Positions 1-64,000 of a stretch of 64,000 nt of DNA are shown here, in pieces. Below the pieces are notes generated by a model. The model did not search any database and had not been told where the DNA came from. It worked only from the letters and a program-made list of their open reading frames with translations. The translations under genes and the position numbers were made by a program. Source of the stretch: Stieleria maiorica. GTDB lineage: Bacteria > Planctomycetota > Planctomycetia > Pirellulales > Pirellulaceae. Where the stretch lies: contig NZ_CP036264.1 of NCBI RefSeq assembly GCF_008035925.1, positions 6,605,641 through 6,669,640 of the forward strand. Direction: 5' to 3'. Each line of letters starts with the position of its first letter. The first letter of the stretch is position 1.

Positions 1-2135
1 CGATCAAAATCGTCGATCGACCGCAACCACGACACCGGCAACGAGGCTTCGTCGCCCGGAAAGTCCACGCTCAATTGTTGCAGGAAACCGGAGGCGGTGT
101 TTTCGCCATCGAGCGCGGCGAGCGACTTCGGCGTGCGCGGCTTGCCGTTGATCGGCTGGGCTAAAATGGCGGTCTGGTCCTCCGAGCTCAATCGCCCACC
201 GATCCGCCGCATCGCGACATCCACGCGTTGGTTGAGCGAGGAGGGGGGCGTTTCGATCGCCGCGGCGAACGCTTGGACCAAATCAAGGGCGTGTTTGCGT
301 TGCTGTTCGGTTGACGTCAGCACCGCGTCGCCCTGCAAGACCTGCGGAACGCTGCGACGGGCCATCGGCGATGAAATGATCAACGCCAATGTCCGCGCGA
401 CATCAAAGTCATGGGCTTTCAGGTCGTCGGCAAGCTGCCGGTGCAAGCGATCCAAGTTCCCGTCGACCGGAGGCGCAAACGCGTCCACCGGCGAGGGTTT
501 CAAGGGTCGGCCGTGGACCAGTTGCCAGAGCGAATCGACCATGCTTCCGGCCAGCACATCGCTGCCGACCAACGTCTTGGTCCAAGTGTGAAAGTCTTCC
601 ATCTGTTCGCTCGACTGCAGCAAGTACTTGCTGACCTTCGGTGTCGCCATGCTCATGCGGCCGTCGATCAGTTCGTAAAACGCCGGCGTCGACGCATCGG
701 ATTGCTCGGCAACGACCCAGCGTTTGTTTTGCCGCTTCACCGCGTTCTTGACCAACGCGACAAACGACCAATAGTCATCTTGAGTGCCGGAGCGGCCGAT
801 GTGCGAATCATGGCATCGAACGCAACGCATGTCTGCATTGATCGAGATGTTGGCAAGCTGTCTGGCAATCCCTTCGCTGCCACGACGTCCGATCGCTTGA
901 TACCATTGTCCGGCGTGTTCGTTGGACCCATCGATCATGGAGACCAGGGCCACGTCAAACTTAGCACCGCCCGAGACACTTCTTGAGAGTTCGTCGACCA
1001 AGCCGGAATACTGGGGACGCCCCATGGCCGCGATGCTGTTGCCGGTCGTCAATGCCAGCCAACGTTTCGAGATTTCGTCGGCGTTTGACGATTCGGCCAA
1101 CAGATCTCGCAAACGCTGAGGGTCGTTGATGGCTTGGTCGGAAAGCGTGATTCCCAGTTTGGATTTCAGCCGCGACGTCATCTCCGCGGGCGCTGCATCG
1201 GGCGTCGGCATGATCCCGAGCGTTTGCCAGTAGGCCCGCACCGTTTCGGCGGTACGGGAAGCGACTAAGGCGACCGCTTCGGTTTCACCCGACGATTCCG
1301 GTTCAGGCTGTGGACGAGGCGTGTCCTGCTGAGTTTGGTCCGCGGTCGATGCAATCCTGGGCGGTTCGAGCGTGATGCCGCGCGGCGGTTTTCCATCCTT
1401 GGGATCGTGCAACGGATCGGCGGTGGTGTCTGCGGTGGAACTGGCGATGCGGAGATCGTCGGTCGACGGTGACCCGATCGATTCGGATGGATGGAGCGTC
1501 CCGGGGACGTCGGAGTCGACGATCAAGTTTGGATCGTCCGGACGATTGGCGGGGGTGTCCGGTCCGGACAGATAGACGACCGCGGTGATGCATGCCGCGA
1601 CCGCGATCAAGAGGGAGACCAAACGAGTGATCGAGACACCGCCGGTTGACGGGGGGATCGCTGGGATCGAGGTGCTGCTTCGACCGGTCGCGGAAGGTTT
1701 TTTGGCCAGGATCGGTGCGACCAGATTCGGGGGCACCTTGCGTTTGGTCGGGTTGACCGGAACAAACTCGGTCAATAGCGTGTCGACGACGGGATCGGCG
1801 TCTTCGGCAAACTCACTGCGTCGATCGTCGGCCGATTCATCGAGACGTCGCAGGATGGCCGCCGACAGATCGGGAGGCGATGATCGTCGCGACGGATCGT
1901 CCGGTAAAAACTCGGCCAACAGCGTGTCGATGACAGGATCGTGATCCTCTTCCACCCGGCGTATTGATTGGTCGTCGCTGGGCGACGCGAGCTGAGCGAT
2001 GATCCGCGCCGAAAGATCGGGCGGCCGTTTTCGCTTGCTGGCATCGCTGGGTACAAATTCAGCCAACAACGCATCGATGACCGGATCGGCATCGCTGCGT
2101 GCTTCGTGCGGATGGTGGCTTGCGGGATGGTTCAT
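1..2135 (-). CDS. Membrane protein with triple N-terminal repeat and CxxCH domain, probable anti-sigma partner (partial)
   Basis: An open frame runs leftwards from ATG at 2135 off the window edge, at least 711 residues. Its start overlaps the stop of the upstream ECF sigma gene (ATGA), which implies translational coupling. Residues 17-49, 66-98 and 114-145 are three copies of a unit shaped D-P-V-[IV]-D-x-L-L-x-E-F-x-P followed by P-P-[DN]-L and a short helix. One hydrophobic helix lies at about 172-190. A Ser/Pro/Asp-rich linker follows, then a large domain with a CVRCH (CxxCH) haem-binding motif near residue 437, as in planctomycete DUF1549-type proteins. Topology and gene order suggest the cytoplasmic repeats contact the sigma factor while the exported haem domain senses a signal. 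That role is inference. The C-terminus lies outside the window. Confidence 0.75.
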   Translation of the reverse strand, partial: MNHPASHHPHEARSDADPVIDALLAEFVPSDASKRKRPPDLSARIIAQLASPSDDQSIRRVEEDHDPVIDTLLAEFLPDDPSRRSSPPDLSAAILRRLDESADDRRSEFAEDADPVVDTLLTEFVPVNPTKRKVPPNLVAPILAKKPSATGRSSTSIPAIPPSTGGVSITRLVSLLIAVAACITAVVYLSGPDTPANRPDDPNLIVDSDVPGTLHPSESIGSPSTDDLRIASSTADTTADPLHDPKDGKPPRGITLEPPRIASTADQTQQDTPRPQPEPESSGETEAVALVASRTAETVRAYWQTLGIMPTPDAAPAEMTSRLKSKLGITLSDQAINDPQRLRDLLAESSNADEISKRWLALTTGNSIAAMGRPQYSGLVDELSRSVSGGAKFDVALVSMIDGSNEHAGQWYQAIGRRGSEGIARQLANISINADMRCVRCHDSHIGRSGTQDDYWSFVALVKNAVKRQNKRWVVAEQSDASTPAFYELIDGRMSMATPKVSKYLLQSSEQMEDFHTWTKTLVGSDVLAGSMVDSLWQLVHGRPLKPSPVDAFAPPVDGNLDRLHRQLADDLKAHDFDVARTLALIISSPMARRSVPQVLQGDAVLTSTEQQRKHALDLVQAFAAAIETPPSSLNQRVDVAMRRIGGRLSSEDQTAILAQPINGKPRTPKSLAALDGENTASGFLQQLSVDFPGDEASLPVSWLRSIDDFD

Positions 2136-2800
2136 GGTTCGTTGTTGAGCTGCAGTTTTTCTTCAACGCAATTTCGCAGTTGTTGCTTGGCTCGTTGCAT
2201 CAGGTTTCGGGCTCCGTGATCGGTGATCCCCAGTGCTTCGCCGATTTCGACGCGGCTGGCACTGGAATCAAATCTCATTCGCAAGGCGATTTGGGCCCGT
2301 TCGGTCAGTTTTTGGAAACACTGTTGGAGGGCTTCTACGGCGGCGTCGCCGGTCAGGTCTTTGCCGGCCCAGCGGTCCCAGGTTTCGTCTAGCAGTTCGG
2401 GTTCTCCGGTGGTTTGGACACGTCCCAGTTTGCGGTGTCTGGAAACCAGCAGGTTGTAGGCGGTTCGCCGCAGGTAGCCGGCGGTGGCGCTGTCGTTGTG
2501 TTGGACGAAGTCGTCGCGTCGCAGCACCCGCAAGAAGGTTTCTTGCGTCAAATCATCGGCCGTCGCGTCGTCGCAACCGAGCATTCGCAGGTAGCGCCAG
2601 ACGCCCCGTTGATGGCGATGGATCAGCGTTTCCGCGTCGAGTGTTTCCGACGCCCCGGATGGTTCATCATGCACAGCTTCCCCGGGAACGTTGCCGTCGG
2701 GCAACGATTCATCGGAAACATCGTTTGACTGGGCCAACGAGCCGGTGCTCGGCCCGGTCGAGCTTGGCGTCTGACCGCCTAGGCTGGCATCATCCACCAA
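2132..2800 (-). CDS. ECF-type RNA polymerase sigma factor
   Basis: A 222-residue sigma-70 family protein of the extracytoplasmic-function class. An acidic, Ser/Gly-rich leader of about 55 residues precedes region 2 (H-R-H-Q-R-G-V-W-R-Y-L, then DDLTQETFLRVLRR). Region 4 has the helix-turn-helix SRVEIGEALGITDHGARNLM. The start is GTG at 2800; no in-frame ATG lies before region 2. It sits 19 bp after the DUF1501 gene and overlaps the downstream membrane protein by 4 bp, so the four minus-strand genes from 5853 leftwards look like one unit. It probably directs core polymerase to a small stress or surface regulon controlled by the overlapping partner. The regulon cannot be read from here. Confidence 0.9.
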   Translation of the reverse strand: MVDDASLGGQTPSSTGPSTGSLAQSNDVSDESLPDGNVPGEAVHDEPSGASETLDAETLIHRHQRGVWRYLRMLGCDDATADDLTQETFLRVLRRDDFVQHNDSATAGYLRRTAYNLLVSRHRKLGRVQTTGEPELLDETWDRWAGKDLTGDAAVEALQQCFQKLTERAQIALRMRFDSSASRVEIGEALGITDHGARNLMQRAKQQLRNCVEEKLQLNNEP

Positions 2801-2819
2801 TCATCAAGCCACCACTCAT

Positions 2820-4094
2820 CTAAGCCACTAATTCGCTGATCACTTTTCCACCATTGGCAATCTTCATCGGGCGACGGTTTTTACTCATGAACGTCGTGTC
2901 GAGCGAGATGCCGAGTCCTTGACAGACCGTCGCCATCAGGTCTTCGCTGCTGAACGGTTCGGATTCAACGGCCGTTCCGTCGCTGCTGGTTTCTCCGACC
3001 GCCAAACCGCCCTTGATGCCTGCCCCGCCCACGACGCAAGACCAGGACCGCGCCCAGTGGTCACGTCCGGCGTTCTGGTTGATCCGCGGTGTCCGTCCGA
3101 ATTCGCCCATCCAAATGATCGCGGTGTCCTGCAGCAATCCCCGCTGTTCCAGATCTTCCACCAGGGCGCTCATCGCTTTGTCCAATTGCGGCAGCTTGGT
3201 GTCCGATAGGGTTTGGTGAACGTTGTTGTGCAAATCCCAGCCGCCCAAGTCGACTTCGACAAAGGGCACGCCGCCTTCGACCAGACGCCGGGCCAGCAGA
3301 CAGCCTTGACCGAAGCCGTTGGTCCCGTAGCGTTCCTTCGTCTTTTCGTCTTCCTTTTCGACACGGAAAGCTTCCATTTGGCTGCTGGTCATCAGGTCAA
3401 AGGTCTTCTTGAGCACCTTGCCGTGTTCGCCGGCGGGAAGGCCGCGGGTTCGGTTGGCGAAACCGCTTTCGATTTCCTGCAGCGCCGCCATCCGCTGACG
3501 AAGCCGGGACCCGTCCAGTTTCATATCCAAATTACGAATCCGGCCGCTGCTGGTGACGGCAAACGGCGACCAAGCCATGCCCAAAAATCCCGGGCCCGCG
3601 CTGGCGCCACCGACGGTGACAAACGGCGGGATCTCCAGTTCGGGACGCTGCGACATCAATTCATGCGCGACGACGGCTCCGTAGCTGGGGTGTTCGATGT
3701 TCGGGTTGGGCACGAACCCGGTGTGCATGTAATAACGGCCGCGATTGTGGTCGGCCTCACGCGTCGACATGCTGCGAACGACCGATAGGTTGTGCATCTG
3801 TTTGGCGACCATCGGCAAATGCTCGCAGATCTGCATGTCACCGGAGGTTGAAATCGGTTGAAAGGGGCCACCGGTCGGCGCGCCCGGCTTCAGATCCCAC
3901 AGGTCGATCGTCGGCGGTCCACCGCCCATCCACAACATGATCGCCGATTTGCGTTCACGTCGCATTTGATCGGCGTTGGCTGCAATCGCTCCACCCATCG
4001 TCATCGCCGCCGACACGGCCGCGGTCGAACCGGCCATGTGGTTCATGAAGTGGCGGCGGCTCATTCCGCGAGGTGTTTTCCAGTTTGAAATCAT
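2820..4094 (-). CDS. DUF1501 family secreted protein
   Basis: A 424-residue protein of the planctomycete DUF1501 family (alkaline-phosphatase/sulfatase-like fold, function unproven). The N-terminus has a Tat-like signal: a twin arginine in MSRRHFMNHMAGS, then an Ala-rich stretch ending about residue 41. Conserved segments include WMGGGPPTIDLWDLKPG, DHNRGRYYMHTGF, FVEVDLGGWDLHNNV and the metal-site-like MGEFGRTPRIN followed by GRDHW. It lies 82 bp after the DUF1549/DUF1553 gene. That pairing recurs throughout planctomycetes and is thought to form a surface or periplasmic complex. ATG at 4094 is used; a second ATG ten codons later directly before the twin arginine is possible. Confidence 0.88.
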   Translation of the reverse strand: MISNWKTPRGMSRRHFMNHMAGSTAAVSAAMTMGGAIAANADQMRRERKSAIMLWMGGGPPTIDLWDLKPGAPTGGPFQPISTSGDMQICEHLPMVAKQMHNLSVVRSMSTREADHNRGRYYMHTGFVPNPNIEHPSYGAVVAHELMSQRPELEIPPFVTVGGASAGPGFLGMAWSPFAVTSSGRIRNLDMKLDGSRLRQRMAALQEIESGFANRTRGLPAGEHGKVLKKTFDLMTSSQMEAFRVEKEDEKTKERYGTNGFGQGCLLARRLVEGGVPFVEVDLGGWDLHNNVHQTLSDTKLPQLDKAMSALVEDLEQRGLLQDTAIIWMGEFGRTPRINQNAGRDHWARSWSCVVGGAGIKGGLAVGETSSDGTAVESEPFSSEDLMATVCQGLGISLDTTFMSKNRRPMKIANGGKVISELVA

Positions 4095-4176
4095 TGCGAT
4101 TGCCTGTCGAAGAGAACGGTTTCGAAGGAAGTGTTGTCAGATTGGTAACGCTTGAGATTCAACAATGAACCCAACG

Positions 4177-5853
4177 TCAATGCTGCATGATGAATTCATT
4201 GCTGTTCAGAATCGCCCACCAGACGTCCTGCAGCATTTCGATTTCTTTCCCGCCACGGGCCCGGTACAGTTCGCCGGCCATGGCGACTTCGCGTTTGGTC
4301 GGTGTCCGCGACAAGCCGGCCATGTAAAGTCGGTTCAAACGATCACGCGTCGACCGCCCCGATTGTGACAGCCGATCCAAGAAGCTGCCCGGTTTGGTGC
4401 TGGTCGCATTCAGGGTCAGTTCACCATTGAACAGCATCAACGCCTGGGGGATCGAGCCGTCAAAGGTGGTCGCTTCGTCGCCTTCATCGGTTCCGAAGGT
4501 CACGACGAACTGACGCATCCAATCACGGCGTTTCTTTTCCTGTTGTTCGTACGTCCCTTCGGCGTTGCCGCCCGATGCGGAAACGAGCGACTGGTAGAGC
4601 TGTTCGGCGCTCATCTGGCGCAGATAGAAGCGGGAGAACTTGGGCGTTTCACCGATCGACGGGTCGTCGATTTGATTGTTGCTGCCCAGCACCGATGCGA
4701 GCGAATAGGGACGGCTAAGGGTGATCCAAGTGATCAGGTCTTTGAGGTTGTAACTGGAGCCTCGGAAGGCTTCGGACAGGTTGTCCAACAGTTCGGGGTG
4801 TGTCGGGTTGTTGTGGGGGCCCATGTCGTCGATGGGCTTGGTGAATCCGTATCCCAGGAACATCGACCAGTAACGATTGATCGCCATCCGATCGAGCGAT
4901 TGGCTGTCGAGCATCAAGCGTCCCAGTTCCTTGCGGCGATTGACGTCATCGACATATCCGCTTTTGGCGATCTCCGTGCCATCGGTGAACACCGGGTATG
5001 CGACGCGGGTCAGTCCGTTTCGCATTTCGTAAAAGACCAGCGCATCGTTGGGGTCGCCCGCTTCGCCCGCATAGTCTTCGCTGACCAGCTCGGCGTACTC
5101 GACATCACGCGTGCCGTCGACGAACCGCCGCAGGGCGCGGCTCTGGCGAAAGAACGAATTGAACTCCCAGAACTTTTGTTGTTTCCAATCGTTGAACGGG
5201 TGATTGTGGCACTGCGTGCATTGCACTTGCTGACCCAGGAACAGCCGCGAAACGCTGCTGGCCGCCAGCACCGCTTTTTCCTCGTTGACCTTGCCGACCA
5301 AAAAGTTGACGGCGCCGTTGAACCCCGGTGCGCCGGGTTTGGTCGACCCCTCGGCCGTCACCAGTTCGTAAACCATCCGATCATACGACTTGTTCGCCGC
5401 GAACGAATCTCGCAGGTACTTCATCATCCCGTCACGGTTGGTCAGGTCACGCCGGTCCATTCCGCCGCCGCGACCGATCAGCAAATTGGTCCAAACCGTG
5501 GCCCAATGGTTGGCATATTCTTCGGTGTAGCGATCGTCGTGCAGCAACCGATCGACCAGTTTTGCGCGACGGCTGCCGCCACGGTCAGACGCAAACTCCT
5601 GCTGCTCCTCCAGATTCGGAATCCGGCCGATGATGTCCAAGAAAACGCGCCGGCACCAAATCGCATCGTCCGCTTCTTTGGCGGGCGTGATTTCATAGTC
5701 CGCCCACCCCTGCTCGATCGCATCATTGATCATCGCGATCTGCGGCGGGGCAACGCTTTGCGCCGGGCAGGTCCATGCACCACCCGCAATGATGGCGATC
5801 ATCCCACCCAATAAGCTCGCAAGACGCGAACGGAAGATTGATGCTGGCGTCAT
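4177..5853 (-). CDS. DUF1549 and DUF1553 domain protein with c-type haem motif
   Basis: A 558-residue exported protein. A hydrophobic signal segment (about residues 7-32) is followed by a DUF1549 region with DAIWCRRVFLDIIGRIP, and then a CTQCHNHP motif (CxxCH), indicating covalent haem or at least a c-type site. The second half is DUF1553-like, with NRYWSMFLGYGFTKPIDDMG, NNPTHPELLDNLSEAF and a C-terminal WAILNSNEFIMQH. In this family the C-terminal part normally ends with just such a NSNEF motif, so the gene looks complete. It is the first gene of the unit that continues into DUF1501, the sigma factor and the membrane haem protein. The family's biochemical role is unknown. Confidence 0.88.
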   Translation of the reverse strand: MTPASIFRSRLASLLGGMIAIIAGGAWTCPAQSVAPPQIAMINDAIEQGWADYEITPAKEADDAIWCRRVFLDIIGRIPNLEEQQEFASDRGGSRRAKLVDRLLHDDRYTEEYANHWATVWTNLLIGRGGGMDRRDLTNRDGMMKYLRDSFAANKSYDRMVYELVTAEGSTKPGAPGFNGAVNFLVGKVNEEKAVLAASSVSRLFLGQQVQCTQCHNHPFNDWKQQKFWEFNSFFRQSRALRRFVDGTRDVEYAELVSEDYAGEAGDPNDALVFYEMRNGLTRVAYPVFTDGTEIAKSGYVDDVNRRKELGRLMLDSQSLDRMAINRYWSMFLGYGFTKPIDDMGPHNNPTHPELLDNLSEAFRGSSYNLKDLITWITLSRPYSLASVLGSNNQIDDPSIGETPKFSRFYLRQMSAEQLYQSLVSASGGNAEGTYEQQEKKRRDWMRQFVVTFGTDEGDEATTFDGSIPQALMLFNGELTLNATSTKPGSFLDRLSQSGRSTRDRLNRLYMAGLSRTPTKREVAMAGELYRARGGKEIEMLQDVWWAILNSNEFIMQH

Positions 5854-6158
5854 GAATACGAAACCCGGGGTGCTTTGGTTACTGGACGGGATGCCCCAAA
5901 TCGGCTGGAAAAACGTGATTTCTGCTATCTATCAAACGAAACCGCTGGTCGAGGGTACCTCACCAATTGACAGATTTGTCACACAATGAACGAAACCTTC
6001 CCGCGGACGCGATCCCGTGCACAAATGGTATCCCCTGGGCTGTTTGGGTGACACACGAATCGTCGTTTTTGCGGCAAGTCGCAATGACCAAACGTGTCAC
6101 GTCGGTGGTGATATTGGAGGAATCAACCGCCAAGTCAGCCATTTCAAAGGAATTCGAA
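5854..6158. other. Intergenic region, divergent promoter space
   Basis: About 300 bp between the divergent DUF1549/1553 gene and a small plus-strand ORF. I see no convincing gene. It presumably carries promoters in both directions, but no clear -35/-10 pair stood out. A GATATTGGAGG stretch near 6110 looks like a ribosome binding site yet is not followed by a sensible start. Confidence 0.4.
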
Positions 6159-6491
6159 ATGCAGCAAGTTCATCAAGCCTTCGATTGCGATCATCGCGTG
6201 GTGACGGTCCCCGCATGTGGCGATGCTTCGCCGGAGCCGGCGCCGGTCGGAATGGCGGCCGGCTGGCTGATCGCTGAAAAGTCGGCCGTCGAGATTGATG
6301 CGAGGGGTACCGACGACCCGTCACCGTGGCAGCGGTCGCCCCGCTGTTTGCAACTTGGGACCGGTCAGTGGTGTTCCGCACGATGGGCTACTTGGTTTCC
6401 CGCCCCCGGCCCGGCAATTCGCTATGCCGTGGAATTGGGTTTCAAGGTCGGGGATTCGGTTGAGATCATCTTTCTGAGACGCGACCGCTAA
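6159..6491 (+). CDS. Small hypothetical protein, weak FeoA-like C-terminus
   Basis: A 110-residue ORF. ATG at 6159 is preceded by AAAGGA at 6146-6151, a good ribosome binding site at normal spacing, which is why I prefer it to earlier in-frame starts. The C-terminus RYAVELGFKVGDSVEII resembles the FeoA/SH3-like pattern LELGFxxGxxVEV. The rest has four cysteines and no recognisable fold, so a full FeoA domain is not demonstrated. It could be a diverged iron-uptake accessory protein, a remnant, or an unrelated small protein. No FeoB follows. Confidence 0.4.
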   Translation: MQQVHQAFDCDHRVVTVPACGDASPEPAPVGMAAGWLIAEKSAVEIDARGTDDPSPWQRSPRCLQLGTGQWCSARWATWFPAPGPAIRYAVELGFKVGDSVEIIFLRRDR

Positions 6492-6706
6492 ATTGGTGGT
6501 CGGGGCGCGCGTGCAATGGGGGTGTTCGGCTTTGACCCTTCGTTTTTTTAATAAAAACGATGGTTTGGAATGCGAAAACGGCCCGTCTACACTTTTCGCA
6601 CACCGATAATTAACCATATCTTCACTGATGAGATTGGTGTGCCATCAATCTTCCGTTGCCTCGACATGCTCTGGAAGGTTGTGGTGTCCCCCCAAAGAGT
6701 CGGGCA

Positions 6707-7618
6707 ATGGGAATGGACCTCGGGATCGCGATCGGATTCATCGCCGCGGTCTCCGCACTCGCGTTTGTCGCGGGGCGGCGATTGTCGCTCTCGGTCTATC
6801 AGAATCAGCCTCTGTTGTTCGCCGAATGTCTGATCTTCTCGCTGGTCTTCGCGTTCGGGCTGTCCGATCGGTTGTCTTGGGCACACGCGTTCCCCACTCC
6901 GGCGGCATTGTGTTGGTCGAACTGGGTGCCGGTTCTGTTGTCCTTCACTGCCGGCTTGGCCAGTGAGGTCGCGGCATTGCGGGCGACTTGGCGACAAGGC
7001 GTCGCCGGCCTGATGGGGTTGCTCGCGATCGGTTTTCTGGTGTTACCGGTCATCCGTCCGCAGCTGTTTCCAATTCATTTGGACGACATCGCACAGTGGA
7101 AGGACGGAGTGTGTATGCAAAGCCACGAGGCCAGTTGCGGTCCCGCGGCGGCGGCGACACTGTTGCATCAGTCGGCGCTGCTGACCCCGGCACGGTTGAC
7201 GTACGGCAGCGGACAACGGGCGACGGCTCCCCTGCCATCGGCCGAACGCTTGATGGCCGACGCGTGTTTGACCAGCAACCAGGGCACCTCGTCACTGGGA
7301 TTGGTGCGGGGATTAAGGCTGGCCGTCGCCGGCAGCTCGCACACGGTGGAGGTCGCCGACCAGGATCCGGGGATGTGGGTGGCCCGCGGTCAATTGCCCA
7401 ATGTGGCGGTGGTGCGTTTCAACGATCGCCGCAATCGCCAGCCGGTTCGACAGTTGTTGGGGACCGACGGCGAAGGTCACGCGGTGGTGGTGCACAGCCG
7501 AACCGCCGATGGACGCTGGAAGATCGCCGATCCGGCGGTCGGATGGCGATACTGGGACAACGAACAGTTCCGCCAGCTGTTCACCGGCGATGCGATTTAT
7601 TTGACGGCGGGCAACTGA
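6707..7618 (+). CDS. Membrane protein with C-terminal C39-like cysteine protease domain
   Basis: A 303-residue protein with four predicted membrane helices (about residues 5-22, 37-53, 66-84, 99-116) and a C-terminal papain-fold domain of the peptidase C39 kind. The likely nucleophile is Cys144 in HEASCGPAAAATLL. His258 (GEGHAVVVHS) and Asp275 (KIADPAVGWRYW) complete the triad pattern. ATG at 6707 is chosen because the membrane domain begins there; a start 17 codons upstream is possible. C39 domains usually cut leader peptides at double-glycine sites and are fused to ABC transporters, but no ABC part is present. A second gene of identical plan lies at 57380-58231 with its Cys also at residue 144. 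The substrate is unknown. Confidence 0.75.
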   Translation: MGMDLGIAIGFIAAVSALAFVAGRRLSLSVYQNQPLLFAECLIFSLVFAFGLSDRLSWAHAFPTPAALCWSNWVPVLLSFTAGLASEVAALRATWRQGVAGLMGLLAIGFLVLPVIRPQLFPIHLDDIAQWKDGVCMQSHEASCGPAAAATLLHQSALLTPARLTYGSGQRATAPLPSAERLMADACLTSNQGTSSLGLVRGLRLAVAGSSHTVEVADQDPGMWVARGQLPNVAVVRFNDRRNRQPVRQLLGTDGEGHAVVVHSRTADGRWKIADPAVGWRYWDNEQFRQLFTGDAIYLTAGN

Positions 7619-7660
7619 CCCACGTTGTGGGACGTCCTTTTTAGGTGCGCCGCTTGCTTG

Positions 7661-7727
7661 TGTACGAGTCCCTTCCGGGGCGTCGCGAAGAGTCCGACCG
7701 TCGACGGCCCGGAAGGGCCATCGTACA
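7661..7727. repeat. Hairpin element between convergent genes
   Basis: TGTACGA at 7661-7667 pairs with TCGTACA at 7721-7727, and the arms continue inwards through CCCTTCCGGG and CCCGGAAGGG to GTCG/CGAC. The result is a nearly complete 67-bp stem-loop. It lies between the 3' ends of the C39-like gene (7618) and the sigma-fusion gene (7749), so it could act as a bidirectional terminator or REP-like element. Confidence 0.75.
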
Positions 7728-7748
7728 AGGGACAATCGTACTGGCGAG

Positions 7749-9875
7749 TTACATGAATCCGCCGGCGCCGCCCATACCGCCGCTACCCCCGCCGAAACCA
7801 AACCCGCCGCCGAAACCACGTAGTCCCGCCGGCGGCTGGGGGATCGCGACTTCGACCTCTTCGGCGATCGCATCGGGGGCGAAGGAGTTTTCACGGAGGG
7901 CATCAAGCAATTGCTCGATCTGCCGATGGGTTTCATACGTGGTGCTGATCACGATTCCCGGACGGTTGCCCGGCGCGGGCGACAGGGTTGAATTACCGCC
8001 CAGGGCTTCCCAGTTGTCCGGATCGATGGTGGATTCGATCAAGCCGGTCAGGCTATCGAAGTCCCCACCGAGTCCGATGCCTTCGAGCCAGTAGACTCGG
8101 GAGAGCATGTGGTATTCGGCAAACTCGTCGGATCCCACCGTGTGCAGGTTGCCTTTGACCGTTAGCGCCAGGTCATGCTCTCGCAGCAGGTATGCGATCA
8201 GATCGTATCCGGAAAGATGATGGAGATCCGCGTTGACGGGCAAATCGGGATCGATACCGATGTCTTCCAAGGAACGCTTGTCGATCACGATCGGCAGATC
8301 CAGTGCTTGGCTCAATTGCGAGACGGCTTGGACAAGCGGCGTTTCCACAAAGGTCTCGCTGATCGGCTTGGCAAGTTTTTCGTCGGCTTGGCGCATCATC
8401 GCATCATCCACGCTGAGCCACCTGTCGGTTCCGATCCCGCGATGAACCAGTTCGCTGTGGTCGGCGGTGACCACCAACCCTTCGCTTTCGATGGTCGCTT
8501 TCAGTCCCAGCGGTTGCAGCAGTTTGCGGAGTGCGGTTCGCAGCGGTTCGGAACGTCCGGCGTAGTTCAGCGGCGCGTCGGGTTGGAGTTTTGCATACTC
8601 GATCACGCGTGGGTTCAAGATGACGGGTTGTTGCAGTTGGTCCTGCAGTTGATCGACCATGGAATCCAGGTTTCCGTTGATCTGCAGGTCGACGGGCTGG
8701 TCCATCATTTCGGCCAGTGCGTCGGCGAGTTTTCCAGTGGGGGTCGCGGCGCGAAAGCGTCGTTTCAAGACGGTTTGCGTTTCAGACGCGGGGCTCGGCG
8801 GAGGCATGATCATCCCGGCCGAGACCGCGGGCAGGGATTCACTGGGCATTGCACCACCCTGAGCGGTTGCCCCGGGTTCGGGAGTTCGGTCGCTGGAGGT
8901 TTGGGCTGTCGCATCGGCTGGGGCAGCAGACGCGGCGAACTGGGCGACGATCGCATCGGGTTCGGCAGCGATGGAGATCGGCGCCGATGCAGTTGGCGAA
9001 GCGGGGGAACCGCTATCGCTGGCGATTGAAGACGACAGCAACATGGCGGCGACGGTTCCGGCGGCGGTCAGTCCGCCGACGATGTTCCACGGAGTCATGA
9101 TTCGTTTTCCTGAAGCGACGAGGGGATGGAGAAGGTTTTCCGCGATCGGTGGCGCCGGCGGCGGCCCGTCGGCCAGAGACAACAGCAGCGACGTGCTGGC
9201 GGCGGAGACTTCATCGGCCGAGGCGGTGTAGGATCCGGCGGCGGCGACGGCCAGCAGCGGGACGACCCCACGCCGTCGCAACCGATCGGCGAGCAGTTTC
9301 TTGCCCCGCTGCAGTCGTCCGCGGATCGATCCCAGCGATGTTTGGAAGTGTTCGGCCATCCGCTCGATCGGACAGTCGTCGTAGATCTGCATCACGACCG
9401 CGGCGCGATAATGTTCGGGCAGCCCGGCGAGTTCCTCGTCCAGCGCGATCGCATCGTGTTGCCGGGTGATGCGGTCCAGTGGGTCGTCGATCAGCACTGG
9501 TTCAATCATCGGTTCGGAGTTTCGATGGTTTCCGGTGAGGGTGGCGATCGACGCGCGATGGGCGACGCGATGCAGCCAGCCGGGCAGGCACTCGGGGCGC
9601 GAGATTTTCGCGCTGTTCTTGGCCAGCAACAAAAACGTGGTTTGGTATGCATCATCGGCATCGGTGGCGCTGCGGCATTTGCGTTGACAGACGGTCAACA
9701 CCATTCTGCTGTAACGTCCGACCAGGACCGCAAATGCCGTCGCGAGCCGATCGTGTGTCCACGCGTCCAGCAACTCGGCGTCGCTGAACCGCTCGATCGC
9801 CCCGGTGCAGGTCTCGCCGGATTTCGATTCGTCGTCGTGTTCTGTTGGTGCTGTCATGTTCATGGCGATCTGCAT
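7749..9875 (-). CDS. ECF sigma factor fused to membrane anchor and exported repeat domain
   Basis: About 708 residues from ATG at 9875 (the frame is open for 46 codons further upstream). The N-terminal third is an ECF sigma factor: region 2 (DADDAYQTTFLLLAKNSA, PGWLHRVAHRASI) and region 4 (LPEHYRAAVVMQIYDD, FQTSLGSIRGRLQRGKKLLADRL). A hydrophobic stretch VVPLLAVAAAGSY follows, then a second one (IVGGLTAAGTVAAMLLSS) that probably crosses the membrane. Beyond it are a Ser/Ala/Pro linker and domains resembling secretin/STN-type small alpha-beta units (for example ISETFVETPLVQAVSQLSQ). The protein ends in a Gly/Phe-rich tail. This is the planctomycete class of sigma factors with C-terminal extensions (ECF01-Gob type). 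It probably senses an envelope signal without a separate anti-sigma. Confidence 0.85.
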   Translation of the reverse strand: MQIAMNMTAPTEHDDESKSGETCTGAIERFSDAELLDAWTHDRLATAFAVLVGRYSRMVLTVCQRKCRSATDADDAYQTTFLLLAKNSAKISRPECLPGWLHRVAHRASIATLTGNHRNSEPMIEPVLIDDPLDRITRQHDAIALDEELAGLPEHYRAAVVMQIYDDCPIERMAEHFQTSLGSIRGRLQRGKKLLADRLRRRGVVPLLAVAAAGSYTASADEVSAASTSLLLSLADGPPPAPPIAENLLHPLVASGKRIMTPWNIVGGLTAAGTVAAMLLSSSIASDSGSPASPTASAPISIAAEPDAIVAQFAASAAPADATAQTSSDRTPEPGATAQGGAMPSESLPAVSAGMIMPPPSPASETQTVLKRRFRAATPTGKLADALAEMMDQPVDLQINGNLDSMVDQLQDQLQQPVILNPRVIEYAKLQPDAPLNYAGRSEPLRTALRKLLQPLGLKATIESEGLVVTADHSELVHRGIGTDRWLSVDDAMMRQADEKLAKPISETFVETPLVQAVSQLSQALDLPIVIDKRSLEDIGIDPDLPVNADLHHLSGYDLIAYLLREHDLALTVKGNLHTVGSDEFAEYHMLSRVYWLEGIGLGGDFDSLTGLIESTIDPDNWEALGGNSTLSPAPGNRPGIVISTTYETHRQIEQLLDALRENSFAPDAIAEEVEVAIPQPPAGLRGFGGGFGFGGGSGGMGGAGGFM

Positions 9876-10336
9876 GTTAGTGCGACCTCGCCTGCCAAGG
9901 GCGCGCGGAAAATCCATGATGACCCCGGATTTGTCTTCGTTTTTTCTCGGGTCGCGGATTTGCCCCGGCGGATTCGACGGGGGAAGGCACAATTCGCCCC
10001 GGATTCTCCACACCGCCGTCTTGACACAGCCCCCTTTTCAGATCGATTCGACTACCCATGAAGGCCAACAGTTGTTACCGTAGGAACTTCGCGTCGCACA
10101 CCGGCGGGCGGGTCGCTCTGAGATGATTCCGACAGGAAACGGACGAGACCCGTTCGCCGGCGTGTGACATGGATGGCAGTGCCGGCACCACCCGTGGTGC
10201 CCCCGCTTGCCTCACGTGTCACAACGGTCTCTCTCTGCGTTTGTGTCTCTGCCGGGATTCCCGGTCGAGGCCTCAAGCGGGTGATGCAGTTCGGCACGTG
10301 CTTACCGACGCATGACTCTTTCACACGCAATGCTCC
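9876..10336. other. Intergenic region, no gene recognised
   Basis: About 460 bp between the divergent sigma-fusion and RNase III genes. Short open frames exist, but none has a recognisable product or ribosome binding site. The promoters of both flanking genes must lie here; I cannot place them with confidence. Confidence 0.4.
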
Positions 10337-11323
10337 TTGTCCGTACCGTTTGATCCAGAATCAGAAGATGTCGAACTGGTCCAGGCCCGTTCCATCGACA
10401 TTGATGCCAAGTCGACCTCGAGCTGCGAGAAACACGCGAGCTGCGAGAAAAAACCGCGTCGCGAGAAGCACGCGCGCCGCGACGAACACGCGAGCCAAGC
10501 GGATCTCGATGGCGATCCGGAGGGGCCGCCACTGCACTTCGATCCGCCCGGGACCGGCGACGATGTTCGGCTGGTCGCTTCCCCGCGGGATGAATCGGGC
10601 GACCTGGACCACTCCGAAAAACTCTCTCGTTGCCAGCAGCTGATCGATTATCAATTCAAAGACCAGGAGTTGCTGCGGTACGCGTTGACGCATGCATCCG
10701 GGGCGTCGCACCGCCTGGCGAGCAACGAGCGATTGGAATTCCTGGGCGATTCCATCCTGGGCTTCGTCATCTGTTCATGGCTGTACGAAGAGTACCCCGA
10801 ATACAACGAGGGCGATTTGACGAAGATCAAGTCGGCCGTCGTCAGTCGGCGGACGTGCGGTAAAGTGGCCTGTCAAATCGGACTGGACGAATGTTTGATC
10901 GTCGGCCGCGGTGTGACCCGCAATCGCAGTTACCCGCGATCGTTGGTCAGTGACGTCTTCGAATCGATCGTGGCGGCGTTGTATCTCGATGGCGGCCACG
11001 ATGTCGTTCGCGACCGGTTGAAGACCTGGTTGAAGGGCGAGGTTGAAATGGCCGTGACCAGCCAAGGTGCAACGAATTACAAGTCGACGCTTCAGCAGCG
11101 CGCCCAGCGCGACATCGCTTGCACACCGATGTATCGATTGAAACGCGAGATGGGGCCCGATCACCGAAAGTCATTCTTGATCAGCGCGGTCATCAACGGC
11201 AGTGAATACACCGCCGCGTGGGGCACCAACAAGAAGGAAGCGGAGCAGAAAGCGGCGGCCAATGCGTTGGCGGAAATGAACGGCGACCCGCTCCCCTATC
11301 CGCTGCCGGACGATCCCAACTAG
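10337..11323 (+). CDS. rnc: Ribonuclease III
   Basis: Up to 328 residues. It cleaves double-stranded RNA in rRNA maturation and RNA turnover. The catalytic domain has the signature ERLEFLGDSILGFVI and DVFESIVAALYLDGG. A dsRNA-binding domain follows (YKSTLQQRAQRD to KKEAEQKAAANALAEM). The start is uncertain: a stop lies at 10313, and the only start-like codon between it and the conserved domain is TTG at 10337, with no ATG or GTG in frame. This gives an unusual N-terminal extension of about 95 residues, very rich in Lys, Arg, His and Glu, built on a small repeat (CEKHA, REKHA, RDEHA). The 3' end faces fabH. Confidence 0.9.
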   Translation: MSVPFDPESEDVELVQARSIDIDAKSTSSCEKHASCEKKPRREKHARRDEHASQADLDGDPEGPPLHFDPPGTGDDVRLVASPRDESGDLDHSEKLSRCQQLIDYQFKDQELLRYALTHASGASHRLASNERLEFLGDSILGFVICSWLYEEYPEYNEGDLTKIKSAVVSRRTCGKVACQIGLDECLIVGRGVTRNRSYPRSLVSDVFESIVAALYLDGGHDVVRDRLKTWLKGEVEMAVTSQGATNYKSTLQQRAQRDIACTPMYRLKREMGPDHRKSFLISAVINGSEYTAAWGTNKKEAEQKAAANALAEMNGDPLPYPLPDDPN

Positions 11324-11369
11324 TCGTCTACCGTCGCTCGGTTTTCATCATGACGATGCGTTCCGATTT

Positions 11370-11518
11370 TTCGCCGTGTTCTCCGAACTCGGCGAGCCGC
11401 AAGAGTCGCCGTGTTCTCCGAACTCGGCGAGCCGCAAGAGTCGCCGTGTTCTCCGAACTCGGCGAGCGCGAAAAAGCGAAGCTTTGCCCCGCGCCGACCT
11501 CGGAGAGGACGGCGACTG
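11370..11518. repeat. Tandem 35-bp repeat closed by an inverted copy
   Basis: Three 35-bp direct repeats begin with (G)TCGCCGTGTTCTCCGAACTC at 11370, 11405 and 11440. A spacer (AAAAAGCGAAGCTTTGCCCC) follows, then an inverted copy, GCCGACCTCGGAGAGGACGG, at about 11493-11512. The last direct copy and the inverted copy form a hairpin. The same element with two direct units is at 30574-30688. Both copies sit between convergent genes. Confidence 0.85.
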
Positions 11519-11553
11519 TCCCGCCCAATCCAATGCCAAGCTGCGGTCGACCC

Positions 11554-12642
11554 CTAGTACCGCAGCAGCGCCGTGCCCCAGGCCAAGCCGCTGCCGAATC
11601 CACACAGCAGCACATAATCGCCGCGAACCAGTCTGCCTTGCCGGAATGCCTCGTCCATCGCCAGCGGGATACTGGCCCCGGAGGTGTTCCCATAGCGATC
11701 GAGATTCACGAACACCCGGTCCTTGGAAACACCCAGATCGGAAACGGCGGCGTCGATGATCCGCTGATTGGCCTGATGCATGATGACCAGTGCCAGTTCG
11801 TCCGCGTCGACCTGTGCCGCGGCCAGGACCTCTTTGGCACTGTCGTCGAACACGCGAACGGCCCATTTGAAGACGTTCCGTCCGTCCATCTTCATGTACT
11901 GTAATCCGTCACGCAAGCCTTCAGCGGTCAACGGCAGACGGGTGCCGCCGCCGGGAATGCAAAGCATTTCCCCGCCGCAACCTTCGCTGCCGAGTTGGTA
12001 CGAGAGGAGCCCCGAGGGGCCTTCGGCATCGGCCGGTTCGTCAACGCCCGCTCCCCAACCCGTTTCGTCGGGGCCGATCAAGACGGCGCCGGCAGCGTCT
12101 CCGAACAGCGGGTACGTTTTTTTATCGTTGGGATCGATCGTTCGGCTCATCAAGTCCGCCCCGACCACCAAGACGCGTTTCGCATTGCCGGCGGAAACGA
12201 ACTGGGCAGCCGTCGTCAGCGCGTACATGAATCCCGCACAGGCGGCACTCAGGTCCATCGCGGCGGCAAACGCGCCCAGGCGGCGTTGCAGATGGCAGGC
12301 CGTCGAGGGCGTGAAGTGATCCGGAGTGATCGTGGCAACCAGGATCAAGTCGATCTCGTCGACCGAGACCGAGGCGTCGGCCAGGCAACGCAGGGCGGCT
12401 TCATAGCACAGGTCGCTCGTGGCCTGGTCGGCCGCTGCGTGACGCCGCTCGAGAATCCCGGTTCGTCGCACGATCCAATCGCTGTCACATCCCAGTGCCG
12501 CAAGGTCCTCGTTGGTGACCACTTTGTCCGGGACATAGGACCCGCATCCCAGGATGCGTACCCCCGGTGCCGATCCCATTCGGCCGCGTGTCGTGGGAAG
12601 GGCAGATGATTCGGTGCGATCAATCGTGGTCGGGTCGGGCAT
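11554..12642 (-). CDS. fabH: 3-oxoacyl-ACP synthase III family protein
   Basis: A 362-residue ketoacyl synthase III. It condenses acyl-CoA with malonyl-ACP to start fatty-acid synthesis. The triad is visible: Cys in DLSAACAGFMYALTTA, His in LVIMHQANQRIID, Asn in RYGNTSGASIPLA. The Gly-rich C-terminus (LLCGFGSGLAWGTALLRY) is standard. An ATG at 12642 is preferred; the frame also opens at a TTG 12 codons earlier. It lies alone and convergent to rnc, not within a fab operon, so a starter role for another lipid pathway cannot be excluded. Confidence 0.92.
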   Translation of the reverse strand: MPDPTTIDRTESSALPTTRGRMGSAPGVRILGCGSYVPDKVVTNEDLAALGCDSDWIVRRTGILERRHAAADQATSDLCYEAALRCLADASVSVDEIDLILVATITPDHFTPSTACHLQRRLGAFAAAMDLSAACAGFMYALTTAAQFVSAGNAKRVLVVGADLMSRTIDPNDKKTYPLFGDAAGAVLIGPDETGWGAGVDEPADAEGPSGLLSYQLGSEGCGGEMLCIPGGGTRLPLTAEGLRDGLQYMKMDGRNVFKWAVRVFDDSAKEVLAAAQVDADELALVIMHQANQRIIDAAVSDLGVSKDRVFVNLDRYGNTSGASIPLAMDEAFRQGRLVRGDYVLLCGFGSGLAWGTALLRY

Positions 12643-12798
12643 CAGGAAGCATTCGTCACGGGAGCGGGCAGGAATCAATCAACGACAACACGTTGCGTCT
12701 GCGTCGGGCAGCCGCGACGGAGTATAACGGGGGCTCGTTTCTTTCGTCAGGTGAACCCCGTCCACGGTGAATCCACCCGCCAATGAAATCACCAGCCA

Positions 12799-13836
12799 AT
12801 GAAATCACTGGTTAGCCGCGCGGCTCCGATCGTCGTCGCAATCATCGCTATCGCGGTTTCCGTCTGCGCCTACCAGTGGGGTAGACGGTCGGCCCGCGGC
12901 GTGACTGCCACCGATGGGCCGGCATTTGCCGGTCCGAAGGTGCCGATGTTTCAGATCGTCGGCGACTCGATGGCCCCCACCCTGACGGACGGTCAGGTTT
13001 ATCAGATTTCCGACGTCCGCGAGGAGCTGTGGATCGGTGACGTGGTCGCGATCGAGTGGGACGGCAAACGACATGTCAAACGCATCGCCGCCCTGGGCGG
13101 AAACCGTGTCGATCTGGTCGACGGCAGATTGACCATCGACGGGCGACGACTGGAAGACGTGATCGCAACACGAGCTGATTCGGGCCAGGGCCGAGATGCG
13201 TTTCTGCCGCCGGCGCTCGTGGCGGTGGAATCGCAACCCGATCATTGGAATCGCAGCGATGCAGCGGCCAACTGGCTGGTCTACGGCTATCGCAACCCCT
13301 ATCAAGCCGGACGCATCACGGCGGTCATGGACGACTACCCGACAAACCACTCGGTGCGTCGCATCCTCAATCCCGTCGATCGATTGGTCATCCAGATCCG
13401 GCCACGGGCGGGTGGCACGGCTCCTAAATCAAATCCCATTGTGGCGGTGACGTTTTTCGATCCCTCGCACGCCATCGTCGCAACCCAGGCACGCTCGGGC
13501 CAGGCGCGTTACCGCGATGCGCGCCCGGAGGTGGCCGGAGCATCAGCCGATCGAGAGCAACTCGTTGCAGCACTCGATGCGGCCCACCCCGTCGCGGTGC
13601 AGTTGAATCAGCATCAGGCCGATCGGTACACGCTGCATGTGTACCGTGAGATCGAATACCGTGACGATCGACCCAGCGGCACCGTGAGCTATCCGATCAC
13701 GCTGGCCGCGGACGACGTGTTTGTCGTCGGAGACAACGTTCCGGTTTCGGTCGACAGCCGAACCGTCGGCCCCCTGAAACAATCCGCGGTTGTCGGAAAG
13801 GTCGTTCGCCCTGCCGAACTCGCCCAGGGGCGGTAG
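12799..13836 (+). CDS. lepB: Signal peptidase I family protein
   Basis: A 345-residue membrane-anchored S26A peptidase that would cleave signal peptides of exported proteins on the outer face of the inner membrane. There is an N-terminal helix at residues 8-26. The nucleophile Ser57 is in VGDSMAPTL, and the general base Lys94 is in HVKRIAALGG. The C-terminal box is FVVGDNVPVSVDSRTVGP. About 200 residues separate the Lys box and the final box, longer than in E. coli LepB, with no other known domain. A short duplication (ATGAAATCAC at 12783 and 12799) places two ATGs in different frames; the second opens the gene. Confidence 0.88.
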   Translation: MKSLVSRAAPIVVAIIAIAVSVCAYQWGRRSARGVTATDGPAFAGPKVPMFQIVGDSMAPTLTDGQVYQISDVREELWIGDVVAIEWDGKRHVKRIAALGGNRVDLVDGRLTIDGRRLEDVIATRADSGQGRDAFLPPALVAVESQPDHWNRSDAAANWLVYGYRNPYQAGRITAVMDDYPTNHSVRRILNPVDRLVIQIRPRAGGTAPKSNPIVAVTFFDPSHAIVATQARSGQARYRDARPEVAGASADREQLVAALDAAHPVAVQLNQHQADRYTLHVYREIEYRDDRPSGTVSYPITLAADDVFVVGDNVPVSVDSRTVGPLKQSAVVGKVVRPAELAQGR

Positions 13837-13837
13837 A

Positions 13838-13917
13838 CGATGGACAGAAAAATGAAGGGCAGAAAAATGAGGCGAGGACGAGGGGAAGTGGACGAAAAAT
13901 GGGTGATGGGAAAAAGC
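13838..13917. repeat. Short purine-rich degenerate repeat
   Basis: Degenerate units such as GGACAGAAAAATGA and GGGCAGAAAAATGA follow the signal peptidase gene. They resemble the GGGCAAAACGATGG units at 33314-33367 and the GGCAGAATGATG units at 41452-41490. Confidence 0.5.
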
Positions 13918-13945
13918 TGAAACCTGAAACCCGTCTCACCGCCGG

Positions 13946-14899
13946 TCATTTTTTGGGGTTTGACGGCTTGGGCCCCTTGGCCACCTTCACCGGATCCTCC
14001 GGCGTGTCGGCTGTCTCTGTTGCACCGTCGGACGATTCCAGTTCCGGGGGTGTCGGGATGTCGGAGTCTTCAGCGTCGTTGTCGGAGGCGAGCATCTCGT
14101 GTCCATCGACGGAGTCGCCGAAGGCGGGGTACCCTTGGTTGAAGCGTGTTTCGGCGTTGTAATCCACCGGCGGGCGGTCATGGTGTTCGGCAACCGAGGC
14201 GTTTCGGCTTCGTCGACCGAACTGGAATCCGCTGGCGGCCAATTTGGTTTTTTCGCGAATCGTTCCTCCCTGAAACGGTCCGATGCCCATCACCCAAGTG
14301 TTCTTGGCCGTCGCGATCGAGTGCCGCACGCCCGACTGCCAGATCGGTTTGCGAGTTTCACGGTCGTAGGCAAAGGCCGCGATCTTGGCCGCCGCTTCAC
14401 GGGCCTCCCGCCGCGCCAACGACAATTCGGGCAGCGTCGGGATCGTCGGCGCGTTGGGGATCGCGCTGGCCGCGCTGTTCAAGGCATTGTTTTCCGGAAT
14501 CCCGTAGGTCACCTGATGCTCGTCCGAGCCCAACGCACCGATCCGGGCTTCGATGATCACTTCCGACTCGTTGGCCGAATCCTGCAACAAACAGCCGGCG
14601 GCCAGGATTTGTTGCCGCAACGCGCTGATCACATACTCTGCGTTGACGAATCCCGTCGATTTGACTTGTCGCAGGTAACTCGAATCCAGGTAAACCTTGC
14701 GTCCCGATAGTGGCCGGAAATCAATGTGCTGGACGCTGCGATCGACGGCATCGCTGACGACCAATTGTTCCGTCGCCCCATAGTTGCGCGTCGTCCCGCA
14801 GCCTGATTGCAGCAGTGCCGTCGCGACGAGCGCTTTCAAAACCAGCGCCCGCGCGACCCGCAATGCTAGCAGGTTTCGGATTCCAGCGGCGTGAAACAT
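13946..14899 (-). CDS. Planctomycete lipoprotein, DUF6655-like
   Basis: A 317-residue predicted lipoprotein. The signal sequence ends in LLQSGCGTTR with the lipobox Cys at about residue 34. The body has features I associate with the planctomycete family DUF6655: ATEQLVVSDAVDRSV, SGRKVYLDSSYLR, VISALRQQILAAGC and GIGPFQGGTIREKTK. The family name is from memory and the function is unknown. The C-terminus is a disordered Asp/Glu/Pro-rich tail ending in Lys. It is flanked by the signal peptidase and a carboxypeptidase-regulatory-like protein, with no evident operon. Confidence 0.7.
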   Translation of the reverse strand: MFHAAGIRNLLALRVARALVLKALVATALLQSGCGTTRNYGATEQLVVSDAVDRSVQHIDFRPLSGRKVYLDSSYLRQVKSTGFVNAEYVISALRQQILAAGCLLQDSANESEVIIEARIGALGSDEHQVTYGIPENNALNSAASAIPNAPTIPTLPELSLARREAREAAAKIAAFAYDRETRKPIWQSGVRHSIATAKNTWVMGIGPFQGGTIREKTKLAASGFQFGRRSRNASVAEHHDRPPVDYNAETRFNQGYPAFGDSVDGHEMLASDNDAEDSDIPTPPELESSDGATETADTPEDPVKVAKGPKPSNPKK

Positions 14900-15157
14900 C
14901 TGGCGAAGGCAGCAGCGGCAAGACGGAGGGGAATTTGGGCAGGAGTCGGCGGGGCGGCGTCAACGGTCACTGTTAACGGGTCCCGGCCGTCGCTGACAAG
15001 TCCGGTTCGCACGCCGCAAGCTGCACGGTCGCAGTCTGAACGCGTCGCGAGGGTCAAAATCGCTCGAAAAACCGAGTTTCTCCCTAAGAGGCACGTTGCT
15101 CGTTCGTCAGACGATACAGTGGATGTTGGCACTCGCTGATTGGCTTGGAACACCCCT

Positions 15158-15164
15158 GAGGAGG
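15158..15164 (+). promoter_or_regulatory. Strong ribosome binding site
   Basis: GAGGAGG lies 10 bases before ATG 15175. It decides that start over the second ATG six bases later. Confidence 0.75.
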
Positions 15165-15174
15165 ATTCAAAAAG

Positions 15175-16551
15175 ATGGTCATGATTCGATGTGTGTTGAT
15201 CGCGATCGGTCTCTTCACCGCGATGGCTTCCCCGGCGAGTGCGCTGATCACCGGCGGTAGGGACGAACCGATTAAGGTTCAGGGGCTGCCCGAGGGGGCA
15301 TTGCCGCTGGCCAACTTGAAAACACGAATCGCGTGGTGGGAAGGGCCACCCTTTGGTGGCGGGCAATACCACTTCGAATATTCCGGCAAGACGGCTGACC
15401 TGCAAGCCGCCATCGACCTGTTCGCTCATATCGATTCGCCTCGCAAGCAGCTGATCGTTCGCAGCGGCGTCCAGAATAGTTTCTGGTTGAACGCCACTGA
15501 CAAGAACAAGTCGCATCCGATCGACTGGCAGTTCATGGTTTGGGTGCCGAGAAACTGGCAGCACCTGCGCGATTCCAAAATGGGCCTGTTGCCGCCTGGA
15601 GAAGAAGGTGAGGCGCCCAAGACAGAGCTGGTCGTTTACGTCAGCGATCGGATCGAGTGGCAGTCGTTGATGATTCCACCGGCGTTGTCGGTCGTCGATG
15701 AACGTCTGGAATCCAATGGGCTGACGGCCGATCAAGGTGCGGCTCTCCAGGGCCGTGTCCGTGATCCGGACGGACGCCCGATCGCCGCTGCGACGATCAC
15801 GATCGGCAAAGACGCGGACCGGATCACGGCAACGAGTGACGCCGAAGGAACCTTCCTGGCCACCCGAATCCCCGCGGGCACGCATCGGGTCGTGGTCTCC
15901 GCCCCAGGATTCGCATCCAAAGACAAATACTATCACTCGTTCACAGAGACGACGTTTAAGAAGCTGGATGTCGCTCTGGCCAAAGCCGCCGAGGTGCGTG
16001 TGCGCGCTGTTGACGGCCAAGGGAAACCGATCCCCGACGTCGTGGTCCGCGTCCGCAACTGCATCGACCGCTCGGGAAACTTTTACCGCGTCGCGGGCGA
16101 ACACGAATACAAGACCGATTCCGCCGGCGAGTTTGTCGTGACCGACGTGCCCCACGGCAAGCTCAAGTTCATCAGCCGAACGCAGGACTACTTTTACAAC
16201 TCAGTCCTGAACGAACACGACACCGGCGAATCACCGATCGTGCTCAAGTTGCTGCCCACCGGAACGGTCACGGTGTCGGTTGCCACCGCCGGCGGTCAGG
16301 CGGTCACTTCGAAGTACATCGTCGAAATCGATCAGGCCGATGCCGACCGGGGCGATGGATCCAAGGTGGGCAGCTGGGGAGGGTCGGCCAACATCGCCGC
16401 CGACGGCAGTTATACGTTCAAGAACATTCCACCAGGCGATTACGTCGTCACCGGCAAACCGAATCCCGGGCGAGAAAGCGACCGAACGGATCCGACCAAG
16501 GTCCAGATCAAAGGAAAAGACCATCACGACGTCAATCTGACCGCGAAGTGA
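15175..16551 (+). CDS. Secreted carboxypeptidase-regulatory-like (beta-sandwich) protein
   Basis: A 458-residue exported protein with a signal peptide at residues 1-23 (cleavage after ASPASA). The first half has no family I recognise. The second half has repeated transthyretin-like beta-sandwich units of the carboxypeptidase regulatory-like type: GRVRDPDGRPIAAATITIG, RAVDGQGKPIPDVVVRVRN and TFKNIPPGDYVVTGKPNPG. Such domains usually bind or stabilise and are not catalytic. It is monocistronic, with a strong ribosome binding site, and is followed by hairpin repeats. Confidence 0.7.
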   Translation: MVMIRCVLIAIGLFTAMASPASALITGGRDEPIKVQGLPEGALPLANLKTRIAWWEGPPFGGGQYHFEYSGKTADLQAAIDLFAHIDSPRKQLIVRSGVQNSFWLNATDKNKSHPIDWQFMVWVPRNWQHLRDSKMGLLPPGEEGEAPKTELVVYVSDRIEWQSLMIPPALSVVDERLESNGLTADQGAALQGRVRDPDGRPIAAATITIGKDADRITATSDAEGTFLATRIPAGTHRVVVSAPGFASKDKYYHSFTETTFKKLDVALAKAAEVRVRAVDGQGKPIPDVVVRVRNCIDRSGNFYRVAGEHEYKTDSAGEFVVTDVPHGKLKFISRTQDYFYNSVLNEHDTGESPIVLKLLPTGTVTVSVATAGGQAVTSKYIVEIDQADADRGDGSKVGSWGGSANIAADGSYTFKNIPPGDYVVTGKPNPGRESDRTDPTKVQIKGKDHHDVNLTAK

Positions 16552-16569
16552 ACCATCGTGTGGGACCGA

Positions 16570-16699
16570 GGCTTTGTCCCTAAACCCGTAGCGGAAGCCG
16601 CCAAGGCTTTCGGCTCGCAGCAGTTCACACGGGAAAAGCCGAAATTCTTGGCGAATTCCGCTACCGCGTACGACCCTTGCCGGGTTTAGGGACAAAGCC
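16570..16699. repeat. 130-bp palindromic element
   Basis: A perfect 18-bp inverted repeat: GGCTTTGTCCCTAAACCC at 16570-16587 and its complement at 16682-16699. Inner arms (GTAGCGGAA with TTCCGCTAC, CCAAGGCTTTCGGCT with AGCCGAAATTCTTGG) extend the stem almost to the centre. It lies between the convergent 15175-16551 gene and proS. Confidence 0.9.
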
Positions 16700-16825
16700 T
16701 ACGTCAATCGTTGCGACGTTGGCCGATGAGGTCGTGCGGTGTTCAGGCCCCGGTCGATGATGCGTCTACACTCTTCCCCCTCTCTGCCTCGCTCCACGGC
16801 TCCCCTTCGAAGTGTCGGGTGGAGT

Positions 16826-16914
16826 GGTAGGAAGATTTTGGAGGTAGGAAAATTGGTGAAACTCGATGGAGGGTGCAATTAATCATTTTCTTACCCACGA
16901 AATTTTCTTACCCC
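16826..16914. repeat. ~90-bp inverted element, copy 1 of 3
   Basis: It starts GGTAGGAAGATTTTGGAGG and ends AAATTTTCTTACCCC, with a second inner pair (GGTAGGAAAATT and ATTTTCTTACC). The two ends are inverted copies of each other. Relatives are at 41311-41397 and 60741-60830. The AT-rich ends contrast with the GC-rich surroundings. Confidence 0.85.
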
Positions 16915-17009
16915 ATTCCGCAGGCGGTTAAGAAACGGGACCACAAGCACGAACCGGTTGAAGGGGCCCCTGTCGGTTTCGATTGCACGGTCCCTCTTCA
17001 GATCGCACG

Positions 17010-18521
<1,512 letters not shown>

Positions 18522-18566
18522 GTCGAATCAGAATTGTCAGAGAACGTGAAAAATCCCTTCACACAG

Positions 18567-19562
18567 TTAATCGGTCAATCGACTGAGGTCCTCGATTTCT
18601 TCCTTGGTGAATTTGCGGTCCAAGCGGGCACCCAGTTGTGCGACGACGCGGGCGGCGGCGTGTGATGCCAAGTGGCCGGACGTTCGCCAATCCAGTCCGT
18701 TGGTGATCCCGTACAGCATCGCACCGGCGTACATGTCGCCGGCCCCGGTGGTGTCAATGGCATCGACTTTCACGCCCTCGATCGGAAACTCTTCGCCGCC
18801 GTGCATGACGATCGATCCTTTTCCGCCCAGCGTCAGCGCCACGTTTTCGCAGTGTTCGTGGATCTTGACGGCGCACCGAAGCGCGTCGGTTTCACCGGTC
18901 AGCGACTTGGCCTCTTCTTCGTTGCAGAAGAACAGGTCGACCGGGCCGGTGATCAGGTCCCAGATCTCGTCGCGGATCAAGTTGACCAGGAAGGGATCCG
19001 ACGCGGTGAAGGCGACTTTGACGTTGTGTTTTTGGGCCAGTTCGAAGGCCTTGTAGGCGGCCGCTTTGGTGGTTTCGCCGGTCAGCAGGTAGCCTTCGAC
19101 GTAGACATACTTGGAGCTGGCGATCTTGTGTTCGTCGATGTCCTCCGGACCCAGGCTGGTCGAGGCGGCCAAGTTGGTCAACATCGTCCGCTGGGCATCT
19201 TCGGTGATCAGGACGGCGCAGGTGCCCGTCGGCTGGTCCGCCGGTGTGACTTGGATCGACACGCCCAGGTCGCTCATGTCTTTGAGAAAGAATTCGCCGA
19301 TCGCGTCGCCACCGACCTTGCCGATAAAGCCGGCCGAGCCGCCGAATTCTGCCAGGGCGACGATGGTGTTGGCAGCCGAGCCGCCGGCGCAACGGTTCAA
19401 CGGCCGTCCGTCCAGTCGGCTGAGCACCCCGGATTGTTGTTCGTCGTCGACCAGGGTCATGATGCCCTTGTCGAGTGAAAGTTCGCGCAGCAGTGCGTCG
19501 TCGACGCGCGCCTGGATGTCAACAAGCGCGTTGCCCACGCCAAATACGTCATACAAAGCCAT
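18567..19562 (-). CDS. PfkB-family kinase, adenosine kinase type
   Basis: A 331-residue ribokinase-family kinase. The N-terminal [15 protein letters not shown] and [19 protein letters not shown] give the substrate site, and [19 protein letters not shown] contains the anion hole and catalytic Asp. The sequence pattern (NALVD, GSAANT) fits adenosine kinases better than sugar kinases. It would phosphorylate adenosine to AMP for purine salvage. It precedes proS and is separated from the BMC operon by the repeat array, so I do not assign it to the BMC. Confidence 0.85.
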
Positions 19563-19659
19563 CGGGAGGCCTCTGGGAGAAAGCGGTCAAACCGGAAGGC
19601 CCGATAGCGTACAAGAGCCGCGTGAGTTCGGGAAGTTGTCCGGCGGCAGGCGCCAGCCC

Positions 19660-20639
19660 GCAAATGCCTGCGGGACGCGTCAGCGAGCGGCCCTGCGATT
19701 AATCTTGTCCCCAGGCTCCGCCTGGGGACACATTGTCAGAGAGGCTCCGCCTCGCGAGTCCGACCGGCGTGTGGCAGGAGCCACACGGACTCTCGCGTTC
19801 CAAGGCGGAGCCCTGGAACGAGGCGCCTGCCAGCGGGACGCGTCAGCGAGCGGCCCTGCGATTAATCTTGTCCCCAGGCTCTGCCTTGGGACACATTGTC
19901 AGAGAGGCTCCGCCTCGCGAGTCCGACCGGCGTGTGGCAGGAGCCACACGGACCCTTGCGTTCCAAGGCGGAGCCCTGGAACGAGGCGCCTGCTAGCGGG
20001 ACGCGTCAGCGAGCGGCCCTGCGTCTAAACTTGTCCCCAGGCTCCGCCTGGGGACACACTGTCAGAGAGGCTCCGCCTCGCGAGTCCGATCGGCGTGTGG
20101 CAGGAGCCACACGGACCCTTGCGTTCCAAGGCTTGAGCCTTGGAACGAGGAGCGTGTCAGCGGGACGCGTCAGCGAGCGGCCCTGCGATTAATCTTGTCC
20201 CCAGGCTCTGCCTTGGGACACATTGTCAGAGAGGCTCCGCCTCGCGAGTCCGACCGGCGTGTGGCAGGAGCCACACGGACTCTTGCGTTCCAAGGCTTGA
20301 GCCTTGGAACGAGGAGCGTGTCAGCGGGACGCGTCAGCGAGCGGCCCTGCGATTAATCTTGTCCCCAGGCCGCGCCTGGGGACACATTGTCAGAGAGGCT
20401 CCGCCTCGCGAGTCCGATCGGCGTGTGGCAGGAGCCACACGGACACTCGCGTTCCAAGGCGGAGCCCTGGAACGAGGCGCCTGCCAGCGGGACGCGTCAG
20501 CGAGCGGCCCTGCGATTAATCTTGTCCCCAGGCTCTGCCTGGGGACACATTGTCAGAGAGGCTCCGCCTCGCGAGTCCGATCGGCGTGTGGCAGGAGCCA
20601 CACGGACACTCGCGTTGCAAGGCTTGAGCTTTGCAACGA
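19660..20639. repeat. Tandem array of six ~163-bp palindrome-cluster units
   Basis: GTCCCCAGG occurs at 19707, 19870, 20033, 20197, 20361 and 20524 (spacing 163, 163, 164, 164, 163). Each unit carries the tag GACGCGTCAGCGAGCGG and four small palindromes in fixed order: GTCCCCAGGC..GGGGAC, GAGGCTCCGCCTC, GTGTGGCAGGAGCCACAC, and GTTCCAAGG..GGAAC. Units differ by single bases, often preserved as compensating or loop changes (CTCCGCC versus CTCTGCC). Long stop-free frames cross the array on the plus strand, but I regard none as a gene. A related array in the opposite order is at 50083-50518. Confidence 0.95.
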
Positions 20640-20643
20640 GAAG

Positions 20644-21579
20644 TCAGCCGACTCGTTGCAGCACCACGTCCAGCGTCTTGCGCAGTGCCGCACCGCTGGC
20701 TCGCATGCCTTGGACTTCTTTCGGCCAGAGGTCGATTTCCATCCGGTCGACGACGCCGGTTCGGCCGACGACGGTGGGCACCGACAGGGCAACGTCGCGG
20801 ACGCCGAAACAGCCCCGTTGGACGCTGCTGACCGGCAGCACGCAGCGCCGGTCCAAGATCACCGCGTCGATGACATCGCGGATCGCAATGCCGACGGCAA
20901 AGCCCGCTCCACCTTTGCGTTTGATCACTTCGGCACCGCTGCCACGCGTCCGCGTGAACAACTGTGCCGCCAGCGTCGGCGACCAACCGGGGTACTTGTC
21001 CAGCGGCAAGCCCGCGATCGTCGCGCTGCTCCAAATCGGCACCATCGATTCACCGTGCTCACCCAGGATCAACGCCCGCGTCTGAGTCGGCGGCGCGCCC
21101 AGTTGCTCGGCGATCAGCGAGCAGAATCGGATCGTGTCCAACTGGGTTCCCAAGCCGATGACCTGGTTCTCCGGCAGCCCCAGTTTTTTGGCGGCGACGT
21201 AGGTCAGGATGTCGACCGGGTTGCTGACGACCAAGACGATCGCGGTGGGCTTCGGGCCGGCGGCTTTGACGTCGTTGAGGATCTGTACAAACAGGTCGGT
21301 GTTGCGATTGATCAAATCCAATCGCGACTCGTCCGGTTTGCGGCGCAGTCCGGCGGTGATGCAGATGATGTCGCTGCTGGGGATGTGTTCGTAACCGCCG
21401 CCGGAGATGACTTGATCGGCGACACTCGGACCGCCGTGCTGCAGGTCGAGCGCCTGGCCGACCGCCAATTCTTGGTTCACGTCCAACAGTGCGATCTCAC
21501 GCGCCAGACCGCCACACTGAAGGGCATACGCGGCACAGGAACCGACCAGTCCGCCGCCGCCGATGATGGAAACTTTCAT
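20644..21579 (-). CDS. Lactate/malate dehydrogenase family protein of the BMC locus
   Basis: A 311-residue NAD-dependent 2-hydroxyacid dehydrogenase. The Rossmann start is SIIGGGGLVGSCAAYAL; the catalytic His is in LILGEHGESMVPIWS; the nicotinamide-side VVSNPVDILTYVA is present. The substrate loop reads TAGLRRKPDESRLDL. Arg stands where malate dehydrogenases have it (TAGxxRKP) and lactate dehydrogenases have Gln, so the substrate should not be assumed to be lactate. It is the last gene of the BMC operon, 53 bp after the aldolase. Homologues occur in PVM-type BMC loci, where recycling of NADH or lactaldehyde/lactate conversion has been proposed. No encapsulation peptide was seen. Confidence 0.85.
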   Translation of the reverse strand: MKVSIIGGGGLVGSCAAYALQCGGLAREIALLDVNQELAVGQALDLQHGGPSVADQVISGGGYEHIPSSDIICITAGLRRKPDESRLDLINRNTDLFVQILNDVKAAGPKPTAIVLVVSNPVDILTYVAAKKLGLPENQVIGLGTQLDTIRFCSLIAEQLGAPPTQTRALILGEHGESMVPIWSSATIAGLPLDKYPGWSPTLAAQLFTRTRGSGAEVIKRKGGAGFAVGIAIRDVIDAVILDRRCVLPVSSVQRGCFGVRDVALSVPTVVGRTGVVDRMEIDLWPKEVQGMRASGAALRKTLDVVLQRVG

Positions 21580-21632
21580 GATGTTGATTTGTATGGGGAG
21601 AGTGGATTGGAGGTGATGGATCCCGCCTTCGC

Positions 21633-22502
21633 CTAGGCGTTCATCTGACGCATGACTTCGTCGGTGATCAGTTTGACGAGTTGCTCTTCGTTGATTCCGC
21701 CGGGCAACCCTTGGCCACTCGCGCTATCGGCGGGCTTGGCGGGCATCGCCGGCGGTGCGGCAAAGGCACGTCGCTGGACACCTGATTCTTTCCACGAGTC
21801 ACGGAAGATGTCGTTGGCGCAAATGTCACAATCTTCGTACGCCTTGGTGTTCCGCGGGTCCTTGTATCCCCACTGGTCTTTCAGATCCAACAGCTCTTGC
21901 GACTTTTGTTGATCCAGAAACGCGACGTTGCCGAGCTGTTTGGCCAACATCAGCATGCGGCAATACGAATCCAAGATTTCAGTCCACCAGTAAGCCTGTT
22001 CGACGGTTTCGCCGTAGCTGACCGTGCCGTGGTTGGCCAGGATCATCACGTTGGTCTTGTCGACAAAGGGGATGATCGTGTCGGCAAAGGCCTGACCGCC
22101 GGGCGTTTCGTACTTCGTGATCGGGACGTCGCCCAAGAACACTTCGACTTCTGGCAAAATGCACTGCGGGATCGGCTCGCGTGCGATCGCGAACGCGGTG
22201 GCGTGCGGCGGGTGGCAGTGAACGACGCTGCGGATGTCTTCGCGTTGTTTGTAGATTTCCAGGTGCAACAACGCTTCGCTGGACCGTTTCTTGCGGCCGG
22301 CGATCTGTTTGCCGGTCATGTCGATGGTCGCGATGTCCTCGGGGGTCAAGAACCCTTTGCAGTGCAACGTCGGCGTGCACAGGACCTCGTTGTCGCTGAC
22401 TCGCACCGTGATGTTTCCGTCGTTGGCCGCAGCAAACTGGCGGTTGTAGATGCGACGGCCGATGTCGCACATGTCCTGTTTGATCTTGTGAACGTTTTGC
22501 AT
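21633..22502 (-). CDS. Class II aldolase (fuculose/rhamnulose-phosphate type) with BMC encapsulation peptide
   Basis: 289 residues from ATG at 22502 (MQNVHKIKQDM); the frame stays open upstream but that part is out of character. Zinc ligands are in VVHCHPPHATAFAI and ILANHGTVSYGE. The expected reaction is cleavage of L-fuculose- or L-rhamnulose-1-phosphate to dihydroxyacetone phosphate and L-lactaldehyde. A Pro/Ala-rich linker near residue 255 leads to a C-terminal amphipathic helix INEEQLVKLITDEVMRQMNA. It is a typical encapsulation peptide and should target the enzyme into the shell. It is the initiating enzyme of the BMC pathway. Confidence 0.9.
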   Translation of the reverse strand: MQNVHKIKQDMCDIGRRIYNRQFAAANDGNITVRVSDNEVLCTPTLHCKGFLTPEDIATIDMTGKQIAGRKKRSSEALLHLEIYKQREDIRSVVHCHPPHATAFAIAREPIPQCILPEVEVFLGDVPITKYETPGGQAFADTIIPFVDKTNVMILANHGTVSYGETVEQAYWWTEILDSYCRMLMLAKQLGNVAFLDQQKSQELLDLKDQWGYKDPRNTKAYEDCDICANDIFRDSWKESGVQRRAFAAPPAMPAKPADSASGQGLPGGINEEQLVKLITDEVMRQMNA

Positions 22503-22572
22503 GGGATTCTCAGGTGACAGTGGGAGGCGTGTGGTGAAGTGTGTTGATCGAAAGGGAGTTGGGCTGGGCGAG

Positions 22573-22851
22573 TTACAATTCGACTTCGTCCAGCAGCGCG
22601 ACGATGGAGGCGTCGAGTGGTTTGACGTCCGGCTTGAACGGTTGGGCGGCTTCGGGGCCCTCGGCCAAGGCGACCAGGTCGCCCATGCCTGTACCGCACA
22701 GGTCCCAAGCCACGATCGTGTCACCGCCCAGCGGCTCGGTGTCGATGCGATCGATCGAATCGACCACTTCGACCAGCCGCAGCTTGGCGTTGGCCATCGC
22801 CGGGTGTGACTTGGAAAGCGTCATCGATCCGATGGTGCGTGCAAGTTTCAT
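22573..22851 (-). CDS. BMC-P shell vertex protein (EutN/CcmL family)
   Basis: 92 residues from ATG at 22851, whose start overlaps the stop of the upstream gene. It is a pentamer-forming vertex protein that caps the BMC shell. The family pattern is clear: MKLARTIGSMTLSKSHPAM, KLRLVEVVDS, IVAWDLCGTGMGDLVALAEG and a final ASIVALLDEVEL. It is one of three BMC-P genes in the operon, the expected number for PVM-type loci. Confidence 0.93.
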   Translation of the reverse strand: MKLARTIGSMTLSKSHPAMANAKLRLVEVVDSIDRIDTEPLGGDTIVAWDLCGTGMGDLVALAEGPEAAQPFKPDVKPLDASIVALLDEVEL

Positions 22852-23486
22852 CGCGGGCCTCCGTCGTTGGGTTGCACCGTCTTCGCCGCGCAACGGGCGA
22901 TCCGAGCGGCCACGTTCACGGCCGCAACCAGGTTCAGTTTTTGGCGGTCCAAGACCCAGACGTCGGGGGCGAGTTCATCGTGGAATCGCTGGACATCGGA
23001 AAGTGCGGCGACCATCGTCGCGCGCTGTCCGTTGCTGCAGCAGCGATAGACTTCCGTGGCCGGTTCATCGCACCAGCGGATCTCGACACCCGCGGGTAAC
23101 ACAACGTTGCGGCGATCCAGTTGGTGGCGAAGACTTTCGGGAATCGACGCCGACGAACCGTTTGTTTGATGGTGTGAAGTGCAATCGGCTGGCCCCATCG
23201 CACCATCGACCGCCGATTGAATCGTGATCCCGCGCCGCAGCGCTTCCTCACGGGCGGCCGGCGTGATGATTGCCCCGACTGCGGCGACGACCTGACCGGT
23301 TGCCGCGTGGCGGTCCAAGGTTTCGATCGTGATCAGTTTCTCGCCCGTGACGGCCGCCGGTGGAGTCGCGGGGGACGCATCGGCAACGGCTGGTGAACCG
23401 CTGTCGCGCAATTGCCGGACCACCCGGCGCGCAATGTCAGCGATCATTGCGGCGTCGTTGCGGCGGTCGTGTGAAAGGCGAGTCAC
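22848..23486 (-). CDS. Conserved BMC-locus protein of unknown function with possible encapsulation helix
   Basis: Up to 212 residues from GTG at 23486; an internal ATG at 23447 would begin exactly at MIADIARRVVRQLRD. That helix is amphipathic and looks like the N-terminal targeting peptides of PduP and PduL in this operon. After a Pro/Ala linker, the segment VVAAVGAIITPAAREEALRRG recalls a short motif found in EutT and related BMC proteins. The C-terminal half has several Cys and His (WCDEPATEVYRCCSNGQ) and AAVNVAARIARCA. I recognise no catalytic family. Its position between two vertex genes makes it a likely lumen protein. Confidence 0.7.
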   Translation of the reverse strand: MTRLSHDRRNDAAMIADIARRVVRQLRDSGSPAVADASPATPPAAVTGEKLITIETLDRHAATGQVVAAVGAIITPAAREEALRRGITIQSAVDGAMGPADCTSHHQTNGSSASIPESLRHQLDRRNVVLPAGVEIRWCDEPATEVYRCCSNGQRATMVAALSDVQRFHDELAPDVWVLDRQKLNLVAAVNVAARIARCAAKTVQPNDGGPR

Positions 23487-23520
23487 GGTGTAATTCTTTG
23501 GCTGTCGTTGTTTGGTGTGG

Positions 23521-23787
23521 TTAGGAATCGGTGTCGTCGATCAGTCCGATCACGGTCCAGCGGGCGGGCGTTTGGTCGTGGCCGCATGCCTCGCGGGCAT
23601 ACGAGCCGTCGCTGGTGATCATCACGCGATCACCCTTGCGCGAGCCGAGTTGGTCCAGTGCGACCAGCGGCGGACCGTCCGCGGTGTCTCCCACGCCGAT
23701 CGGCTGCAAAACGACCAACCGCATGCCGACCAAACTCTCGTGCTTGACGGTGGCGCGGGTCGATCCGAGGACAATCGCTGGCTGCAT
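23521..23787 (-). CDS. BMC-P shell vertex protein (EutN/CcmL family)
   Basis: 88 residues. It has the vertex-protein pattern LGSTRATVKHESLVGMRLVV, ALDQLGSRKGDRVMITSDG and a C-terminal WTVIGLIDDTDS. It lies 34 bp before the unknown 212-aa gene and 40 bp after pduP. The shortest of the three vertex paralogues. Confidence 0.93.
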   Translation of the reverse strand: MQPAIVLGSTRATVKHESLVGMRLVVLQPIGVGDTADGPPLVALDQLGSRKGDRVMITSDGSYAREACGHDQTPARWTVIGLIDDTDS

Positions 23788-23827
23788 GCTTGTAATCTTT
23801 CTCTATCTCAATTCTGCAACTTGAAAC

Positions 23828-25261
23828 TCAAACCACCCGTAATTCCCCGATCATGCTGCACCGTCTTTCACGGGTGAACGTGGTCGGAGTGGTGACGCCT
23901 TCGCCGGTCGGTCCGGCGATGGAAAAGGACAGGTAGCCTTCGCCGCCGAGTCCGAGCGAGGCCATGCAGGGGCCGTTCTTGACATACAGCGTGGTGTCCA
24001 GTTCACGCCCCATCTTGGTCATGTTGCGGACATCGCGCGAATGGATGATCGCGGTATGGCGGAACCCGTGCTCGTAGTGCTTGGCCATGGCGATCGCGTG
24101 ATCGACGTCGCGGGCACGGACGAAGGGCAGAAACGGCATCATTTGTTCGACGCTGACGAACGGGTGGTGTTCGTCGGTTTCGCCGAACACCAATTCGGTT
24201 TCCGGCGGAACGGAGACGCCGGCGGCGGCGGCCAGGAAAGAGGCGTCTTTGCCGATGTAATCTTTGCACGCGGCGTCATGCTGGTCGTCGCCGACGGTGA
24301 CGATCGCTTTGCTGGTCAGCTGGGCGATCTGTTCGGCGTTCAGCTGGACGGCCCCGGCGCGGCGCATCGCAGCCATCATGTCGTCGAAGACCGAATCGAC
24401 GACGAAGACTTCTTTTTCGGCGATGCACAGCAGGTTGTTGTCGTAAGCGCCGCCGGTGATGATCGAACGTGCCGCCTGGTCCAGGTCGGCGGTTTCGTCT
24501 ACCACGACGGGCGGGTTGCCGGGGCCGGCGACGATCGCGCGTTTGCCGCTGTTCAGTGCGGCGCGGCCGACCGCGGGACCGCCGGTGACACAAATCAATG
24601 CGACGCTGCGATGTTTGAATAGCGCTTCGGCGGATTCCAGCGTCGGTTCGGCGATCACGCAGATCAGGTTGTCGATCCCGACTTCGGCCGCGATCGCTTC
24701 GTTGAATCGGCGAACCCCTTCGGTGGCGACCTTCTTGCCCGACGGGTGCGGGTTGACGACGACGGCGTTGCCGCCGGCGATCATGCTGACGGCGTTGCCG
24801 GTGATCGTCGGCAAGCTGTGGGTGACCGGGGTGATCGCACCGATCACGCCGAACGGGGCTCGGTCGATCACGGCCAATCCGTAGTCGCCGCTGAAGGCAC
24901 GCGTTTCCAAAAACTCGACGCCCGGCGTTTGCTCGCCGAGGGTTTTCAGCTTTTCGATCTTGTGTTCCAGCCGGCCGATCTTGGTTTCTTCCATCTCCAT
25001 CGTGCCCAGCTCTTCGCACTGCTCGATCGAGATTCGACGGATGATGTCGATGATGTGTTTGCGATCCGCCATCGTCCGCTCGCGCAACTGTTCAAACGCC
25101 GCGCGGGCGGCGGTGACGGCCGAGTCGGCGTCATAGAACACGCCATTGCGACCGCCGGCCGATGCCGTCTTCTTGGCCGCCCCATTTCCCGGTGGCATCG
25201 GCCCGACCTCGGCCAGGACCTGTGCGACTACGTTTCGGATCAGATTTTCGTCGTATTGCAT
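23828..25261 (-). CDS. pduP: CoA-acylating aldehyde dehydrogenase of the BMC
   Basis: A 477-residue PduP/EutE-family enzyme. It oxidises an aldehyde, here probably L-lactaldehyde, with NAD and CoA to the acyl-CoA. The N-terminal helix MQYDENLIRNVVAQVLAEVG followed by a Pro/Gly/Ala linker is an encapsulation peptide. Catalytic Cys lies in GAYDNNLLCIAEKEVFV; the nucleotide site includes VICVTGGPAVGRAAL and the PGNPPVVVDETADL loop. Its place beside shell genes, the aldolase and PduL shows it is the signature enzyme of this compartment. Confidence 0.95.
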   Translation of the reverse strand: MQYDENLIRNVVAQVLAEVGPMPPGNGAAKKTASAGGRNGVFYDADSAVTAARAAFEQLRERTMADRKHIIDIIRRISIEQCEELGTMEMEETKIGRLEHKIEKLKTLGEQTPGVEFLETRAFSGDYGLAVIDRAPFGVIGAITPVTHSLPTITGNAVSMIAGGNAVVVNPHPSGKKVATEGVRRFNEAIAAEVGIDNLICVIAEPTLESAEALFKHRSVALICVTGGPAVGRAALNSGKRAIVAGPGNPPVVVDETADLDQAARSIITGGAYDNNLLCIAEKEVFVVDSVFDDMMAAMRRAGAVQLNAEQIAQLTSKAIVTVGDDQHDAACKDYIGKDASFLAAAAGVSVPPETELVFGETDEHHPFVSVEQMMPFLPFVRARDVDHAIAMAKHYEHGFRHTAIIHSRDVRNMTKMGRELDTTLYVKNGPCMASLGLGGEGYLSFSIAGPTGEGVTTPTTFTRERRCSMIGELRVV

Positions 25262-25281
25262 GGTGGGTTATTCGTTTCGGA

Positions 25282-25605
25282 TTAGCGGTCGTTGGAATCG
25301 TTGCGGGAGTAAACGTTCAACTTGTCGATGTGAACTTGATCGACGATCCCAATGATGACCGCATCGATCGGTAAATGTTTTGTCTCGGGAGTCAGTCGTG
25401 CGCTGCTGCCTTGGGTGATCAAGACAAAATCGTTCTGACCAGCGCCCAGGGTGTCGACGGCGATAAAGGTTCTGCCGGTGGTGACGATCGACTGACGCTT
25501 CTTGTCTTCCAGCCGATAGGGCTCGACGACCAGCAATTTGTGACCCGTCATCGTCGCAACCTTTTGAGTGCTGACGACCGATCCGGTGACTCGGGCGATG
25601 AACAT
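25282..25605 (-). CDS. BMC-P shell vertex protein (EutN/CcmL family)
   Basis: 107 residues: MFIARVTGSVVSTQKVATM, KLLVVEPYRLEDKK, FIAVDTLGAGQNDFVLITQG and PIDAVIIGIVDQVHI are all characteristic of vertex pentamers. It is the longest of the three paralogues, with an extra C-terminal tail. It lies between the kinase and pduP genes in the operon. Confidence 0.95.
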   Translation of the reverse strand: MFIARVTGSVVSTQKVATMTGHKLLVVEPYRLEDKKRQSIVTTGRTFIAVDTLGAGQNDFVLITQGSSARLTPETKHLPIDAVIIGIVDQVHIDKLNVYSRNDSNDR

Positions 25606-25653
25606 TCGTGTTAGGCTCGTTGGAAGTTAAAGGGGAAAGATGAACGGTCCGGT

Positions 25654-26886
25654 TCACGAATGTTTCAATGCGTGCAGGGTCTGGCGAGCGACAATGACTT
25701 CTTCGTTGGTCGGGATCACCCACAACTGGGTGGTCGAATCCGCGGCATGAAACGAAGCTTCGCCCATGTCGTTGGTCCGATCACGCAGTCCTTCGTTGGC
25801 GGCCGAGTCGACGACGATGCCCAGTTGATCCAGCCCCGCACAGACGCGCTGTCGAACCAGGGTGTCGTTTTCGCCGATGCCGCCGGTAAACACGATCGCG
25901 TCGGCGCCGCCGAGTGCGACCAACATCCCGCCCAGGTGACGCCGAATCTCTTCGACATACACGTCCAAGGCCAGTTGGGATTGGGCGTCGCCTTCGGACG
26001 CGGCTTGCTCCACATCGCGAATGTCGCCGCTGCGGTTGCTCAATCCCAACAGTCCGCCTTTGCTGGCCAGTTCTTGCAGGGCTTGGTCGAGTGAAAGACC
26101 GGTGCGCTCCAAGATCAGGGGCAAGGCGAAGGGGTCGAAGTCGCCGACGCGGTTGTTTTGCGGCAGACCGGTTTGGGGCGTCATGCCCATCGTGGTCTGA
26201 ACGCTTTGTCGATTTTCGATCGCCGTCACCGAACTGCTGCCGCCCAGGTGACAGGAGATCACACGGGCGTCCTGTCGGCCCAGGATTTCTGCACTGCGGT
26301 AGGCGATGTAGCGATGGCTGGCACCGTGGAACCCCCACTTCCGAATGTGGAATTCGTCAGCCCACTGACGCGGGATGGCGTATTCCTTTCGAGCCGCGGG
26401 GATCGTTTGGTGAAAATCGGTTTCGAAGGCGGCGACCAGCGGCAGGTCGGGGAACCGGGCCTGCAGCGTTTTCATCGCCGCGATGTACGGCGGGTTGTGC
26501 GCCGGTGCGGCGGCGTTCATTTCCGCCATCGCGTCAAGCACCTGGTCATCGACGACAAAGACGCCCGAGAGACGTCCGCCGTGGACGGCCTTGAAGCCGA
26601 TCGCGGCGACTTGCGACGCGTCTTGGATCGCACCGTGATCCGGGTCGGTCAATTGATCCAGGCAGGCTTGGACGGCCACGCCGTGATCGGGAACCGCTAT
26701 CACCAATTCGTTGGACCAATCGCCGATTTCGACCGTGCACTTGCTTTGCGCATCGCCGATCCGTTCGACCGCACCTTTGGCAAGGCAACGAGCGTTTTGG
26801 ATGTCATCGATCGCTCCATCCTCGGTCATTTCGAACAACCGATACTTGAAACTGGTCGATCCCAGGTTTGCAACCAGGACGAGCAC
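25654..26886 (-). CDS. ackA: Acetate/propionate kinase homologue with altered active-site motifs
   Basis: 410 residues of the ASKHA acetate-kinase family. It would convert an acyl phosphate plus ADP to acid plus ATP, the last step after PduL. Motifs are recognisable: LVANLGSTSFKYRLF, AAFETDFHQTIP, KWGFHGASHRYIA and VFTGGIGENDTLVR. Several residues differ from canonical AckA: GFKAVHGG for GHRxVHGG (Arg to Lys), PAHNPP for PLHNPP, HLGGSSS for HLGNGxS, and NNRVGDFDP for GTRxGDIDP. These changes touch the acyl pocket and may suit a larger acid such as lactate. No encapsulation peptide was seen, so it may be cytosolic. Confidence 0.88.
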   Translation of the reverse strand: MLVLVANLGSTSFKYRLFEMTEDGAIDDIQNARCLAKGAVERIGDAQSKCTVEIGDWSNELVIAVPDHGVAVQACLDQLTDPDHGAIQDASQVAAIGFKAVHGGRLSGVFVVDDQVLDAMAEMNAAAPAHNPPYIAAMKTLQARFPDLPLVAAFETDFHQTIPAARKEYAIPRQWADEFHIRKWGFHGASHRYIAYRSAEILGRQDARVISCHLGGSSSVTAIENRQSVQTTMGMTPQTGLPQNNRVGDFDPFALPLILERTGLSLDQALQELASKGGLLGLSNRSGDIRDVEQAASEGDAQSQLALDVYVEEIRRHLGGMLVALGGADAIVFTGGIGENDTLVRQRVCAGLDQLGIVVDSAANEGLRDRTNDMGEASFHAADSTTQLWVIPTNEEVIVARQTLHALKHS

Positions 26887-26984
26887 GGGCGGTACCCTCC
26901 GCGATAAGTCGGGGTCTGTTGTTGGCGCTAGTTTTTTCTGGTCATCCCGCGGGCGGTCTGGTGACTGCCGCGGCGGGCTGACGC

Positions 26985-27254
26985 TTAAGCCAAAAAAGCT
27001 TTCGCGACACCTTCGGCGGGACGAGGGATCACGTGGCTGGAGACCAATTCGCCGACTTGCGAGGCTGCGTTGGCGCCGGCTTCGACCGCCGCGCGAACGC
27101 TGCCGACGTCGCCGCTGACCACGGTGGTGACGTAGGCGCCGCCGATGTCGACTCGTTTGACAATCTGCACGTTGGCCGCCTTGGCCATCGCGTCGGTCGC
27201 TTCGATCAGTGCCAGCAAACCTTTGGTTTCGATCAATCCGATTGCGTCATTCAT
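26985..27254 (-). CDS. BMC-H hexameric shell protein
   Basis: 89 residues of the single-domain BMC fold that tiles the shell facets: IGLIETKGLLALIEATDAM, VQIVKRVDIGGAYVTTVVSG and SSHVIPRPAEGVAKAF. Hexamers of this type form central pores for metabolites. It is followed by about 100 bp before the kinase and preceded by the second BMC-H gene. Confidence 0.97.
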   Translation of the reverse strand: MNDAIGLIETKGLLALIEATDAMAKAANVQIVKRVDIGGAYVTTVVSGDVGSVRAAVEAGANAASQVGELVSSHVIPRPAEGVAKAFLA

Positions 27255-27347
27255 GTTGATTCTGTGTTGTTTCGATTTTTGTTGGGGGGAGATTCGATCG
27301 CGCCCGTTTGCGAGACCGGTCCGGCCGCGATTGGGTTTGGGCCGCTG

Positions 27348-27647
27348 CTACTTCTTGGCCGTCGGAGCGCTCGTCTTGAGAACTTTGCTCAAATCGTCGT
27401 GCGGACGTGGGATGACCTGAACGCTGACGACTTCGCCGATCCGTCCGGCGGCTGCCGCACCGGCGTCGGTGGCGGCTTTGACCGCAGCGACGTCGCCGCT
27501 GACGAACACGCTGACCAGACCGCTGCCGACCTTGTCCCAGCCCAGGAATTCGACGTTCGCCGCTTTCAACATTGCGTCGGCTGCTTCGACCAGGGAAACA
27601 AACCCTTTGCACTCGATCATGCCGAGTGCTTCATTACTCTTCGCCAT
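27348..27647 (-). CDS. BMC-H hexameric shell protein
   Basis: 99 residues from ATG at 27647: [40 protein letters not shown] and [17 protein letters not shown]. The C-terminal extension is rich in Lys, Thr and Ala. Together with the neighbouring paralogue it makes the two-hexamer set typical of PVM-type BMC loci. No BMC-T gene is present. Confidence 0.97.
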
Positions 27648-27688
27648 TGGAAATCTGCCTATTGATAGGAGAAAAGGAGGTGTAAGAA

Positions 27689-28417
27689 CTATTGGTGGCA
27701 GCCGCAGCCGCCCTTGGTTAATTCGACGGTCGAGGCACCGTCCAAGAAACACGCGTTGCCTTCATCGGTGTCGATGTGGACTTCTAACTTGGCCGCCTCG
27801 TCGGCACGCACCAGCACATCATCAAAGATCGTCGTGCAATCATGACTGGTGACTTTCAATTGCATCATGTCGCCGTTGGAGACACCGAAGTGTTCCGCGT
27901 CGAAGTAATTCATGTGCACGTGACGTGCCGCTCGGATCACGCCCTGTTCCAATTGGACGCTTCCGACCGGCCCGACCAGCACGCATCCGGGCGTCCCGTC
28001 GATGTGGCCGCTGTGGCGGACCGGTGCATCGATCCCCAGCGAGATCGAATCGGTGAACGCCAATTCGACTTGGCTGGCGCCGCGTGTCGGCCCCAGCACG
28101 CGGACGCTCGGCAACATCCGACGCCGCGGACCGACGATCATCACCGTCTGCTTGGCCGCGTAGAAGCCGTCCTGATAAAGGTCTTTGTCCGGTTCCAACA
28201 CCGAACCGGCACCGAACAAGATTTCGACGTGCTCGTCGGTCAGGTGGACGTGCCGCGCGGAAATGCTGACACGCAAGTTCGGTTTACCGTCGACCCAACC
28301 GGGAGGATCGTTTGCAGGGCCACTGTCGGGTCGAGCCGGCGATGTGCCGAGACCGCCTGCGATCGCGCGACGAACCAGGGATTCGATTCGGGCGCGGTCA
28401 ATTTGAGTCGCGTTCAT
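27689..28417 (-). CDS. pduL: Phosphate propanoyltransferase (PduL family)
   Basis: 242 residues. It moves the acyl group from CoA to phosphate, regenerating CoA inside the compartment. Two metal-binding His motifs are seen, [17 protein letters not shown] and [17 protein letters not shown]. The N-terminal helix [16 protein letters not shown] followed by a Pro/Gly linker is an encapsulation peptide. The C-terminus ends in a Cys-rich GGCGCHQ. It is the first enzyme gene after the regulator, 61 bp downstream. Confidence 0.95.
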
Positions 28418-28478
28418 TCGGTTGCGAAAAGAATGGTTGGGAGGGGGAGAGGGGAAGTTAAATCGGAGTCCAAAGTGC

Positions 28479-29342
28479 CTACGCGTCGGGGCTGATGTCT
28501 GTGTCGGGATCGGTGCCGTTTTCGTCGTCGCGTCGGTTGTCCGCTAACACTAGTTCGATGCCGGCGTCGTCAATCCGCTTTTTCCACTGCGAAGCCAGAC
28601 CGCGGTCGGTCACGACACCCTGGACGTCCTCCAACCGGCACAAATGGGACAAGCTGACTTTGCCAAATTTCGTGTGATCGGTGACCACGTAGGCCTGGTC
28701 GGCCGCGGCCAGCATCGCTTTCTCGCTTTCGACCAGCATCATGTTGTTGTTGAAGTAGCCGCGCTCGTTGATCCCCGCGACCGACAAAAACGCCAGTCGA
28801 ACGTTGATCTGACGCAACATCGATTCGGCCATCGGCCCGATCGCCACCGCCGTGCGGCCGCGGACACATCCGCCGATCGTGACCAGGTCGATCGAGTCAC
28901 TGCTGGACAGCAGGTGCGCCACCGGCAAGCTGTTGGTGACCACCTGCAGCCGCCGCCCGACCAGACAACGCGCAAGTTCATAGGTCGTGCTGCCGCCGTC
29001 CAACAGGATCGTGTCGTGCTCCTCGATCAGCTCCGCCGCCGCCGCGCCGATCGCGGCCTTGACCGACCACGTCGTGTCCTTGCGGCCTTCGAACGCCCGG
29101 ATCGTTGCACTCTCGCCCGTCCAAAACACGCCGCCGTGGGTGCGGCGGACGTCGCCGGATTGCTCCAGCTGCTCCAAGTCGCGGCGGACCGTCGACTCGC
29201 TGACCGAAAGCGATTCGGCCAGCTCGCCCAACGACGCGAATCCGGTTTGGCGAACCATCCGGCGCATCCGCTCCCGCCGTCCGCCACTGGCCGATCGGGT
29301 GTCGCTGGGGATGCGGTTGGATGAATTGATGGTTCGGACCAC
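28479..29342 (-). CDS. DeoR-family transcriptional regulator of the BMC operon
   Basis: 287 residues from GTG at 29342. The N-terminal winged helix-turn-helix has the DeoR signature ([20 protein letters not shown], then [18 protein letters not shown]). The C-terminal DeoRC sensor fold ([39 protein letters not shown]) usually binds a sugar phosphate. It is the promoter-proximal gene of the operon, so it probably autoregulates and responds to a fuculose- or rhamnulose-phosphate type ligand. The ligand is inference. Confidence 0.92.
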
Positions 29343-29377
29343 AAAAGTTGCCTAGTTTGCGCAGGTAATGCGTTTGG

Positions 29378-29403
29378 TGATAGCTTTCTATCAAACGTGA
29401 TAG
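29378..29403. promoter_or_regulatory. Candidate DeoR operator upstream of the BMC operon
   Basis: TGATAGCTTTCTATCA at 29378-29393 is an inverted repeat (TGATAG-N4-CTATCA). A third half-site, TGATAG, follows at 29398-29403. It lies 36 bp upstream of the regulator start, where autoregulatory operators are expected. Binding is not shown. Confidence 0.55.
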
Positions 29404-29492
29404 ATTTCAAGCACCTTGTGACGAAAATTAATCATTTCTGAAAGAATCCTTCCTTTTCAGGCCAATGGGGTGGGGGCTGAATTCCGCCGGAC

Positions 29493-29576
29493 GGGTGGTC
29501 TTCACCGCTACGTAGCTACGCTCGCCAGAGCGTGGAAAACACCCGAGGACCACCTTCTGGCGAAGGTAGCTACGCT
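29493..29576. repeat. Dispersed GTAGCTACG hairpin element
   Basis: GCTACGTAGCTACGCTCGCC pairs in part with TGGCGAAGGTAGCTACGC, and GGTGGTC with GACCACC. Related copies are at 39150-39289, 47677-47705 and 49056-49132. This copy lies in the gap between the DeoR gene and the divergent SDR gene. Confidence 0.75.
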
Positions 29577-29711
29577 GAAACGGTGTTCCCGCCTGTTCTT
29601 TCGGCTCTCCGGTTTCCGCGCTGTCGCCGCCGCGATACGCTTTTGCGAATCACGCGTTTTGCGGAATCATTGGGCGGACTGTTTCACTTCTTGCAGCGTC
29701 AACACATCACC

Positions 29712-30530
29712 ATGACTGAATTATCGGGAAAGCGGGCCATTGTCAGCGGGGCGTCACTCGGGATTGGGCGCGGCATCGCGGTTGAACTTGCTCGTGCCGG
29801 GGCGACCGTGGCGGTCAACTATCGGTCCAACGGCGACCAGGCCGACGAGGTGGTTGCCGAGTGCAAGGCGGCCGGCGGGGATGCGTTCAAGGTCCAAGCG
29901 GACGTTTCGGTCCAGGAAGAGGTCGAGGCGATGATGCGGTCGGCGATCGAGCGTCTGGGCGGGCTGGACATCGTGGTCAGCAATGCCGCCTACAGCGACC
30001 GGCACCTGATGCTGGAATCGGACATGGCGGAATTTCGCAAGACGATCGACGTCAGCATGTGGGGCGCGTTCTACATGGTTCGATCGGGCGCGGCCGAACT
30101 GGTCAAAGCCGGCAACGGCGGCAACATCGTCGTCATCAGCAGCCCTCATGCGCATTTGGCGATGCCCGGCGCGATGGCCTACAACATGGCCAAGGCGGCG
30201 AACGACCAAATGGCGCGGACGGCCGCCTGTGAGTTGGCCCAGCACCGGATCCGATGCAACATCATTCACCCCGGCTGGATCAACACGCCGGGAGAACGAA
30301 AGTTCTTTTCCGAAGAGACGCTGCAAACCGAGTCGGCCAAGCTGCCCTGGAAGCGACTCGGCGAGCCCTGTGAAATCGGCCGCGGCGTCGTGTTCCTGTG
30401 TCGCGAGGAAAGCGAGTACATCACCGGCAGCACGTTGACGATCGACGGCGGGATCCAGTTGCCCTGGCGTGACATGTTCCGCGTCGAAGAGACGGCGGCG
30501 ACGGCCAAGCCGATGTCGGACAACGGTTGA
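29712..30530 (+). CDS. Short-chain dehydrogenase/reductase
   Basis: 272 residues from ATG at 29712; upstream codons in frame come from the repeat. The classical SDR nucleotide site is ISGASLGIGRG-like (VSGASLGIGRGIAVELARAG), with NAAYSD for the NAG motif, catalytic Ser in VVISSPHAH and Tyr/Lys in YNMAKAANDQ. The end ITGSTLTIDGGIQLP is typical. It is divergent from the BMC operon, so it may act on a related sugar, for example as a fucose or rhamnose dehydrogenase. That is context only. Confidence 0.85.
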   Translation: MTELSGKRAIVSGASLGIGRGIAVELARAGATVAVNYRSNGDQADEVVAECKAAGGDAFKVQADVSVQEEVEAMMRSAIERLGGLDIVVSNAAYSDRHLMLESDMAEFRKTIDVSMWGAFYMVRSGAAELVKAGNGGNIVVISSPHAHLAMPGAMAYNMAKAANDQMARTAACELAQHRIRCNIIHPGWINTPGERKFFSEETLQTESAKLPWKRLGEPCEIGRGVVFLCREESEYITGSTLTIDGGIQLPWRDMFRVEETAATAKPMSDNG

Positions 30531-30573
30531 CGCATCCTGGGATCGACTTCCGGCCTATCGATGCGTTCGAAAA

Positions 30574-30688
30574 GTCGCCGTGTTCTCCGAACTCGGCGAG
30601 CGCGAAATGTCGCCGTGTTCTCCGAACTCGGTGAGCGCGAAAAAGCGAAGCTTTGCCCCGCGCCGACCTCGGAGAGAACGGCGACTGT
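30574..30688. repeat. Tandem 35-bp repeat closed by an inverted copy, second locus
   Basis: Two direct units (GTCGCCGTGTTCTCCGAACT at 30574 and 30609), the same AAAAAGCGAAGCTTTGCCCC spacer and an inverted GCCGACCTCGGAGAGAACGG. It is nearly identical to 11370-11518 with one unit fewer, and again lies between convergent genes. Confidence 0.88.
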
Positions 30689-30714
30689 CCAGCCCGATCG
30701 AAAACGAAGCCGAG

Positions 30715-33192
30715 CTACTTCTCTTCTCGGATCTCCGCGAGCGCCTCTGCGTAACGCCGACCGAATTCCAGCAGCGATTGTCGGTCGAAGTGAACGTTAT
30801 CGCTTTTAAGCGTCAGCCCGGTCGACTCGACCAGCGCGCACGCCGGCAGCTCCGCAGCGACTTCGCGATGAGCCTGGTCGACTCGCTTTCGATCTTCCGT
30901 CCATTTCGGCGCGTCGCGCTGCGCCAGCCCGCCGATGATGATCGGAGTCGTCTCGCCGACGTGACTGCGGAATCGACCAAACACGTCGATCAGGTTCGCT
31001 TTGTAGGCCTCGGCCAGCCCGGGTTTGCAATCCGATTCGCCTTGATGCCACAGGATGCCTTTGAACGTTCCGCTGGCCATCGCCGTTTGGATTCGCGCCA
31101 GGGCATCGTCATAGGGATGAGTTTTGGTTTGGGGGTGATATCCGCCGGGTGCCCAGGCGGCGATGGGCGATCCGCCGACCGCACAGGGGACCAGTCCGAC
31201 GGTGACGTCGGGGTGTTCGGCGGCGTAGCGTCTTGCGAAACCTCGGCCAAGTCCCACGCCGGCGATCGATTTGTCGAAATGCAGCGGGTCGGTCGCGGGC
31301 ACCCAATTCCCCTCGCGGTCGAGCATCAGAATTCTCGGATCGGGGACGCGGTCGGCCGGGGTGACGATTCCGCGGCCGGCCATGTTGGATTGCCCGGCCA
31401 ACAGGAACAGGTGGAACTGGTCCTTTGCCGGCACGTCGGCGCTGGTGATCGTCACGCCGCCGAGTTCGATCATCGGGCCGTCGCTTTGACGCGATACTTG
31501 AAGCGTCGCTTTTCCCGCGTCGAGGTTCACCATGCCGAGCGACTGCTGCGTGAAGTACAGCATGCGGCGGGGAGTGGCCTGGGAATCCCGGTCGGGGCGT
31601 ACCACCGATTCGGATTTGAATCGTCGCAGCGTCGACGAGATCTTTTGATCGGCGATCGACGCGGCGACGGTCACGTCTTTGGCGTCGCAAACGTAGTGCA
31701 GCGTGATTTGGTAGCGGCCGGATTGGGCGATGTCGACCGGCCAAGAGACCTTGTCGGTTGCGGCGGTCCAGTTGTCGACCCAGCTGTGCGCCCAGCTGAT
31801 ACCGTCGGCAAATCCCGGGTTGCCGGTCAATTGTGCGTCGACCGATGGGATGAAGGTCGGTCGTTGTTTGGTGACCGGTACGTGTCGCGTCGACGTGATG
31901 CTGTCGTTGATGGAATCGACATAAACCTTGATCTCGGATTTCAAACGCTCGGTCGTTTCCGGGTGCTGATCGGCGATGTTGGATTCTTGGCCAGGATCGG
32001 TGGTCATGTCGAACAGCGCCGCCTTACCGTTTTCGATGGTCAATCGATATTGATTGGTACGAACGGCGGCTTTACCGAACTTTTTAAGCTGCGATTGGTT
32101 CGGGCGGTAGGTCAAGATCGATCGGTCGGCCAGTGCCGGGTCGGCGCCGTCACGAATCAAATTCACCAGGCTCTTGCCGTCCAGCTTTGCTGAGTCATCC
32201 AGCGGGACATCGCACCACTGGGCGAGTGTTGGCAATAGGTCGATGTGGCCGGTGATCTGCTGGATGGTTCGTGGTTGGACCTTTTCCGGCCAGCGGATGA
32301 AGCAGGGCACGCGGCATCCGCCTTCGTGCACGCTGCCTTTGGCGCCGCGCATACCGCCGTTGAATCGTTTTCCGTTGGGGCCGTTGTCGGTCAAGAACAA
32401 GACGATGGTGTCGTTCGTTTTTCCCGACTGTTCCAGCGTGCCCAGCAATCGCGCGACGTTGTCGTCGATGTTTTCGACCATCGCGTAGACCGCCGCGGTC
32501 TTCTCGGAAATCTCTCCGGTGTCGTACTTGTCGAACAGGTCCTGGCGGACTTGGAACGGTCCGTGCGGTGCGTTGTACGGCACGTAGCAGAAGAACGGCT
32601 GGTCGCGAGGTGTCTTGAGAAATTCGATCGCCGCATCGGTCAGCACGTCGGTGATGTAGCCCTCGGTTCGGACGGGGATGCCGTTTCGTTCCAGGATCGG
32701 GTCGTCATACAGGTTAAAGTGGCCGCCACAGAATCCGAAAAATTCTTCGAACCCTTGGCCGTTGGGGTGCAGCGGCATTTGGGCGCCGTTGTGCCATTTG
32801 CCGAAGCACCCGGTCGCATAGCCGGCATCGCGAAACCGCTCCGCGATGGTGGTTTCGCCCGCACGCATGACTTCGCGGCGACTGGTGACGCCGGCCACAC
32901 CGGTGCGTTCGGGGTACCGTCCGGTCAGCAGGGCGGCCCGCGTGGGGGCACACACCGGCGAGACATAAAACCGGTTCAGCCGAACGCTTTCGCCAGCCAA
33001 TCGGTCCAACGCCGGCGTCGAAATGATCGGATTGTCATGGGTTCCCAAGTCGCCCCAACCCTGGTCATCGGTCAAGATCAGCAGGACGTTCGGGCGAGTG
33101 GTTGATTCGGCCCTCAGCAACGGAGTGGCCAGGGTCGCGACGACGAGAACGGCGAGTGTCGTGATTCGATGGAGCAAAAGACGCGGGGACAT
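30715..33192 (-). CDS. Sulfatase fused to SGNH-type carbohydrate acetylesterase
   Basis: 825 residues from ATG at 33192, with a signal peptide at 1-28. Residues 30 to about 460 are a type I sulfatase: NVLLILTDDQGWGDLG metal site, Cys81 of CAPTRAALLTGRYPERTG (CxPxR, converted to formylglycine), GKWH and TDNGPNGK. A beta-sandwich linker follows. Residues from about 592 form a sialate-esterase-like SGNH domain: nucleophile Ser602 in LLAGQSNMAGRG, WHQGESD, and a C-terminal DNVHFD pair. It would remove sulfate and acetyl groups from an exported polysaccharide substrate. Its nearness to the fucose/rhamnose-type BMC suggests sulfated fucans or ulvan-like glycans, as inference. Confidence 0.9.
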   Translation of the reverse strand: MSPRLLLHRITTLAVLVVATLATPLLRAESTTRPNVLLILTDDQGWGDLGTHDNPIISTPALDRLAGESVRLNRFYVSPVCAPTRAALLTGRYPERTGVAGVTSRREVMRAGETTIAERFRDAGYATGCFGKWHNGAQMPLHPNGQGFEEFFGFCGGHFNLYDDPILERNGIPVRTEGYITDVLTDAAIEFLKTPRDQPFFCYVPYNAPHGPFQVRQDLFDKYDTGEISEKTAAVYAMVENIDDNVARLLGTLEQSGKTNDTIVLFLTDNGPNGKRFNGGMRGAKGSVHEGGCRVPCFIRWPEKVQPRTIQQITGHIDLLPTLAQWCDVPLDDSAKLDGKSLVNLIRDGADPALADRSILTYRPNQSQLKKFGKAAVRTNQYRLTIENGKAALFDMTTDPGQESNIADQHPETTERLKSEIKVYVDSINDSITSTRHVPVTKQRPTFIPSVDAQLTGNPGFADGISWAHSWVDNWTAATDKVSWPVDIAQSGRYQITLHYVCDAKDVTVAASIADQKISSTLRRFKSESVVRPDRDSQATPRRMLYFTQQSLGMVNLDAGKATLQVSRQSDGPMIELGGVTITSADVPAKDQFHLFLLAGQSNMAGRGIVTPADRVPDPRILMLDREGNWVPATDPLHFDKSIAGVGLGRGFARRYAAEHPDVTVGLVPCAVGGSPIAAWAPGGYHPQTKTHPYDDALARIQTAMASGTFKGILWHQGESDCKPGLAEAYKANLIDVFGRFRSHVGETTPIIIGGLAQRDAPKWTEDRKRVDQAHREVAAELPACALVESTGLTLKSDNVHFDRQSLLEFGRRYAEALAEIREEK

Positions 33193-33313
33193 GCTGGCGG
33201 GGACCGGGATAACTTGGATGGGGAAACTGGAGACCGTGTTAGATCTTAGCCAAGTTTTTTCGGCTTCGGGGCCGGCACGATGCCCCGACCACGTCGATTC
33301 GATTCGGATCGTT

Positions 33314-33367
33314 GGGCAAAACGATGGGGGCAAAACGATGGGGGCAAAACGATGGGGGCAAAACGAT
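33314..33367. repeat. Four 14-bp tandem repeats
   Basis: GGGGGCAAAACGAT is repeated four times with one short first unit. It lies upstream of the sulfatase gene, in a 520-bp gap that also holds a hairpin-like ACCGATAGGAC / GTCCTATCGAT pair at 33408-33472. No gene is seen in the gap. Confidence 0.8.
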
Positions 33368-33713
33368 AAAAGGCCGAAGGGGATGTGGCAGGGAGCGTCC
33401 AATGGGACCGATAGGACACACAGGACAGATAAGTCCCCTACGTCCTCTTGGTCCTATCGATCGCGGGGCGGTTTGACACGTCGGTTGGCCCGGCCTTCCG
33501 CAGGACGCAACGTTCCGCCGGCGCGAATGCCGCTGGAGACTCCCGCCCGGACGACGCTCAAATCATGTGGGATGTTCTCCAGTCCGCGCGACTTCGAGAT
33601 CCGCTGCGGGAGAGCCATTTGGCGACGTCCAATCGACAGAATGCGAGTACGTTACAATTGCGTGCCCCCGTTTCCTCCCAGCCCGATTCGAGCGATATCA
33701 AAGTCGAGAACTG

Positions 33714-34655
33714 ATGAAAAAAAAGATCCTCGAGCTATTGCCCTACCTAGGCTTGGAAACGGTTGAACCCTACGACGACGCGAGCCGACAATCCTGTTTT
33801 GGGCAACTGAAGGGCAACATTCCGAAGGACGTCGAGGCCTTCTACTCCATCACCGACGGAGGTGAGATACCATCGATCGAATGTCGGTTCTATGGCTTGG
33901 ACGAGGCTTTGGAGCTTGCAGAGGAAATCAGAGAAATGCAAACTTCGCTGCCCTTGCTGCCGGTTTTTGAGGCATCTGGAGAGGCGTCCGATCCGTGCTG
34001 TGTGTTGCTAGGGGAAGGTTTGGCTGGAACGATCGTCCAGCTTTGCCATGACGTCGGCTCGCGCGTTCATGCGCCAAGCTTTCTTGATTTTTTGACAGCG
34101 ATCACGGAGACCGAGGAAGGGCCGCTTGCCGCATCCGACCATAAGTTTTGCTTTCCAAAGCGTCTGACAAAGAAAGAGAAACTGATCGCATTGAAACTCC
34201 TTGACCTATCCTCGGAGCCGGTTGATCCCGATTCGCCCTGTGTGAATGCAGAATACGAACCCGAGCTTTTGATCGCTTTGGCGCAAAGCATGACAACGCC
34301 CCAAGCGATGCCCGAGTTGTTCGACCCGCTTGACCTAAAGGACGGAAGGGCCCGCCACAAAGCTGCGGTAAATCTTTACTACTGTGAGACGCCGGCGGCC
34401 AATGCGAAGCTTGAGAACTACTGCAGGGTGATGAATGACTTTGCTCGGTCACTGCGGCAAGCCCTTGCGAGCGATGGGCATAAACTCTCATTAAAGAATG
34501 CGGACGGCATTGTGCCCACGACTTGGCTGGTCTACCGAAACCGCCAAGTTCTAGTGGATGATGTTTATTCGACGGCGGCTTCGCCGAAATGCTGGGAACC
34601 GATGCGTCAATGGATTCAAGAGATGGATGAGCTGCTCGGAAAGTTCGAGGATTGA
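33714..34655 (+). CDS. SMI1/KNR4 (SUKH)-like protein
   Basis: 313 residues from ATG at 33714 (MKKKILELLPYLG). The N-terminal half resembles SMI1/KNR4/SUKH proteins: NIPKDVEAFYSITDGGEIPS, then an acidic loop region with YGLDEALELAEEI. The C-terminal half is not recognised. SUKH proteins are often immunity proteins against toxin nucleases or deaminases, but no toxin gene is adjacent. By eye its base composition is more AT-rich than its neighbours, which would fit recent acquisition. Confidence 0.5.
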   Translation: MKKKILELLPYLGLETVEPYDDASRQSCFGQLKGNIPKDVEAFYSITDGGEIPSIECRFYGLDEALELAEEIREMQTSLPLLPVFEASGEASDPCCVLLGEGLAGTIVQLCHDVGSRVHAPSFLDFLTAITETEEGPLAASDHKFCFPKRLTKKEKLIALKLLDLSSEPVDPDSPCVNAEYEPELLIALAQSMTTPQAMPELFDPLDLKDGRARHKAAVNLYYCETPAANAKLENYCRVMNDFARSLRQALASDGHKLSLKNADGIVPTTWLVYRNRQVLVDDVYSTAASPKCWEPMRQWIQEMDELLGKFED

Positions 34656-34991
34656 CGAGATCCGATACAGCCGCCGACGTGGCTGAGTCGTCGTCGCAAC
34701 GGTCGGCTGGTTTGGGAGCGGGCGGTTGAGGCGTTTTCCCTGGGCGATCTTGTTGCACAGATTGTGCCAATCCGTTTTGTGGTGACTCTGCCGGAATGAT
34801 CCCCGCAGTGGCTCGCCGCTTTGCCTTGCCGTGCGGTCGTGCACACCGGGATACTCGGTAGGTGCGACAGCGACGCGCTTTGTAAAATCCGATACGATGA
34901 ACGGTGTGGGGGCTTCCTTTCGGGATTGCTTCGGCCCGCAACTTGCATTGTCGGTTTGGTGATCCCCAGCACTTTCAAGGAGCACTGAATC
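34656..34991. other. Intergenic region
   Basis: About 335 bp without a convincing gene. AAGGAG at 34976-34981 is a good ribosome binding site for the DUF2267 gene at 34992. Nothing else stands out. Confidence 0.5.
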
Positions 34992-35528
34992 ATGGCTGGC
35001 AAAGTCGTCTATCAGAACGTGCACGGTATCGAGGAGTGTTTCATCATCGCCGACGATGAACCCGGCGATCAATCTGGCAGTTCCAAGGCGTTACACCGTC
35101 CGCACAAGAACGTTCCCGCACTCGCCGCGACGGTTCAAAAGACGAAGCATTGGATCAAAGCATTGATGCGGGAATTGCAATGGGAGGATGCACGCAAGGC
35201 GTATCACGGTCTGTGCGTGGTGTTGCACGTGCTGCGCGACCGCTTGACCATCCACGAGACCGCTGATTTGGCCTCCGAGTTGCCGATGCTGCTGCGCGGG
35301 ATGTTCTACGAAGGCTGGCAACCGGACCATGTTCCTGTCAAGGATCGCTCCAAAGCCGCGTTTTTGACGCATGTTTCCGAAGGCTTTCCGAACGATCCCG
35401 AGGTGGATGCGGAGCGGTTGACACGCGCCGTGCTGAGCGTCCTGGCCCGCCGCGTCAGCGAAGGAGAGATCAACGACATCCGAGCGGTCATCCCCGAGTC
35501 GCTGCGCGAACTGTTTCCTAAACGTTGA
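34992..35528 (+). CDS. DUF2267 family protein
   Basis: 178 residues with a strong ribosome binding site. Residues from about 40 onward form a helical DUF2267 domain: VQKTKHWIKALMRELQWEDA, AYHGLCVVLHVLRDRLT, LASELPMLLRGMFYEGW and AVLSVLARRVSEGEINDIRAV. The Cys-containing N-terminal 35 residues are extra. DUF2267 proteins are small helical proteins often found near universal-stress-protein genes; their molecular role is unknown. Confidence 0.8.
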   Translation: MAGKVVYQNVHGIEECFIIADDEPGDQSGSSKALHRPHKNVPALAATVQKTKHWIKALMRELQWEDARKAYHGLCVVLHVLRDRLTIHETADLASELPMLLRGMFYEGWQPDHVPVKDRSKAAFLTHVSEGFPNDPEVDAERLTRAVLSVLARRVSEGEINDIRAVIPESLRELFPKR

Positions 35529-35656
35529 TGTTGATTGTGGGAATGTTGTTCAATCCTCGGAAGGCCGACCATCGGTTTGTTATCATGAAAAGGTGCGTGG
35601 CGGCGCCAACCGTCGAGTGATTGTTCGGCCGATCTCCTCTCCCCAAGGAAGTGACG

Positions 35657-35971
35657 ATGCCACACTCAACGCAACAGAAGGTGATCGAGTTCATGGGCGG
35701 TCCGTTGGACGGGCATCGCGAACCGCTGGCGGTCACCGTGGAACAACTGCCCAAGCAGATCGTCTGTTACATCAGCGCGAACGTCTTTCGCCAGCTTGAC
35801 GGCAGGCAGAACGAATACGAAAGCTCGGTCACCAGCTTGGTGATCTATCAGCGCGAGAATCAACAGCAGACGTGGAACTACGCATTCGCAGGCTCGTTTG
35901 CTCCCCACGAACGCTCCTCGGAGTCCTCCGACCGGCATCGCACGACAAGGCAGAATGACAAGTCGGCCTGA
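35657..35971 (+). CDS. Small conserved-looking hypothetical protein
   Basis: 104 residues from ATG at 35657, with AAGGAAGTGACG upstream. MPHSTQQKVIEFMGGPLDGH has the GGPLDG motif seen in small phage-like and planctomycete hypotheticals. The middle is a plausible beta-rich domain (LVIYQRENQQQTWNYAFAG), while the last 25 residues are low-complexity and charged. I do not recognise a function. Confidence 0.5.
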   Translation: MPHSTQQKVIEFMGGPLDGHREPLAVTVEQLPKQIVCYISANVFRQLDGRQNEYESSVTSLVIYQRENQQQTWNYAFAGSFAPHERSSESSDRHRTTRQNDKSA

Positions 35972-35982
35972 TCGCACCCCGC

Positions 35983-36033
35983 TTCTCTCTGGGCTTCTCT
36001 CTGGGCCTCTCTCTGGGCCTCTCTCTGGGCCTC
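35983..36033. repeat. Four 12-bp tandem repeats
   Basis: CTCTCTGGGC(C/T)T is repeated four times just upstream of the MarR gene promoter. It is pyrimidine-rich on the plus strand. Confidence 0.8.
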
Positions 36034-36062
36034 GCGCACACTGGCGGGCTTGACAAAGTGTC

Positions 36063-36072
36063 TGTTGCAACA
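36063..36072. promoter_or_regulatory. MarR-type operator upstream of marR
   Basis: TGTTGCAACA is a perfect 10-bp palindrome 12 bp before the MarR start. It is repeated before the pirin gene (36587-36596), with a related arrangement near 39090. Confidence 0.6.
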
Positions 36073-36084
36073 TATATCTAGGGC

Positions 36085-36564
36085 ATGGAACCGAATAAGG
36101 CAAAATCGTTGGCGGACGAGATCGGCAAACGCGGTCCGTTTGCCAGTTTGCAGCAGGAGACGTACCTGAACCTGTTGCGGACGTCGACGCAATTGCACCG
36201 TGCGTTCGTTCAGCTGTTTGAATCGGTCGGGATTTCCGATTCCCAGTACAACGTGCTGCGAATCCTGCAGGGAACAGGCAAGCCGATGCAGATTTACCAG
36301 ATCGGCCAACACATGATCACGCCCCAGGCGGACATCTCGCGTCTGATCGATCGTTTGGCCAAAGCAGAACTGGTCAAACGAGCACGCTGCGACGAAGACC
36401 GCCGGGTGGTCTGGATCCAGTTGGCTCCGAAAGGGCGCGCGGCACTGAAAAAACTGGCCAAACCGCTGGAGAAACTGCATCAGACGCAATTTCGGCACCT
36501 TTCCGATCAGGATCTGGCGACGTTGAACGAGTTGTTGTTTCGCGCCCGGCAGAGCGAGCCTTGA
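36085..36564 (+). CDS. MarR-family transcriptional regulator
   Basis: 159 residues with the winged helix of MarR proteins: YNVLRILQGTGKPMQIYQIG, MITPQADISRLIDRLAKAEL, CDEDRRVVWIQLAPKGRAAL. MarR regulators bind short palindromes as dimers and release them on contact with phenolics or oxidants. The palindrome TGTTGCAACA stands just before this gene and before the pirin gene, so autoregulation and control of the redox-stress cluster to the right are likely. Confidence 0.9.
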   Translation: MEPNKAKSLADEIGKRGPFASLQQETYLNLLRTSTQLHRAFVQLFESVGISDSQYNVLRILQGTGKPMQIYQIGQHMITPQADISRLIDRLAKAELVKRARCDEDRRVVWIQLAPKGRAALKKLAKPLEKLHQTQFRHLSDQDLATLNELLFRARQSEP

Positions 36565-36586
36565 GGAGTTTTTTTTGCTGGATATC

Positions 36587-36596
36587 TGTTGCAACA
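36587..36596. promoter_or_regulatory. MarR-type operator upstream of the pirin gene
   Basis: Second copy of TGTTGCAACA, in the 106-bp gap between the MarR and pirin genes. Flanking bases (ATCTGTTGCAACATGCAT) extend the symmetry slightly. Confidence 0.6.
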
Positions 36597-36670
36597 TGCA
36601 TTTGCCTTCTCGCAGACGCCGCGCTATAAATCAATTTCCCTCTCCCCTCTCTGAAAAGGAGAAAGCTTCG

Positions 36671-37588
36671 ATGACCAATCCAACGACCAACGTGCGACAA
36701 CCCAAACGCATCACCACGTCGCGACCGCTGGTGGAGGGTGCCGGTGTTCATCTGCATCGCGGGTTCGGTTTCGGCGAAACAGAACCGTTTGACCCTTTCC
36801 TGCTATTCGATGACTTTCGCAACGAAGACCCCGAGCGGTACGTCAACGGGTTCCCCTGGCATCCGCATCGCGGGATCGAGACGATCACGTATGTCTTGGC
36901 CGGAACGGTCGACCACGCCGACAGCTTGGGCAACAGCGGACAGCTGGCGACGGGCGATATCCAGTGGATGACGGCCGGCAGCGGGATCATGCATCAAGAA
37001 ATGCCGCACGGGGACGCCGAAGGTCGGATGCACGGGTTTCAACTGTGGGCCAATCTTCCGGCCAAGCACAAGATGACCAAGCCACGCTATCAAGACATCA
37101 GCGCCAAGGATGTCCCGGTGGTGGTGGAGGACGACGGCACGAGTGTGCGAGTGCTGTGCGGAGATTTTTGGGGCAAACGCGGTCCGGTCGAAGGTGTCGC
37201 TGCCGATCCCCGCTACCTGGACATCAGTTTGCCCCCGAACACGACGCGATCGATTCCGATCGAAACGACGCGCCATGCGTTCGCGTACGTGTTTGCCGGA
37301 TCGGTGCGGTTCAAAGACGCGTCGGATCCGCGTGACGTGCGGGTCGAAGACCCGATGAACCACGGCCAATCGTTAGCCGAGTTTGCGGGAAATCGTTCGC
37401 TGGTGTTGTTCGACCAAGGCGATTCGATTCGCGTGCAGTCGGGCGAGGAAGGCGGCAGGTTCTTGCTGGTTTCCGGCGAACCGATCAAGGAGCCGGTCGC
37501 CTGGCGCGGCCCGATCGTGATGAACACGCAAGAGGAAATCCAGCAGGCGTGGCGTGAACTGAAAGAAGGATCTTTCATCAAGTCATGA
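36671..37588 (+). CDS. Pirin family protein
   Basis: 305 residues from ATG at 36671. It is a bicupin with the pirin metal site: FPWHPHRGIETITYVLAGTV, then MTAGSGIMHQEMPHGD. Family members act as quercetin dioxygenases or as redox-sensing regulators. The MarR neighbour and shared palindrome suggest induction by quinone or oxidative stress. A terminator follows 11 bp after the stop. Confidence 0.93.
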   Translation: MTNPTTNVRQPKRITTSRPLVEGAGVHLHRGFGFGETEPFDPFLLFDDFRNEDPERYVNGFPWHPHRGIETITYVLAGTVDHADSLGNSGQLATGDIQWMTAGSGIMHQEMPHGDAEGRMHGFQLWANLPAKHKMTKPRYQDISAKDVPVVVEDDGTSVRVLCGDFWGKRGPVEGVAADPRYLDISLPPNTTRSIPIETTRHAFAYVFAGSVRFKDASDPRDVRVEDPMNHGQSLAEFAGNRSLVLFDQGDSIRVQSGEEGGRFLLVSGEPIKEPVAWRGPIVMNTQEEIQQAWRELKEGSFIKS

Positions 37589-37598
37589 CCCTCCGAGG

Positions 37599-37632
37599 AT
37601 CGGTGTGGAAGCTTCCGCACCGATTTTTTTCT
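37599..37632 (+). terminator. Rho-independent terminator after pirin
   Basis: CGGTGTGGAAGCTTCCGCACCG is a 22-bp self-complementary stem (one G-T pair) followed by ATTTTTTTCTTT. Confidence 0.85.
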
Positions 37633-37688
37633 TTCACCAGCCTTTCCGAATTTGCTTCCTTTCAACCTGAATTCCACGGAGACGACCG

Positions 37689-38282
37689 ATGAAATTCTTC
37701 GCGACCCTGATGACCGTTTCAGTGCTCAGCTTGGCCGTTCAGCAACCGAGTGTCTTGGGACAATCGCCGGCGGCGGCAGCGCCAACGACCTACAAGATCG
37801 ACAATGACCACACCAGCGTCCAGTTCAAGATCTCGCACCTGGGGATCAGCTGGGTTCACGGCCGATTCAATGAAACGTCGGGCAAGTTCACGATGGACGC
37901 CGATCAGGTGATGACGTCGATTGAGCTGACGATGCAAGTGAAAAGCGTCGACACCAAGAACGAGAAACGAGACGCCCATTTGCGTTCGCCGGATTTCTTT
38001 GACGCCGAACGGTTTCCCGAAATCACCTTCGAAAGCACCGCGATCAAGCCGTCCGACAAGGGGCTGGACGTGACCGGAATCGTCACGCTTCACGGCCAAA
38101 CCCGCCCGCTTTCGTTTGTGCTGGTCGGGGGTGACAAGGCTGAATTCCCCGAAGGCGTTCATCGCACCGGGTACACGACGGCCTTCACGCTCAAGCGGAG
38201 CGATTTCGGGATGAAAACAATGCTCGGCCCCGTCGGGGATGAAGTCCGCGCCGAAGTCAGCTTTGAAGGCATCCGGCAGTAA
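37689..38282 (+). CDS. YceI family periplasmic lipid-binding protein
   Basis: 197 residues with a signal peptide ending near residue 25. The lipocalin-like YceI barrel is evident: YKIDNDHTSVQFKISHLGIS, WVHGRFNETSGKFTMD, LRSPDFFDAERFPEITFES and KRSDFGMKTMLGPVGDEV. YceI proteins bind isoprenoid quinones or similar amphiphiles. It has its own promoter region after the pirin terminator, and its place in the MarR group points to quinone or oxidant handling. Confidence 0.93.
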   Translation: MKFFATLMTVSVLSLAVQQPSVLGQSPAAAAPTTYKIDNDHTSVQFKISHLGISWVHGRFNETSGKFTMDADQVMTSIELTMQVKSVDTKNEKRDAHLRSPDFFDAERFPEITFESTAIKPSDKGLDVTGIVTLHGQTRPLSFVLVGGDKAEFPEGVHRTGYTTAFTLKRSDFGMKTMLGPVGDEVRAEVSFEGIRQ

Positions 38283-38306
38283 GCAAGCGAGTCGCCGTCG
38301 TCGCGG

Positions 38307-38975
38307 CTACTGGTACTTGTCCAGATTCGTTTCGGGGCCGTCTTCGACGACCTTTTGGGCTTTCTGGAAACTTTCGATCAGGCACTTGTACTCCGGGCAG
38401 ACGTGATCGGCCAGGATTTGTGCGAACCGCGAGCCTTCGGCGCGATTCCAGGTTCGCATCAATTCGGCCACCATGGCGAAGGTGTCCGTCGGGATCGCTC
38501 CGGCCTGTGCCACGCGGGCGATCGTGGTGTCGGTCGCCATTTTGCTCCAGTTACCCGATGCGTCCACGACGCAATAGACCTTGTAGCCGGCTTGCACGGC
38601 GCTGACGGCTGGGAATGCCATGCAAACGCTGGTCAAGGTTCCAGCGATGATCAACGTCTTGCGTCCCGTTTTTTCAATCGCTTCGACAAACGGTGGGTTG
38701 TCCCAGGCGTTGATCTGGCCGGTGCGAGGAACGTATTGGGCGTGCGGGGCGTACTGGTCGATCTCGGGGATCAACGGCCCGTTCGGTCCGTCCGGCACCG
38801 AGGCGGTGGTGATGACGGGGATGTTCAGCAACGTCGCCGTCTTTGCCAACGCGATCACGTAGTTGCGGAGATCGGGAATGGGCACGTCCCGTACCGTGTT
38901 GAACAGCCCGCTCTGATGGTCGATCAGCAGCATCACGGTGTCTTCGGGGTCGAGCAGTCCATTGAATTCAGCCAT
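38307..38975 (-). CDS. Isochorismatase-like hydrolase (YcaC type)
   Basis: 222 residues from ATG at 38975. It has the cysteine-hydrolase fold: Asp in [13 protein letters not shown] and nucleophile Cys in [16 protein letters not shown]. The [15 protein letters not shown] loop is typical of the YcaC subgroup, whose natural substrate is unknown. I could not place the third (Lys) residue confidently. It converges on the YceI gene, and its upstream region has half-sites resembling the MarR palindrome. Confidence 0.88.
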
Positions 38976-39089
38976 GATCGTTTTCCGGATTGAAAGCACA
39001 AAAGCAGCGGTCGATTGAATCCATCGACTCGATGGATCGGACGCTGCGTGTGCCTTGCTTTTAGAGCAGCTGAATCACGGATTCAAGTA

Positions 39090-39114
39090 TGCAACAAGTT
39101 GACAGCTGTTGTTA
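39090..39114. promoter_or_regulatory. Possible split MarR site upstream of the hydrolase
   Basis: TGCAACA at 39090-39096 and TGTTGTTA at 39107-39114 are inverted half-sites resembling TGTTGCAACA but separated by 10 bp. They lie about 115 bp upstream of the isochorismatase-like gene. Confidence 0.35.
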
Positions 39115-39149
39115 TGACGTCGAGCGATCAGTGCAGGACTGGCTAACAC

Positions 39150-39289
39150 CTAGCTGGCCAGCGCCACTTTAACGTAGCGACGTTGGGTGCGAGCGTGGAA
39201 AACCCCGTGGACCCACCTTCTGGCGAAGGTAGCTACGTTTGACCTGCGATTCACGATGTTTGTTGTGTAAAGTGGCGCTGTCCAGCTAG
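39150..39289. repeat. 140-bp element with 22-bp terminal inverted repeats
   Basis: CTAGCTGGCCAGCGCCACTT at the left end pairs with the right end (AAGTGGCGCTGTCCAGCTAG) with one mismatch. The core contains the CGTAGCGACG / GGTAGCTACG hairpin sequence shared with 29493-29576 and 49056-49132. No coding capacity. MITE-like. Confidence 0.8.
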
Positions 39290-39300
39290 ACACTAACGGT

Positions 39301-40728
39301 TTACGTGTTTTCTTTACGGATCGCTTGGACGGTTTGGTCGACGTCGCGGTACTGGACGGCATGCGGGGCGGTCTGTGACTTGCTGGCGGTGGCGGCGGCG
39401 ACGCCGGCGTATTCGCCCATCGCGACCGCGTTGCCGGTCACCCGGTAACTCGAGTGCGCGATAAAGTCGCCGCTGATGCATCGTCCCGCCATCATCAAAT
39501 TGTCCACCCCGGCGGCGACGAGCGCTCCCATCGGGATGTCAAACGGCTTGGCTTTGATCCCGCGATTTCCATAGCCGCCGTCGGCCTTCTTGAGCGCATG
39601 AATGTCGACGCAAAACCCGGACGTGCAGACGCTTTGGGGATCCTTTCGTCCCGCGACGACGTCGTCTTGCGTCACGCGGCTGCGGCCCTGGATCCGTCGT
39701 CCGTCACGAACGCCGATCTGTTCGCCGGTGGCGACCAAACGCAGGTCTTTCCATTCCGGCAGCGTCTGCAATCCCCTGACGATCTGGTTCAATTCGTTCC
39801 GCGCCCGAAACGTGGCTTCGGTGATCGCGGCTGCATCATCGGGGCGGACGCCATATTCGTGGTTCATCATCACCGAGGCGATCGATCCGCCCATGTGAAA
39901 CACGGTCGGCTTGGTGTAGCTCGGTTTGTAGCCGCCGCGTTCGATTTCGGCTCGGAAGCGATCTTTGTGTTTTCCGTCGCTGCTGCCGGCACGCGTGTAC
40001 TGGTGCAGCAATTCGGGCGGCGCCGAGATCACACCCATCAACGACATCGGTTGGCAGGGACAGTTGTCTGCTCCCGCGCTATCACCAATTTCAAACTCAC
40101 AACCGGCCAGCGCCCCGACGTCTCCGTCGCCCGTCGCGTCAATGACCACATCGGCCATCCAGGCCTGTCGGCCCGATTTGGATTCGGTCATCACACCCCG
40201 AATCCGATTGTTTTGGTCGAGATCCACCGCGACGACACGGGTGTGAAGCTGGACGCCGATGCGAAGTTCGCTGACGAGCGTTTCCAACACCCACTTCATC
40301 GTTTCCACGTCGTACATGTACGACAGCCACGTCCGCGGCCTCAGCGGGACGTGCCCGTACTGGTTGTTCGCCTGGTCCAGACGCCGGATCAGTTCTTTGT
40401 TGAACCCCGGTTTGTCGGAATCGATGACGTATGACAGCATGCCGCTGGTCCAGACCCCGCCCAGACATCCGTGACATTCCAACAGTTGCACCGACGCACC
40501 GGCTCGGGCGGCCGCGATCGCCGCGCTGACCCCGGCCGGACCGCCGCCACAGACCAGCACGTCGCTGCGGCCGGCGATCGGCGTTTGGCGTTGTGATTCG
40601 GTGATGGAATTGGGGGCGTGTCCCGATCCCGGCTCTTTCGAATCGGCTGCCGCCGACACCGCGAGTGTGTTCGCCGATCCGAGGACCGCCGCGGTTCCGA
40701 AAAGCATCTCACGTCGCTGTAGGGGCAT
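39301..40728 (-). CDS. FAD-dependent oxidoreductase, exported (FAD_oxidored family)
   Basis: 475 residues from ATG at 40728. A Tat-like start (MPLQRREMLFGTAAVLG) precedes an FAD-binding Rossmann motif, VLVCGGGPAGVSAAIAAARA, with LLECHGCLGGVW. ADVVIDATGDGDVGALAGCEF and a C-terminal DNLMMAGRCISGDFIAHSSY are typical of planctomycete FAD_oxidored proteins of unknown substrate. The gene is monocistronic, and its 3' end abuts the 39150-39289 repeat. Confidence 0.88.
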   Translation of the reverse strand: MPLQRREMLFGTAAVLGSANTLAVSAAADSKEPGSGHAPNSITESQRQTPIAGRSDVLVCGGGPAGVSAAIAAARAGASVQLLECHGCLGGVWTSGMLSYVIDSDKPGFNKELIRRLDQANNQYGHVPLRPRTWLSYMYDVETMKWVLETLVSELRIGVQLHTRVVAVDLDQNNRIRGVMTESKSGRQAWMADVVIDATGDGDVGALAGCEFEIGDSAGADNCPCQPMSLMGVISAPPELLHQYTRAGSSDGKHKDRFRAEIERGGYKPSYTKPTVFHMGGSIASVMMNHEYGVRPDDAAAITEATFRARNELNQIVRGLQTLPEWKDLRLVATGEQIGVRDGRRIQGRSRVTQDDVVAGRKDPQSVCTSGFCVDIHALKKADGGYGNRGIKAKPFDIPMGALVAAGVDNLMMAGRCISGDFIAHSSYRVTGNAVAMGEYAGVAAATASKSQTAPHAVQYRDVDQTVQAIRKENT

Positions 40729-40862
40729 GGTGTTCTCCCGCAGGTCTTTCTGCAATCCGTTTGGTTGATCCGCAATTGTAGCTGGCCGTGGTGTCGTCGG
40801 TGGACGCCGGTGTAAAATGCTCGGCAGCAATTCTTCCGCATCAGAGCTTCTCGAATCAGCGA

Positions 40863-41294
40863 ATGAACCGTCGCAGACCCACTGTCGTGCTCGGCAAATT
40901 GCTGTCTGTGTTGCCACCGGTCTTGCTGGCCTTGTTACCCCGGTTGGGCTGTCCGTGTCAGTACCCCGCTTATGCAGGCTTGCTCGGTTGGTTGGGGCTG
41001 GCGTTTTTGATGCAGACCAAGTACTTGCTTCCAATCACGGCGGCGTGTTTAACATTTGCCGTCGGCGGGCTGGCGGTCGGTGCCGAGCGGCGCCATGGTT
41101 ACCTGCCGTTCGGCGTCGGGTTGTTGGCGGCCATCGGGTTGATCGTCGGCAAGTTTGTGATCGCGTTTGATCCGATGGTCTATGGGGCGATCGCAGTGCT
41201 GTTGGCCGCCTCGGTTTGGAACGCGTGGCCGAGCAAAAAACGATCCAAATTGCGGATTGACGCTGATGGTCATGTGACGGAGGGTGACCACTGA
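40863..41294 (+). CDS. Small four-helix membrane protein, MerC-like
   Basis: 143 residues from ATG at 40863. Four hydrophobic helices are seen, with a CPC motif after the first (LPRLGCPCQYPAYAGLLG), reminiscent of MerC/MerT-type mercury transport proteins. No other mer gene is near, so mercury transport is only a suggestion; a general thiol-containing membrane protein is equally possible. It is divergent from the FAD oxidoreductase. Confidence 0.5.
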   Translation: MNRRRPTVVLGKLLSVLPPVLLALLPRLGCPCQYPAYAGLLGWLGLAFLMQTKYLLPITAACLTFAVGGLAVGAERRHGYLPFGVGLLAAIGLIVGKFVIAFDPMVYGAIAVLLAASVWNAWPSKKRSKLRIDADGHVTEGDH

Positions 41295-41310
41295 GTCGTT
41301 GGGGAGATCG

Positions 41311-41397
41311 GGTAAGAAGATTTTGGAGGTAAGAAGAAGATGAAATGCATCAGCCCGCGGAGATAGATAATTTTCCTACCCTAAGAATCTTCCTACC
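41311..41397. repeat. ~90-bp inverted element, copy 2 of 3
   Basis: It starts GGTAAGAAGATTTTGGAGG and ends AAGAATCTTCCTACC; inner pair GGTAAGAAGAAG and ATTTTCCTACC. The ends match copies at 16826-16914 and 60741-60830; the middles differ. Confidence 0.85.
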
Positions 41398-41451
41398 ATT
41401 CCGCTCAGCGACGGTGCTCGTTCAAGTCGGTGGAAACGAGAGCGCGGTTGG

Positions 41452-41490
41452 CAGAATGATACGGGGCAGAATGATGGTGGGGCGGGTCGG
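41452..41490. repeat. Short GGCAGAATGATG repeat
   Basis: Two units (GGCAGAATGAT) spaced 16 bp apart, related to the 33314-33367 units. Confidence 0.5.
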
Positions 41491-41563
41491 CTGGCGACAA
41501 ACCGTTGCTCTCACGGTCAACGTAAGAGGCAGGAAACTGACAGGCTGGAAGCCTATCCCACGA

Positions 41564-43228
41564 CTATTTCGCTTTGATGCGGCCGGGCATCTCGATTTGT
41601 GTCAGTTCCGGTGGACGACGGCTGGGGGCGAATGACAAGGCGGCGGTGGGGCAGGCGTCGACGCACTCTTCGGCCACTTTGGTTAATGCTTCATCAAGCT
41701 GACCTCCAAACGGTACGCTCAGCAAAACATCAAAACCGCGACCGACGAAGGACAGTCCCAACGGTTCTTGCGCCCGCTCGGCGATCTTGATGCACAGTTC
41801 GCACTTGATGCACTTGCCCGGTTCGAACAACACCGACGAGGCACGTCCAACGACTTCGTAGGGCCGACGCACGCGGGGAAAACGGTTCGGATTGGCGCCG
41901 TAAAACTCCGACCAGCGTTCCAGTTTGCACTTGTTGTGCGCCACACACCCACAGCCCAGGCAGCGCTGGGATTGTTCGGTCGCATCACAGGAAACGTAAT
42001 CCGAGCCGGTCGCCGGTACAGAACGCGGGGCGGGGACGGAGTTGGCCAGAAACTGGTCGATCTCGCCTGATTCCAGACGACCGATGCGTGAGGCAAAGTC
42101 GTGCCCCAGGCCGAGTTTCTTGCAGCCGGCGAGGAATTGGTTGATGATCGTTGCGGCTTCTTTCCCGTCGGCCGTGCTCCGCACCACCATCCCCTTGCCA
42201 CGCAACGCGTTGCCGACGGCGAACACGCCTCGGCGGTTGGTCGCGTAGGTTTCCGAGTCGACGTCGATGCCCTTGCGGCTGGCTTTGATTCCCAATTGTT
42301 CGACTCGTGCCGGCGTGGTCTGGCCGATCGCCAACAGCACCGCGTCAAACTCATCACACAACGCATCGAGTTGCTCTTTCGTGGTGATCGCTGCTTGCAA
42401 ACGAACGTCAACGCCCAGTCGGATGATTTGGTTGATTTCCGCATCCAAGATGTTGCGTGGCAAACTCTGTTCATCTTCTTCGCTGCGGAGTCGGCCGCCC
42501 AGTGCATCGTTTCGCTCGATCAACGTGCAGGCGTGTCCGGAACGGCGCAGGTAAAACACGCCGGCCAGGCCGGAGGGGCCGGCACCGACAATGGCCACGC
42601 GTTTTCCCGTGTCCGGCATGCAGGGAGGCAGATAGGGATCGTCGCTGGCCAAATCGACATCCGCCACGTAGCGTTTCAGATCACAGATCGCCACGGGGCC
42701 GTCGGCGGTCTTGCGTCGACAACCCTTTTCACACGGCTTGGGGCAGACGCGGCCGAGGACCGCCGGCAAGGCGATGTCCGCTTTGATGGTGACGATGGCA
42801 TCACGCAAGTTTTCATGGCTGATCTGGTCCAACATCAGCGGGATATCCATGTGTGCCGGGCAGGCAAAGTCACACGGGGCACGACAGTCACCGACGTGTT
42901 CGCTGAGCAGCAACTCCAGCGCCGTCCGTCGCAAGTCGCGAATCTCTTCACTCTCGTTTTCGATCTCCATCCCTTCGACGACCTTGGTCCCACAGGCCGA
43001 GATCAATCGGCCGGACCGGCGATCCTTAACCGTGCAGACCTGGCACGAGTTGGAGGGCTCGTAGCCTTTGAGATGACACAGCGTCGGGATTTCAACGCCC
43101 ACGAGCGCGGCGGCATCGACGAGGTTCGATCCCGGCGGGACGTCGATTTCGCGATCATCGATTTTGATGTTCACCACGGCGGGGGACCTCGTTCTGGATT
43201 CGACGTTCAAACGTGATGGCACGGGCAT
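41564..43228 (-). CDS. Fused NuoG N-terminal / GltD-like flavoprotein / ferredoxin subunit
   Basis: 554 residues from ATG at 43228; GTG codons at 43177 and 43174, behind a GAGGT site, are alternative starts. A plant-type 2Fe-2S domain comes first (Cys51, 62, 65, 79). Next is a cysteine cluster CRAPCDFACPAHMDIP (Cys115, 119, 123) as in NuoG and GltD. An FAD/NAD(P) glutamate-synthase small-subunit-like domain follows (VAIVGAGPSGLAGVFYLR, VFAVGNALRGKG). The end is ferredoxin-like (GKCIKCELCIKIAE, ECVDACPTAALSF). It is last in the nine-gene cluster, 200 bp after nuoEF. Likely a soluble electron-transfer subunit that joins NAD(P)H with a low-potential carrier; flavin bifurcation is possible but unproven. 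Confidence 0.85.
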   Translation of the reverse strand: MPVPSRLNVESRTRSPAVVNIKIDDREIDVPPGSNLVDAAALVGVEIPTLCHLKGYEPSNSCQVCTVKDRRSGRLISACGTKVVEGMEIENESEEIRDLRRTALELLLSEHVGDCRAPCDFACPAHMDIPLMLDQISHENLRDAIVTIKADIALPAVLGRVCPKPCEKGCRRKTADGPVAICDLKRYVADVDLASDDPYLPPCMPDTGKRVAIVGAGPSGLAGVFYLRRSGHACTLIERNDALGGRLRSEEDEQSLPRNILDAEINQIIRLGVDVRLQAAITTKEQLDALCDEFDAVLLAIGQTTPARVEQLGIKASRKGIDVDSETYATNRRGVFAVGNALRGKGMVVRSTADGKEAATIINQFLAGCKKLGLGHDFASRIGRLESGEIDQFLANSVPAPRSVPATGSDYVSCDATEQSQRCLGCGCVAHNKCKLERWSEFYGANPNRFPRVRRPYEVVGRASSVLFEPGKCIKCELCIKIAERAQEPLGLSFVGRGFDVLLSVPFGGQLDEALTKVAEECVDACPTAALSFAPSRRPPELTQIEMPGRIKAK

Positions 43229-43441
43229 ACGTGTTGGTGTCCAGGCTTTAGCTCAATACCGCTAAGTCAAGCGTCGTTCTCTTTCGGCAGGGGCCCGTAG
43301 GCTCGCGCCAAACGGCTGATCATCGTTTGACATCAGCCGGTTCGCGCCAGCGTCCGGGCCTTAACTTAGCGGTATTGGGCTTTAGCTGCCCACTCTCGCT
43401 GCATCGCAGCGACCGGGAATCGCCTCAAGGCTAAACACCAA
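43229..43441. repeat. Nested repeat: GTTGGTGT-family element interrupted by a MITE
   Basis: The outer element reads, on the minus strand, GTTGGTGTTTAGCC, a CGCTGCGATGCAGCG hairpin, then GTGGGCAGCTAAAGCC and TGGACACCAA. Uninterrupted relatives are at 55031-55190 and 56733-56808. Its right end overlaps the stop codon of the NuoEF fusion. The interruption is described separately at 43254-43377. Confidence 0.85.
43254..43377. mobile_element. 124-bp MITE-like element with target-site duplication
   Basis: 18-bp terminal inverted repeats: CAATACCGCTAAGTCAAG at 43254-43271 and its complement with one mismatch at 43360-43377. The interior also pairs (GGCTGAT with ATCAGCC), making a long hairpin. A 10-bp direct repeat GGCTTTAGCT flanks it at 43244-43253 and 43378-43387. 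Paralogous copies of the host repeat have this 10-mer (as GGCGAAAGCC on the other strand) only once, which shows it was duplicated on insertion. There is no transposase inside, so it would need one supplied in trans. Confidence 0.85.
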
Positions 43442-45815
43442 CGTTGTTTGGTTCGGAAGTGATGTAAACGGCGTGTTCGGGACAGACCTGGTAGCAACTG
43501 TCACAGCGTGTGCAGCGATCCAGATCGATGGTGTGTCGGTAATAGGGAGTCATCGGGATGGCATCGACGGGGCAGTGTTGGGCACAAAGTGTGCATCCGA
43601 TGCACCTGTCGTTGATGCGGTAGTCGATCAGATCGATGCATTTTCCGGCGGGGCAGTAGCCGTTGATGTGGGCTTCGTATTCGTCGCGAAAGTACTTCAA
43701 CGTGGACAGGATCGGGTTGGGAGCCGTCTTGCCGAGACCGCAGAGGCTGCCGGCGCAGACCGATTTGGAGAGGATTTCGAGCTGTTCCAGGTCGCCTCGC
43801 TTGCCTGCCCCGGTGCACAGCCGGTCCAGGATGTCCAGCAAACGTCGGGTGCCGACACGACAGAACGTACACTTGCCGCAGGATTGGTCTTGGGTGAACT
43901 TCAGGAAGTAACGCGCGATGTCGACCATGCAGTCCTTGTCATCCAGGACCACCAGCCCGCCGCTTCCCATGATCGACCCGACCGCCGACAACGATTCATA
44001 ATCGATTTGCGTGTCGGCAAGTTCCGCGGGGACACAGCCGCCGGAGGGCCCGCCGATCTGGACGGCTTTGAAGGTTCGACCGGGCTCCACGCCGCCCCCG
44101 ATGTCCTGGACGATCTGACGGATGGTGATTCCCATCGGGACTTCGATCAGACCACCGTTGCGGACCTTGCCGGCCAGCGCAAACGCTTTGGTTCCCTTGC
44201 TGGTCTTCGTTCCCAGCTTGGCCAGCTCTTTGCCGCCGTGTCGCAGGATCCAGGGGATCGTGGCGTAGGTTTCGACGTTGTTGATCAGCGTCGGTTTTTC
44301 CCACAGTCCGCTTTCGGCCGGGAACGGCGGTCGAATCCGCGGCGTCCCCCGTCCGCCTTCGATCGAGTGAATCAGCGCCGTCTCCTCGCCGCAAATGTAG
44401 GCGCCGGCCCCTTCGCGAATCTGAAGCTTCAAGCTGAAATCGGTTCCCATCACCGAGTCGCCCAGGATGCCTCCCCGTTGGCAGATGTCGATCGCGCCAC
44501 GAATCCGCTCGACCGCCAACGGGTATTCGGCACGCACGTAAAAGATCCCCTGGTGGGCATCGACGGTGCGTGCGGCGATGGCCATGCCCTCAATCACGCG
44601 AAACGGAATCGATTCCAACAGCACTTTATCCATGAACGCACCGGGATCGCCCTCGTCGCCGTTACAGATGACGTACTTGGTCGGGCTGTCTTGGGCGCGA
44701 ACGGTGCGCCACTTGGCATGCGTGGGGAAACCGGCACCGCCACGTCCACGCAGCCCACTGGATTCGACCTCATCCAGGATTTGATCGGGCTGGAGCTGTG
44801 TCAGACACTTCTTCAACGATTCGAATCCGCCGTGGCGAATGTACTCGTCCAAATCCAGTGGGTCGATCGCATCCAGCAAATCCAACGTCAGATGCTTTTG
44901 GGGACCGATGAACGCGTCGATCACGCCGTCCCGCGCCCCTTGATGCTTTTGCAAGACGTCCTGGTCTTCATCGGACTGCAGCCAATCAAGCATCCGCGAC
45001 GCGGCGTATCGAATCGGCTTGGAGATGCCTTTGGGCCGAATGTGCTTCAAGACGATCTTTCGCGCCATGTCGGGATTGACGTTGGTGTAGGTCTGTGACG
45101 CGCCGTCGGGCGAGACCAGTTCCACCAGCGGGACTTTGCTGCAAATCCCGGTGCAGCCGATTTGTTTGACATACGCGTCGCCGCCGGATTCATCGATCGC
45201 ATCGCACAGTGCTTCGTGCACCTTGTCGCTTCCCAGTGCCAGGCAACAGGACCCCAGGCCGACGCGAACTTCGGTGGTCCTGGGACCTCGCGGCTGTGAA
45301 ATCGGGCGGTGGACGGCGGAGAGTTTGACGAAATCGGCTTCGTCGTATTCCTGCAACATCTGTGGTGTCGTTTGAGAACTGACGTGACCAAAAATCGCGT
45401 CGTCGATTTGCACGACCGGGCCGAGCGTGCAGCACCCCAGACACGCCACCTTTTGGACCGTGAACTCGCCTTCGGGATCGGTGTCTTCGTGAGCAGCCAG
45501 TCGAAGCTCGTGACGGATCGCATCATCGACCAGATCGGCGCCTTTGACATGACAAGCCGTTCCGGTGCAGACGCTGATCATGTGGCGTCCGACGGGGCGA
45601 TGTCGAAAGTGGTCGTAGAACGACGCCACGCCGGTGATCGATGCCGGTGTGATTTCGGTCAATTCACAAACCCGTCGCAGCGCCTCCTGGGGCAGATAGC
45701 GATATTCCCTCTGCACCGCGTGCAGGATGGGGATGACGGCATCGGGCGTGCGGCCTTCCCGTTGGACAATTCGGTCGACGGGCGACAAGTCGATCATGTT
45801 GGTCGTGGTGATCAT
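43431..45815 (-). CDS. Fused NuoE-NuoF NADH-oxidising subunit with C-terminal ferredoxin
   Basis: 794 residues. Residues 1-165 are a NuoE thioredoxin-like 2Fe-2S domain (VCTGTACHVKGAD, VACLGCCTLGPV). A second such domain follows (LGSCCLALGS, IGCTGICSKVP), as in HndC/HydB. The NuoF core has FMN/NADH motifs GLRGRGGAGFPTHAKW, NGDEGDPGAFMDK and GAGAYICGEETALIHSIEGG, and the 4Fe-4S ligands CGKCTFCRVGTRRLL. Two C-terminal 4Fe-4S clusters (CIGCTLCAQHCPVDAI, CTRCDSCYQVCPEHAV) complete it. It would exchange electrons between NAD(H) and iron-sulfur carriers. No HydA or formate dehydrogenase gene is nearby. The last residues and stop lie in a repeat. Confidence 0.92.
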   Translation of the reverse strand: MITTTNMIDLSPVDRIVQREGRTPDAVIPILHAVQREYRYLPQEALRRVCELTEITPASITGVASFYDHFRHRPVGRHMISVCTGTACHVKGADLVDDAIRHELRLAAHEDTDPEGEFTVQKVACLGCCTLGPVVQIDDAIFGHVSSQTTPQMLQEYDEADFVKLSAVHRPISQPRGPRTTEVRVGLGSCCLALGSDKVHEALCDAIDESGGDAYVKQIGCTGICSKVPLVELVSPDGASQTYTNVNPDMARKIVLKHIRPKGISKPIRYAASRMLDWLQSDEDQDVLQKHQGARDGVIDAFIGPQKHLTLDLLDAIDPLDLDEYIRHGGFESLKKCLTQLQPDQILDEVESSGLRGRGGAGFPTHAKWRTVRAQDSPTKYVICNGDEGDPGAFMDKVLLESIPFRVIEGMAIAARTVDAHQGIFYVRAEYPLAVERIRGAIDICQRGGILGDSVMGTDFSLKLQIREGAGAYICGEETALIHSIEGGRGTPRIRPPFPAESGLWEKPTLINNVETYATIPWILRHGGKELAKLGTKTSKGTKAFALAGKVRNGGLIEVPMGITIRQIVQDIGGGVEPGRTFKAVQIGGPSGGCVPAELADTQIDYESLSAVGSIMGSGGLVVLDDKDCMVDIARYFLKFTQDQSCGKCTFCRVGTRRLLDILDRLCTGAGKRGDLEQLEILSKSVCAGSLCGLGKTAPNPILSTLKYFRDEYEAHINGYCPAGKCIDLIDYRINDRCIGCTLCAQHCPVDAIPMTPYYRHTIDLDRCTRCDSCYQVCPEHAVYITSEPNNVGV

Positions 45816-45839
45816 TCGGCATCAGGTCCGAAACTTGTG

Positions 45840-47663
45840 TCACTGGTTCTCATCATCAGCGCTCCCGATGCAGAACAAATGCTCGCTTCCCCGAATCAGA
45901 ATCCGTCCATCGGCGAAGGCGGGGCAGGTCACGCAGTCTTCGCCCAGTTGCGCCTTCGAGATCTGATTGCACGCATCACGGGTCGGCTGCACGATCCATG
46001 CCGTCCCGTCCCGGCCGAACAGATAAACGTGATCGCCGACCAAGCTGGGGGAGGAGAGGAAATCGGCTCCAAAGTCTTCTTCCCACAACGGTTCACCGCC
46101 TTCCTGTTTGTCGAAACAGAACAGCGTGCCGTAGGACGCCAGCGTCAACAAAAAATCATCGGTGACCAAAGGGCTGCAGGTATCCGGAAGTCCGTAGTCG
46201 GCGGTCCAGACGACGTGGGTGTCCGTCACGTCACCGGATCCGCCCGCGCGAATTGCGGCATAGATCGCGGTGTCGTTGCCGGCATAGACGATTCCGTCGG
46301 AGTACACCGGTGATGGGCCGACTTCGACTCGCTCGAGACATTTGGCACGCCACAGTTCCGTCCCATCGCTGGGCGAATATGCGATCACCCAGGGATCGCA
46401 GCAGGTGATGATTTGGTGTTGACCGTCGTGCTCGATCACGATCGGTGACGACCACGACGCCGGGGTTTGGCGAGTCGTTTCCCAGATCGGCTGGCCCGTT
46501 GCTCCGTCAAACGACATCAGTTTTGAAAGCTCGTCGTCGCCGGATCCTTGGTAGAATTGAACGATCACCGCACCCTGGAACGTCGCCAACGACGACGCGT
46601 GGCCGTAATTGTTTCGTTGCGGCACACCCAACGAACGCGTCCAACGTTCCCGGCCGGAATAATCCAATGCGACCAGCAACCCGTCGGCGAACATCGCAAA
46701 CACAAACCGCCCGTCGGTCGCCATCGTCGGCGCCGCGTAACCGGTGTCCTCGGAGACCTTGATCTTCTGGCCGGCGATGGACGGGGCGACTTGGAATTCC
46801 TTGCTCCAAAGGATTTCGCCGGTGTTCAAGTCAAAACAAAAAACGCCACGGACCGCTTCGCTCGCGCCGGAAAGAAACACGCGGTCATTCCACACGATCG
46901 GTGAATTCGCACCGGGTAGCGGCAGCGGTGTTTTCCACACGATTCCTTCACCGGACTGGCCGTCCCATTGCGTCGGAGCGTCTTGGAAATGCGAGACGCC
47001 GGACCCGCTGGGGCCACGAAAGCTGGGCCAATTCGCCTGCACGACTTCGACGCTTGGCAATTCCGGCAGCACCGGCTCGATTCTTGTCGGTGCAACGGGA
47101 GGTGTTGCGTCACCGACCGAAGCTTGATCGGATGCCAAATCATCCAAGGTGGCCGGCAACACACTCGGGTGATTCGCTTTCATTGCCCAGGTGGTGCCGA
47201 CCAGGGCCAGCATCACCACGGCCACCGCCCACGGTCCGCGGTGGCTCAACCGTTCGTCCGAGTCGGGACCGGGCAGTTTCGGTTCGGGGCGGGGGAGTCG
47301 TCGATGCAGCGTGGCGGCCCATTTGCTGAAGACAAGCGTGACGACAATTCCGCCCAGCAGCAGGTACGCCCCTCGTTCGGTAAAACGCTGTTCACGGAAA
47401 TACTCTTGCCGCAGCGCAAGATCGAGGTCCTGGATCAGTTGACGCAGTTGATCGTTGTCGGGTTGTTCCAAGTACTGCTGCCGAAGCTCGATGAAGGCGG
47501 TCTCCTCCAGCGGAAACTTGTTCAATCGGTTCGCGCCATCGATCACCAGGATTCCACCGACAAGCGTTGAAAACACCGCGGCCACGATCGCGGAGAGCAG
47601 GATGGATCGTTGGCTGAGCATGCGGCGTTGGAATTCGGTCTGCCTTTGCGTCTCATCTGTCAT
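45840..47663 (-). CDS. Membrane-anchored PQQ-like beta-propeller protein
   Basis: 607 residues from ATG at 47663. Three N-terminal hydrophobic helices (about residues 18-40, 95-113, 145-163) precede an exported propeller domain that opens NWPSFRGPSGSGVSHFQD. Repeated blades include VFCFDLNTGEILWSKEF, LVALDYSGRERWTRSLG and VIAYSPSDGTELWRAKC. Quinoprotein dehydrogenase active-site features are not evident, so it may be a scaffold, like BamB. It ends 24 bp before nuoEF, which ties the propellers to the redox subunits. Confidence 0.88.
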   Translation of the reverse strand: MTDETQRQTEFQRRMLSQRSILLSAIVAAVFSTLVGGILVIDGANRLNKFPLEETAFIELRQQYLEQPDNDQLRQLIQDLDLALRQEYFREQRFTERGAYLLLGGIVVTLVFSKWAATLHRRLPRPEPKLPGPDSDERLSHRGPWAVAVVMLALVGTTWAMKANHPSVLPATLDDLASDQASVGDATPPVAPTRIEPVLPELPSVEVVQANWPSFRGPSGSGVSHFQDAPTQWDGQSGEGIVWKTPLPLPGANSPIVWNDRVFLSGASEAVRGVFCFDLNTGEILWSKEFQVAPSIAGQKIKVSEDTGYAAPTMATDGRFVFAMFADGLLVALDYSGRERWTRSLGVPQRNNYGHASSLATFQGAVIVQFYQGSGDDELSKLMSFDGATGQPIWETTRQTPASWSSPIVIEHDGQHQIITCCDPWVIAYSPSDGTELWRAKCLERVEVGPSPVYSDGIVYAGNDTAIYAAIRAGGSGDVTDTHVVWTADYGLPDTCSPLVTDDFLLTLASYGTLFCFDKQEGGEPLWEEDFGADFLSSPSLVGDHVYLFGRDGTAWIVQPTRDACNQISKAQLGEDCVTCPAFADGRILIRGSEHLFCIGSADDENQ

Positions 47664-47676
47664 TGAACGGCGGACG

Positions 47677-47705
47677 TTCCACGCTCTGGCGAGCGTGGCT
47701 ACGAC
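47677..47705. repeat. Fragment of the GTAGCTACG element
   Basis: CCACGCTCTGGCGAGCGTGG is a perfect hairpin seen inside the larger elements at 29493 and 49056. It lies between the propeller and NapH-like genes. Confidence 0.65.
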
Positions 47706-47728
47706 ACCTGTGTTGCGGAGCTTTGCGT

Positions 47729-49177
47729 TCACGGTTTTTTCCCTCCGGCGGTCAATTGGACCAGCGGCCCCGTGGGCGTCCGGCCAGCGGGGAGGGCTTC
47801 GGAGACATCGGAGATCAGACCCAGCCTGACTTTTTCGACCGGGCAATACCAATAGCAACGCCCGCAGGAAACGCACCCGGCACGATCCGCCTGGTAATCC
47901 TCGCGGCGACGTCGCACCGACAGATAGATCAGCTTGAACCCGATCACCAATCCCGTCCAAGCACCCAGCAAGCCGCCCAGCGTGACGAAGTCATTGCGCC
48001 GCGTGAGCGCCGATTGATACAATTCATCGACCGACCGCGGCGAACCCCGAAAGGCATCACTGGCGTCGGTCGTGGTTTCCGCTATGCCCAACTCTTCCAG
48101 TCGCATCTGTTCGGCCAACCGCGATTCCGGGTGCCACTGTGCCAACGGAACGGCGAGCGTCGTTCCCAACCACCAGAAACCGGCCACCAGGAAGGGAGAG
48201 GCAATCAGGGCAAATCCGAATTGACGTTTGCCTCGTCGACGCGCCCCGGGCGTTTGCGCGACCGTGGGCGGGTGGATCGCTCCGTACGGACAAGCATCTT
48301 CACAAAGTTGACAATTGATGCACGTGCCCGGCGGGATGCTCAAACGCCATTTCGAAAAACACGACAACACGCGCAGGATCGCGCCATAGGGACACAGGTA
48401 CCGACAGTACGGGCGACCGACAAACACGCCGATCATTAAGATGCAGCTGCCAAAGATCAGCATGTCGGTGTTGCCGCCCAAGCGGAAAAACGCGATGAAC
48501 GGATCGTAGCGGCAGATGATGAATCCCGTCCGGGTCGCCGCAAAAATCAACGCCGCGCCCAAATAGATGTAAGCCACCAAGCCCAGGGAATGATCCAACC
48601 AACGCGGCACCGCAACCGAGCGAACGGCGATCAATTCTTGCATCGCCCCCAGCGGGCAGACCGAAGCACAGAAGGTTCGGCCGAAAAACAGCGTGAACAC
48701 CAACGGCAGAATAAAGAACGCCACCACCGCAAGCGGCACGACGTAGGTGGGATCGAACACTGCCAACGCGACATTCTGGGTCGCACCGATCGGACAAACA
48801 CAGCCCTGACGCCAGAACCCGAACCACAGCAAACTGGCGATCGTCAGCAGCAGCACGTTACGGCGAGAGCGTGACACCAAGGTGAAGTACGACGCCAGAC
48901 AGAGTGCGGCGAACAGAATCGCCACATCCAACACCGGCCCCATCTCTCCCTGGACCTCCGGAATCGTGGCGGTGGGGATCGGATGGTCGGAAAACTCCGG
49001 GACGGGGAACATCAGATCCGGGGTTTCGGCCGCCATCGCATCGCCCATCCACATCAACGTAGCGACGCTCGCCAGAGCGTGGCAAACGCCGCTGATCGAC
49101 CTTCGGGCGAAGGTCGCTACGTTTGACCGTCGGTTGATAGCGTTGCTTGTGCGACGTGGCGTTGTCCTGCTACTCAT
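47729..49177 (-). CDS. NapH/NosR-type polytopic membrane iron-sulfur protein
   Basis: Up to 482 residues. It has six or more membrane helices and the family's paired Cys motifs FWRQGCVCPIGATQN, TFCASVCPLGAMQEL and YCRYLCPYGAILRV. A 4Fe-4S ferredoxin segment CINCQLCEDACPYGAI and a C-terminal CVSCGRCYWYCPVEKV follow. Such proteins pass electrons between the quinone pool or cytoplasm and periplasmic partners. ATG at 49177 overlaps the upstream stop, but residues about 17-41 are encoded by a repeat element, so the native N-terminus may begin at MWMGDAMAAETPD (49054) or have been replaced. Confidence 0.88.
   Translation of the reverse strand: MSSRTTPRRTSNAINRRSNVATFARRSISGVCHALASVATLMWMGDAMAAETPDLMFPVPEFSDHPIPTATIPEVQGEMGPVLDVAILFAALCLASYFTLVSRSRRNVLLLTIASLLWFGFWRQGCVCPIGATQNVALAVFDPTYVVPLAVVAFFILPLVFTLFFGRTFCASVCPLGAMQELIAVRSVAVPRWLDHSLGLVAYIYLGAALIFAATRTGFIICRYDPFIAFFRLGGNTDMLIFGSCILMIGVFVGRPYCRYLCPYGAILRVLSCFSKWRLSIPPGTCINCQLCEDACPYGAIHPPTVAQTPGARRRGKRQFGFALIASPFLVAGFWWLGTTLAVPLAQWHPESRLAEQMRLEELGIAETTTDASDAFRGSPRSVDELYQSALTRRNDFVTLGGLLGAWTGLVIGFKLIYLSVRRRREDYQADRAGCVSCGRCYWYCPVEKVRLGLISDVSEALPAGRTPTGPLVQLTAGGKKP
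49056..49132. repeat. GTAGCTACG-family element inside an ORF
   Basis: AACGTAGCGACGCTCGCCAG and CGAAGGTCGCTACGTTT are inverted copies. The element encodes part of the N-terminus of the NapH-like ORF (peptide NVATFARRSISGVCHALASV). Confidence 0.75.
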
Positions 49178-49820
49178 CGGCGTGCACCTGATCGAGCAGT
49201 TTCTGTGCCGCCGTGTCGGCCTTCCCCGCCTTTTGCCGCATCACGCCCAACGCCACACGTTTCAGCCGATAGGGTTTGTCGGCGGAAACGTTGACAAAGG
49301 CGTCGCTGGGGCAGGCGACCGCGATCGCGCATTCGTTGCAATTGACACAGCGATCGTGCATGACTTGCAGATACAACGATCCGTTCATCAGCGCACAACC
49401 CTTGACGCACATCGCACAGCCGATGCAAGCGTCGGTGTCGATCGTGTACTCGTAGAAATCTTGACCCGCTTTGCCTTCGACAAAGGTTCGGATGATCGCT
49501 TCGGTCGGACACAACAAGTCCGCCGCGGCGGTGTCGCGACTGTCCAGCCCATCGAGTGTGTAATAGCCGGTGCATCGATTGCAGAAACCGCACATGTCGA
49601 AACACTGAACACATTTGACGGCTGATTCATCCAGCACACAGTGGGTGGCGCAGTTTCCACAGCCGACGCACTTGTCGGGATCGATCTGCCAACGATTCTC
49701 TTCCGCTTGGCCTCGTTGGCCGGCAAGGTATCCGCCCAACACACCGGCCGACACCACGCCGACGACCCGGGCTCCGTCGGCCAGGAACCCACGTCGGTCG
49801 GTTTGTTTTTCGTCGCTCAT
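49170..49820 (-). CDS. Exported polyferredoxin with twin-arginine start
   Basis: 216 residues from ATG at 49820 (MSDEKQTDRRGFLADGARV). The twin-arginine and the hydrophobic VVGVVSAGVLGGYLA suggest Tat export or an anchor. Cysteine groups CVGCGNCATHC, CVQCFDMCGFCNRC with a later LCP, CIGCAMCVKGC and CVNCNECAIAVACP imply about four 4Fe-4S clusters. It overlaps its neighbours on both sides (ATGA at 49817, and the NapH-like ATG at 49175-49177). It is the natural electron partner of the NapH-like protein, analogous to NapG. Confidence 0.88.
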   Translation of the reverse strand: MSDEKQTDRRGFLADGARVVGVVSAGVLGGYLAGQRGQAEENRWQIDPDKCVGCGNCATHCVLDESAVKCVQCFDMCGFCNRCTGYYTLDGLDSRDTAAADLLCPTEAIIRTFVEGKAGQDFYEYTIDTDACIGCAMCVKGCALMNGSLYLQVMHDRCVNCNECAIAVACPSDAFVNVSADKPYRLKRVALGVMRQKAGKADTAAQKLLDQVHADE

Positions 49821-50047
49821 GATGGCTCTCCCTCCATCGCCGGTTGCCTGGCTTGGTCCGCTTTGGGAAGCCCACATTTTTTAAACAGCCCGCAAGTCTG
49901 ACAGGGAGACGTCAGCTGGACGCACCCGAGATTGTTCGCGCGGCGGAGCAGGTTGAGCGTCAAGACGGACATCCCGCCCAAGAGGGCATAACGTCCGACG
50001 CGAACCAGCCATTGCCGACGATCATGGTCGAATTCATCACGTGTCAT
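49817..50047 (-). CDS. Small Cys-rich membrane-anchored protein
   Basis: 76 residues from ATG at 50047. The N-terminal part is charged (MTRDEFDHDRRQWL), followed by a hydrophobic helix LLGGMSVLTLNLL and a Cys-rich end: LGCVQLTSPCQTCGLFKKCG. The four cysteines could bind iron-sulfur or zinc. The family is unknown to me. The gene is coupled to the polyferredoxin (4-bp overlap), so it is probably part of the same complex. Confidence 0.7.
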   Translation of the reverse strand: MTRDEFDHDRRQWLVRVGRYALLGGMSVLTLNLLRRANNLGCVQLTSPCQTCGLFKKCGLPKADQARQPAMEGEPS

Positions 50048-51557
50048 TTGATTCACCCTCCACTCGATGCCAGCGGGAAGCGTGAGCGAGCGGCGCAGCG
50101 ACCTCGTTCCAAGGCTCCGCCTTGGAACGCGATGCCGGTGTGGCTCTGCCACACGCTACATGCGAGTCGCGAGGCGGAGCCTCTCGGGTAGTGTGTTCCC
50201 AGGCAGAGCCTGGGAACAAGTGGAAGCGTGAGCGAGCGGCGCAGCGACCTCGTTCCAAGGCTCCGCCTTGGAACGCGATGCCGGTGTGGCTCTGCCACAC
50301 GCTACATGCGAGCCGCGAGGCGGAGCCTCCCGGGCAGTGTGTTCCCAGGAAGAGCCTGGGAACAAGTGAAGCGTGAGCGAGCGGCGCAGCGACCTCGTTC
50401 CAAGGCTCCGCCTTGGAACGCGATTTCGGTGTGGCTCTGCCACACGTTGCATGCGATCCGCGAGGCGGAGCCTCCCGGCCAATGTGTTCCCAGGCGGAGC
50501 CTGGGAACGAGTGGATGTCTATCCCACTGGTGTGCTCATCACGAGGCATGAAAACCCGCACCGACTTTCGTCTCGGATCCAGCACCAGGACGCGTCCCCG
50601 GCTGTCCGCCGCGACGTCAAAGACCACGCCCGCTTGGTGGGGCCGCGCGTCACCGAGTTCGGATTGGGCGATGCCCAATTGCTGCGGCCCGGCGACGACC
50701 GAGCGGAATTCACCGTACTCGCTGTAAGCCTTGATCCGCGGCACGCCCTTTTCCGACGTCACGATCTCTCCGCCGGGCAAGACCGCAAACTGACTCGGAT
50801 TGCAGCAACCAAAAAAGCTCTCGGTCGCCGCGCCGGGATTGCCCCAACGGGCCTGCAACGCACCGTCAAACGTGTAGGTCTCGATCTGCAGTGCACCGGG
50901 ATTGGCGACGTGCAATTGTCCATTCGACCCGATCGCGATGTCGAACGTGGTGCTGGGGACGTTGAATGTTCGCCCCCCCGCTTCGGCATTACCGATCGTC
51001 CCCTGCAACTCGCCTGACGGGCCGAACCGCCATACCACGCGGTTGCCGGCATCGGCGGCGAAGACGGATTCATCGGCCACGGCGATCGACGCCAGGATCG
51101 CGGCGTCGGTCGGGACGTTCCAAGTCGCGACCCGACTGCCGTCGCGATCAAAGACTTCGATCCGGTTGCCGGATCCCACATAGATGCGACCCGGCGCGAG
51201 ATGTTGATCGTTGCCGACCGCCAAACAACTGGGACGGCCTTCGGTCGGGATCATTGCCAGTGTCGTGCCGTCTTGTCGATACACGCCGACCGTCTGGTCA
51301 CCGCCGACGTAAATCTGGTCCTCGGGACCGACGCTGATGCAGCGAGGCTGATCCATCGACACGCTGAACTCCCTCGTCTGCGCGTAATGAATCAGCGCCG
51401 GATCGACTTCGTAAACGCGAGAGAAATCCATCGTGAACGATCGATCGCGATGACCGGCCAGCGGGTCGCTGCTGACAACGGCATAACTGGCGAGGCCGAC
51501 CGCCACGGCAATGACGGCGGTGATCAATGTTCCGCGATAGTGGACCAGCAATTCCAT
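50037..51557 (-). CDS. NHL-type beta-propeller protein extended by repeat array
   Basis: 506 residues. There is an N-terminal membrane helix (residues 10-29), then an NHL-like propeller of about 310 residues: RCISVGPEDQIYVGGDQTVG, GRIYVGSGNRIEVFDRDGS, SVFAADAGNRVVWRFGPSGE and VVFDVAADSRGRVLVLDP. CCNP near residue 251 is unusual. The native protein seems to end near residue 349 (SGIDIH). The remaining 157 residues are read from the palindrome array at 50083-50518 (repeats of SAWEH..REAPPRGSH and KAEPWNEVAAPLAHAS). The ORF now overlaps the next gene by 11 bp. Confidence 0.85.
   Translation of the reverse strand: MELLVHYRGTLITAVIAVAVGLASYAVVSSDPLAGHRDRSFTMDFSRVYEVDPALIHYAQTREFSVSMDQPRCISVGPEDQIYVGGDQTVGVYRQDGTTLAMIPTEGRPSCLAVGNDQHLAPGRIYVGSGNRIEVFDRDGSRVATWNVPTDAAILASIAVADESVFAADAGNRVVWRFGPSGELQGTIGNAEAGGRTFNVPSTTFDIAIGSNGQLHVANPGALQIETYTFDGALQARWGNPGAATESFFGCCNPSQFAVLPGGEIVTSEKGVPRIKAYSEYGEFRSVVAGPQQLGIAQSELGDARPHQAGVVFDVAADSRGRVLVLDPRRKSVRVFMPRDEHTSGIDIHSFPGSAWEHIGREAPPRGSHATCGRATPKSRSKAEPWNEVAAPLAHASLVPRLFLGTHCPGGSASRLACSVWQSHTGIAFQGGALERGRCAARSRFHLFPGSAWEHTTREAPPRDSHVACGRATPASRSKAEPWNEVAAPLAHASRWHRVEGESNDT
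50083..50518. repeat. Tandem array of three ~146-bp palindrome-cluster units
   Basis: GTTCCCAGG occurs at 50195, 50341 and 50486; GTGAGCGAGCGGCGCAGCGA recurs three times. Each unit has GTTCCAAGGC..GGAAC, GTGTGGCTCTGCCACAC, GAGGCGGAGCCTC and GTTCCCAGG..GGGAAC palindromes. These are the same modules as the 19660-20639 array in reverse order. Stop-free frames cross it on both strands, and it forms the C-terminus of the NHL protein. Confidence 0.95.
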
Positions 51558-51599
51558 GGGCGGTTGAACTCCAAAATCATGTGTCGCCGTTTTCGCGTG

Positions 51600-53009
51600 T
51601 CACGGCTTCGCCTTCAAATCGATGCAAACCATGCGTGTCATGTCGCGCAGGATCAAACGGCCCGCAGCCATTGCCATCGGCCCCCAGGCATCGTGCCCAC
51701 CGGGAAGAACACTGTGCCGGGCCAGTCGCTTGTATCCGGCCGGTGTCGCTTCGGCGACCGTCAGCGTGCCGTCGTCATCCAGAATCAGCAGCAGGTCGTC
51801 GGCAAACATGTAGGGGCCTAGTCCGAATCGATCGCTGCCGCTGTCCCAGACCTGGTGTCCATCCAGGTCCATGCAAACCATCGTTTTCGCGCCCACCTTT
51901 CGAATGCCGAACAGATGTCCGTCGCGATAGATCGGTGTCTGTTGCTCGGAACTGAATTGTTTCGGCTTCAGTTCAAAAACCGTCTGCGCCCGGATGCCGC
52001 TTTCGGTCTCGACCAACTGCAACATCAACGCCCCCGATCCATAGCCACGCGACAGAAACAGCCGATCATCCGGCAACGCGACCGGTGACGGGCTGGTGGC
52101 GTTGATTTCTTTCCAAGCGGTCGACTCCCAAAGCAGCGATCCGTCATCGGCCGCGACGCCGACGACACCTCCGCTGGCGCAGTAGACGTACGTGCGACGC
52201 CCCTGAAATTCCATCGGGACGACGGACACATGGGTCATGTTCCAGCCCCTGGGATTCGGCGTCTGCCAAATCACGTCGCCGGTGCGATAGTCGATTGCCA
52301 TCAGCAGCGCAGTTCCGCATGGGGCGACGATCAGCCGGTCCTGGTCCACCAGCGGGCATTGACCGGTGTACCATTCCGGCACACGCGTCCCGAAGTCACG
52401 TTCCAGATCGATCAACCAGTGTGACCGGCCGGTCGCGGCGTCCCAACATGCCAGATGACAGCGTGGTCCCATCGTGATCACGTGATCCTCGACGATCACC
52501 GGCACGGTCCGCGTCATGCCGTGATGAAAGGCGACGACCACGGGATAGCTGTTGCGCCAAATCTCCCGACCGTCGTCTAGTGACAAGCAACGCAGCGTGT
52601 CGGCCTGGGCTTGCTTGTCGTAGTCCAACACATAGACGCGTCCGTCGCTGATCGCAGCCCCGGCGTAACCTTCGGCGACGTCGATCGACCACAGCACCGG
52701 CGGTCCCTCCTCAGGCCAGGAGCGTGCCAGTTTCGGGCCGTCGGTCGCAATCGAATCGCGATTCGGTCCCAGGAACCCGGGCCACCGGCCGGAAATGTCC
52801 GAAGCGGTTCCGGGACCCGCGATCGGCTGGCCGGGTTCGGGGCGATCTGTCTGGCCGGCGGCATCGATGGTTCCGTCGCGTCCCGGCGTGCGCGGTTCCA
52901 AACCCTTCGGCGGGCCGGTCGCCAACCAGAACGCCAGCGACACGACGGCGATCGTCGCGGTCAACGTCGGAAGGATCGCTTCGGGTGCGTGAAGTTTCAC
53001 AAGAACCAC
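51600..53009 (-). CDS. PQQ-like beta-propeller protein
   Basis: 469 residues. One N-terminal helix (TATIAVVSLAFWLAT) anchors an exported propeller beginning RWPGFLGPNRDSIATD. Blades include RVYVLDYDKQAQADTLRCLS, HLACWDAATGRSHWLIDLE and LLMAIDYRTGDVIWQTPNP. Its end reads RMVCIDLKAKP. It is paralogous to 53029-54315 (20 bp apart) and to 45840-47663. Likely a BamB-like scaffold or ligand-binding propeller; no dehydrogenase motif was seen. Confidence 0.88.
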   Translation of the reverse strand: MVLVKLHAPEAILPTLTATIAVVSLAFWLATGPPKGLEPRTPGRDGTIDAAGQTDRPEPGQPIAGPGTASDISGRWPGFLGPNRDSIATDGPKLARSWPEEGPPVLWSIDVAEGYAGAAISDGRVYVLDYDKQAQADTLRCLSLDDGREIWRNSYPVVVAFHHGMTRTVPVIVEDHVITMGPRCHLACWDAATGRSHWLIDLERDFGTRVPEWYTGQCPLVDQDRLIVAPCGTALLMAIDYRTGDVIWQTPNPRGWNMTHVSVVPMEFQGRRTYVYCASGGVVGVAADDGSLLWESTAWKEINATSPSPVALPDDRLFLSRGYGSGALMLQLVETESGIRAQTVFELKPKQFSSEQQTPIYRDGHLFGIRKVGAKTMVCMDLDGHQVWDSGSDRFGLGPYMFADDLLLILDDDGTLTVAEATPAGYKRLARHSVLPGGHDAWGPMAMAAGRLILRDMTRMVCIDLKAKP

Positions 53010-53028
53010 CTGGACAAATTCAACGAAC

Positions 53029-54315
53029 TCACTGATCGATGCAATACAGATGCTCTTCGGTGCGGATAAAGATTTGGCCTTCGGAAAACGCAGGGGTGGC
53101 GTTGGTCACACCGTCCAATTCGTTCTCGGCGACCAATTCGAACTCCTCCGGGTTGGGCTTGAAGACAATCGTCGTGCCGCGTTGGCTGAGCGCGTACAAG
53201 TGCCCGCCGGCCAGCACCATCGATGCCCAATGATCTTTGGCGCGACTTTTCCACAAACTCTCCCCGGTTTCGGCGTCTAGGCATTCCAAGGTTCCGGGGC
53301 CGGAGTTGGGACGATAGATGTAGCGGCCGACCATGATGCCCGTGCCGACGCTGCTGGGGTTTCGTTTCTCGACATGCCACAAGCGATTCGATGTGGTGAC
53401 GTTGCCGGTGCCGCCGAGCCGGAATCCCATCGCCGGCCCGCGCAAGTCCGCCATGGCGAAACCGATGCCGTTTTCGATCAGCGGCGAGGAACTGACCGCG
53501 TCGTAACGTGAACCGCTTAGTCCGTCGCACCACCACAGCAGATCGCCGTCGTCGAGATCGTAGCCGCACACACGGGTGCTCATCGCGCAAATGATCTGCG
53601 GCCGGCCGTCGACCTGCGCCACCACCGGTGTACTCCAGGCTCCGACGTCGTCGGCGTTCTTGTCGCCGGTGTAGGCTTCGTCGGTTTCCCACAGGGTCTT
53701 TCCGCTGGCCAAGTCGATCGCGGTCAGGAAAACACGTGCACCCGGGCCGGTTTGCAGCAGGACGCGGTCTTTGTAGATGATCGGCGACGAACCATAGCCC
53801 CAGATGTGTCTGAATTCACCCAAATCCCGCGACCACAGTCGTTGGCCAGAGTAGTCGTAGCAGTACAAGCCGGCCGACGAATGCCAGACGACGACACGCT
53901 GGCCATCGGCGGCCGGTGTCGTGCTGCCGAACGGGTTCTTGATGTGCGTCGTGTCTTCACCGAACTCAACCGTTTGTGTCCACAGCAGCATTCCGTCGCC
54001 GCGATCGAAGCACAGCAAGCTGCGCTGGCGACCGTCTTCGCTGCCGCTGGCAAGAAACACGCGGTCAGCAGAAACGATCGGGCTGCCGGCTCCTGGGGCG
54101 GGCAGATCGACCTTCCACTTGATGTTTTGCTCACGGCCCCAGCTCAACGGATAATCGTTTCCCTCGGCGACGCCATTGCCGTTGGGCCCGCGGAATTGTG
54201 GCCAGTCGCCCGCACGGACGGTTGCGACCGCGAGAAACACCACAAGTACCATCGCCAGCGCAGCCAGCGGTTTTGTCACCTCGTCAGCCACCAGGACCCG
54301 TTCTAACGCCTTCAT
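53029..54315 (-). CDS. PQQ-like beta-propeller protein, first gene of the redox cluster
   Basis: 428 residues from ATG at 54315. The signal helix AALAMVLVVFLAVATVRA is followed by DWPQFRGPNGNGVAEGNDYP, the standard opening of planctomycete propellers. Blades: SLLCFDRGDGMLLWTQTVE, GLYCYDYSGQRLWSRDLG, TLECLDAETGESLWKSRAKD. It ends RTEEHLYCIDQ. In-frame codons continue upstream of the chosen start but lack character. It leads the nine-gene minus-strand run. Confidence 0.9.
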   Translation of the reverse strand: MKALERVLVADEVTKPLAALAMVLVVFLAVATVRAGDWPQFRGPNGNGVAEGNDYPLSWGREQNIKWKVDLPAPGAGSPIVSADRVFLASGSEDGRQRSLLCFDRGDGMLLWTQTVEFGEDTTHIKNPFGSTTPAADGQRVVVWHSSAGLYCYDYSGQRLWSRDLGEFRHIWGYGSSPIIYKDRVLLQTGPGARVFLTAIDLASGKTLWETDEAYTGDKNADDVGAWSTPVVAQVDGRPQIICAMSTRVCGYDLDDGDLLWWCDGLSGSRYDAVSSSPLIENGIGFAMADLRGPAMGFRLGGTGNVTTSNRLWHVEKRNPSSVGTGIMVGRYIYRPNSGPGTLECLDAETGESLWKSRAKDHWASMVLAGGHLYALSQRGTTIVFKPNPEEFELVAENELDGVTNATPAFSEGQIFIRTEEHLYCIDQ

Positions 54316-54731
54316 CCGCTCGCTCTCCAAGTGATTTTCAGCGGATCCCCGCTGGCCCCGCTCGGTTCCTACTGCGTTGAAGCACGTCGCGTTCCTACTC
54401 CGGGAAATCTTGATGTGCCAGGCCATTCCAAATGCCCGCATGGTGTCGAACTCCTTACGATGGCTCCTTTCTCCCCTGGCTTTGCGGGTAAGAAGGGCTG
54501 GGGATGAGGAGGCCAGTTGCTCGTTGGCGGCCGATGGAGGAACGGACCGGACGTCGGCGTGAATCGACGGCTGAAAAAGGCCGGCTTGCAGATTGAAAAA
54601 TCTTTGCAAGGAGAAAACGCAACGGTGCCGCCCACGCTGACACGCGAGACATCGTGTCACGGAGTGAAGTCGCGCCGCAGATCAGCATGCGCAAATACGC
54701 ACGCCGCCGAAAACAAAGGCGAGACGAAGCG
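54316..54731. other. Upstream region of the redox cluster
   Basis: About 415 bp before the propeller gene. It must contain the promoter of the nine-gene cluster. I saw no clear operator, riboswitch or gene. Confidence 0.4.
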
Positions 54732-54987
54732 CTAATGAAATAAGTACACGGGCAGATGCGATGCTTCGATCAACTTTTGGGTGAAGGAGCCCAGCAAGAC
54801 CTCGTGGATGCGCGCGCCGAATCTCTTTCCGCCGCTCCGCTTCGGCCGTCTCGTCGACGATTTCAACGCCGACCAATTGGCATCGGTAGCGGTTGGCAAG
54901 TTGAATCGAATCGTCAACAGCCACGTGTCCATTGGCCGAGCCGCTGACACCGACAAGCAAGCGTTGCCGATTTGAATCTTGATTCAT
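54732..54987 (-). pseudogene. Universal stress protein remnant with frameshift
   Basis: The first frame, from ATG at 54987, gives QRLLVGVSGSANGHVAVDDS and YRCQLVGVEIVDETAEAERR. A second frame gives ARIHEVLLGSFTQKLIEASH then LPVYLFH and a stop at 54732. The latter is the classic C-terminus of universal stress proteins. The two halves are joined only by a frameshift, and the total (about 85 residues) is much shorter than the usual 140, so the middle has been deleted. Confidence 0.75.
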
Positions 54988-55030
54988 GAGTCAGCCTTCG
55001 GTTTCGAAACGAGGCGGAAGATCATCAAAT

Positions 55031-55190
55031 CCTGGACACCAGCGCACGTTGGTGTTTAGCCTTCAGGCGATTCTTCTCGCTGCGAAGCAGCGACCGTGGG
55101 CGGCGAAAGCCTGGACACCAGCGCATGTTGGTGTTTAGCCTTCAGGCGACTCTTTTCGCTGCGAAGCAGCGACCGTGGGCGGCGAAAGCC
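55031..55190. repeat. Two tandem 79-bp units of the GTTGGTGT family
   Basis: CCTGGACACCAGCGC starts at 55031 and 55110. Each unit carries TGGTGTTTAGCCTTCAGGCG, a CGCTGCGAAGCAGCG hairpin and GTGGGCGGCGAAAGCC. These are uninterrupted relatives of the nested copy at 43229-43441. The surrounding 420-bp gap (54988-55408) contains no other gene I accept. Confidence 0.88.
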
Positions 55191-55408
55191 TGCGTACCAA
55201 CGTTCACGCCCACCTCCTGCTCGGTTCTCGACCACGCTGGATTCTTGGCATCCAGCTCAATCCGTTTGACCTCGTGATTTACGGTGTTTTAGCCATTGAA
55301 TCGCGGCACAATCGCGTTTGGCACGGCAATCGCGTTAAGGGCTCGTCACTCGCCGAGTGGTGAAGTGCACCGCTGCGAGAGAACACCATTCAAACCGTGG
55401 AGAGTGCC

Positions 55409-55576
55409 ATGTTGGGCTGGGCATTAACTTTCTTGATCATCGCATTGATCGCCGGCGTCTTGGGCTTCGGCGTCATCGCGGGAACCGCGGCGTCGATCGC
55501 GAAAATCCTGTTCGTTGTCTTCCTGGTGCTGTTCATCATCGGGTTGATCATGGGCCGACGCGGACCGGCGATTTAG
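55409..55576 (+). CDS. DUF1328 (YtjA-type) small membrane protein
   Basis: 55 residues: [20 protein letters not shown], then [20 protein letters not shown] and a C-terminal MGRRGPAI. It has two membrane helices, the invariant length and pattern of the DUF1328 family. A GGAGAG ribosome binding site lies at 55399-55404. The next gene starts at the base after the stop codon. The function is unknown; homologues are often stress-induced. Confidence 0.9.
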
Positions 55577-55753
55577 ATGAGAGCGACCCACGATTTTTAC
55601 CTCTTTGTTCTGGCATCCCTGATCGCCCTGGTGGCCTGTGTTTCGGGCTGTCAGCAGAAAGAGACGCTTCTGGATGTCGACACGCCCAACGGCGGCGTCG
55701 AGATCCAGAGGGACAAAGATGGTGGCAATGTCACCGTCGAGATCGGCGAGTGA
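55577..55753 (+). CDS. Small lipoprotein
   Basis: 58 residues starting directly after the DUF1328 stop (TAGATG). The signal LFVLASLIALVACVSGC ends in a lipobox with Cys at residue 25. The mature part is about 34 residues, ending GGVEIQRDKDGGNVTVEIGE. Its coupling to DUF1328 suggests a shared envelope-stress role. No family is recognised. Confidence 0.7.
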   Translation: MRATHDFYLFVLASLIALVACVSGCQQKETLLDVDTPNGGVEIQRDKDGGNVTVEIGE

Positions 55754-55803
55754 CGCCGCCGCCATTTGGTAGATGAACTCAATTGCTTTAGAGGAGTGTA
55801 ACG

Positions 55804-56043
55804 ATGCGTGCAGTCATTGGGATTGCCGTTTTAATGTTGGTGCTGGCATGGGTCGGCTGGGTGCAGTTCAGTTCACCCGACGGCGATCCAACCATCCGCG
55901 TGGATTCTGACAAAGTCCGCCAAGACACCGCTGAAATCGTCGAAAAATCGAAGCAGGTGGTCGATCGTGCCGCGGAATCGGTCGACGAGAACCTGGAGAC
56001 GGAGCCGGAGCCAGTAGCTGAGCCAGAAGCTGTCGATCCCTAG
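55804..56043 (+). CDS. Small membrane-anchored hypothetical protein
   Basis: 79 residues with a GAGGAG ribosome binding site. There is one N-terminal helix (AVIGIAVLMLVLAWVGWV), then a charged helical segment (KVRQDTAEIVEKSKQVVDRA) and a Glu/Pro-rich tail. Likely a short coiled, periplasm-facing protein. Same strand and small-gene cluster as DUF1328 and the lipoprotein, 50 bp further on. Confidence 0.65.
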   Translation: MRAVIGIAVLMLVLAWVGWVQFSSPDGDPTIRVDSDKVRQDTAEIVEKSKQVVDRAAESVDENLETEPEPVAEPEAVDP

Positions 56044-56111
56044 TCGTAAGGGCGACAACACACGCGTCACCCCGTTCATGACGTGAAGACAACCTTTTCT
56101 TGGAGACCCCA

Positions 56112-56690
56112 ATGACATTCCCTACTCGCCCCTACGCCGTACTGGCGCTTGCTGCGCTGCTCGCAGCCCCAGCGGCGACCGCTGCAGACAAGTCCGTTGA
56201 TGACCAGGCCACGAAACAAACGTCTGCAGAGGAGAGCGCGGACGAGACCATCACCGAAAAACTGCAAGGCCGCTGGGAAGTGGTCGAAGCAGTCAATCAA
56301 GGCCGGCCGCTGCCCGAAGTGGAGGTGAGTGGGACCTACGTGACGATCGCGATCAACCGGATCGTTACCTATGATCGCGACGATCGGCAACGTTTTCGGG
56401 CCGTGTTCCGAGTCGATTCATCGACCAACCCGGTTCAGATCACGATGACGTCCGTGCCGAAGCTTGCCCGCCCCAGCGAGATCGACCCGCCGCCCAAACC
56501 AGACGAGGCGGTCGCGCCGGGGATCCTGCGGTTTGACAACGAGCATCAATGGACGCTGTGCTACGCGGTCGGTGATGCCGAGCGGCCGACCAAATTCGAT
56601 TCGCCCAAAGGCAGCAAGAACATGTTGATGACGCTGCGGCGGCGCCCGGGCGACCCGGTGCCGGATGTGCAGGACACCAATGCGAAATAG
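56112..56690 (+). CDS. Exported TIGR03067-like protein
   Basis: 192 residues from ATG at 56112, with GGAG nine bases upstream. The signal peptide ends at ATAADK. The body begins LQGRWEVVEAVNQGRPLPE and continues as a lipocalin-like barrel with FDNEHQWTLCYAVGDAERPT and NMLMTLRRR. This fits the planctomycete TIGR03067 domain family of unknown function. Confidence 0.65.
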   Translation: MTFPTRPYAVLALAALLAAPAATAADKSVDDQATKQTSAEESADETITEKLQGRWEVVEAVNQGRPLPEVEVSGTYVTIAINRIVTYDRDDRQRFRAVFRVDSSTNPVQITMTSVPKLARPSEIDPPPKPDEAVAPGILRFDNEHQWTLCYAVGDAERPTKFDSPKGSKNMLMTLRRRPGDPVPDVQDTNAK

Positions 56691-56732
56691 GGACGAAGGA
56701 TGAATGGCATGGGGTTTGGAGAGGACGGATAC

Positions 56733-56808
56733 GGCAACCGTTGGTGTCTAGCCCTTAGGCGATTCCCGGTCGCTGCGAATCAGCGACGGTGGGCGGCTAA
56801 GGCTGGTC
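56733..56808. repeat. GTTGGTGT-family repeat, diverged copy
   Basis: GTTGGTGTCTAGCCCTTAGG, CGCTGCGAATCAGCG hairpin, GTGGGCGGCTAAGGC. A single-copy relative of 55031-55190. Confidence 0.75.
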
Positions 56809-56881
56809 CGAGCACCTGTGCCCGCCCCATTTAGCACGACGAGTGAGAACGACCTCGGTCTGAATGCTGGGGGAAAAACGA

Positions 56882-57358
56882 ATGCTCGATTTAATCGACT
56901 GGGAAAACCTTCAAGCGATCGCCATCGCCGCCGGTTGTGGTGCGGCGCTCGGGATCGAGCGTGAGATCGCGGGCAAGCCGGCGGGGATTCGAACCCACAT
57001 CTTCGTCTGCGCGGGGTCGGCGCTGATGATGATTCTGGGGCAAGAGGTGGTCCAACAATTCCAGCAGCAAGAGACGGACAGGTTGATCAACACAGATCCG
57101 ATCCGGATTTTGCAGGCGATTGTCGTCGGGATCAGCTTTTTAGGTGCCGGCACGATCGTGCATGATCGCGATCAGAGCGTCGAAGGCTTGACAACGGCGG
57201 CCACAATTTACTTGACCGCCGGGATCGGCGTCGCGGCAGCTGTGGGGCGTGTAACGCTGGCGTTGACGGTGACGGGTTTTGCCGTCGCGGTGTTGGTGTT
57301 GCTCGGTCTATTGGAGCGTCGCATTGCAGTGTTCAATGCGGACCGAGAGAAAGAATGA
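56882..57358 (+). CDS. MgtC/SapB family membrane protein
   Basis: 158 residues from ATG at 56882 (GGGGGAAAAACGA upstream). The N-terminal GCGAALGIEREIAGKPAGIR and RTHIFVCAGSALMMI, then ISFLGAGTIVHDRDQSVEG and LTTAATIYLTAGIGVAA, are the MgtC signature. Four to five membrane helices; the C-terminal ACT-like domain of long MgtC proteins is absent. Possibly involved in magnesium or envelope homeostasis. It is followed 21 bp later by the C39-like gene. Confidence 0.92.
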   Translation: MLDLIDWENLQAIAIAAGCGAALGIEREIAGKPAGIRTHIFVCAGSALMMILGQEVVQQFQQQETDRLINTDPIRILQAIVVGISFLGAGTIVHDRDQSVEGLTTAATIYLTAGIGVAAAVGRVTLALTVTGFAVAVLVLLGLLERRIAVFNADREKE

Positions 57359-57379
57359 TGGTTTTTGCGGTACCGCAAC

Positions 57380-58231
57380 ATGGCAACTGATTTATTGATC
57401 GCGATCGCAGCCATGACGATCGTCAGTGCCGCCTGTGGTTGGGCCGCAGCTCGTCGTGCCTATTCTGACCGGGGGCAGTGGAACATCGCGTTTCTTGCCG
57501 TCGCGGTGTTGTCGACGGTCTTTTTCTTATTCTATGGCTCCGGGCAACTGTTCTGGGCGCGTCTCGTTCCGTCATCGGCTGCAATCATCTACACCAATCT
57601 GTCTGCCATCTTTGCGGCTTTGGCCGCGGGCTGGGCGTGGCGGGTGCCGGACACGCCGGCATGGCGACGCGGGTTGCTGGTGGCAGCGTTGGGCGTCGGG
57701 TCGATGATGGCGATCACCTGGTCGCTGTTGTCGATCGCCGTGCGTCCACCTCCGGCCGGGGGCGACGAATGGGACAACGGCGTCGCACTCCAAACGTCGT
57801 GGGCAACTTGCAGCCCCGCAGCGGCCGCGACGCTGTTTCGCGCCGAAGGCATCGAGGTAAGTGAGGCTGAACTTATCCCGCTTTGCCTGACCGATGCCAG
57901 CGGCACGCCGACGCTGGGGTTGTATCGCGGGATCAAAAAGATCGCCGATCGGAACGCCCGTGACGTGGTTCTGGTCGACGGAGCGAGCGACGATTTGATC
58001 GCGGACGATGATTGGCCGGTGTTGCTGGCGGTCGAGTTGCCGTATGGAGTCGACGATCGGCGATACGTGGATCAATGGGGCTGGATTCCCGGCATGGGAC
58101 ACTCCGTCGTTGCACTGGGGACAACTCCCGACGGCGGCCTTGTGATCGGTGATCCGTCGGTCGGCCTGGAATGGTGGACCGAAGCGGACCTGCGGGTGCT
58201 GTGGCACGGTGTGGGGATTCGCGTAAAGTAA
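57380..58231 (+). CDS. Membrane protein with C-terminal C39-like cysteine protease domain (second copy)
   Basis: 283 residues from ATG at 57380. It has the same plan as 6707-7618: four membrane helices (about residues 4-20, 36-53, 66-84, 98-118) and a papain-like domain with Cys144 (SWATCSPAAAATLF), His241 (GMGHSVVALG) and Asp258 (VIGDPSVGLEWW). The Gly after the nucleophile is Ser here. The gene is sandwiched between MgtC and an aldehyde dehydrogenase with short gaps, so it is probably co-transcribed. The substrate is unknown. Confidence 0.75.
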   Translation: MATDLLIAIAAMTIVSAACGWAAARRAYSDRGQWNIAFLAVAVLSTVFFLFYGSGQLFWARLVPSSAAIIYTNLSAIFAALAAGWAWRVPDTPAWRRGLLVAALGVGSMMAITWSLLSIAVRPPPAGGDEWDNGVALQTSWATCSPAAAATLFRAEGIEVSEAELIPLCLTDASGTPTLGLYRGIKKIADRNARDVVLVDGASDDLIADDDWPVLLAVELPYGVDDRRYVDQWGWIPGMGHSVVALGTTPDGGLVIGDPSVGLEWWTEADLRVLWHGVGIRVK

Positions 58232-58266
58232 ACGTACAGCACAGACACTCCAATCGACACAAAACC

Positions 58267-59637
58267 ATGACCATCGCGAGCATCAATCCGGCGACCAATC
58301 AAACACTCGAAAAGTTCGAACCGCTGGCCAAGGACGACGTGATCGATGCGATCGGCGTCGCTCACGGGGCTTATCAAGGCTGGCGAAAGGAGTCGTTCGC
58401 CAATCGCAAACGCTGTTTGCTAAAGTTCGCCGAACTGCTGCGGGCCGAGGCGGACCAACACGCCCGTACGATCACGACCGACATGGGCAAGCGGATCGCG
58501 GAAAGCCAGTACGAGATCGAATACTGCGCGATGATCGCAGAGTTTTACGCCAACGGGGCCGAGCGTTTTTTGGCCGACCAACCGATGCAGGTCGATGGGG
58601 TCGACGCCTACATCCATTACGAGCCTTTGGGCGTCCTGCTGGGTGTGATGCCGTGGAATTTCCCATTTTATCAAGTCGTCCGCTTTGCCGCGCCGAACAT
58701 CATGGCCGGCAACACCGTGATGATCAAACACGCCAGCAATGTTCCCCAGTGCGCCCGGTCGGTGGAATCTCTATTCCATCGTTGCGGGCTACCGGACGGC
58801 GTCTACACCAACCTGTTCATACCGACGGAATTCGTCGAAACGATCATCGCCGACCGGCGCGTTCAAGGCGTTTCACTGACCGGCAGCGAACCGGCGGGGG
58901 CAGCCGTGGCGGCACTGGCCGGTAAAAATCTCAAACGCAGCGTGTTGGAACTGGGCGGCAACGACCCCTTCATCGTGCTCGAAGACGCCGACTTGGATCA
59001 CGTTGTCGAGCAGGCCGTCAAAGGCCGGATCGTTAACGCCGGTCAATCCTGTGTCGCCTCCAAACGCTTCATCGTCGTCGAATCCGTCGCCGATCGGTTC
59101 TTGGCCGGATTCAAGGAACAGTTGTCCGCGCTGAACATGGGGGACCCGATGGATGAAGCGACGACGCTGGCACCGCTGTCAACCGAGGGTGCGGCCGTGA
59201 AGTTGTTGGAACAGGTCCGAGCTTCCGTCGATGCCGGCGCGAGCGTGTTGTTGGGAGGCGATCGGCCCGACCGCGAGGGGGCCTACTTTAATCCGACCTT
59301 GCTGACCGACGTCACGCCCGACATGCCCACGTTTGATCAAGAATTGTTCGGCCCGGTCGCGACCGTGTACGTCGTCAAAGACGAAGCGGCGGCGATCGAG
59401 TTGGCAAACCAGTCGTCTTACGGTCTGGGCGGATGCGTTTTCACCGCCGACGTCGACCGTGGCCGTCGGGTGGCCGAACAGATCGAGTCCGGCATGGTGT
59501 TTGTCAACCAGCCGACGCGTTCGCAAGCCGAATTGCCGTTCGGCGGAATCAAGAACAGCGGCTACGGCCGCGAACTGTCCCATTTGGGCATTCTCGAATT
59601 CGTCAACAAGAAGCTGATTCACTTGGGCACCAAGTAG
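58267..59637 (+). CDS. NAD(P)-dependent aldehyde dehydrogenase, succinate-semialdehyde type
   Basis: 456 residues from ATG at 58267. It has VMPWNFPFYQVVRFAAPNIM, Lys in MIKHASN, Glu in LELGGNDPFIVLEDADLD and the catalytic Cys in NAGQSCVASKRFIVVE. The pattern is closest to GabD-like succinate-semialdehyde dehydrogenases. It lacks the CoA-acylating features of PduP and is not part of the BMC operon. It lies 35 bp after the C39-like gene. Confidence 0.92.
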   Translation: MTIASINPATNQTLEKFEPLAKDDVIDAIGVAHGAYQGWRKESFANRKRCLLKFAELLRAEADQHARTITTDMGKRIAESQYEIEYCAMIAEFYANGAERFLADQPMQVDGVDAYIHYEPLGVLLGVMPWNFPFYQVVRFAAPNIMAGNTVMIKHASNVPQCARSVESLFHRCGLPDGVYTNLFIPTEFVETIIADRRVQGVSLTGSEPAGAAVAALAGKNLKRSVLELGGNDPFIVLEDADLDHVVEQAVKGRIVNAGQSCVASKRFIVVESVADRFLAGFKEQLSALNMGDPMDEATTLAPLSTEGAAVKLLEQVRASVDAGASVLLGGDRPDREGAYFNPTLLTDVTPDMPTFDQELFGPVATVYVVKDEAAAIELANQSSYGLGGCVFTADVDRGRRVAEQIESGMVFVNQPTRSQAELPFGGIKNSGYGRELSHLGILEFVNKKLIHLGTK

Positions 59638-59906
59638 GATCTCTCGTCGTGGCAGAAACCCGGGGTGGATAAACGACCGCGCGCGACGGTTCCTCCGCCG
59701 TCGTGACGTTGCGATCGCCTCCGCTCGCTGCGACACGTCCTGTGTTGAACGCATCGGACTCAATCGGCGAGAGCTGTCGCGTGGGATCTGTTCGGAACGC
59801 TGCGCGGTTCTACAGGGGCGGCATCGATGACCGGTCGATTGGCATGCGGCGTGCAAGCGGCGGTGGTTTTCCCAATCACCAACGCACCGAGAGCCTCCAA
59901 TCGATC

Positions 59907-60677
59907 ATGAATGAACCATCCACGCCAACGATCACCACCGTCCGCAATGTTTCCAAGGTCTATCAGCAAGGCGACCGGACGGTTGCCGCACTGCACGACG
60001 TCAATCTGTCGATTCAATCGGGCGCGTTCGTGGCCGTGATGGGGGCCAGCGGTTCCGGAAAGAGTACGCTGCTTCATCTGATGAGCGGTTTGACTCAACC
60101 CACGTCCGGCGATATCAGCGTCGAGGGGCAATCATTGGCCGCACTCAGTGATCTCCAGTTGACTCGGTTTCGTCGCCGACGCATCGGGCTGGTGTTCCAA
60201 GACTTTAATCTGATCCCTTCGTTGACGGCTCGTGACAATTTGTTGTTTCCGATTCATGCCGCCGGGATCAAGCAATGTGACGAGGCGGAGATCGACGCGT
60301 TGGCAACACGATTGGGAATTCAAGACCGTCTGAATCATCGGCCGGATGCACTCAGCGGTGGCGAGCGACAAAGGGTCGCGATCGGACGTTCGTTGATCAC
60401 GAACCCGGCAATCGTGTTTGCCGACGAGCCGACGGGAAGTTTGGATTCGGTGACGGGGCAGACGATTTGCCGACTGCTGCGCGAGTTGTGCGATCAGCAG
60501 CAACGGACGGTCGTGGTCGTGACACACGAACCCAGCGTCGCCGTCTGGGCGGACCAGATCGTGGTGCTTAAAGATGGTGCGGTCGTGGAGCAATTCCCCA
60601 CAGGGGAGTTCCGCGACGCGCAGTCGTTGGCGGCCCACTACCAGCAGGTCATCGGCGCAGAACTGGCACTGAGCTAA
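59907..60677 (+). CDS. ABC transporter ATP-binding protein (LolD/MacB-like)
   Basis: 256 residues from ATG at 59907. Walker A GASGSGKSTLLHLMSGL, Q-loop VFQDFNLIPSLTARDNL, signature ALSGGERQRVAIGRS, Walker B AIVFADEPTGSLDS and H-loop VVVTHEP are all present. The sequence resembles the LolD/MacB/FtsE group that works with MacB-type permeases. No permease is adjacent. Confidence 0.95.
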   Translation: MNEPSTPTITTVRNVSKVYQQGDRTVAALHDVNLSIQSGAFVAVMGASGSGKSTLLHLMSGLTQPTSGDISVEGQSLAALSDLQLTRFRRRRIGLVFQDFNLIPSLTARDNLLFPIHAAGIKQCDEAEIDALATRLGIQDRLNHRPDALSGGERQRVAIGRSLITNPAIVFADEPTGSLDSVTGQTICRLLRELCDQQQRTVVVVTHEPSVAVWADQIVVLKDGAVVEQFPTGEFRDAQSLAAHYQQVIGAELALS

Positions 60678-60740
60678 GACGGGACGAATGTCAAATCATT
60701 CGATCAAGCGTTCCCGAGTCTTGGCCGCGTTCGGAAAACA

Positions 60741-60830
60741 GGTAAGAAGATTTTGCAGGTAAGAAAATGATGAAACACGGCGTCCATTCGAATGAGCCAA
60801 TTTTCCTACCCCAAAAAATCTTCCTGCCCC
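60741..60830. repeat. ~90-bp inverted element, copy 3 of 3
   Basis: It begins GGTAAGAAGATTTTGCAGG and ends AAAAAATCTTCCTGCCCC, with inner arms GGTAAGAAAAT and ATTTTCCTACC. Same family as 16826-16914 and 41311-41397. It follows the ABC ATPase gene. Confidence 0.85.
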
Positions 60831-60930
60831 GCTACCCCGCCACGAAGTGCTGGCGAGCTGCCGATTATTGGGACGGGATGGCAGCATGAATTGGGGCCGC
60901 TTGCATGTCCCCCCACCACTCGCTATTCTG

Positions 60931-60949
60931 TTGCGAGTCATTCTCAATA
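60931..60949. promoter_or_regulatory. Possible Fur box
   Basis: TTGCGAGTCATTCTCAATA resembles the Fur-type operator TGAGAATCATTCTCA with two mismatches. It lies about 160 bp before a small ORF encoding a secreted-type peptide (61108). Confidence 0.4.
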
Positions 60950-61107
60950 ACAGTGTTTGCAGTGCAGCAAGCCAGGGGCGTCATCCCACCCTCCAGCCAG
61001 CCACGCTCGACCGGCCCCCCGGACAACCGAACTCGCCACGGTGGCGAGCTCGCAAGTGTTGTCCGGTGGATGATCCCCCCACCACGCGTGCCCCACTAAA
61101 CGAAATC

Positions 61108-61239
61108 ATGCACTTCAAGCAAATCGTCTCAGTGCTGTTGCTGGCCATCTTCCTGCTGTCGCTAAGCGTCTTTTCGGCCGTCCACGCCGGTAAGGGGCAG
61201 GCGAGTTTCGAAATCGCCCAACCGACCGTCTTGGAATAG
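61108..61239 (+). CDS. Small hydrophobic peptide gene
   Basis: 43 residues: MHFKQIVSVLLLAIFLLSLS, then VFSAVHAGKGQASFEIAQPT. It is a single strong helix with a signal-peptide-like SAVHAG end, leaving a mature peptide of about 16 residues. It lies downstream of a Fur-like box, so an iron-linked small protein is conceivable. No homologue is known to me. Confidence 0.4.
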   Translation: MHFKQIVSVLLLAIFLLSLSVFSAVHAGKGQASFEIAQPTVLE

Positions 61240-61241
61240 GA

Positions 61242-61946
61242 CTAGGCGTCGTAACGGACCAGGTACCAGCCGCGGCCGATCGCGTCAGCGGTGCGGAGTT
61301 CGTGTGGGTCGGCTAGCCCACCGACGAACGAGGCCGGATGGCTGTTCGGCGGATGCCACTCCGCCCAGTCCCCGCCGTCGGTTCCGGTCAATTGCAGTTT
61401 GATCGCGCCATCGGCGCACCGCTCGATCGCGCTGACGTACACCTGTTGGGATGCCAGCGCGGGCGATTGCAACAGGACCAGCGTGGTCGGCTGTCCGAAC
61501 GGATAGGCCATGAAGGGGCCGGTCGCGGGCAAGTCCCCGTCCCGCTGGGGCCAGCGATTCCGCAACGGTGCGGCGATCGCTTCGAGTTCGTCGATCCGGC
61601 AGGCGAAACGGATTCGCTTGCCTTGCCAGGCGATCCGTTCGTGATGGATCGCCAGGCCGCACCACAGCGCGATCACGGTCGTGATTGCCAGCAGTCGGCG
61701 CAGCGAACAGGGACGCAGACTCAGACGCCAGCGACGGGTGCGCCGGACCAGCAGCGCCATCATGCTGGCGGCGGCGATGATCACCAGCCACGCGAATCCG
61801 GCGGCACGAAACCACTGTGCCGCATCATCCAGATCCGCAGCCCGGCGGGCGCGCAGCAGGCTCGGCAGCATCGGATCGAGTGCGGTCCATGCCGCCAGCG
61901 CGAGCAGTGCCGTCAGGTGAATCGTCCAGGTTCGCTGTGGTCGCAT
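61242..61946 (-). CDS. Hypothetical membrane protein
   Basis: 234 residues with three membrane helices (about residues 9-28, 46-66, 85-100) followed by an exported domain of about 130 residues containing CRIDELEAIAAPLRNRWP and IGRGWYLVRYDA. No family is recognised. It begins 12 bp after the end of the cyclase-fold gene and is probably co-transcribed with it. Confidence 0.7.
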   Translation of the reverse strand: MRPQRTWTIHLTALLALAAWTALDPMLPSLLRARRAADLDDAAQWFRAAGFAWLVIIAAASMMALLVRRTRRWRLSLRPCSLRRLLAITTVIALWCGLAIHHERIAWQGKRIRFACRIDELEAIAAPLRNRWPQRDGDLPATGPFMAYPFGQPTTLVLLQSPALASQQVYVSAIERCADGAIKLQLTGTDGGDWAEWHPPNSHPASFVGGLADPHELRTADAIGRGWYLVRYDA

Positions 61947-61958
61947 CGCCGCCGGCCG

Positions 61959-63110
61959 CTACTTGCAGTACGCCAGTGCCATCAAGGCAAAACTGGTCGC
62001 CAGGTTCTTGTCGTTTTCGAACCAGCGTTGGTTGCTGTTACTCCACGAGCCGTCGTCGTTTTGGCGTTCGGCAAGTTCGGCGATCAGATCCGCTTTCCAA
62101 TCGTGCTGGGTTCCATCAGCGTCGTTGATGGTTTGAATGCCGGCGGCGTTGAGTGCGGCGGCGAAGGTGTGGTAGTAGTAATACAGTCCCGCCGATCCCA
62201 TGCCGGGATTGCTTTCGACGTCATAGTGATCTCGGATCCACTGCAGTGCGGCTTTGACGCGCGGATCCTTGGGCGTCAGTCCGGCAAAGATCATGCTTTT
62301 CAGTCCGGTGTAGCCCATCGATCCATAGCTGCGCAGTCCGCCATTGGGTGTGTAACGTTCCTCCGACGTGCTGGGGTCGATCTTGGTCGTCGGGATCTCG
62401 TAGTAGAATCCGCCGTCATCAACTTTGGCCGCAAAGTCCGTGTCGTTGTACTTGCTGTTCAGGTTTTGGCAGCGCGACACAAAGGTCAAGGCACGTTGAA
62501 TTGCGGGATCGTTCGGTGCGGTTTCGGCGGCGCGGAGGGCTTCGATCATGTACGCGGTGTTGGACAGGTCGGGACGGCCCGGGCCGCCATAGCCGACTCC
62601 GCCGTACCATGGATCCGAGGGATCGCGTTGCCCTTCGCCGTATTGGATTCCGGTGACGAAATCCTTGGCCCGCTTCAACGTGTCGTTGTACTTGCCGGAC
62701 TTGTTGGCCTCGGAAAAGCACAGCATCGCCACGCAGGTTTCATAGTTTTTCAGCCGGCCGTTGCCGTAGATGCCGCCGTCGGGTTTGACGTATCCCTGGA
62801 GCGCCTTCAATCCCTGGGCGACCATCGGGTCGTCGACGGTCCTTCCGTTTCGCAGCGCCGAAGTGATCGCGAGGGCCGTCACGCCCGGTCCGACGCGATC
62901 GGAAAACGTGCCGGCGTCGGACTGGCCTTGCTTGGCCAAAAACGCCAGCCCCTTGTCAACGATCTCCCGGCGCTGCAACTCCGTTTTTGAAACGGCTGGG
63001 GTTTGTGGTGCTTCATCGTCCGCCGCAAGCGCTGGTCCGCTGAGGAAGGCGAGTGTCAGCAGGGGGACAAAAATCCGTCGTGGGCGGTGGAAATTCCATC
63101 GTCGATTCAT
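61959..63110 (-). CDS. Exported prenyltransferase/squalene-cyclase-fold repeat protein
   Basis: 383 residues with a signal peptide ending near residue 30 (GPALAADDE). The helical alpha/alpha-barrel repeats of the squalene cyclase family are clear (GLKALQGYVKPDGGIYGN, FAAKVDDGGFYYEIP, LAERQNDDGSWSNSNQRW). The catalytic DXDD motif of true cyclases is absent. Such secreted proteins are common in planctomycetes and have no known enzymatic role. Confidence 0.85.
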   Translation of the reverse strand: MNRRWNFHRPRRIFVPLLTLAFLSGPALAADDEAPQTPAVSKTELQRREIVDKGLAFLAKQGQSDAGTFSDRVGPGVTALAITSALRNGRTVDDPMVAQGLKALQGYVKPDGGIYGNGRLKNYETCVAMLCFSEANKSGKYNDTLKRAKDFVTGIQYGEGQRDPSDPWYGGVGYGGPGRPDLSNTAYMIEALRAAETAPNDPAIQRALTFVSRCQNLNSKYNDTDFAAKVDDGGFYYEIPTTKIDPSTSEERYTPNGGLRSYGSMGYTGLKSMIFAGLTPKDPRVKAALQWIRDHYDVESNPGMGSAGLYYYYHTFAAALNAAGIQTINDADGTQHDWKADLIAELAERQNDDGSWSNSNQRWFENDKNLATSFALMALAYCK

Positions 63111-63301
63111 CGTGGGCTCCAGAGAGTGGCGTTGTATTCATGTTTTTTGCTGATTGAACGTCAGTCGGAAGCAGGCTTTGCAAGTTCGATGCCACTCACC
63201 GTCTGCGGCTACAATGGGCGTCCGAGCGGTTCGGCATGATCGAATCGACCCTGCGCATCGGCCGCTCACCACCAAAAGACGATCCAACCCTGGGGAATAA
63301 C

Positions 63302-64000
63302 ATGTGTGACCAAGATCACTTTGAAGAAGATCTGAAAAAGTATTCTCGCCGCGACATCGGCACGCTGGCCGCCGGCGTCGGTGCGGCGATGATGCTGCCC
63401 CGTGCGGCCGATGCCGCGGAGGTCAGCGGCAGCGATGTCACGATCACGACACCCGACGGCGAGTGCGACGCCTACTTCGTCACTCCGACAACCGGCGCGC
63501 ACGCGGCGGTCCTGGTGTGGCCCGACATCTTTGGGCTGCGTCCGGCGTTCCGGCAAATGGGCGACCGGTTGGCCGAATCCGGTTACAGCGTGTTGGTCGT
63601 CAACCCGTTCTACCGGACGATGAAAGCGCCCACGGCGGCCCAGGGAGCGAGCACTTCGATTTCCGACGTCCGGCCGCTCGCACAGACCTTAAGCGCGGCG
63701 ACGCACACGACCGATGCCAAAGCGTTCATCGCTTGGTTGGACGCACAGCGCCAAGTCGACACGAACAAGAAGATCGGAACGACCGGGTATTGCATGGGCG
63801 GACCGATCGTGATGCGGACCGCGGCGGCGGTGCCCGAGCGCGTCGGCGCCGGCGGGACCTTTCACGGCGGCGGGTTGGTCACCGACCAACCGGACAGCCC
63901 GCACCTGTTGATCCCAAATATGAAAGCACAGTTCTTGATCGCGATCGCCGAGAACGACGACCAACGCGACCCCGATGCCAAAGACGTGTTGAGGAAGTCC
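63302..64000 (+). CDS. Dienelactone hydrolase family protein (3' end cut by window)
   Basis: At least 233 residues from ATG at 63302. A Tat-like start (KKYSRRDIGTLAAGVGAAMM) is followed by an alpha/beta-hydrolase: TTPDGECDAYFVTP, the nucleophile Cys in TTGYCMGGPIVM and the FHGGGLVTD segment. Dienelactone hydrolases use Cys-Asp-His; the Asp is visible near NDDQRDP and the His lies beyond the window. Probably periplasmic. Its natural substrate is not inferable. Confidence 0.88.
   Translation, partial: MCDQDHFEEDLKKYSRRDIGTLAAGVGAAMMLPRAADAAEVSGSDVTITTPDGECDAYFVTPTTGAHAAVLVWPDIFGLRPAFRQMGDRLAESGYSVLVVNPFYRTMKAPTAAQGASTSISDVRPLAQTLSAATHTTDAKAFIAWLDAQRQVDTNKKIGTTGYCMGGPIVMRTAAAVPERVGAGGTFHGGGLVTDQPDSPHLLIPNMKAQFLIAIAENDDQRDPDAKDVLRKS

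Follow-up and report, generated by a model that had tools for sequence, protein, structure and literature searches.

On balance, and judged from its sequence, a cluster of redox and propeller genes of Stieleria maiorica probably codes for an enzyme of the Bfu (HydABC-like) family that is coupled to the membrane, in which NADH and reduced ferredoxin would be confurcated and the electrons exported via BfuA and a NapH-like membrane protein. More tentatively, it is possible that the "third substrate" of this enzyme is a dedicated transmembrane Fe-S conduit, by which merged electrons would be pushed onto an exported four-cluster ferredoxin with the help of the membrane potential, for an undescribed periplasmic reduction. 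Reading of the open reading frames and a domain search of the window (the whole 64,000-nucleotide stretch that was analysed) placed nine genes on the minus strand between 41564 and 54315, and coordinates, strand and domain content agreed with the leftward nine-gene cluster of the original prediction. The features are as follows.

41564..43228, minus strand: BfuA-like subunit, with NuoG-N [2Fe-2S], GltD-type Fe-S region, FAD Rossmann fold without NADPH domain, and C-terminal [4Fe-4S] (Pfam Fer2_4, Fer4_20, Pyr_redox_2)
43431..45815, minus strand: NuoEF, fused BfuC-BfuB, in the order NuoE, thioredoxin-like [2Fe-2S], NuoF, 2x[4Fe-4S] (Pfam and PDB matches)
45840..47732, minus strand: propC, with N-terminal hydrophobic segments and BamB-type beta-propeller (Pfam PQQ_2, 1.3e-25)
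47729..49177, minus strand: NapH/NosR-like membrane protein, with two ferredoxin motifs, two CxxxCP motifs and further invariant C126, C128 and C222
49170..49820, minus strand: Tat-type exported polyferredoxin, with 16 invariant Cys (4x[4Fe-4S])
49817..50047, minus strand: small twin-arginine protein, with four Cys (C42, C49, C52, C58)
50037..51557, minus strand: NHL-type propeller (Pfam NHL, 5.8e-7), with conserved CCNP and EKG motifs
51600..53009, minus strand: propB, with N-terminal helix and BamB-type propeller (Pfam PQQ_2)
53029..54315, minus strand: propA, BamB-type propeller, not core (Pfam PQQ_2, 1e-30)
50076..50512, no strand: three 146-nt tandem repeats within the 3' end of the NHL open reading frame

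Overlapping junctions, said to tie most of the genes together, were found on both sides of the exported ferredoxin, whose start (49820) forms an ATGA overlap with the stop of the small Cys gene and whose stop (49170) is overlapped by the NapH start (49177). The start of propC is uncertain; a candidate GTG at 47732 would overlap the NapH stop. The spacing from propC to NuoEF is 24 nt, and the gap between NuoEF and the GltD-type (BfuA) gene is larger (202 nt). A downstream FADox gene (39301-41034) was rejected as a member of the cassette, as a full-length relative was present in the syntenic place in only one of 11 loci (L033).

A cassette of eight genes (propB, NHL, small Cys, exported ferredoxin, NapH-like, propC, NuoEF and NuoG/GltD) is conserved in Planctomycetota and Verrucomicrobiota. 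Seven of these eight were found in one order in 54 of 71 loci that had sufficient flank and had all been selected by way of the exported ferredoxin. Among 82 loci with at least 8 kb downstream, likewise all picked through the exported ferredoxin, NapH was present in 82, propC in 77, NuoEF in 72 and GltD in 70. Six duplicate loci (L110-L113, L117, L128) had been dropped before conservation, order and BfuA were counted. The ninth gene, propA, lies outside this wide set and was found upstream only in nearer relatives (L033-L037, L110-L116, L118, L119), which reduces the supposed nine-gene unit by one. A search of 60 genomes taken as relatives, this one among them, detected a nearly full-length relative of BfuA, the last gene, in 12; the neighbour order was the same in the other 11 within contig reach, and in the remotest some genes are absent or have diverged. 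Such agreement goes beyond chance. The exported ferredoxin was found in 37 of 392 genomes of the phylum. These data support a lasting association of the NADH module with the membrane-bound and the exported Fe-S proteins, also at large distances.

By its domain content and ligands, NuoEF is a fused BfuC-BfuB ferredoxin-linked bifurcating (Bfu) core. Pfam searches detected the FMN-binding 51K domain, the NADH_4Fe-4S region, a C-terminal ferredoxin domain and the BfuC thioredoxin-like [2Fe-2S] domain, with SLBB only below cut-off, and the best PDB matches were bifurcating-type subunits; the closest solved relatives were StnABC/NfnABC-type and HydB-type chains. The B2 ligands are intact in the window (C629, C667, H716, C721, C726), invariant in 12/12 sequences and present in 75-77 of 78 sequences of the wider family. 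Their spacings (38, 49, 5, 5) are close to the 38, 49, 6, 5 of the NiFe-Bfu ligands C438, C476 (or Thr), H525, C531 and C536 described in PMC9304861. The Cys of C1, B3 and B4 are also invariant in 12/12; among the 78, B3/B4 are kept in 77 and C1 in 73-74, the remainder being gaps. Bifurcation or confurcation of electrons with ferredoxin and NAD(H) would be the activity expected of such a core.

The B5 cluster, in the thioredoxin-like domain of BfuB, behaves differently. Its Cys are present in the window and in 11/12 sequences, but in the wider family two of these Cys are replaced by Ser in 12-13 of 78 sequences, and L043 lacks the domain altogether. This variability, which contrasts with the absolute conservation that PMC9304861 ascribes to the core clusters, counts against the Bfu reading.

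Alignment identifies the last gene as a BfuA of Stn/Nfn type from which the NADPH-binding domain has been cut out, leaving a putative Fe-S wire. The window protein aligns to residues 3-288 and 425-671 of 9bov_A, with about 136 residues skipped. For the family, 78 sequences were considered, of which 70 were classified and 8 were not, L104, L121 and L146 having been excluded beforehand (score <100). The NADPH motif was absent in 68/70, the window among them, and the domain was kept in two relatives, L105 and L159. A quick tree of 90 rows, with L092, L099 and L104 excluded (motif not found), does not resolve the order of NADPH-domain loss in the L159 clade. The FAD motif GxGxxG, in contrast, was kept in 67/70, which suggests that a flavin may still have a role; the flavin domain was absent in L096 and L099 (2/70) and degenerate in L084, and the length of L041 in this count is a motif-match artefact. 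The Asp of the second FAD motif is D in only 11/63 and N in the window BfuA. The Fe-S Cys are conserved at at least 95% (63 aligned), and the A1 (C51, C62, C65, C79) and A2 (H111, C115, C119, C123) clusters are invariant in 12. The suggested link to NAD(P)H should thus be read as one to NADH and ferredoxin.

Searches of the cassette with domain and family profiles recognised no hydrogenase or other catalytic subunit, in line with the original prediction. This missing subunit could be explained by loss of the ancestral third-substrate site, the conserved partner being the NapH-like protein with the exported 4x[4Fe-4S] ferredoxin. A hydrogenase hidden elsewhere was rejected as catalytic partner: [FeFe] enzymes were found in 3/12 and NiFe enzymes in 9/12 cassette genomes, neither being consistent, and in the own genome the NiFe hydrogenase gene adjoins its own NuoF.

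The linkage of cytoplasmic and membrane genes held only in part, as some loci carry the membrane and periplasm genes without adjacent NuoEF. Among seven such genomes searched, four hold a full-length fused NuoEF elsewhere; in the other three only other HydB-like proteins and no fused NuoEF orthologue were found, and hence the membrane module need not be accompanied by NuoEF. A GltD-type gene was seen beside the separated NuoEF in L198 and L200, not in L199, with L201 not resolved, and by eye no extra partner was common to L198-L201. An alternative cytoplasmic partner where NuoEF is missing was also rejected, since the neighbours of L133, L137, L138, L154, L166, L187, L181 and L145 look unrelated to each other by eye; L164 and L080 break off shortly afterwards. 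In CA13, reading by eye placed a 2-oxoacid:ferredoxin-oxidoreductase-like pair close to the separate NuoEF-BfuA pair. As a candidate source of reduced ferredoxin, PFOR scored over cut-off in 24/37 phylum genomes with the exported ferredoxin versus 110/355 without (p = 8e-5), and in 11/12 relatives with the cassette versus 8/48 without (p = 2e-6); at genus level the counts were 6/6 versus 1/8, confounded with complex I and ancestry. The PFOR link is confounded by ancestry, for in the 10 genus members tested the occurrence of the cassette also follows that of complex I.

The membrane protein carries 15 invariant Cys, which are kept in 42/42 sequences; this conservation and the charge pattern count in favour of the proposed reading. 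Three of the invariant Cys are predicted to face the periplasm. Against the reading, a loop placed outside (215-236) bears a slight positive charge. An AlphaFold2 model had a mean pLDDT of 79.7, and a structure search with it gave no significant PDB match. Against the curated NapH family the protein scored 36.4 bits (cut-off 213.05), and the exported ferredoxin, whose 16 Cys are invariant in an alignment of 11 sequences, scored 17.1 bits against mauM_napG (cut-off 178.85). The features of NapGH, taken partly from general knowledge, are nevertheless present: two CxxxCP motifs, two predicted cytoplasmic [4Fe-4S] clusters and a four-cluster exported ferredoxin. The small Cys protein had no Pfam or NCBIfam match; its RR and four Cys are kept at at least 95% in 81 aligned sequences.

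As NapH works with menaquinol (PMC9012536), a quinone may be the real partner of the NapH-like protein. The whole system could then be an NADH/ferredoxin:quinone oxidoreductase, in which electrons would pass from BfuA via NapH to (mena)quinone, as in the proposed Nuo-Bfu but without proton pumping, with the exported ferredoxin and the propellers as assembly or regulatory parts. Menaquinone is indeed among the third substrates proposed for Bfu enzymes in PMC9304861. However, much energy would be released without a visible pump, the four-cluster exported ferredoxin is highly conserved and has NapH beside it in every locus with enough flank (82 of 82), and three invariant Cys of NapH lie on its predicted periplasmic side, so that we regard this reading as unlikely, if worth keeping in mind.

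The AlphaFold2 model of propB (pLDDT 89.4) gave BamB as top match in Foldseek (1.2e-17), and among the best 50 of 1713 matches tetrathionate hydrolase and YxaL entries were also present. A role of the propellers as PQQ-dependent dehydrogenases found no support in the family scores, which lie far below the curated cut-off, or in the best 50 propB fold matches. In the NHL propeller the CCNP and EKG motifs are conserved; relatives are 279-421 aa long, and the 3' end of the window reading frame runs through the tandem repeats.

In the mechanism that we propose, the fused BfuC-BfuB core would take two electrons from NADH and two from ferredoxin reduced by pyruvate or 2-oxoacid:ferredoxin oxidoreductase, and merge them. 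The electrons would then pass through BfuA, a former NADPH-transhydrogenase subunit now acting mainly as Fe-S wire and docked on the NapH-like protein, to the two cytoplasmic ferredoxin clusters of the latter. They would cross the membrane via Cys-ligated clusters near each face and/or quinone, and reach two Tat-dependent proteins, the exported 4x[4Fe-4S] ferredoxin and the anchored small Cys protein, which propC, propB and the NHL propeller may hold at the membrane. Of this scheme, the sequence itself shows the composition, the conservation, the intact core ligands of the window, the lost NADPH site and the topology signals; bifurcation, docking of BfuA to NapH, transfer through the membrane, the outward direction and the part played by the propellers are inferred. 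No terminal acceptor for the exported electrons was found in this analysis. Export is favoured over import, since a merged potential of about -390 mV (NADH -280, ferredoxin -500) would suit an Fe-S acceptor and a membrane potential that is negative inside would help electrons outwards.

In the reverse direction, a periplasmic donor or quinol would feed the exported ferredoxin, NapH and BfuA, and the core would bifurcate to NAD+ and ferredoxin. PMC9304861 describes NiFe-Bfu as fully reversible and places the best characterised Bfu third substrates near -400 mV, both of which would suit import, but no low-potential periplasmic dehydrogenase was recognised in the cassette, inward flow would oppose the membrane potential, and the association with ferredoxin-producing PFOR, though confounded, points the other way; we consider import improbable. 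Very improbable is a function as NADH-input (N-)module for complex I, which lacks NuoEFG in the own genome: NuoH lies there in a complex I cluster that has no NuoF close by, and the only NuoF matches are in the cassette and in a Hox-like hydrogenase locus, but G024 (99% complete, one contig) and G022 carry the cassette with no NuoH match, G020, G029 and G052 have it in addition to a separate NuoF close to NuoH, and the cassette genes stay with NapH. That a Stn/Nfn-type NADPH:NAD+/ferredoxin transhydrogenase merely lies beside an unrelated membrane operon can scarcely hold, for although BfuA is clearly of NuoG-N/GltD type and two relatives keep the NADPH domain, the motif is lost nearly throughout and adjacency to the membrane genes is kept across phyla.

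Several known systems come close to the cassette. The Rnf complex is a membrane complex handling ferredoxin and NADH, but no RnfABCDEG genes were recognised in the cassette, and here NADH and ferredoxin are predicted to stand together on one side of the reaction, with no exchange between them. Stn/Nfn-Bfu enzymes (StnABC of Sporomusa ovata, 8oh5/8oh9; NfnABC, 9n5u) share the NuoE/NuoF-type bifurcating core and a third subunit with NuoG-N, GltD-type Fe-S region, FAD fold and C-terminal Fe-S; the cassette differs in that NuoE and NuoF are fused, the NADPH Rossmann domain is deleted, the C-terminal formate-dehydrogenase-like domain is absent, the Cys of one C-terminal cluster are lost, and membrane and exported genes are linked to it. 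With the ferredoxin-type quinol dehydrogenases NapGH/MauMN it shares the four-cluster exported ferredoxin and a CxxxCP membrane protein with ferredoxin clusters, but it scores far below their curated cut-offs, has additional Cys that are predicted to face the periplasm and a cytoplasmic Bfu core, and no nitrate reductase or cytochrome was recognised in it; its NapH-like protein also has extra helices compared with the four given for NapH (PMC9012536). In Nuo-Bfu and Mbh-Bfu a BfuBC core is likewise coupled to a membrane partner, which there consists of complex I or hydrogenase pump genes instead of a NapH-like protein and exported ferredoxin (PMC9304861). NapH does not occur in the main text of that paper, and its Table 1 names no such third reaction. 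The system had been called possibly undescribed, and no description of the cassette, or of a Bfu core paired with NapH and exported ferredoxin, was found in searches of the open-licence PMC literature.

With its intermediate states, the BfuA family offers a natural series for the passage from a soluble transhydrogenase to a complex coupled to the membrane. If the proposed mechanism is true, this would be the first bifurcation-linked system known to export low-potential electrons and would widen the range of Bfu core partners. It would also explain a widespread gene cluster for which no description was found, and would predict a so far undescribed reductive process in the periplasm of Planctomycetota and Verrucomicrobiota.

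All nine ORFs of the cluster named in the original prediction were found on the minus strand with the domain content first described; the chromosome (9,894,293 bases) is one contig. The region contains the following features:

41564-54315, minus strand: propA and propB (BamB-type beta-propellers), NHL (NHL-type propeller), small Cys protein, Tat-exported ferredoxin, NapH-like membrane protein, propC (BamB-type), fused NuoEF and the GltD gene
50076-50512: three 146-nt tandem repeats (100, 97 and 91% to the reference), forming the 3' end of the NHL ORF
39301-41034, just downstream of the cluster: FAD_oxidored-family gene, with a full-length relative at the syntenic place in L033 only, of 11 loci of relatives

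The repeats lengthen the NHL ORF to 506 aa; its relatives have 279-421 aa.

Matches covering nearly the whole of GltD, the last gene, came from 12 of 60 genomes that had been searched as relatives, that of S. maiorica included; by record title, Rhodopirellula sp. and Stieleria sedimenti were among the closest. At the other 11 loci the order propB, NHL, small Cys, exported ferredoxin, NapH, propC, NuoEF, GltD was kept to about 40% identity, with the exceptions that contig ends were reached in L039 (genome G020) and L038 (G029), that no small Cys gene was found in L041-L043 and that L043 had no recognizable propC at the expected place. With the exported ferredoxin as query, 37/392 phylum genomes were positive, and from a contig scan with the same protein the best 80 of 161 relatives were retained, whose record titles mostly belonged to Planctomycetota or Verrucomicrobiota groups. 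Among these best 80 of 161, single records carry the titles KSB1, Sumerlaeota, 'Actinomycetes' (possibly a binning error) and Omnitrophota; the locus in the Omnitrophota record is without NuoEF and differs in gene order.

For the locus counts every locus was chosen via the exported ferredoxin, which 120 loci hold after removal of six duplicates. With at least 8 kb downstream (82 loci), NapH was found in 82, propC in 77, NuoEF in 72 and GltD in 70, and with at least 4 kb upstream (95 loci), NHL was found in 92, propB in 81 and small Cys in 72. Where both flanks were present, the seven larger genes stood in a single order (54/71 loci). Synteny of all nine genes held in part: eight are shared widely, whereas propA lies upstream in nearer relatives only (L033-L037, L110-L116, L118, L119). 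As read by eye, a TonB-dependent-receptor-like ORF separates NapH from propC in the record titled KSB1 (L149:12418-14553). At L108:5461-9889 only exported ferredoxin and NapH are present, and the next ORF, of 869 aa, is of unknown type.

Bifurcating enzymes of the HydABC-like Bfu family are defined by a BfuBC core with Fe-S clusters B1-B5 and C1, in which B2 is ligated by C438, C476 (often Thr), H525, C531 and C536, non-bifurcating homologs being without the His (PMC9304861). The corresponding set in NuoEF of the window is C629, C667, H716, C721 and C726, with spacings of 38, 49, 5 and 5 compared with 38, 49, 6 and 5 in PMC9304861. This set and the C1, B3 and B4 cysteines were invariant in 12/12 sequences, and in a wider set of 78 the B2 residues were present in 75-77. 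B5 was less constant, being found in the window and 11/12, with the domain missing from L043. In the B5 domain, after NuoE, two Cys are replaced by Ser in 12-13/78 NuoEF sequences, L178 among them. The best PDB matches of NuoEF were bifurcating-type subunits. Because of the B2 ligands, the conserved cluster cysteines and these matches, NuoEF can be confidently assigned from its sequence to the Bfu core. The only other NuoF match in the genome lies within an apparent Hox-type NAD-reducing NiFe-hydrogenase operon (L207:3395-8273).

The GltD protein, the BfuA-like third subunit, aligned to PDB chain 9bov_A at 3-288 and 425-671 with the intervening part unaligned, and the same broken alignment was obtained with the NfnABC chain 9n5u_A. 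In the transhydrogenase protein StnC the FAD-NADPH site is carried by the GltD part (PMC10482914). BfuA motifs were counted in 70 sequences in which they could be placed, the window included; eight were unplaceable and three had been left out beforehand. The NADPH motif was kept in two of the 70 (L105, L159) and the FAD GxGxxG in 67, the flavin domain being lost in L096 and L099 and degenerate in L084. The Asp position of the second FAD motif was D in 11/63 sequences, and in 63 aligned sequences the Fe-S cysteines were conserved at 95% or more. As judged from the alignments, the constant feature of the third subunit is thus an Fe-S wire, NADPH chemistry being dispensed with. A quick tree put NADPH-bearing L105 close to the base, at a fork that it did not resolve, and L159 within the verrucomicrobial group. 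At L104:13216-16170 NuoEF and a NuoG-type A subunit are, by eye, fused into 984 aa without a GltD part.

In the NapH-like protein 15 cysteines were invariant in 42/42 sequences; across 104 sequences, conservation was 85-95% for the last four and 95% or more for the others. By charge, the ferredoxin motifs and CxxxCP motifs, two of each, are predicted to be cytoplasmic and C126, C128 and C222 periplasmic, the slightly positive loop bearing C222 being a weak point of the periplasmic assignment. Two weak NapH/NosR-like paralogs in the same genome are, by eye, without these three cysteines. The structural model of the NapH-like protein (pLDDT 79.7) gave no significant PDB match. An Arg pair and 16 cysteines, sufficient for four [4Fe-4S] clusters, were invariant in 11 sequences of the exported ferredoxin, and in 81 sequences of the small Cys protein an Arg pair and four cysteines were kept at 95% or more. 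PropB was confidently predicted as a propeller (pLDDT 89.4), and the 50 fold matches listed of 1713 are BamB, tetrathionate hydrolase and YxaL entries, which suggests that it may act in scaffolding or binding and not in redox chemistry.

At some loci the membrane and periplasm genes occur without NuoEF and GltD, beside apparently unrelated neighbors. Seven such genomes were searched: in four (loci L133, L137, L166, L154) a fused NuoEF of full length lies elsewhere in the genome (1344-1410 bits), and in three (L145, L187, L181) just other HydB-like proteins and no fused NuoEF were found. A GltD-type gene was seen beside the separated NuoEF in L198 (strain CA13) and L200 but not in L199, L201 being unresolved by the gene caller. 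Two further observations were made by eye: a 2-oxoacid:ferredoxin oxidoreductase-like ORF pair, read without a family search, near the separated NuoEF-BfuA of strain CA13 (L198:1258-4265), and NifU- and NifS-like ORFs immediately following the membrane module of a Thermoguttaceae record (L137:5161-7543).

A 2-oxoacid:acceptor oxidoreductase was above cut-off in 54/60 relatives. PFOR was above cut-off in 11/12 cassette-positive and 8/48 negative relatives (p = 2e-6) and in 24/37 exported-ferredoxin-positive and 110/355 negative phylum genomes (Fisher p = 8e-5), both p-values being inflated by shared ancestry. It also accompanies the cassette within the genus (6/6 vs 1/8), and complex I likewise tracks the cassette in the 10 genus members tested. 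In S. maiorica a complex I cluster in which no NuoEFG was seen, with a GltD-type gene just upstream, lies at L206:5428-17633; NuoH was confirmed by Pfam and the GltD gene by search, the remaining subunits being read by eye.

The effective potential of NADH is -280 mV and that of ferredoxin -500 mV (PMC9304861, Table 1). In the reading that we prefer, by somewhat more than an even chance, electrons of both would merge by confurcation, averaging about -390 mV, and would move outward assisted by the inside-negative membrane potential; it is preferred because outward passage at about -390 mV would be helped by that potential. That the electrons would reduce quinone instead of being exported seems unlikely, and electron import, which the original prediction had placed beside export, is improbable.

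No description of the cassette was recognized among the papers listed by searches of open-licence PMC articles, and the main text of the Bfu family paper mentions neither NapH nor GltD (PMC9304861). That paper leaves 17 of 57 Bfu clades without assigned function, and the cassette sequences might fall into these. The known part of the cassette is the Bfu core, and the part that appears to be new is the type of outlet.
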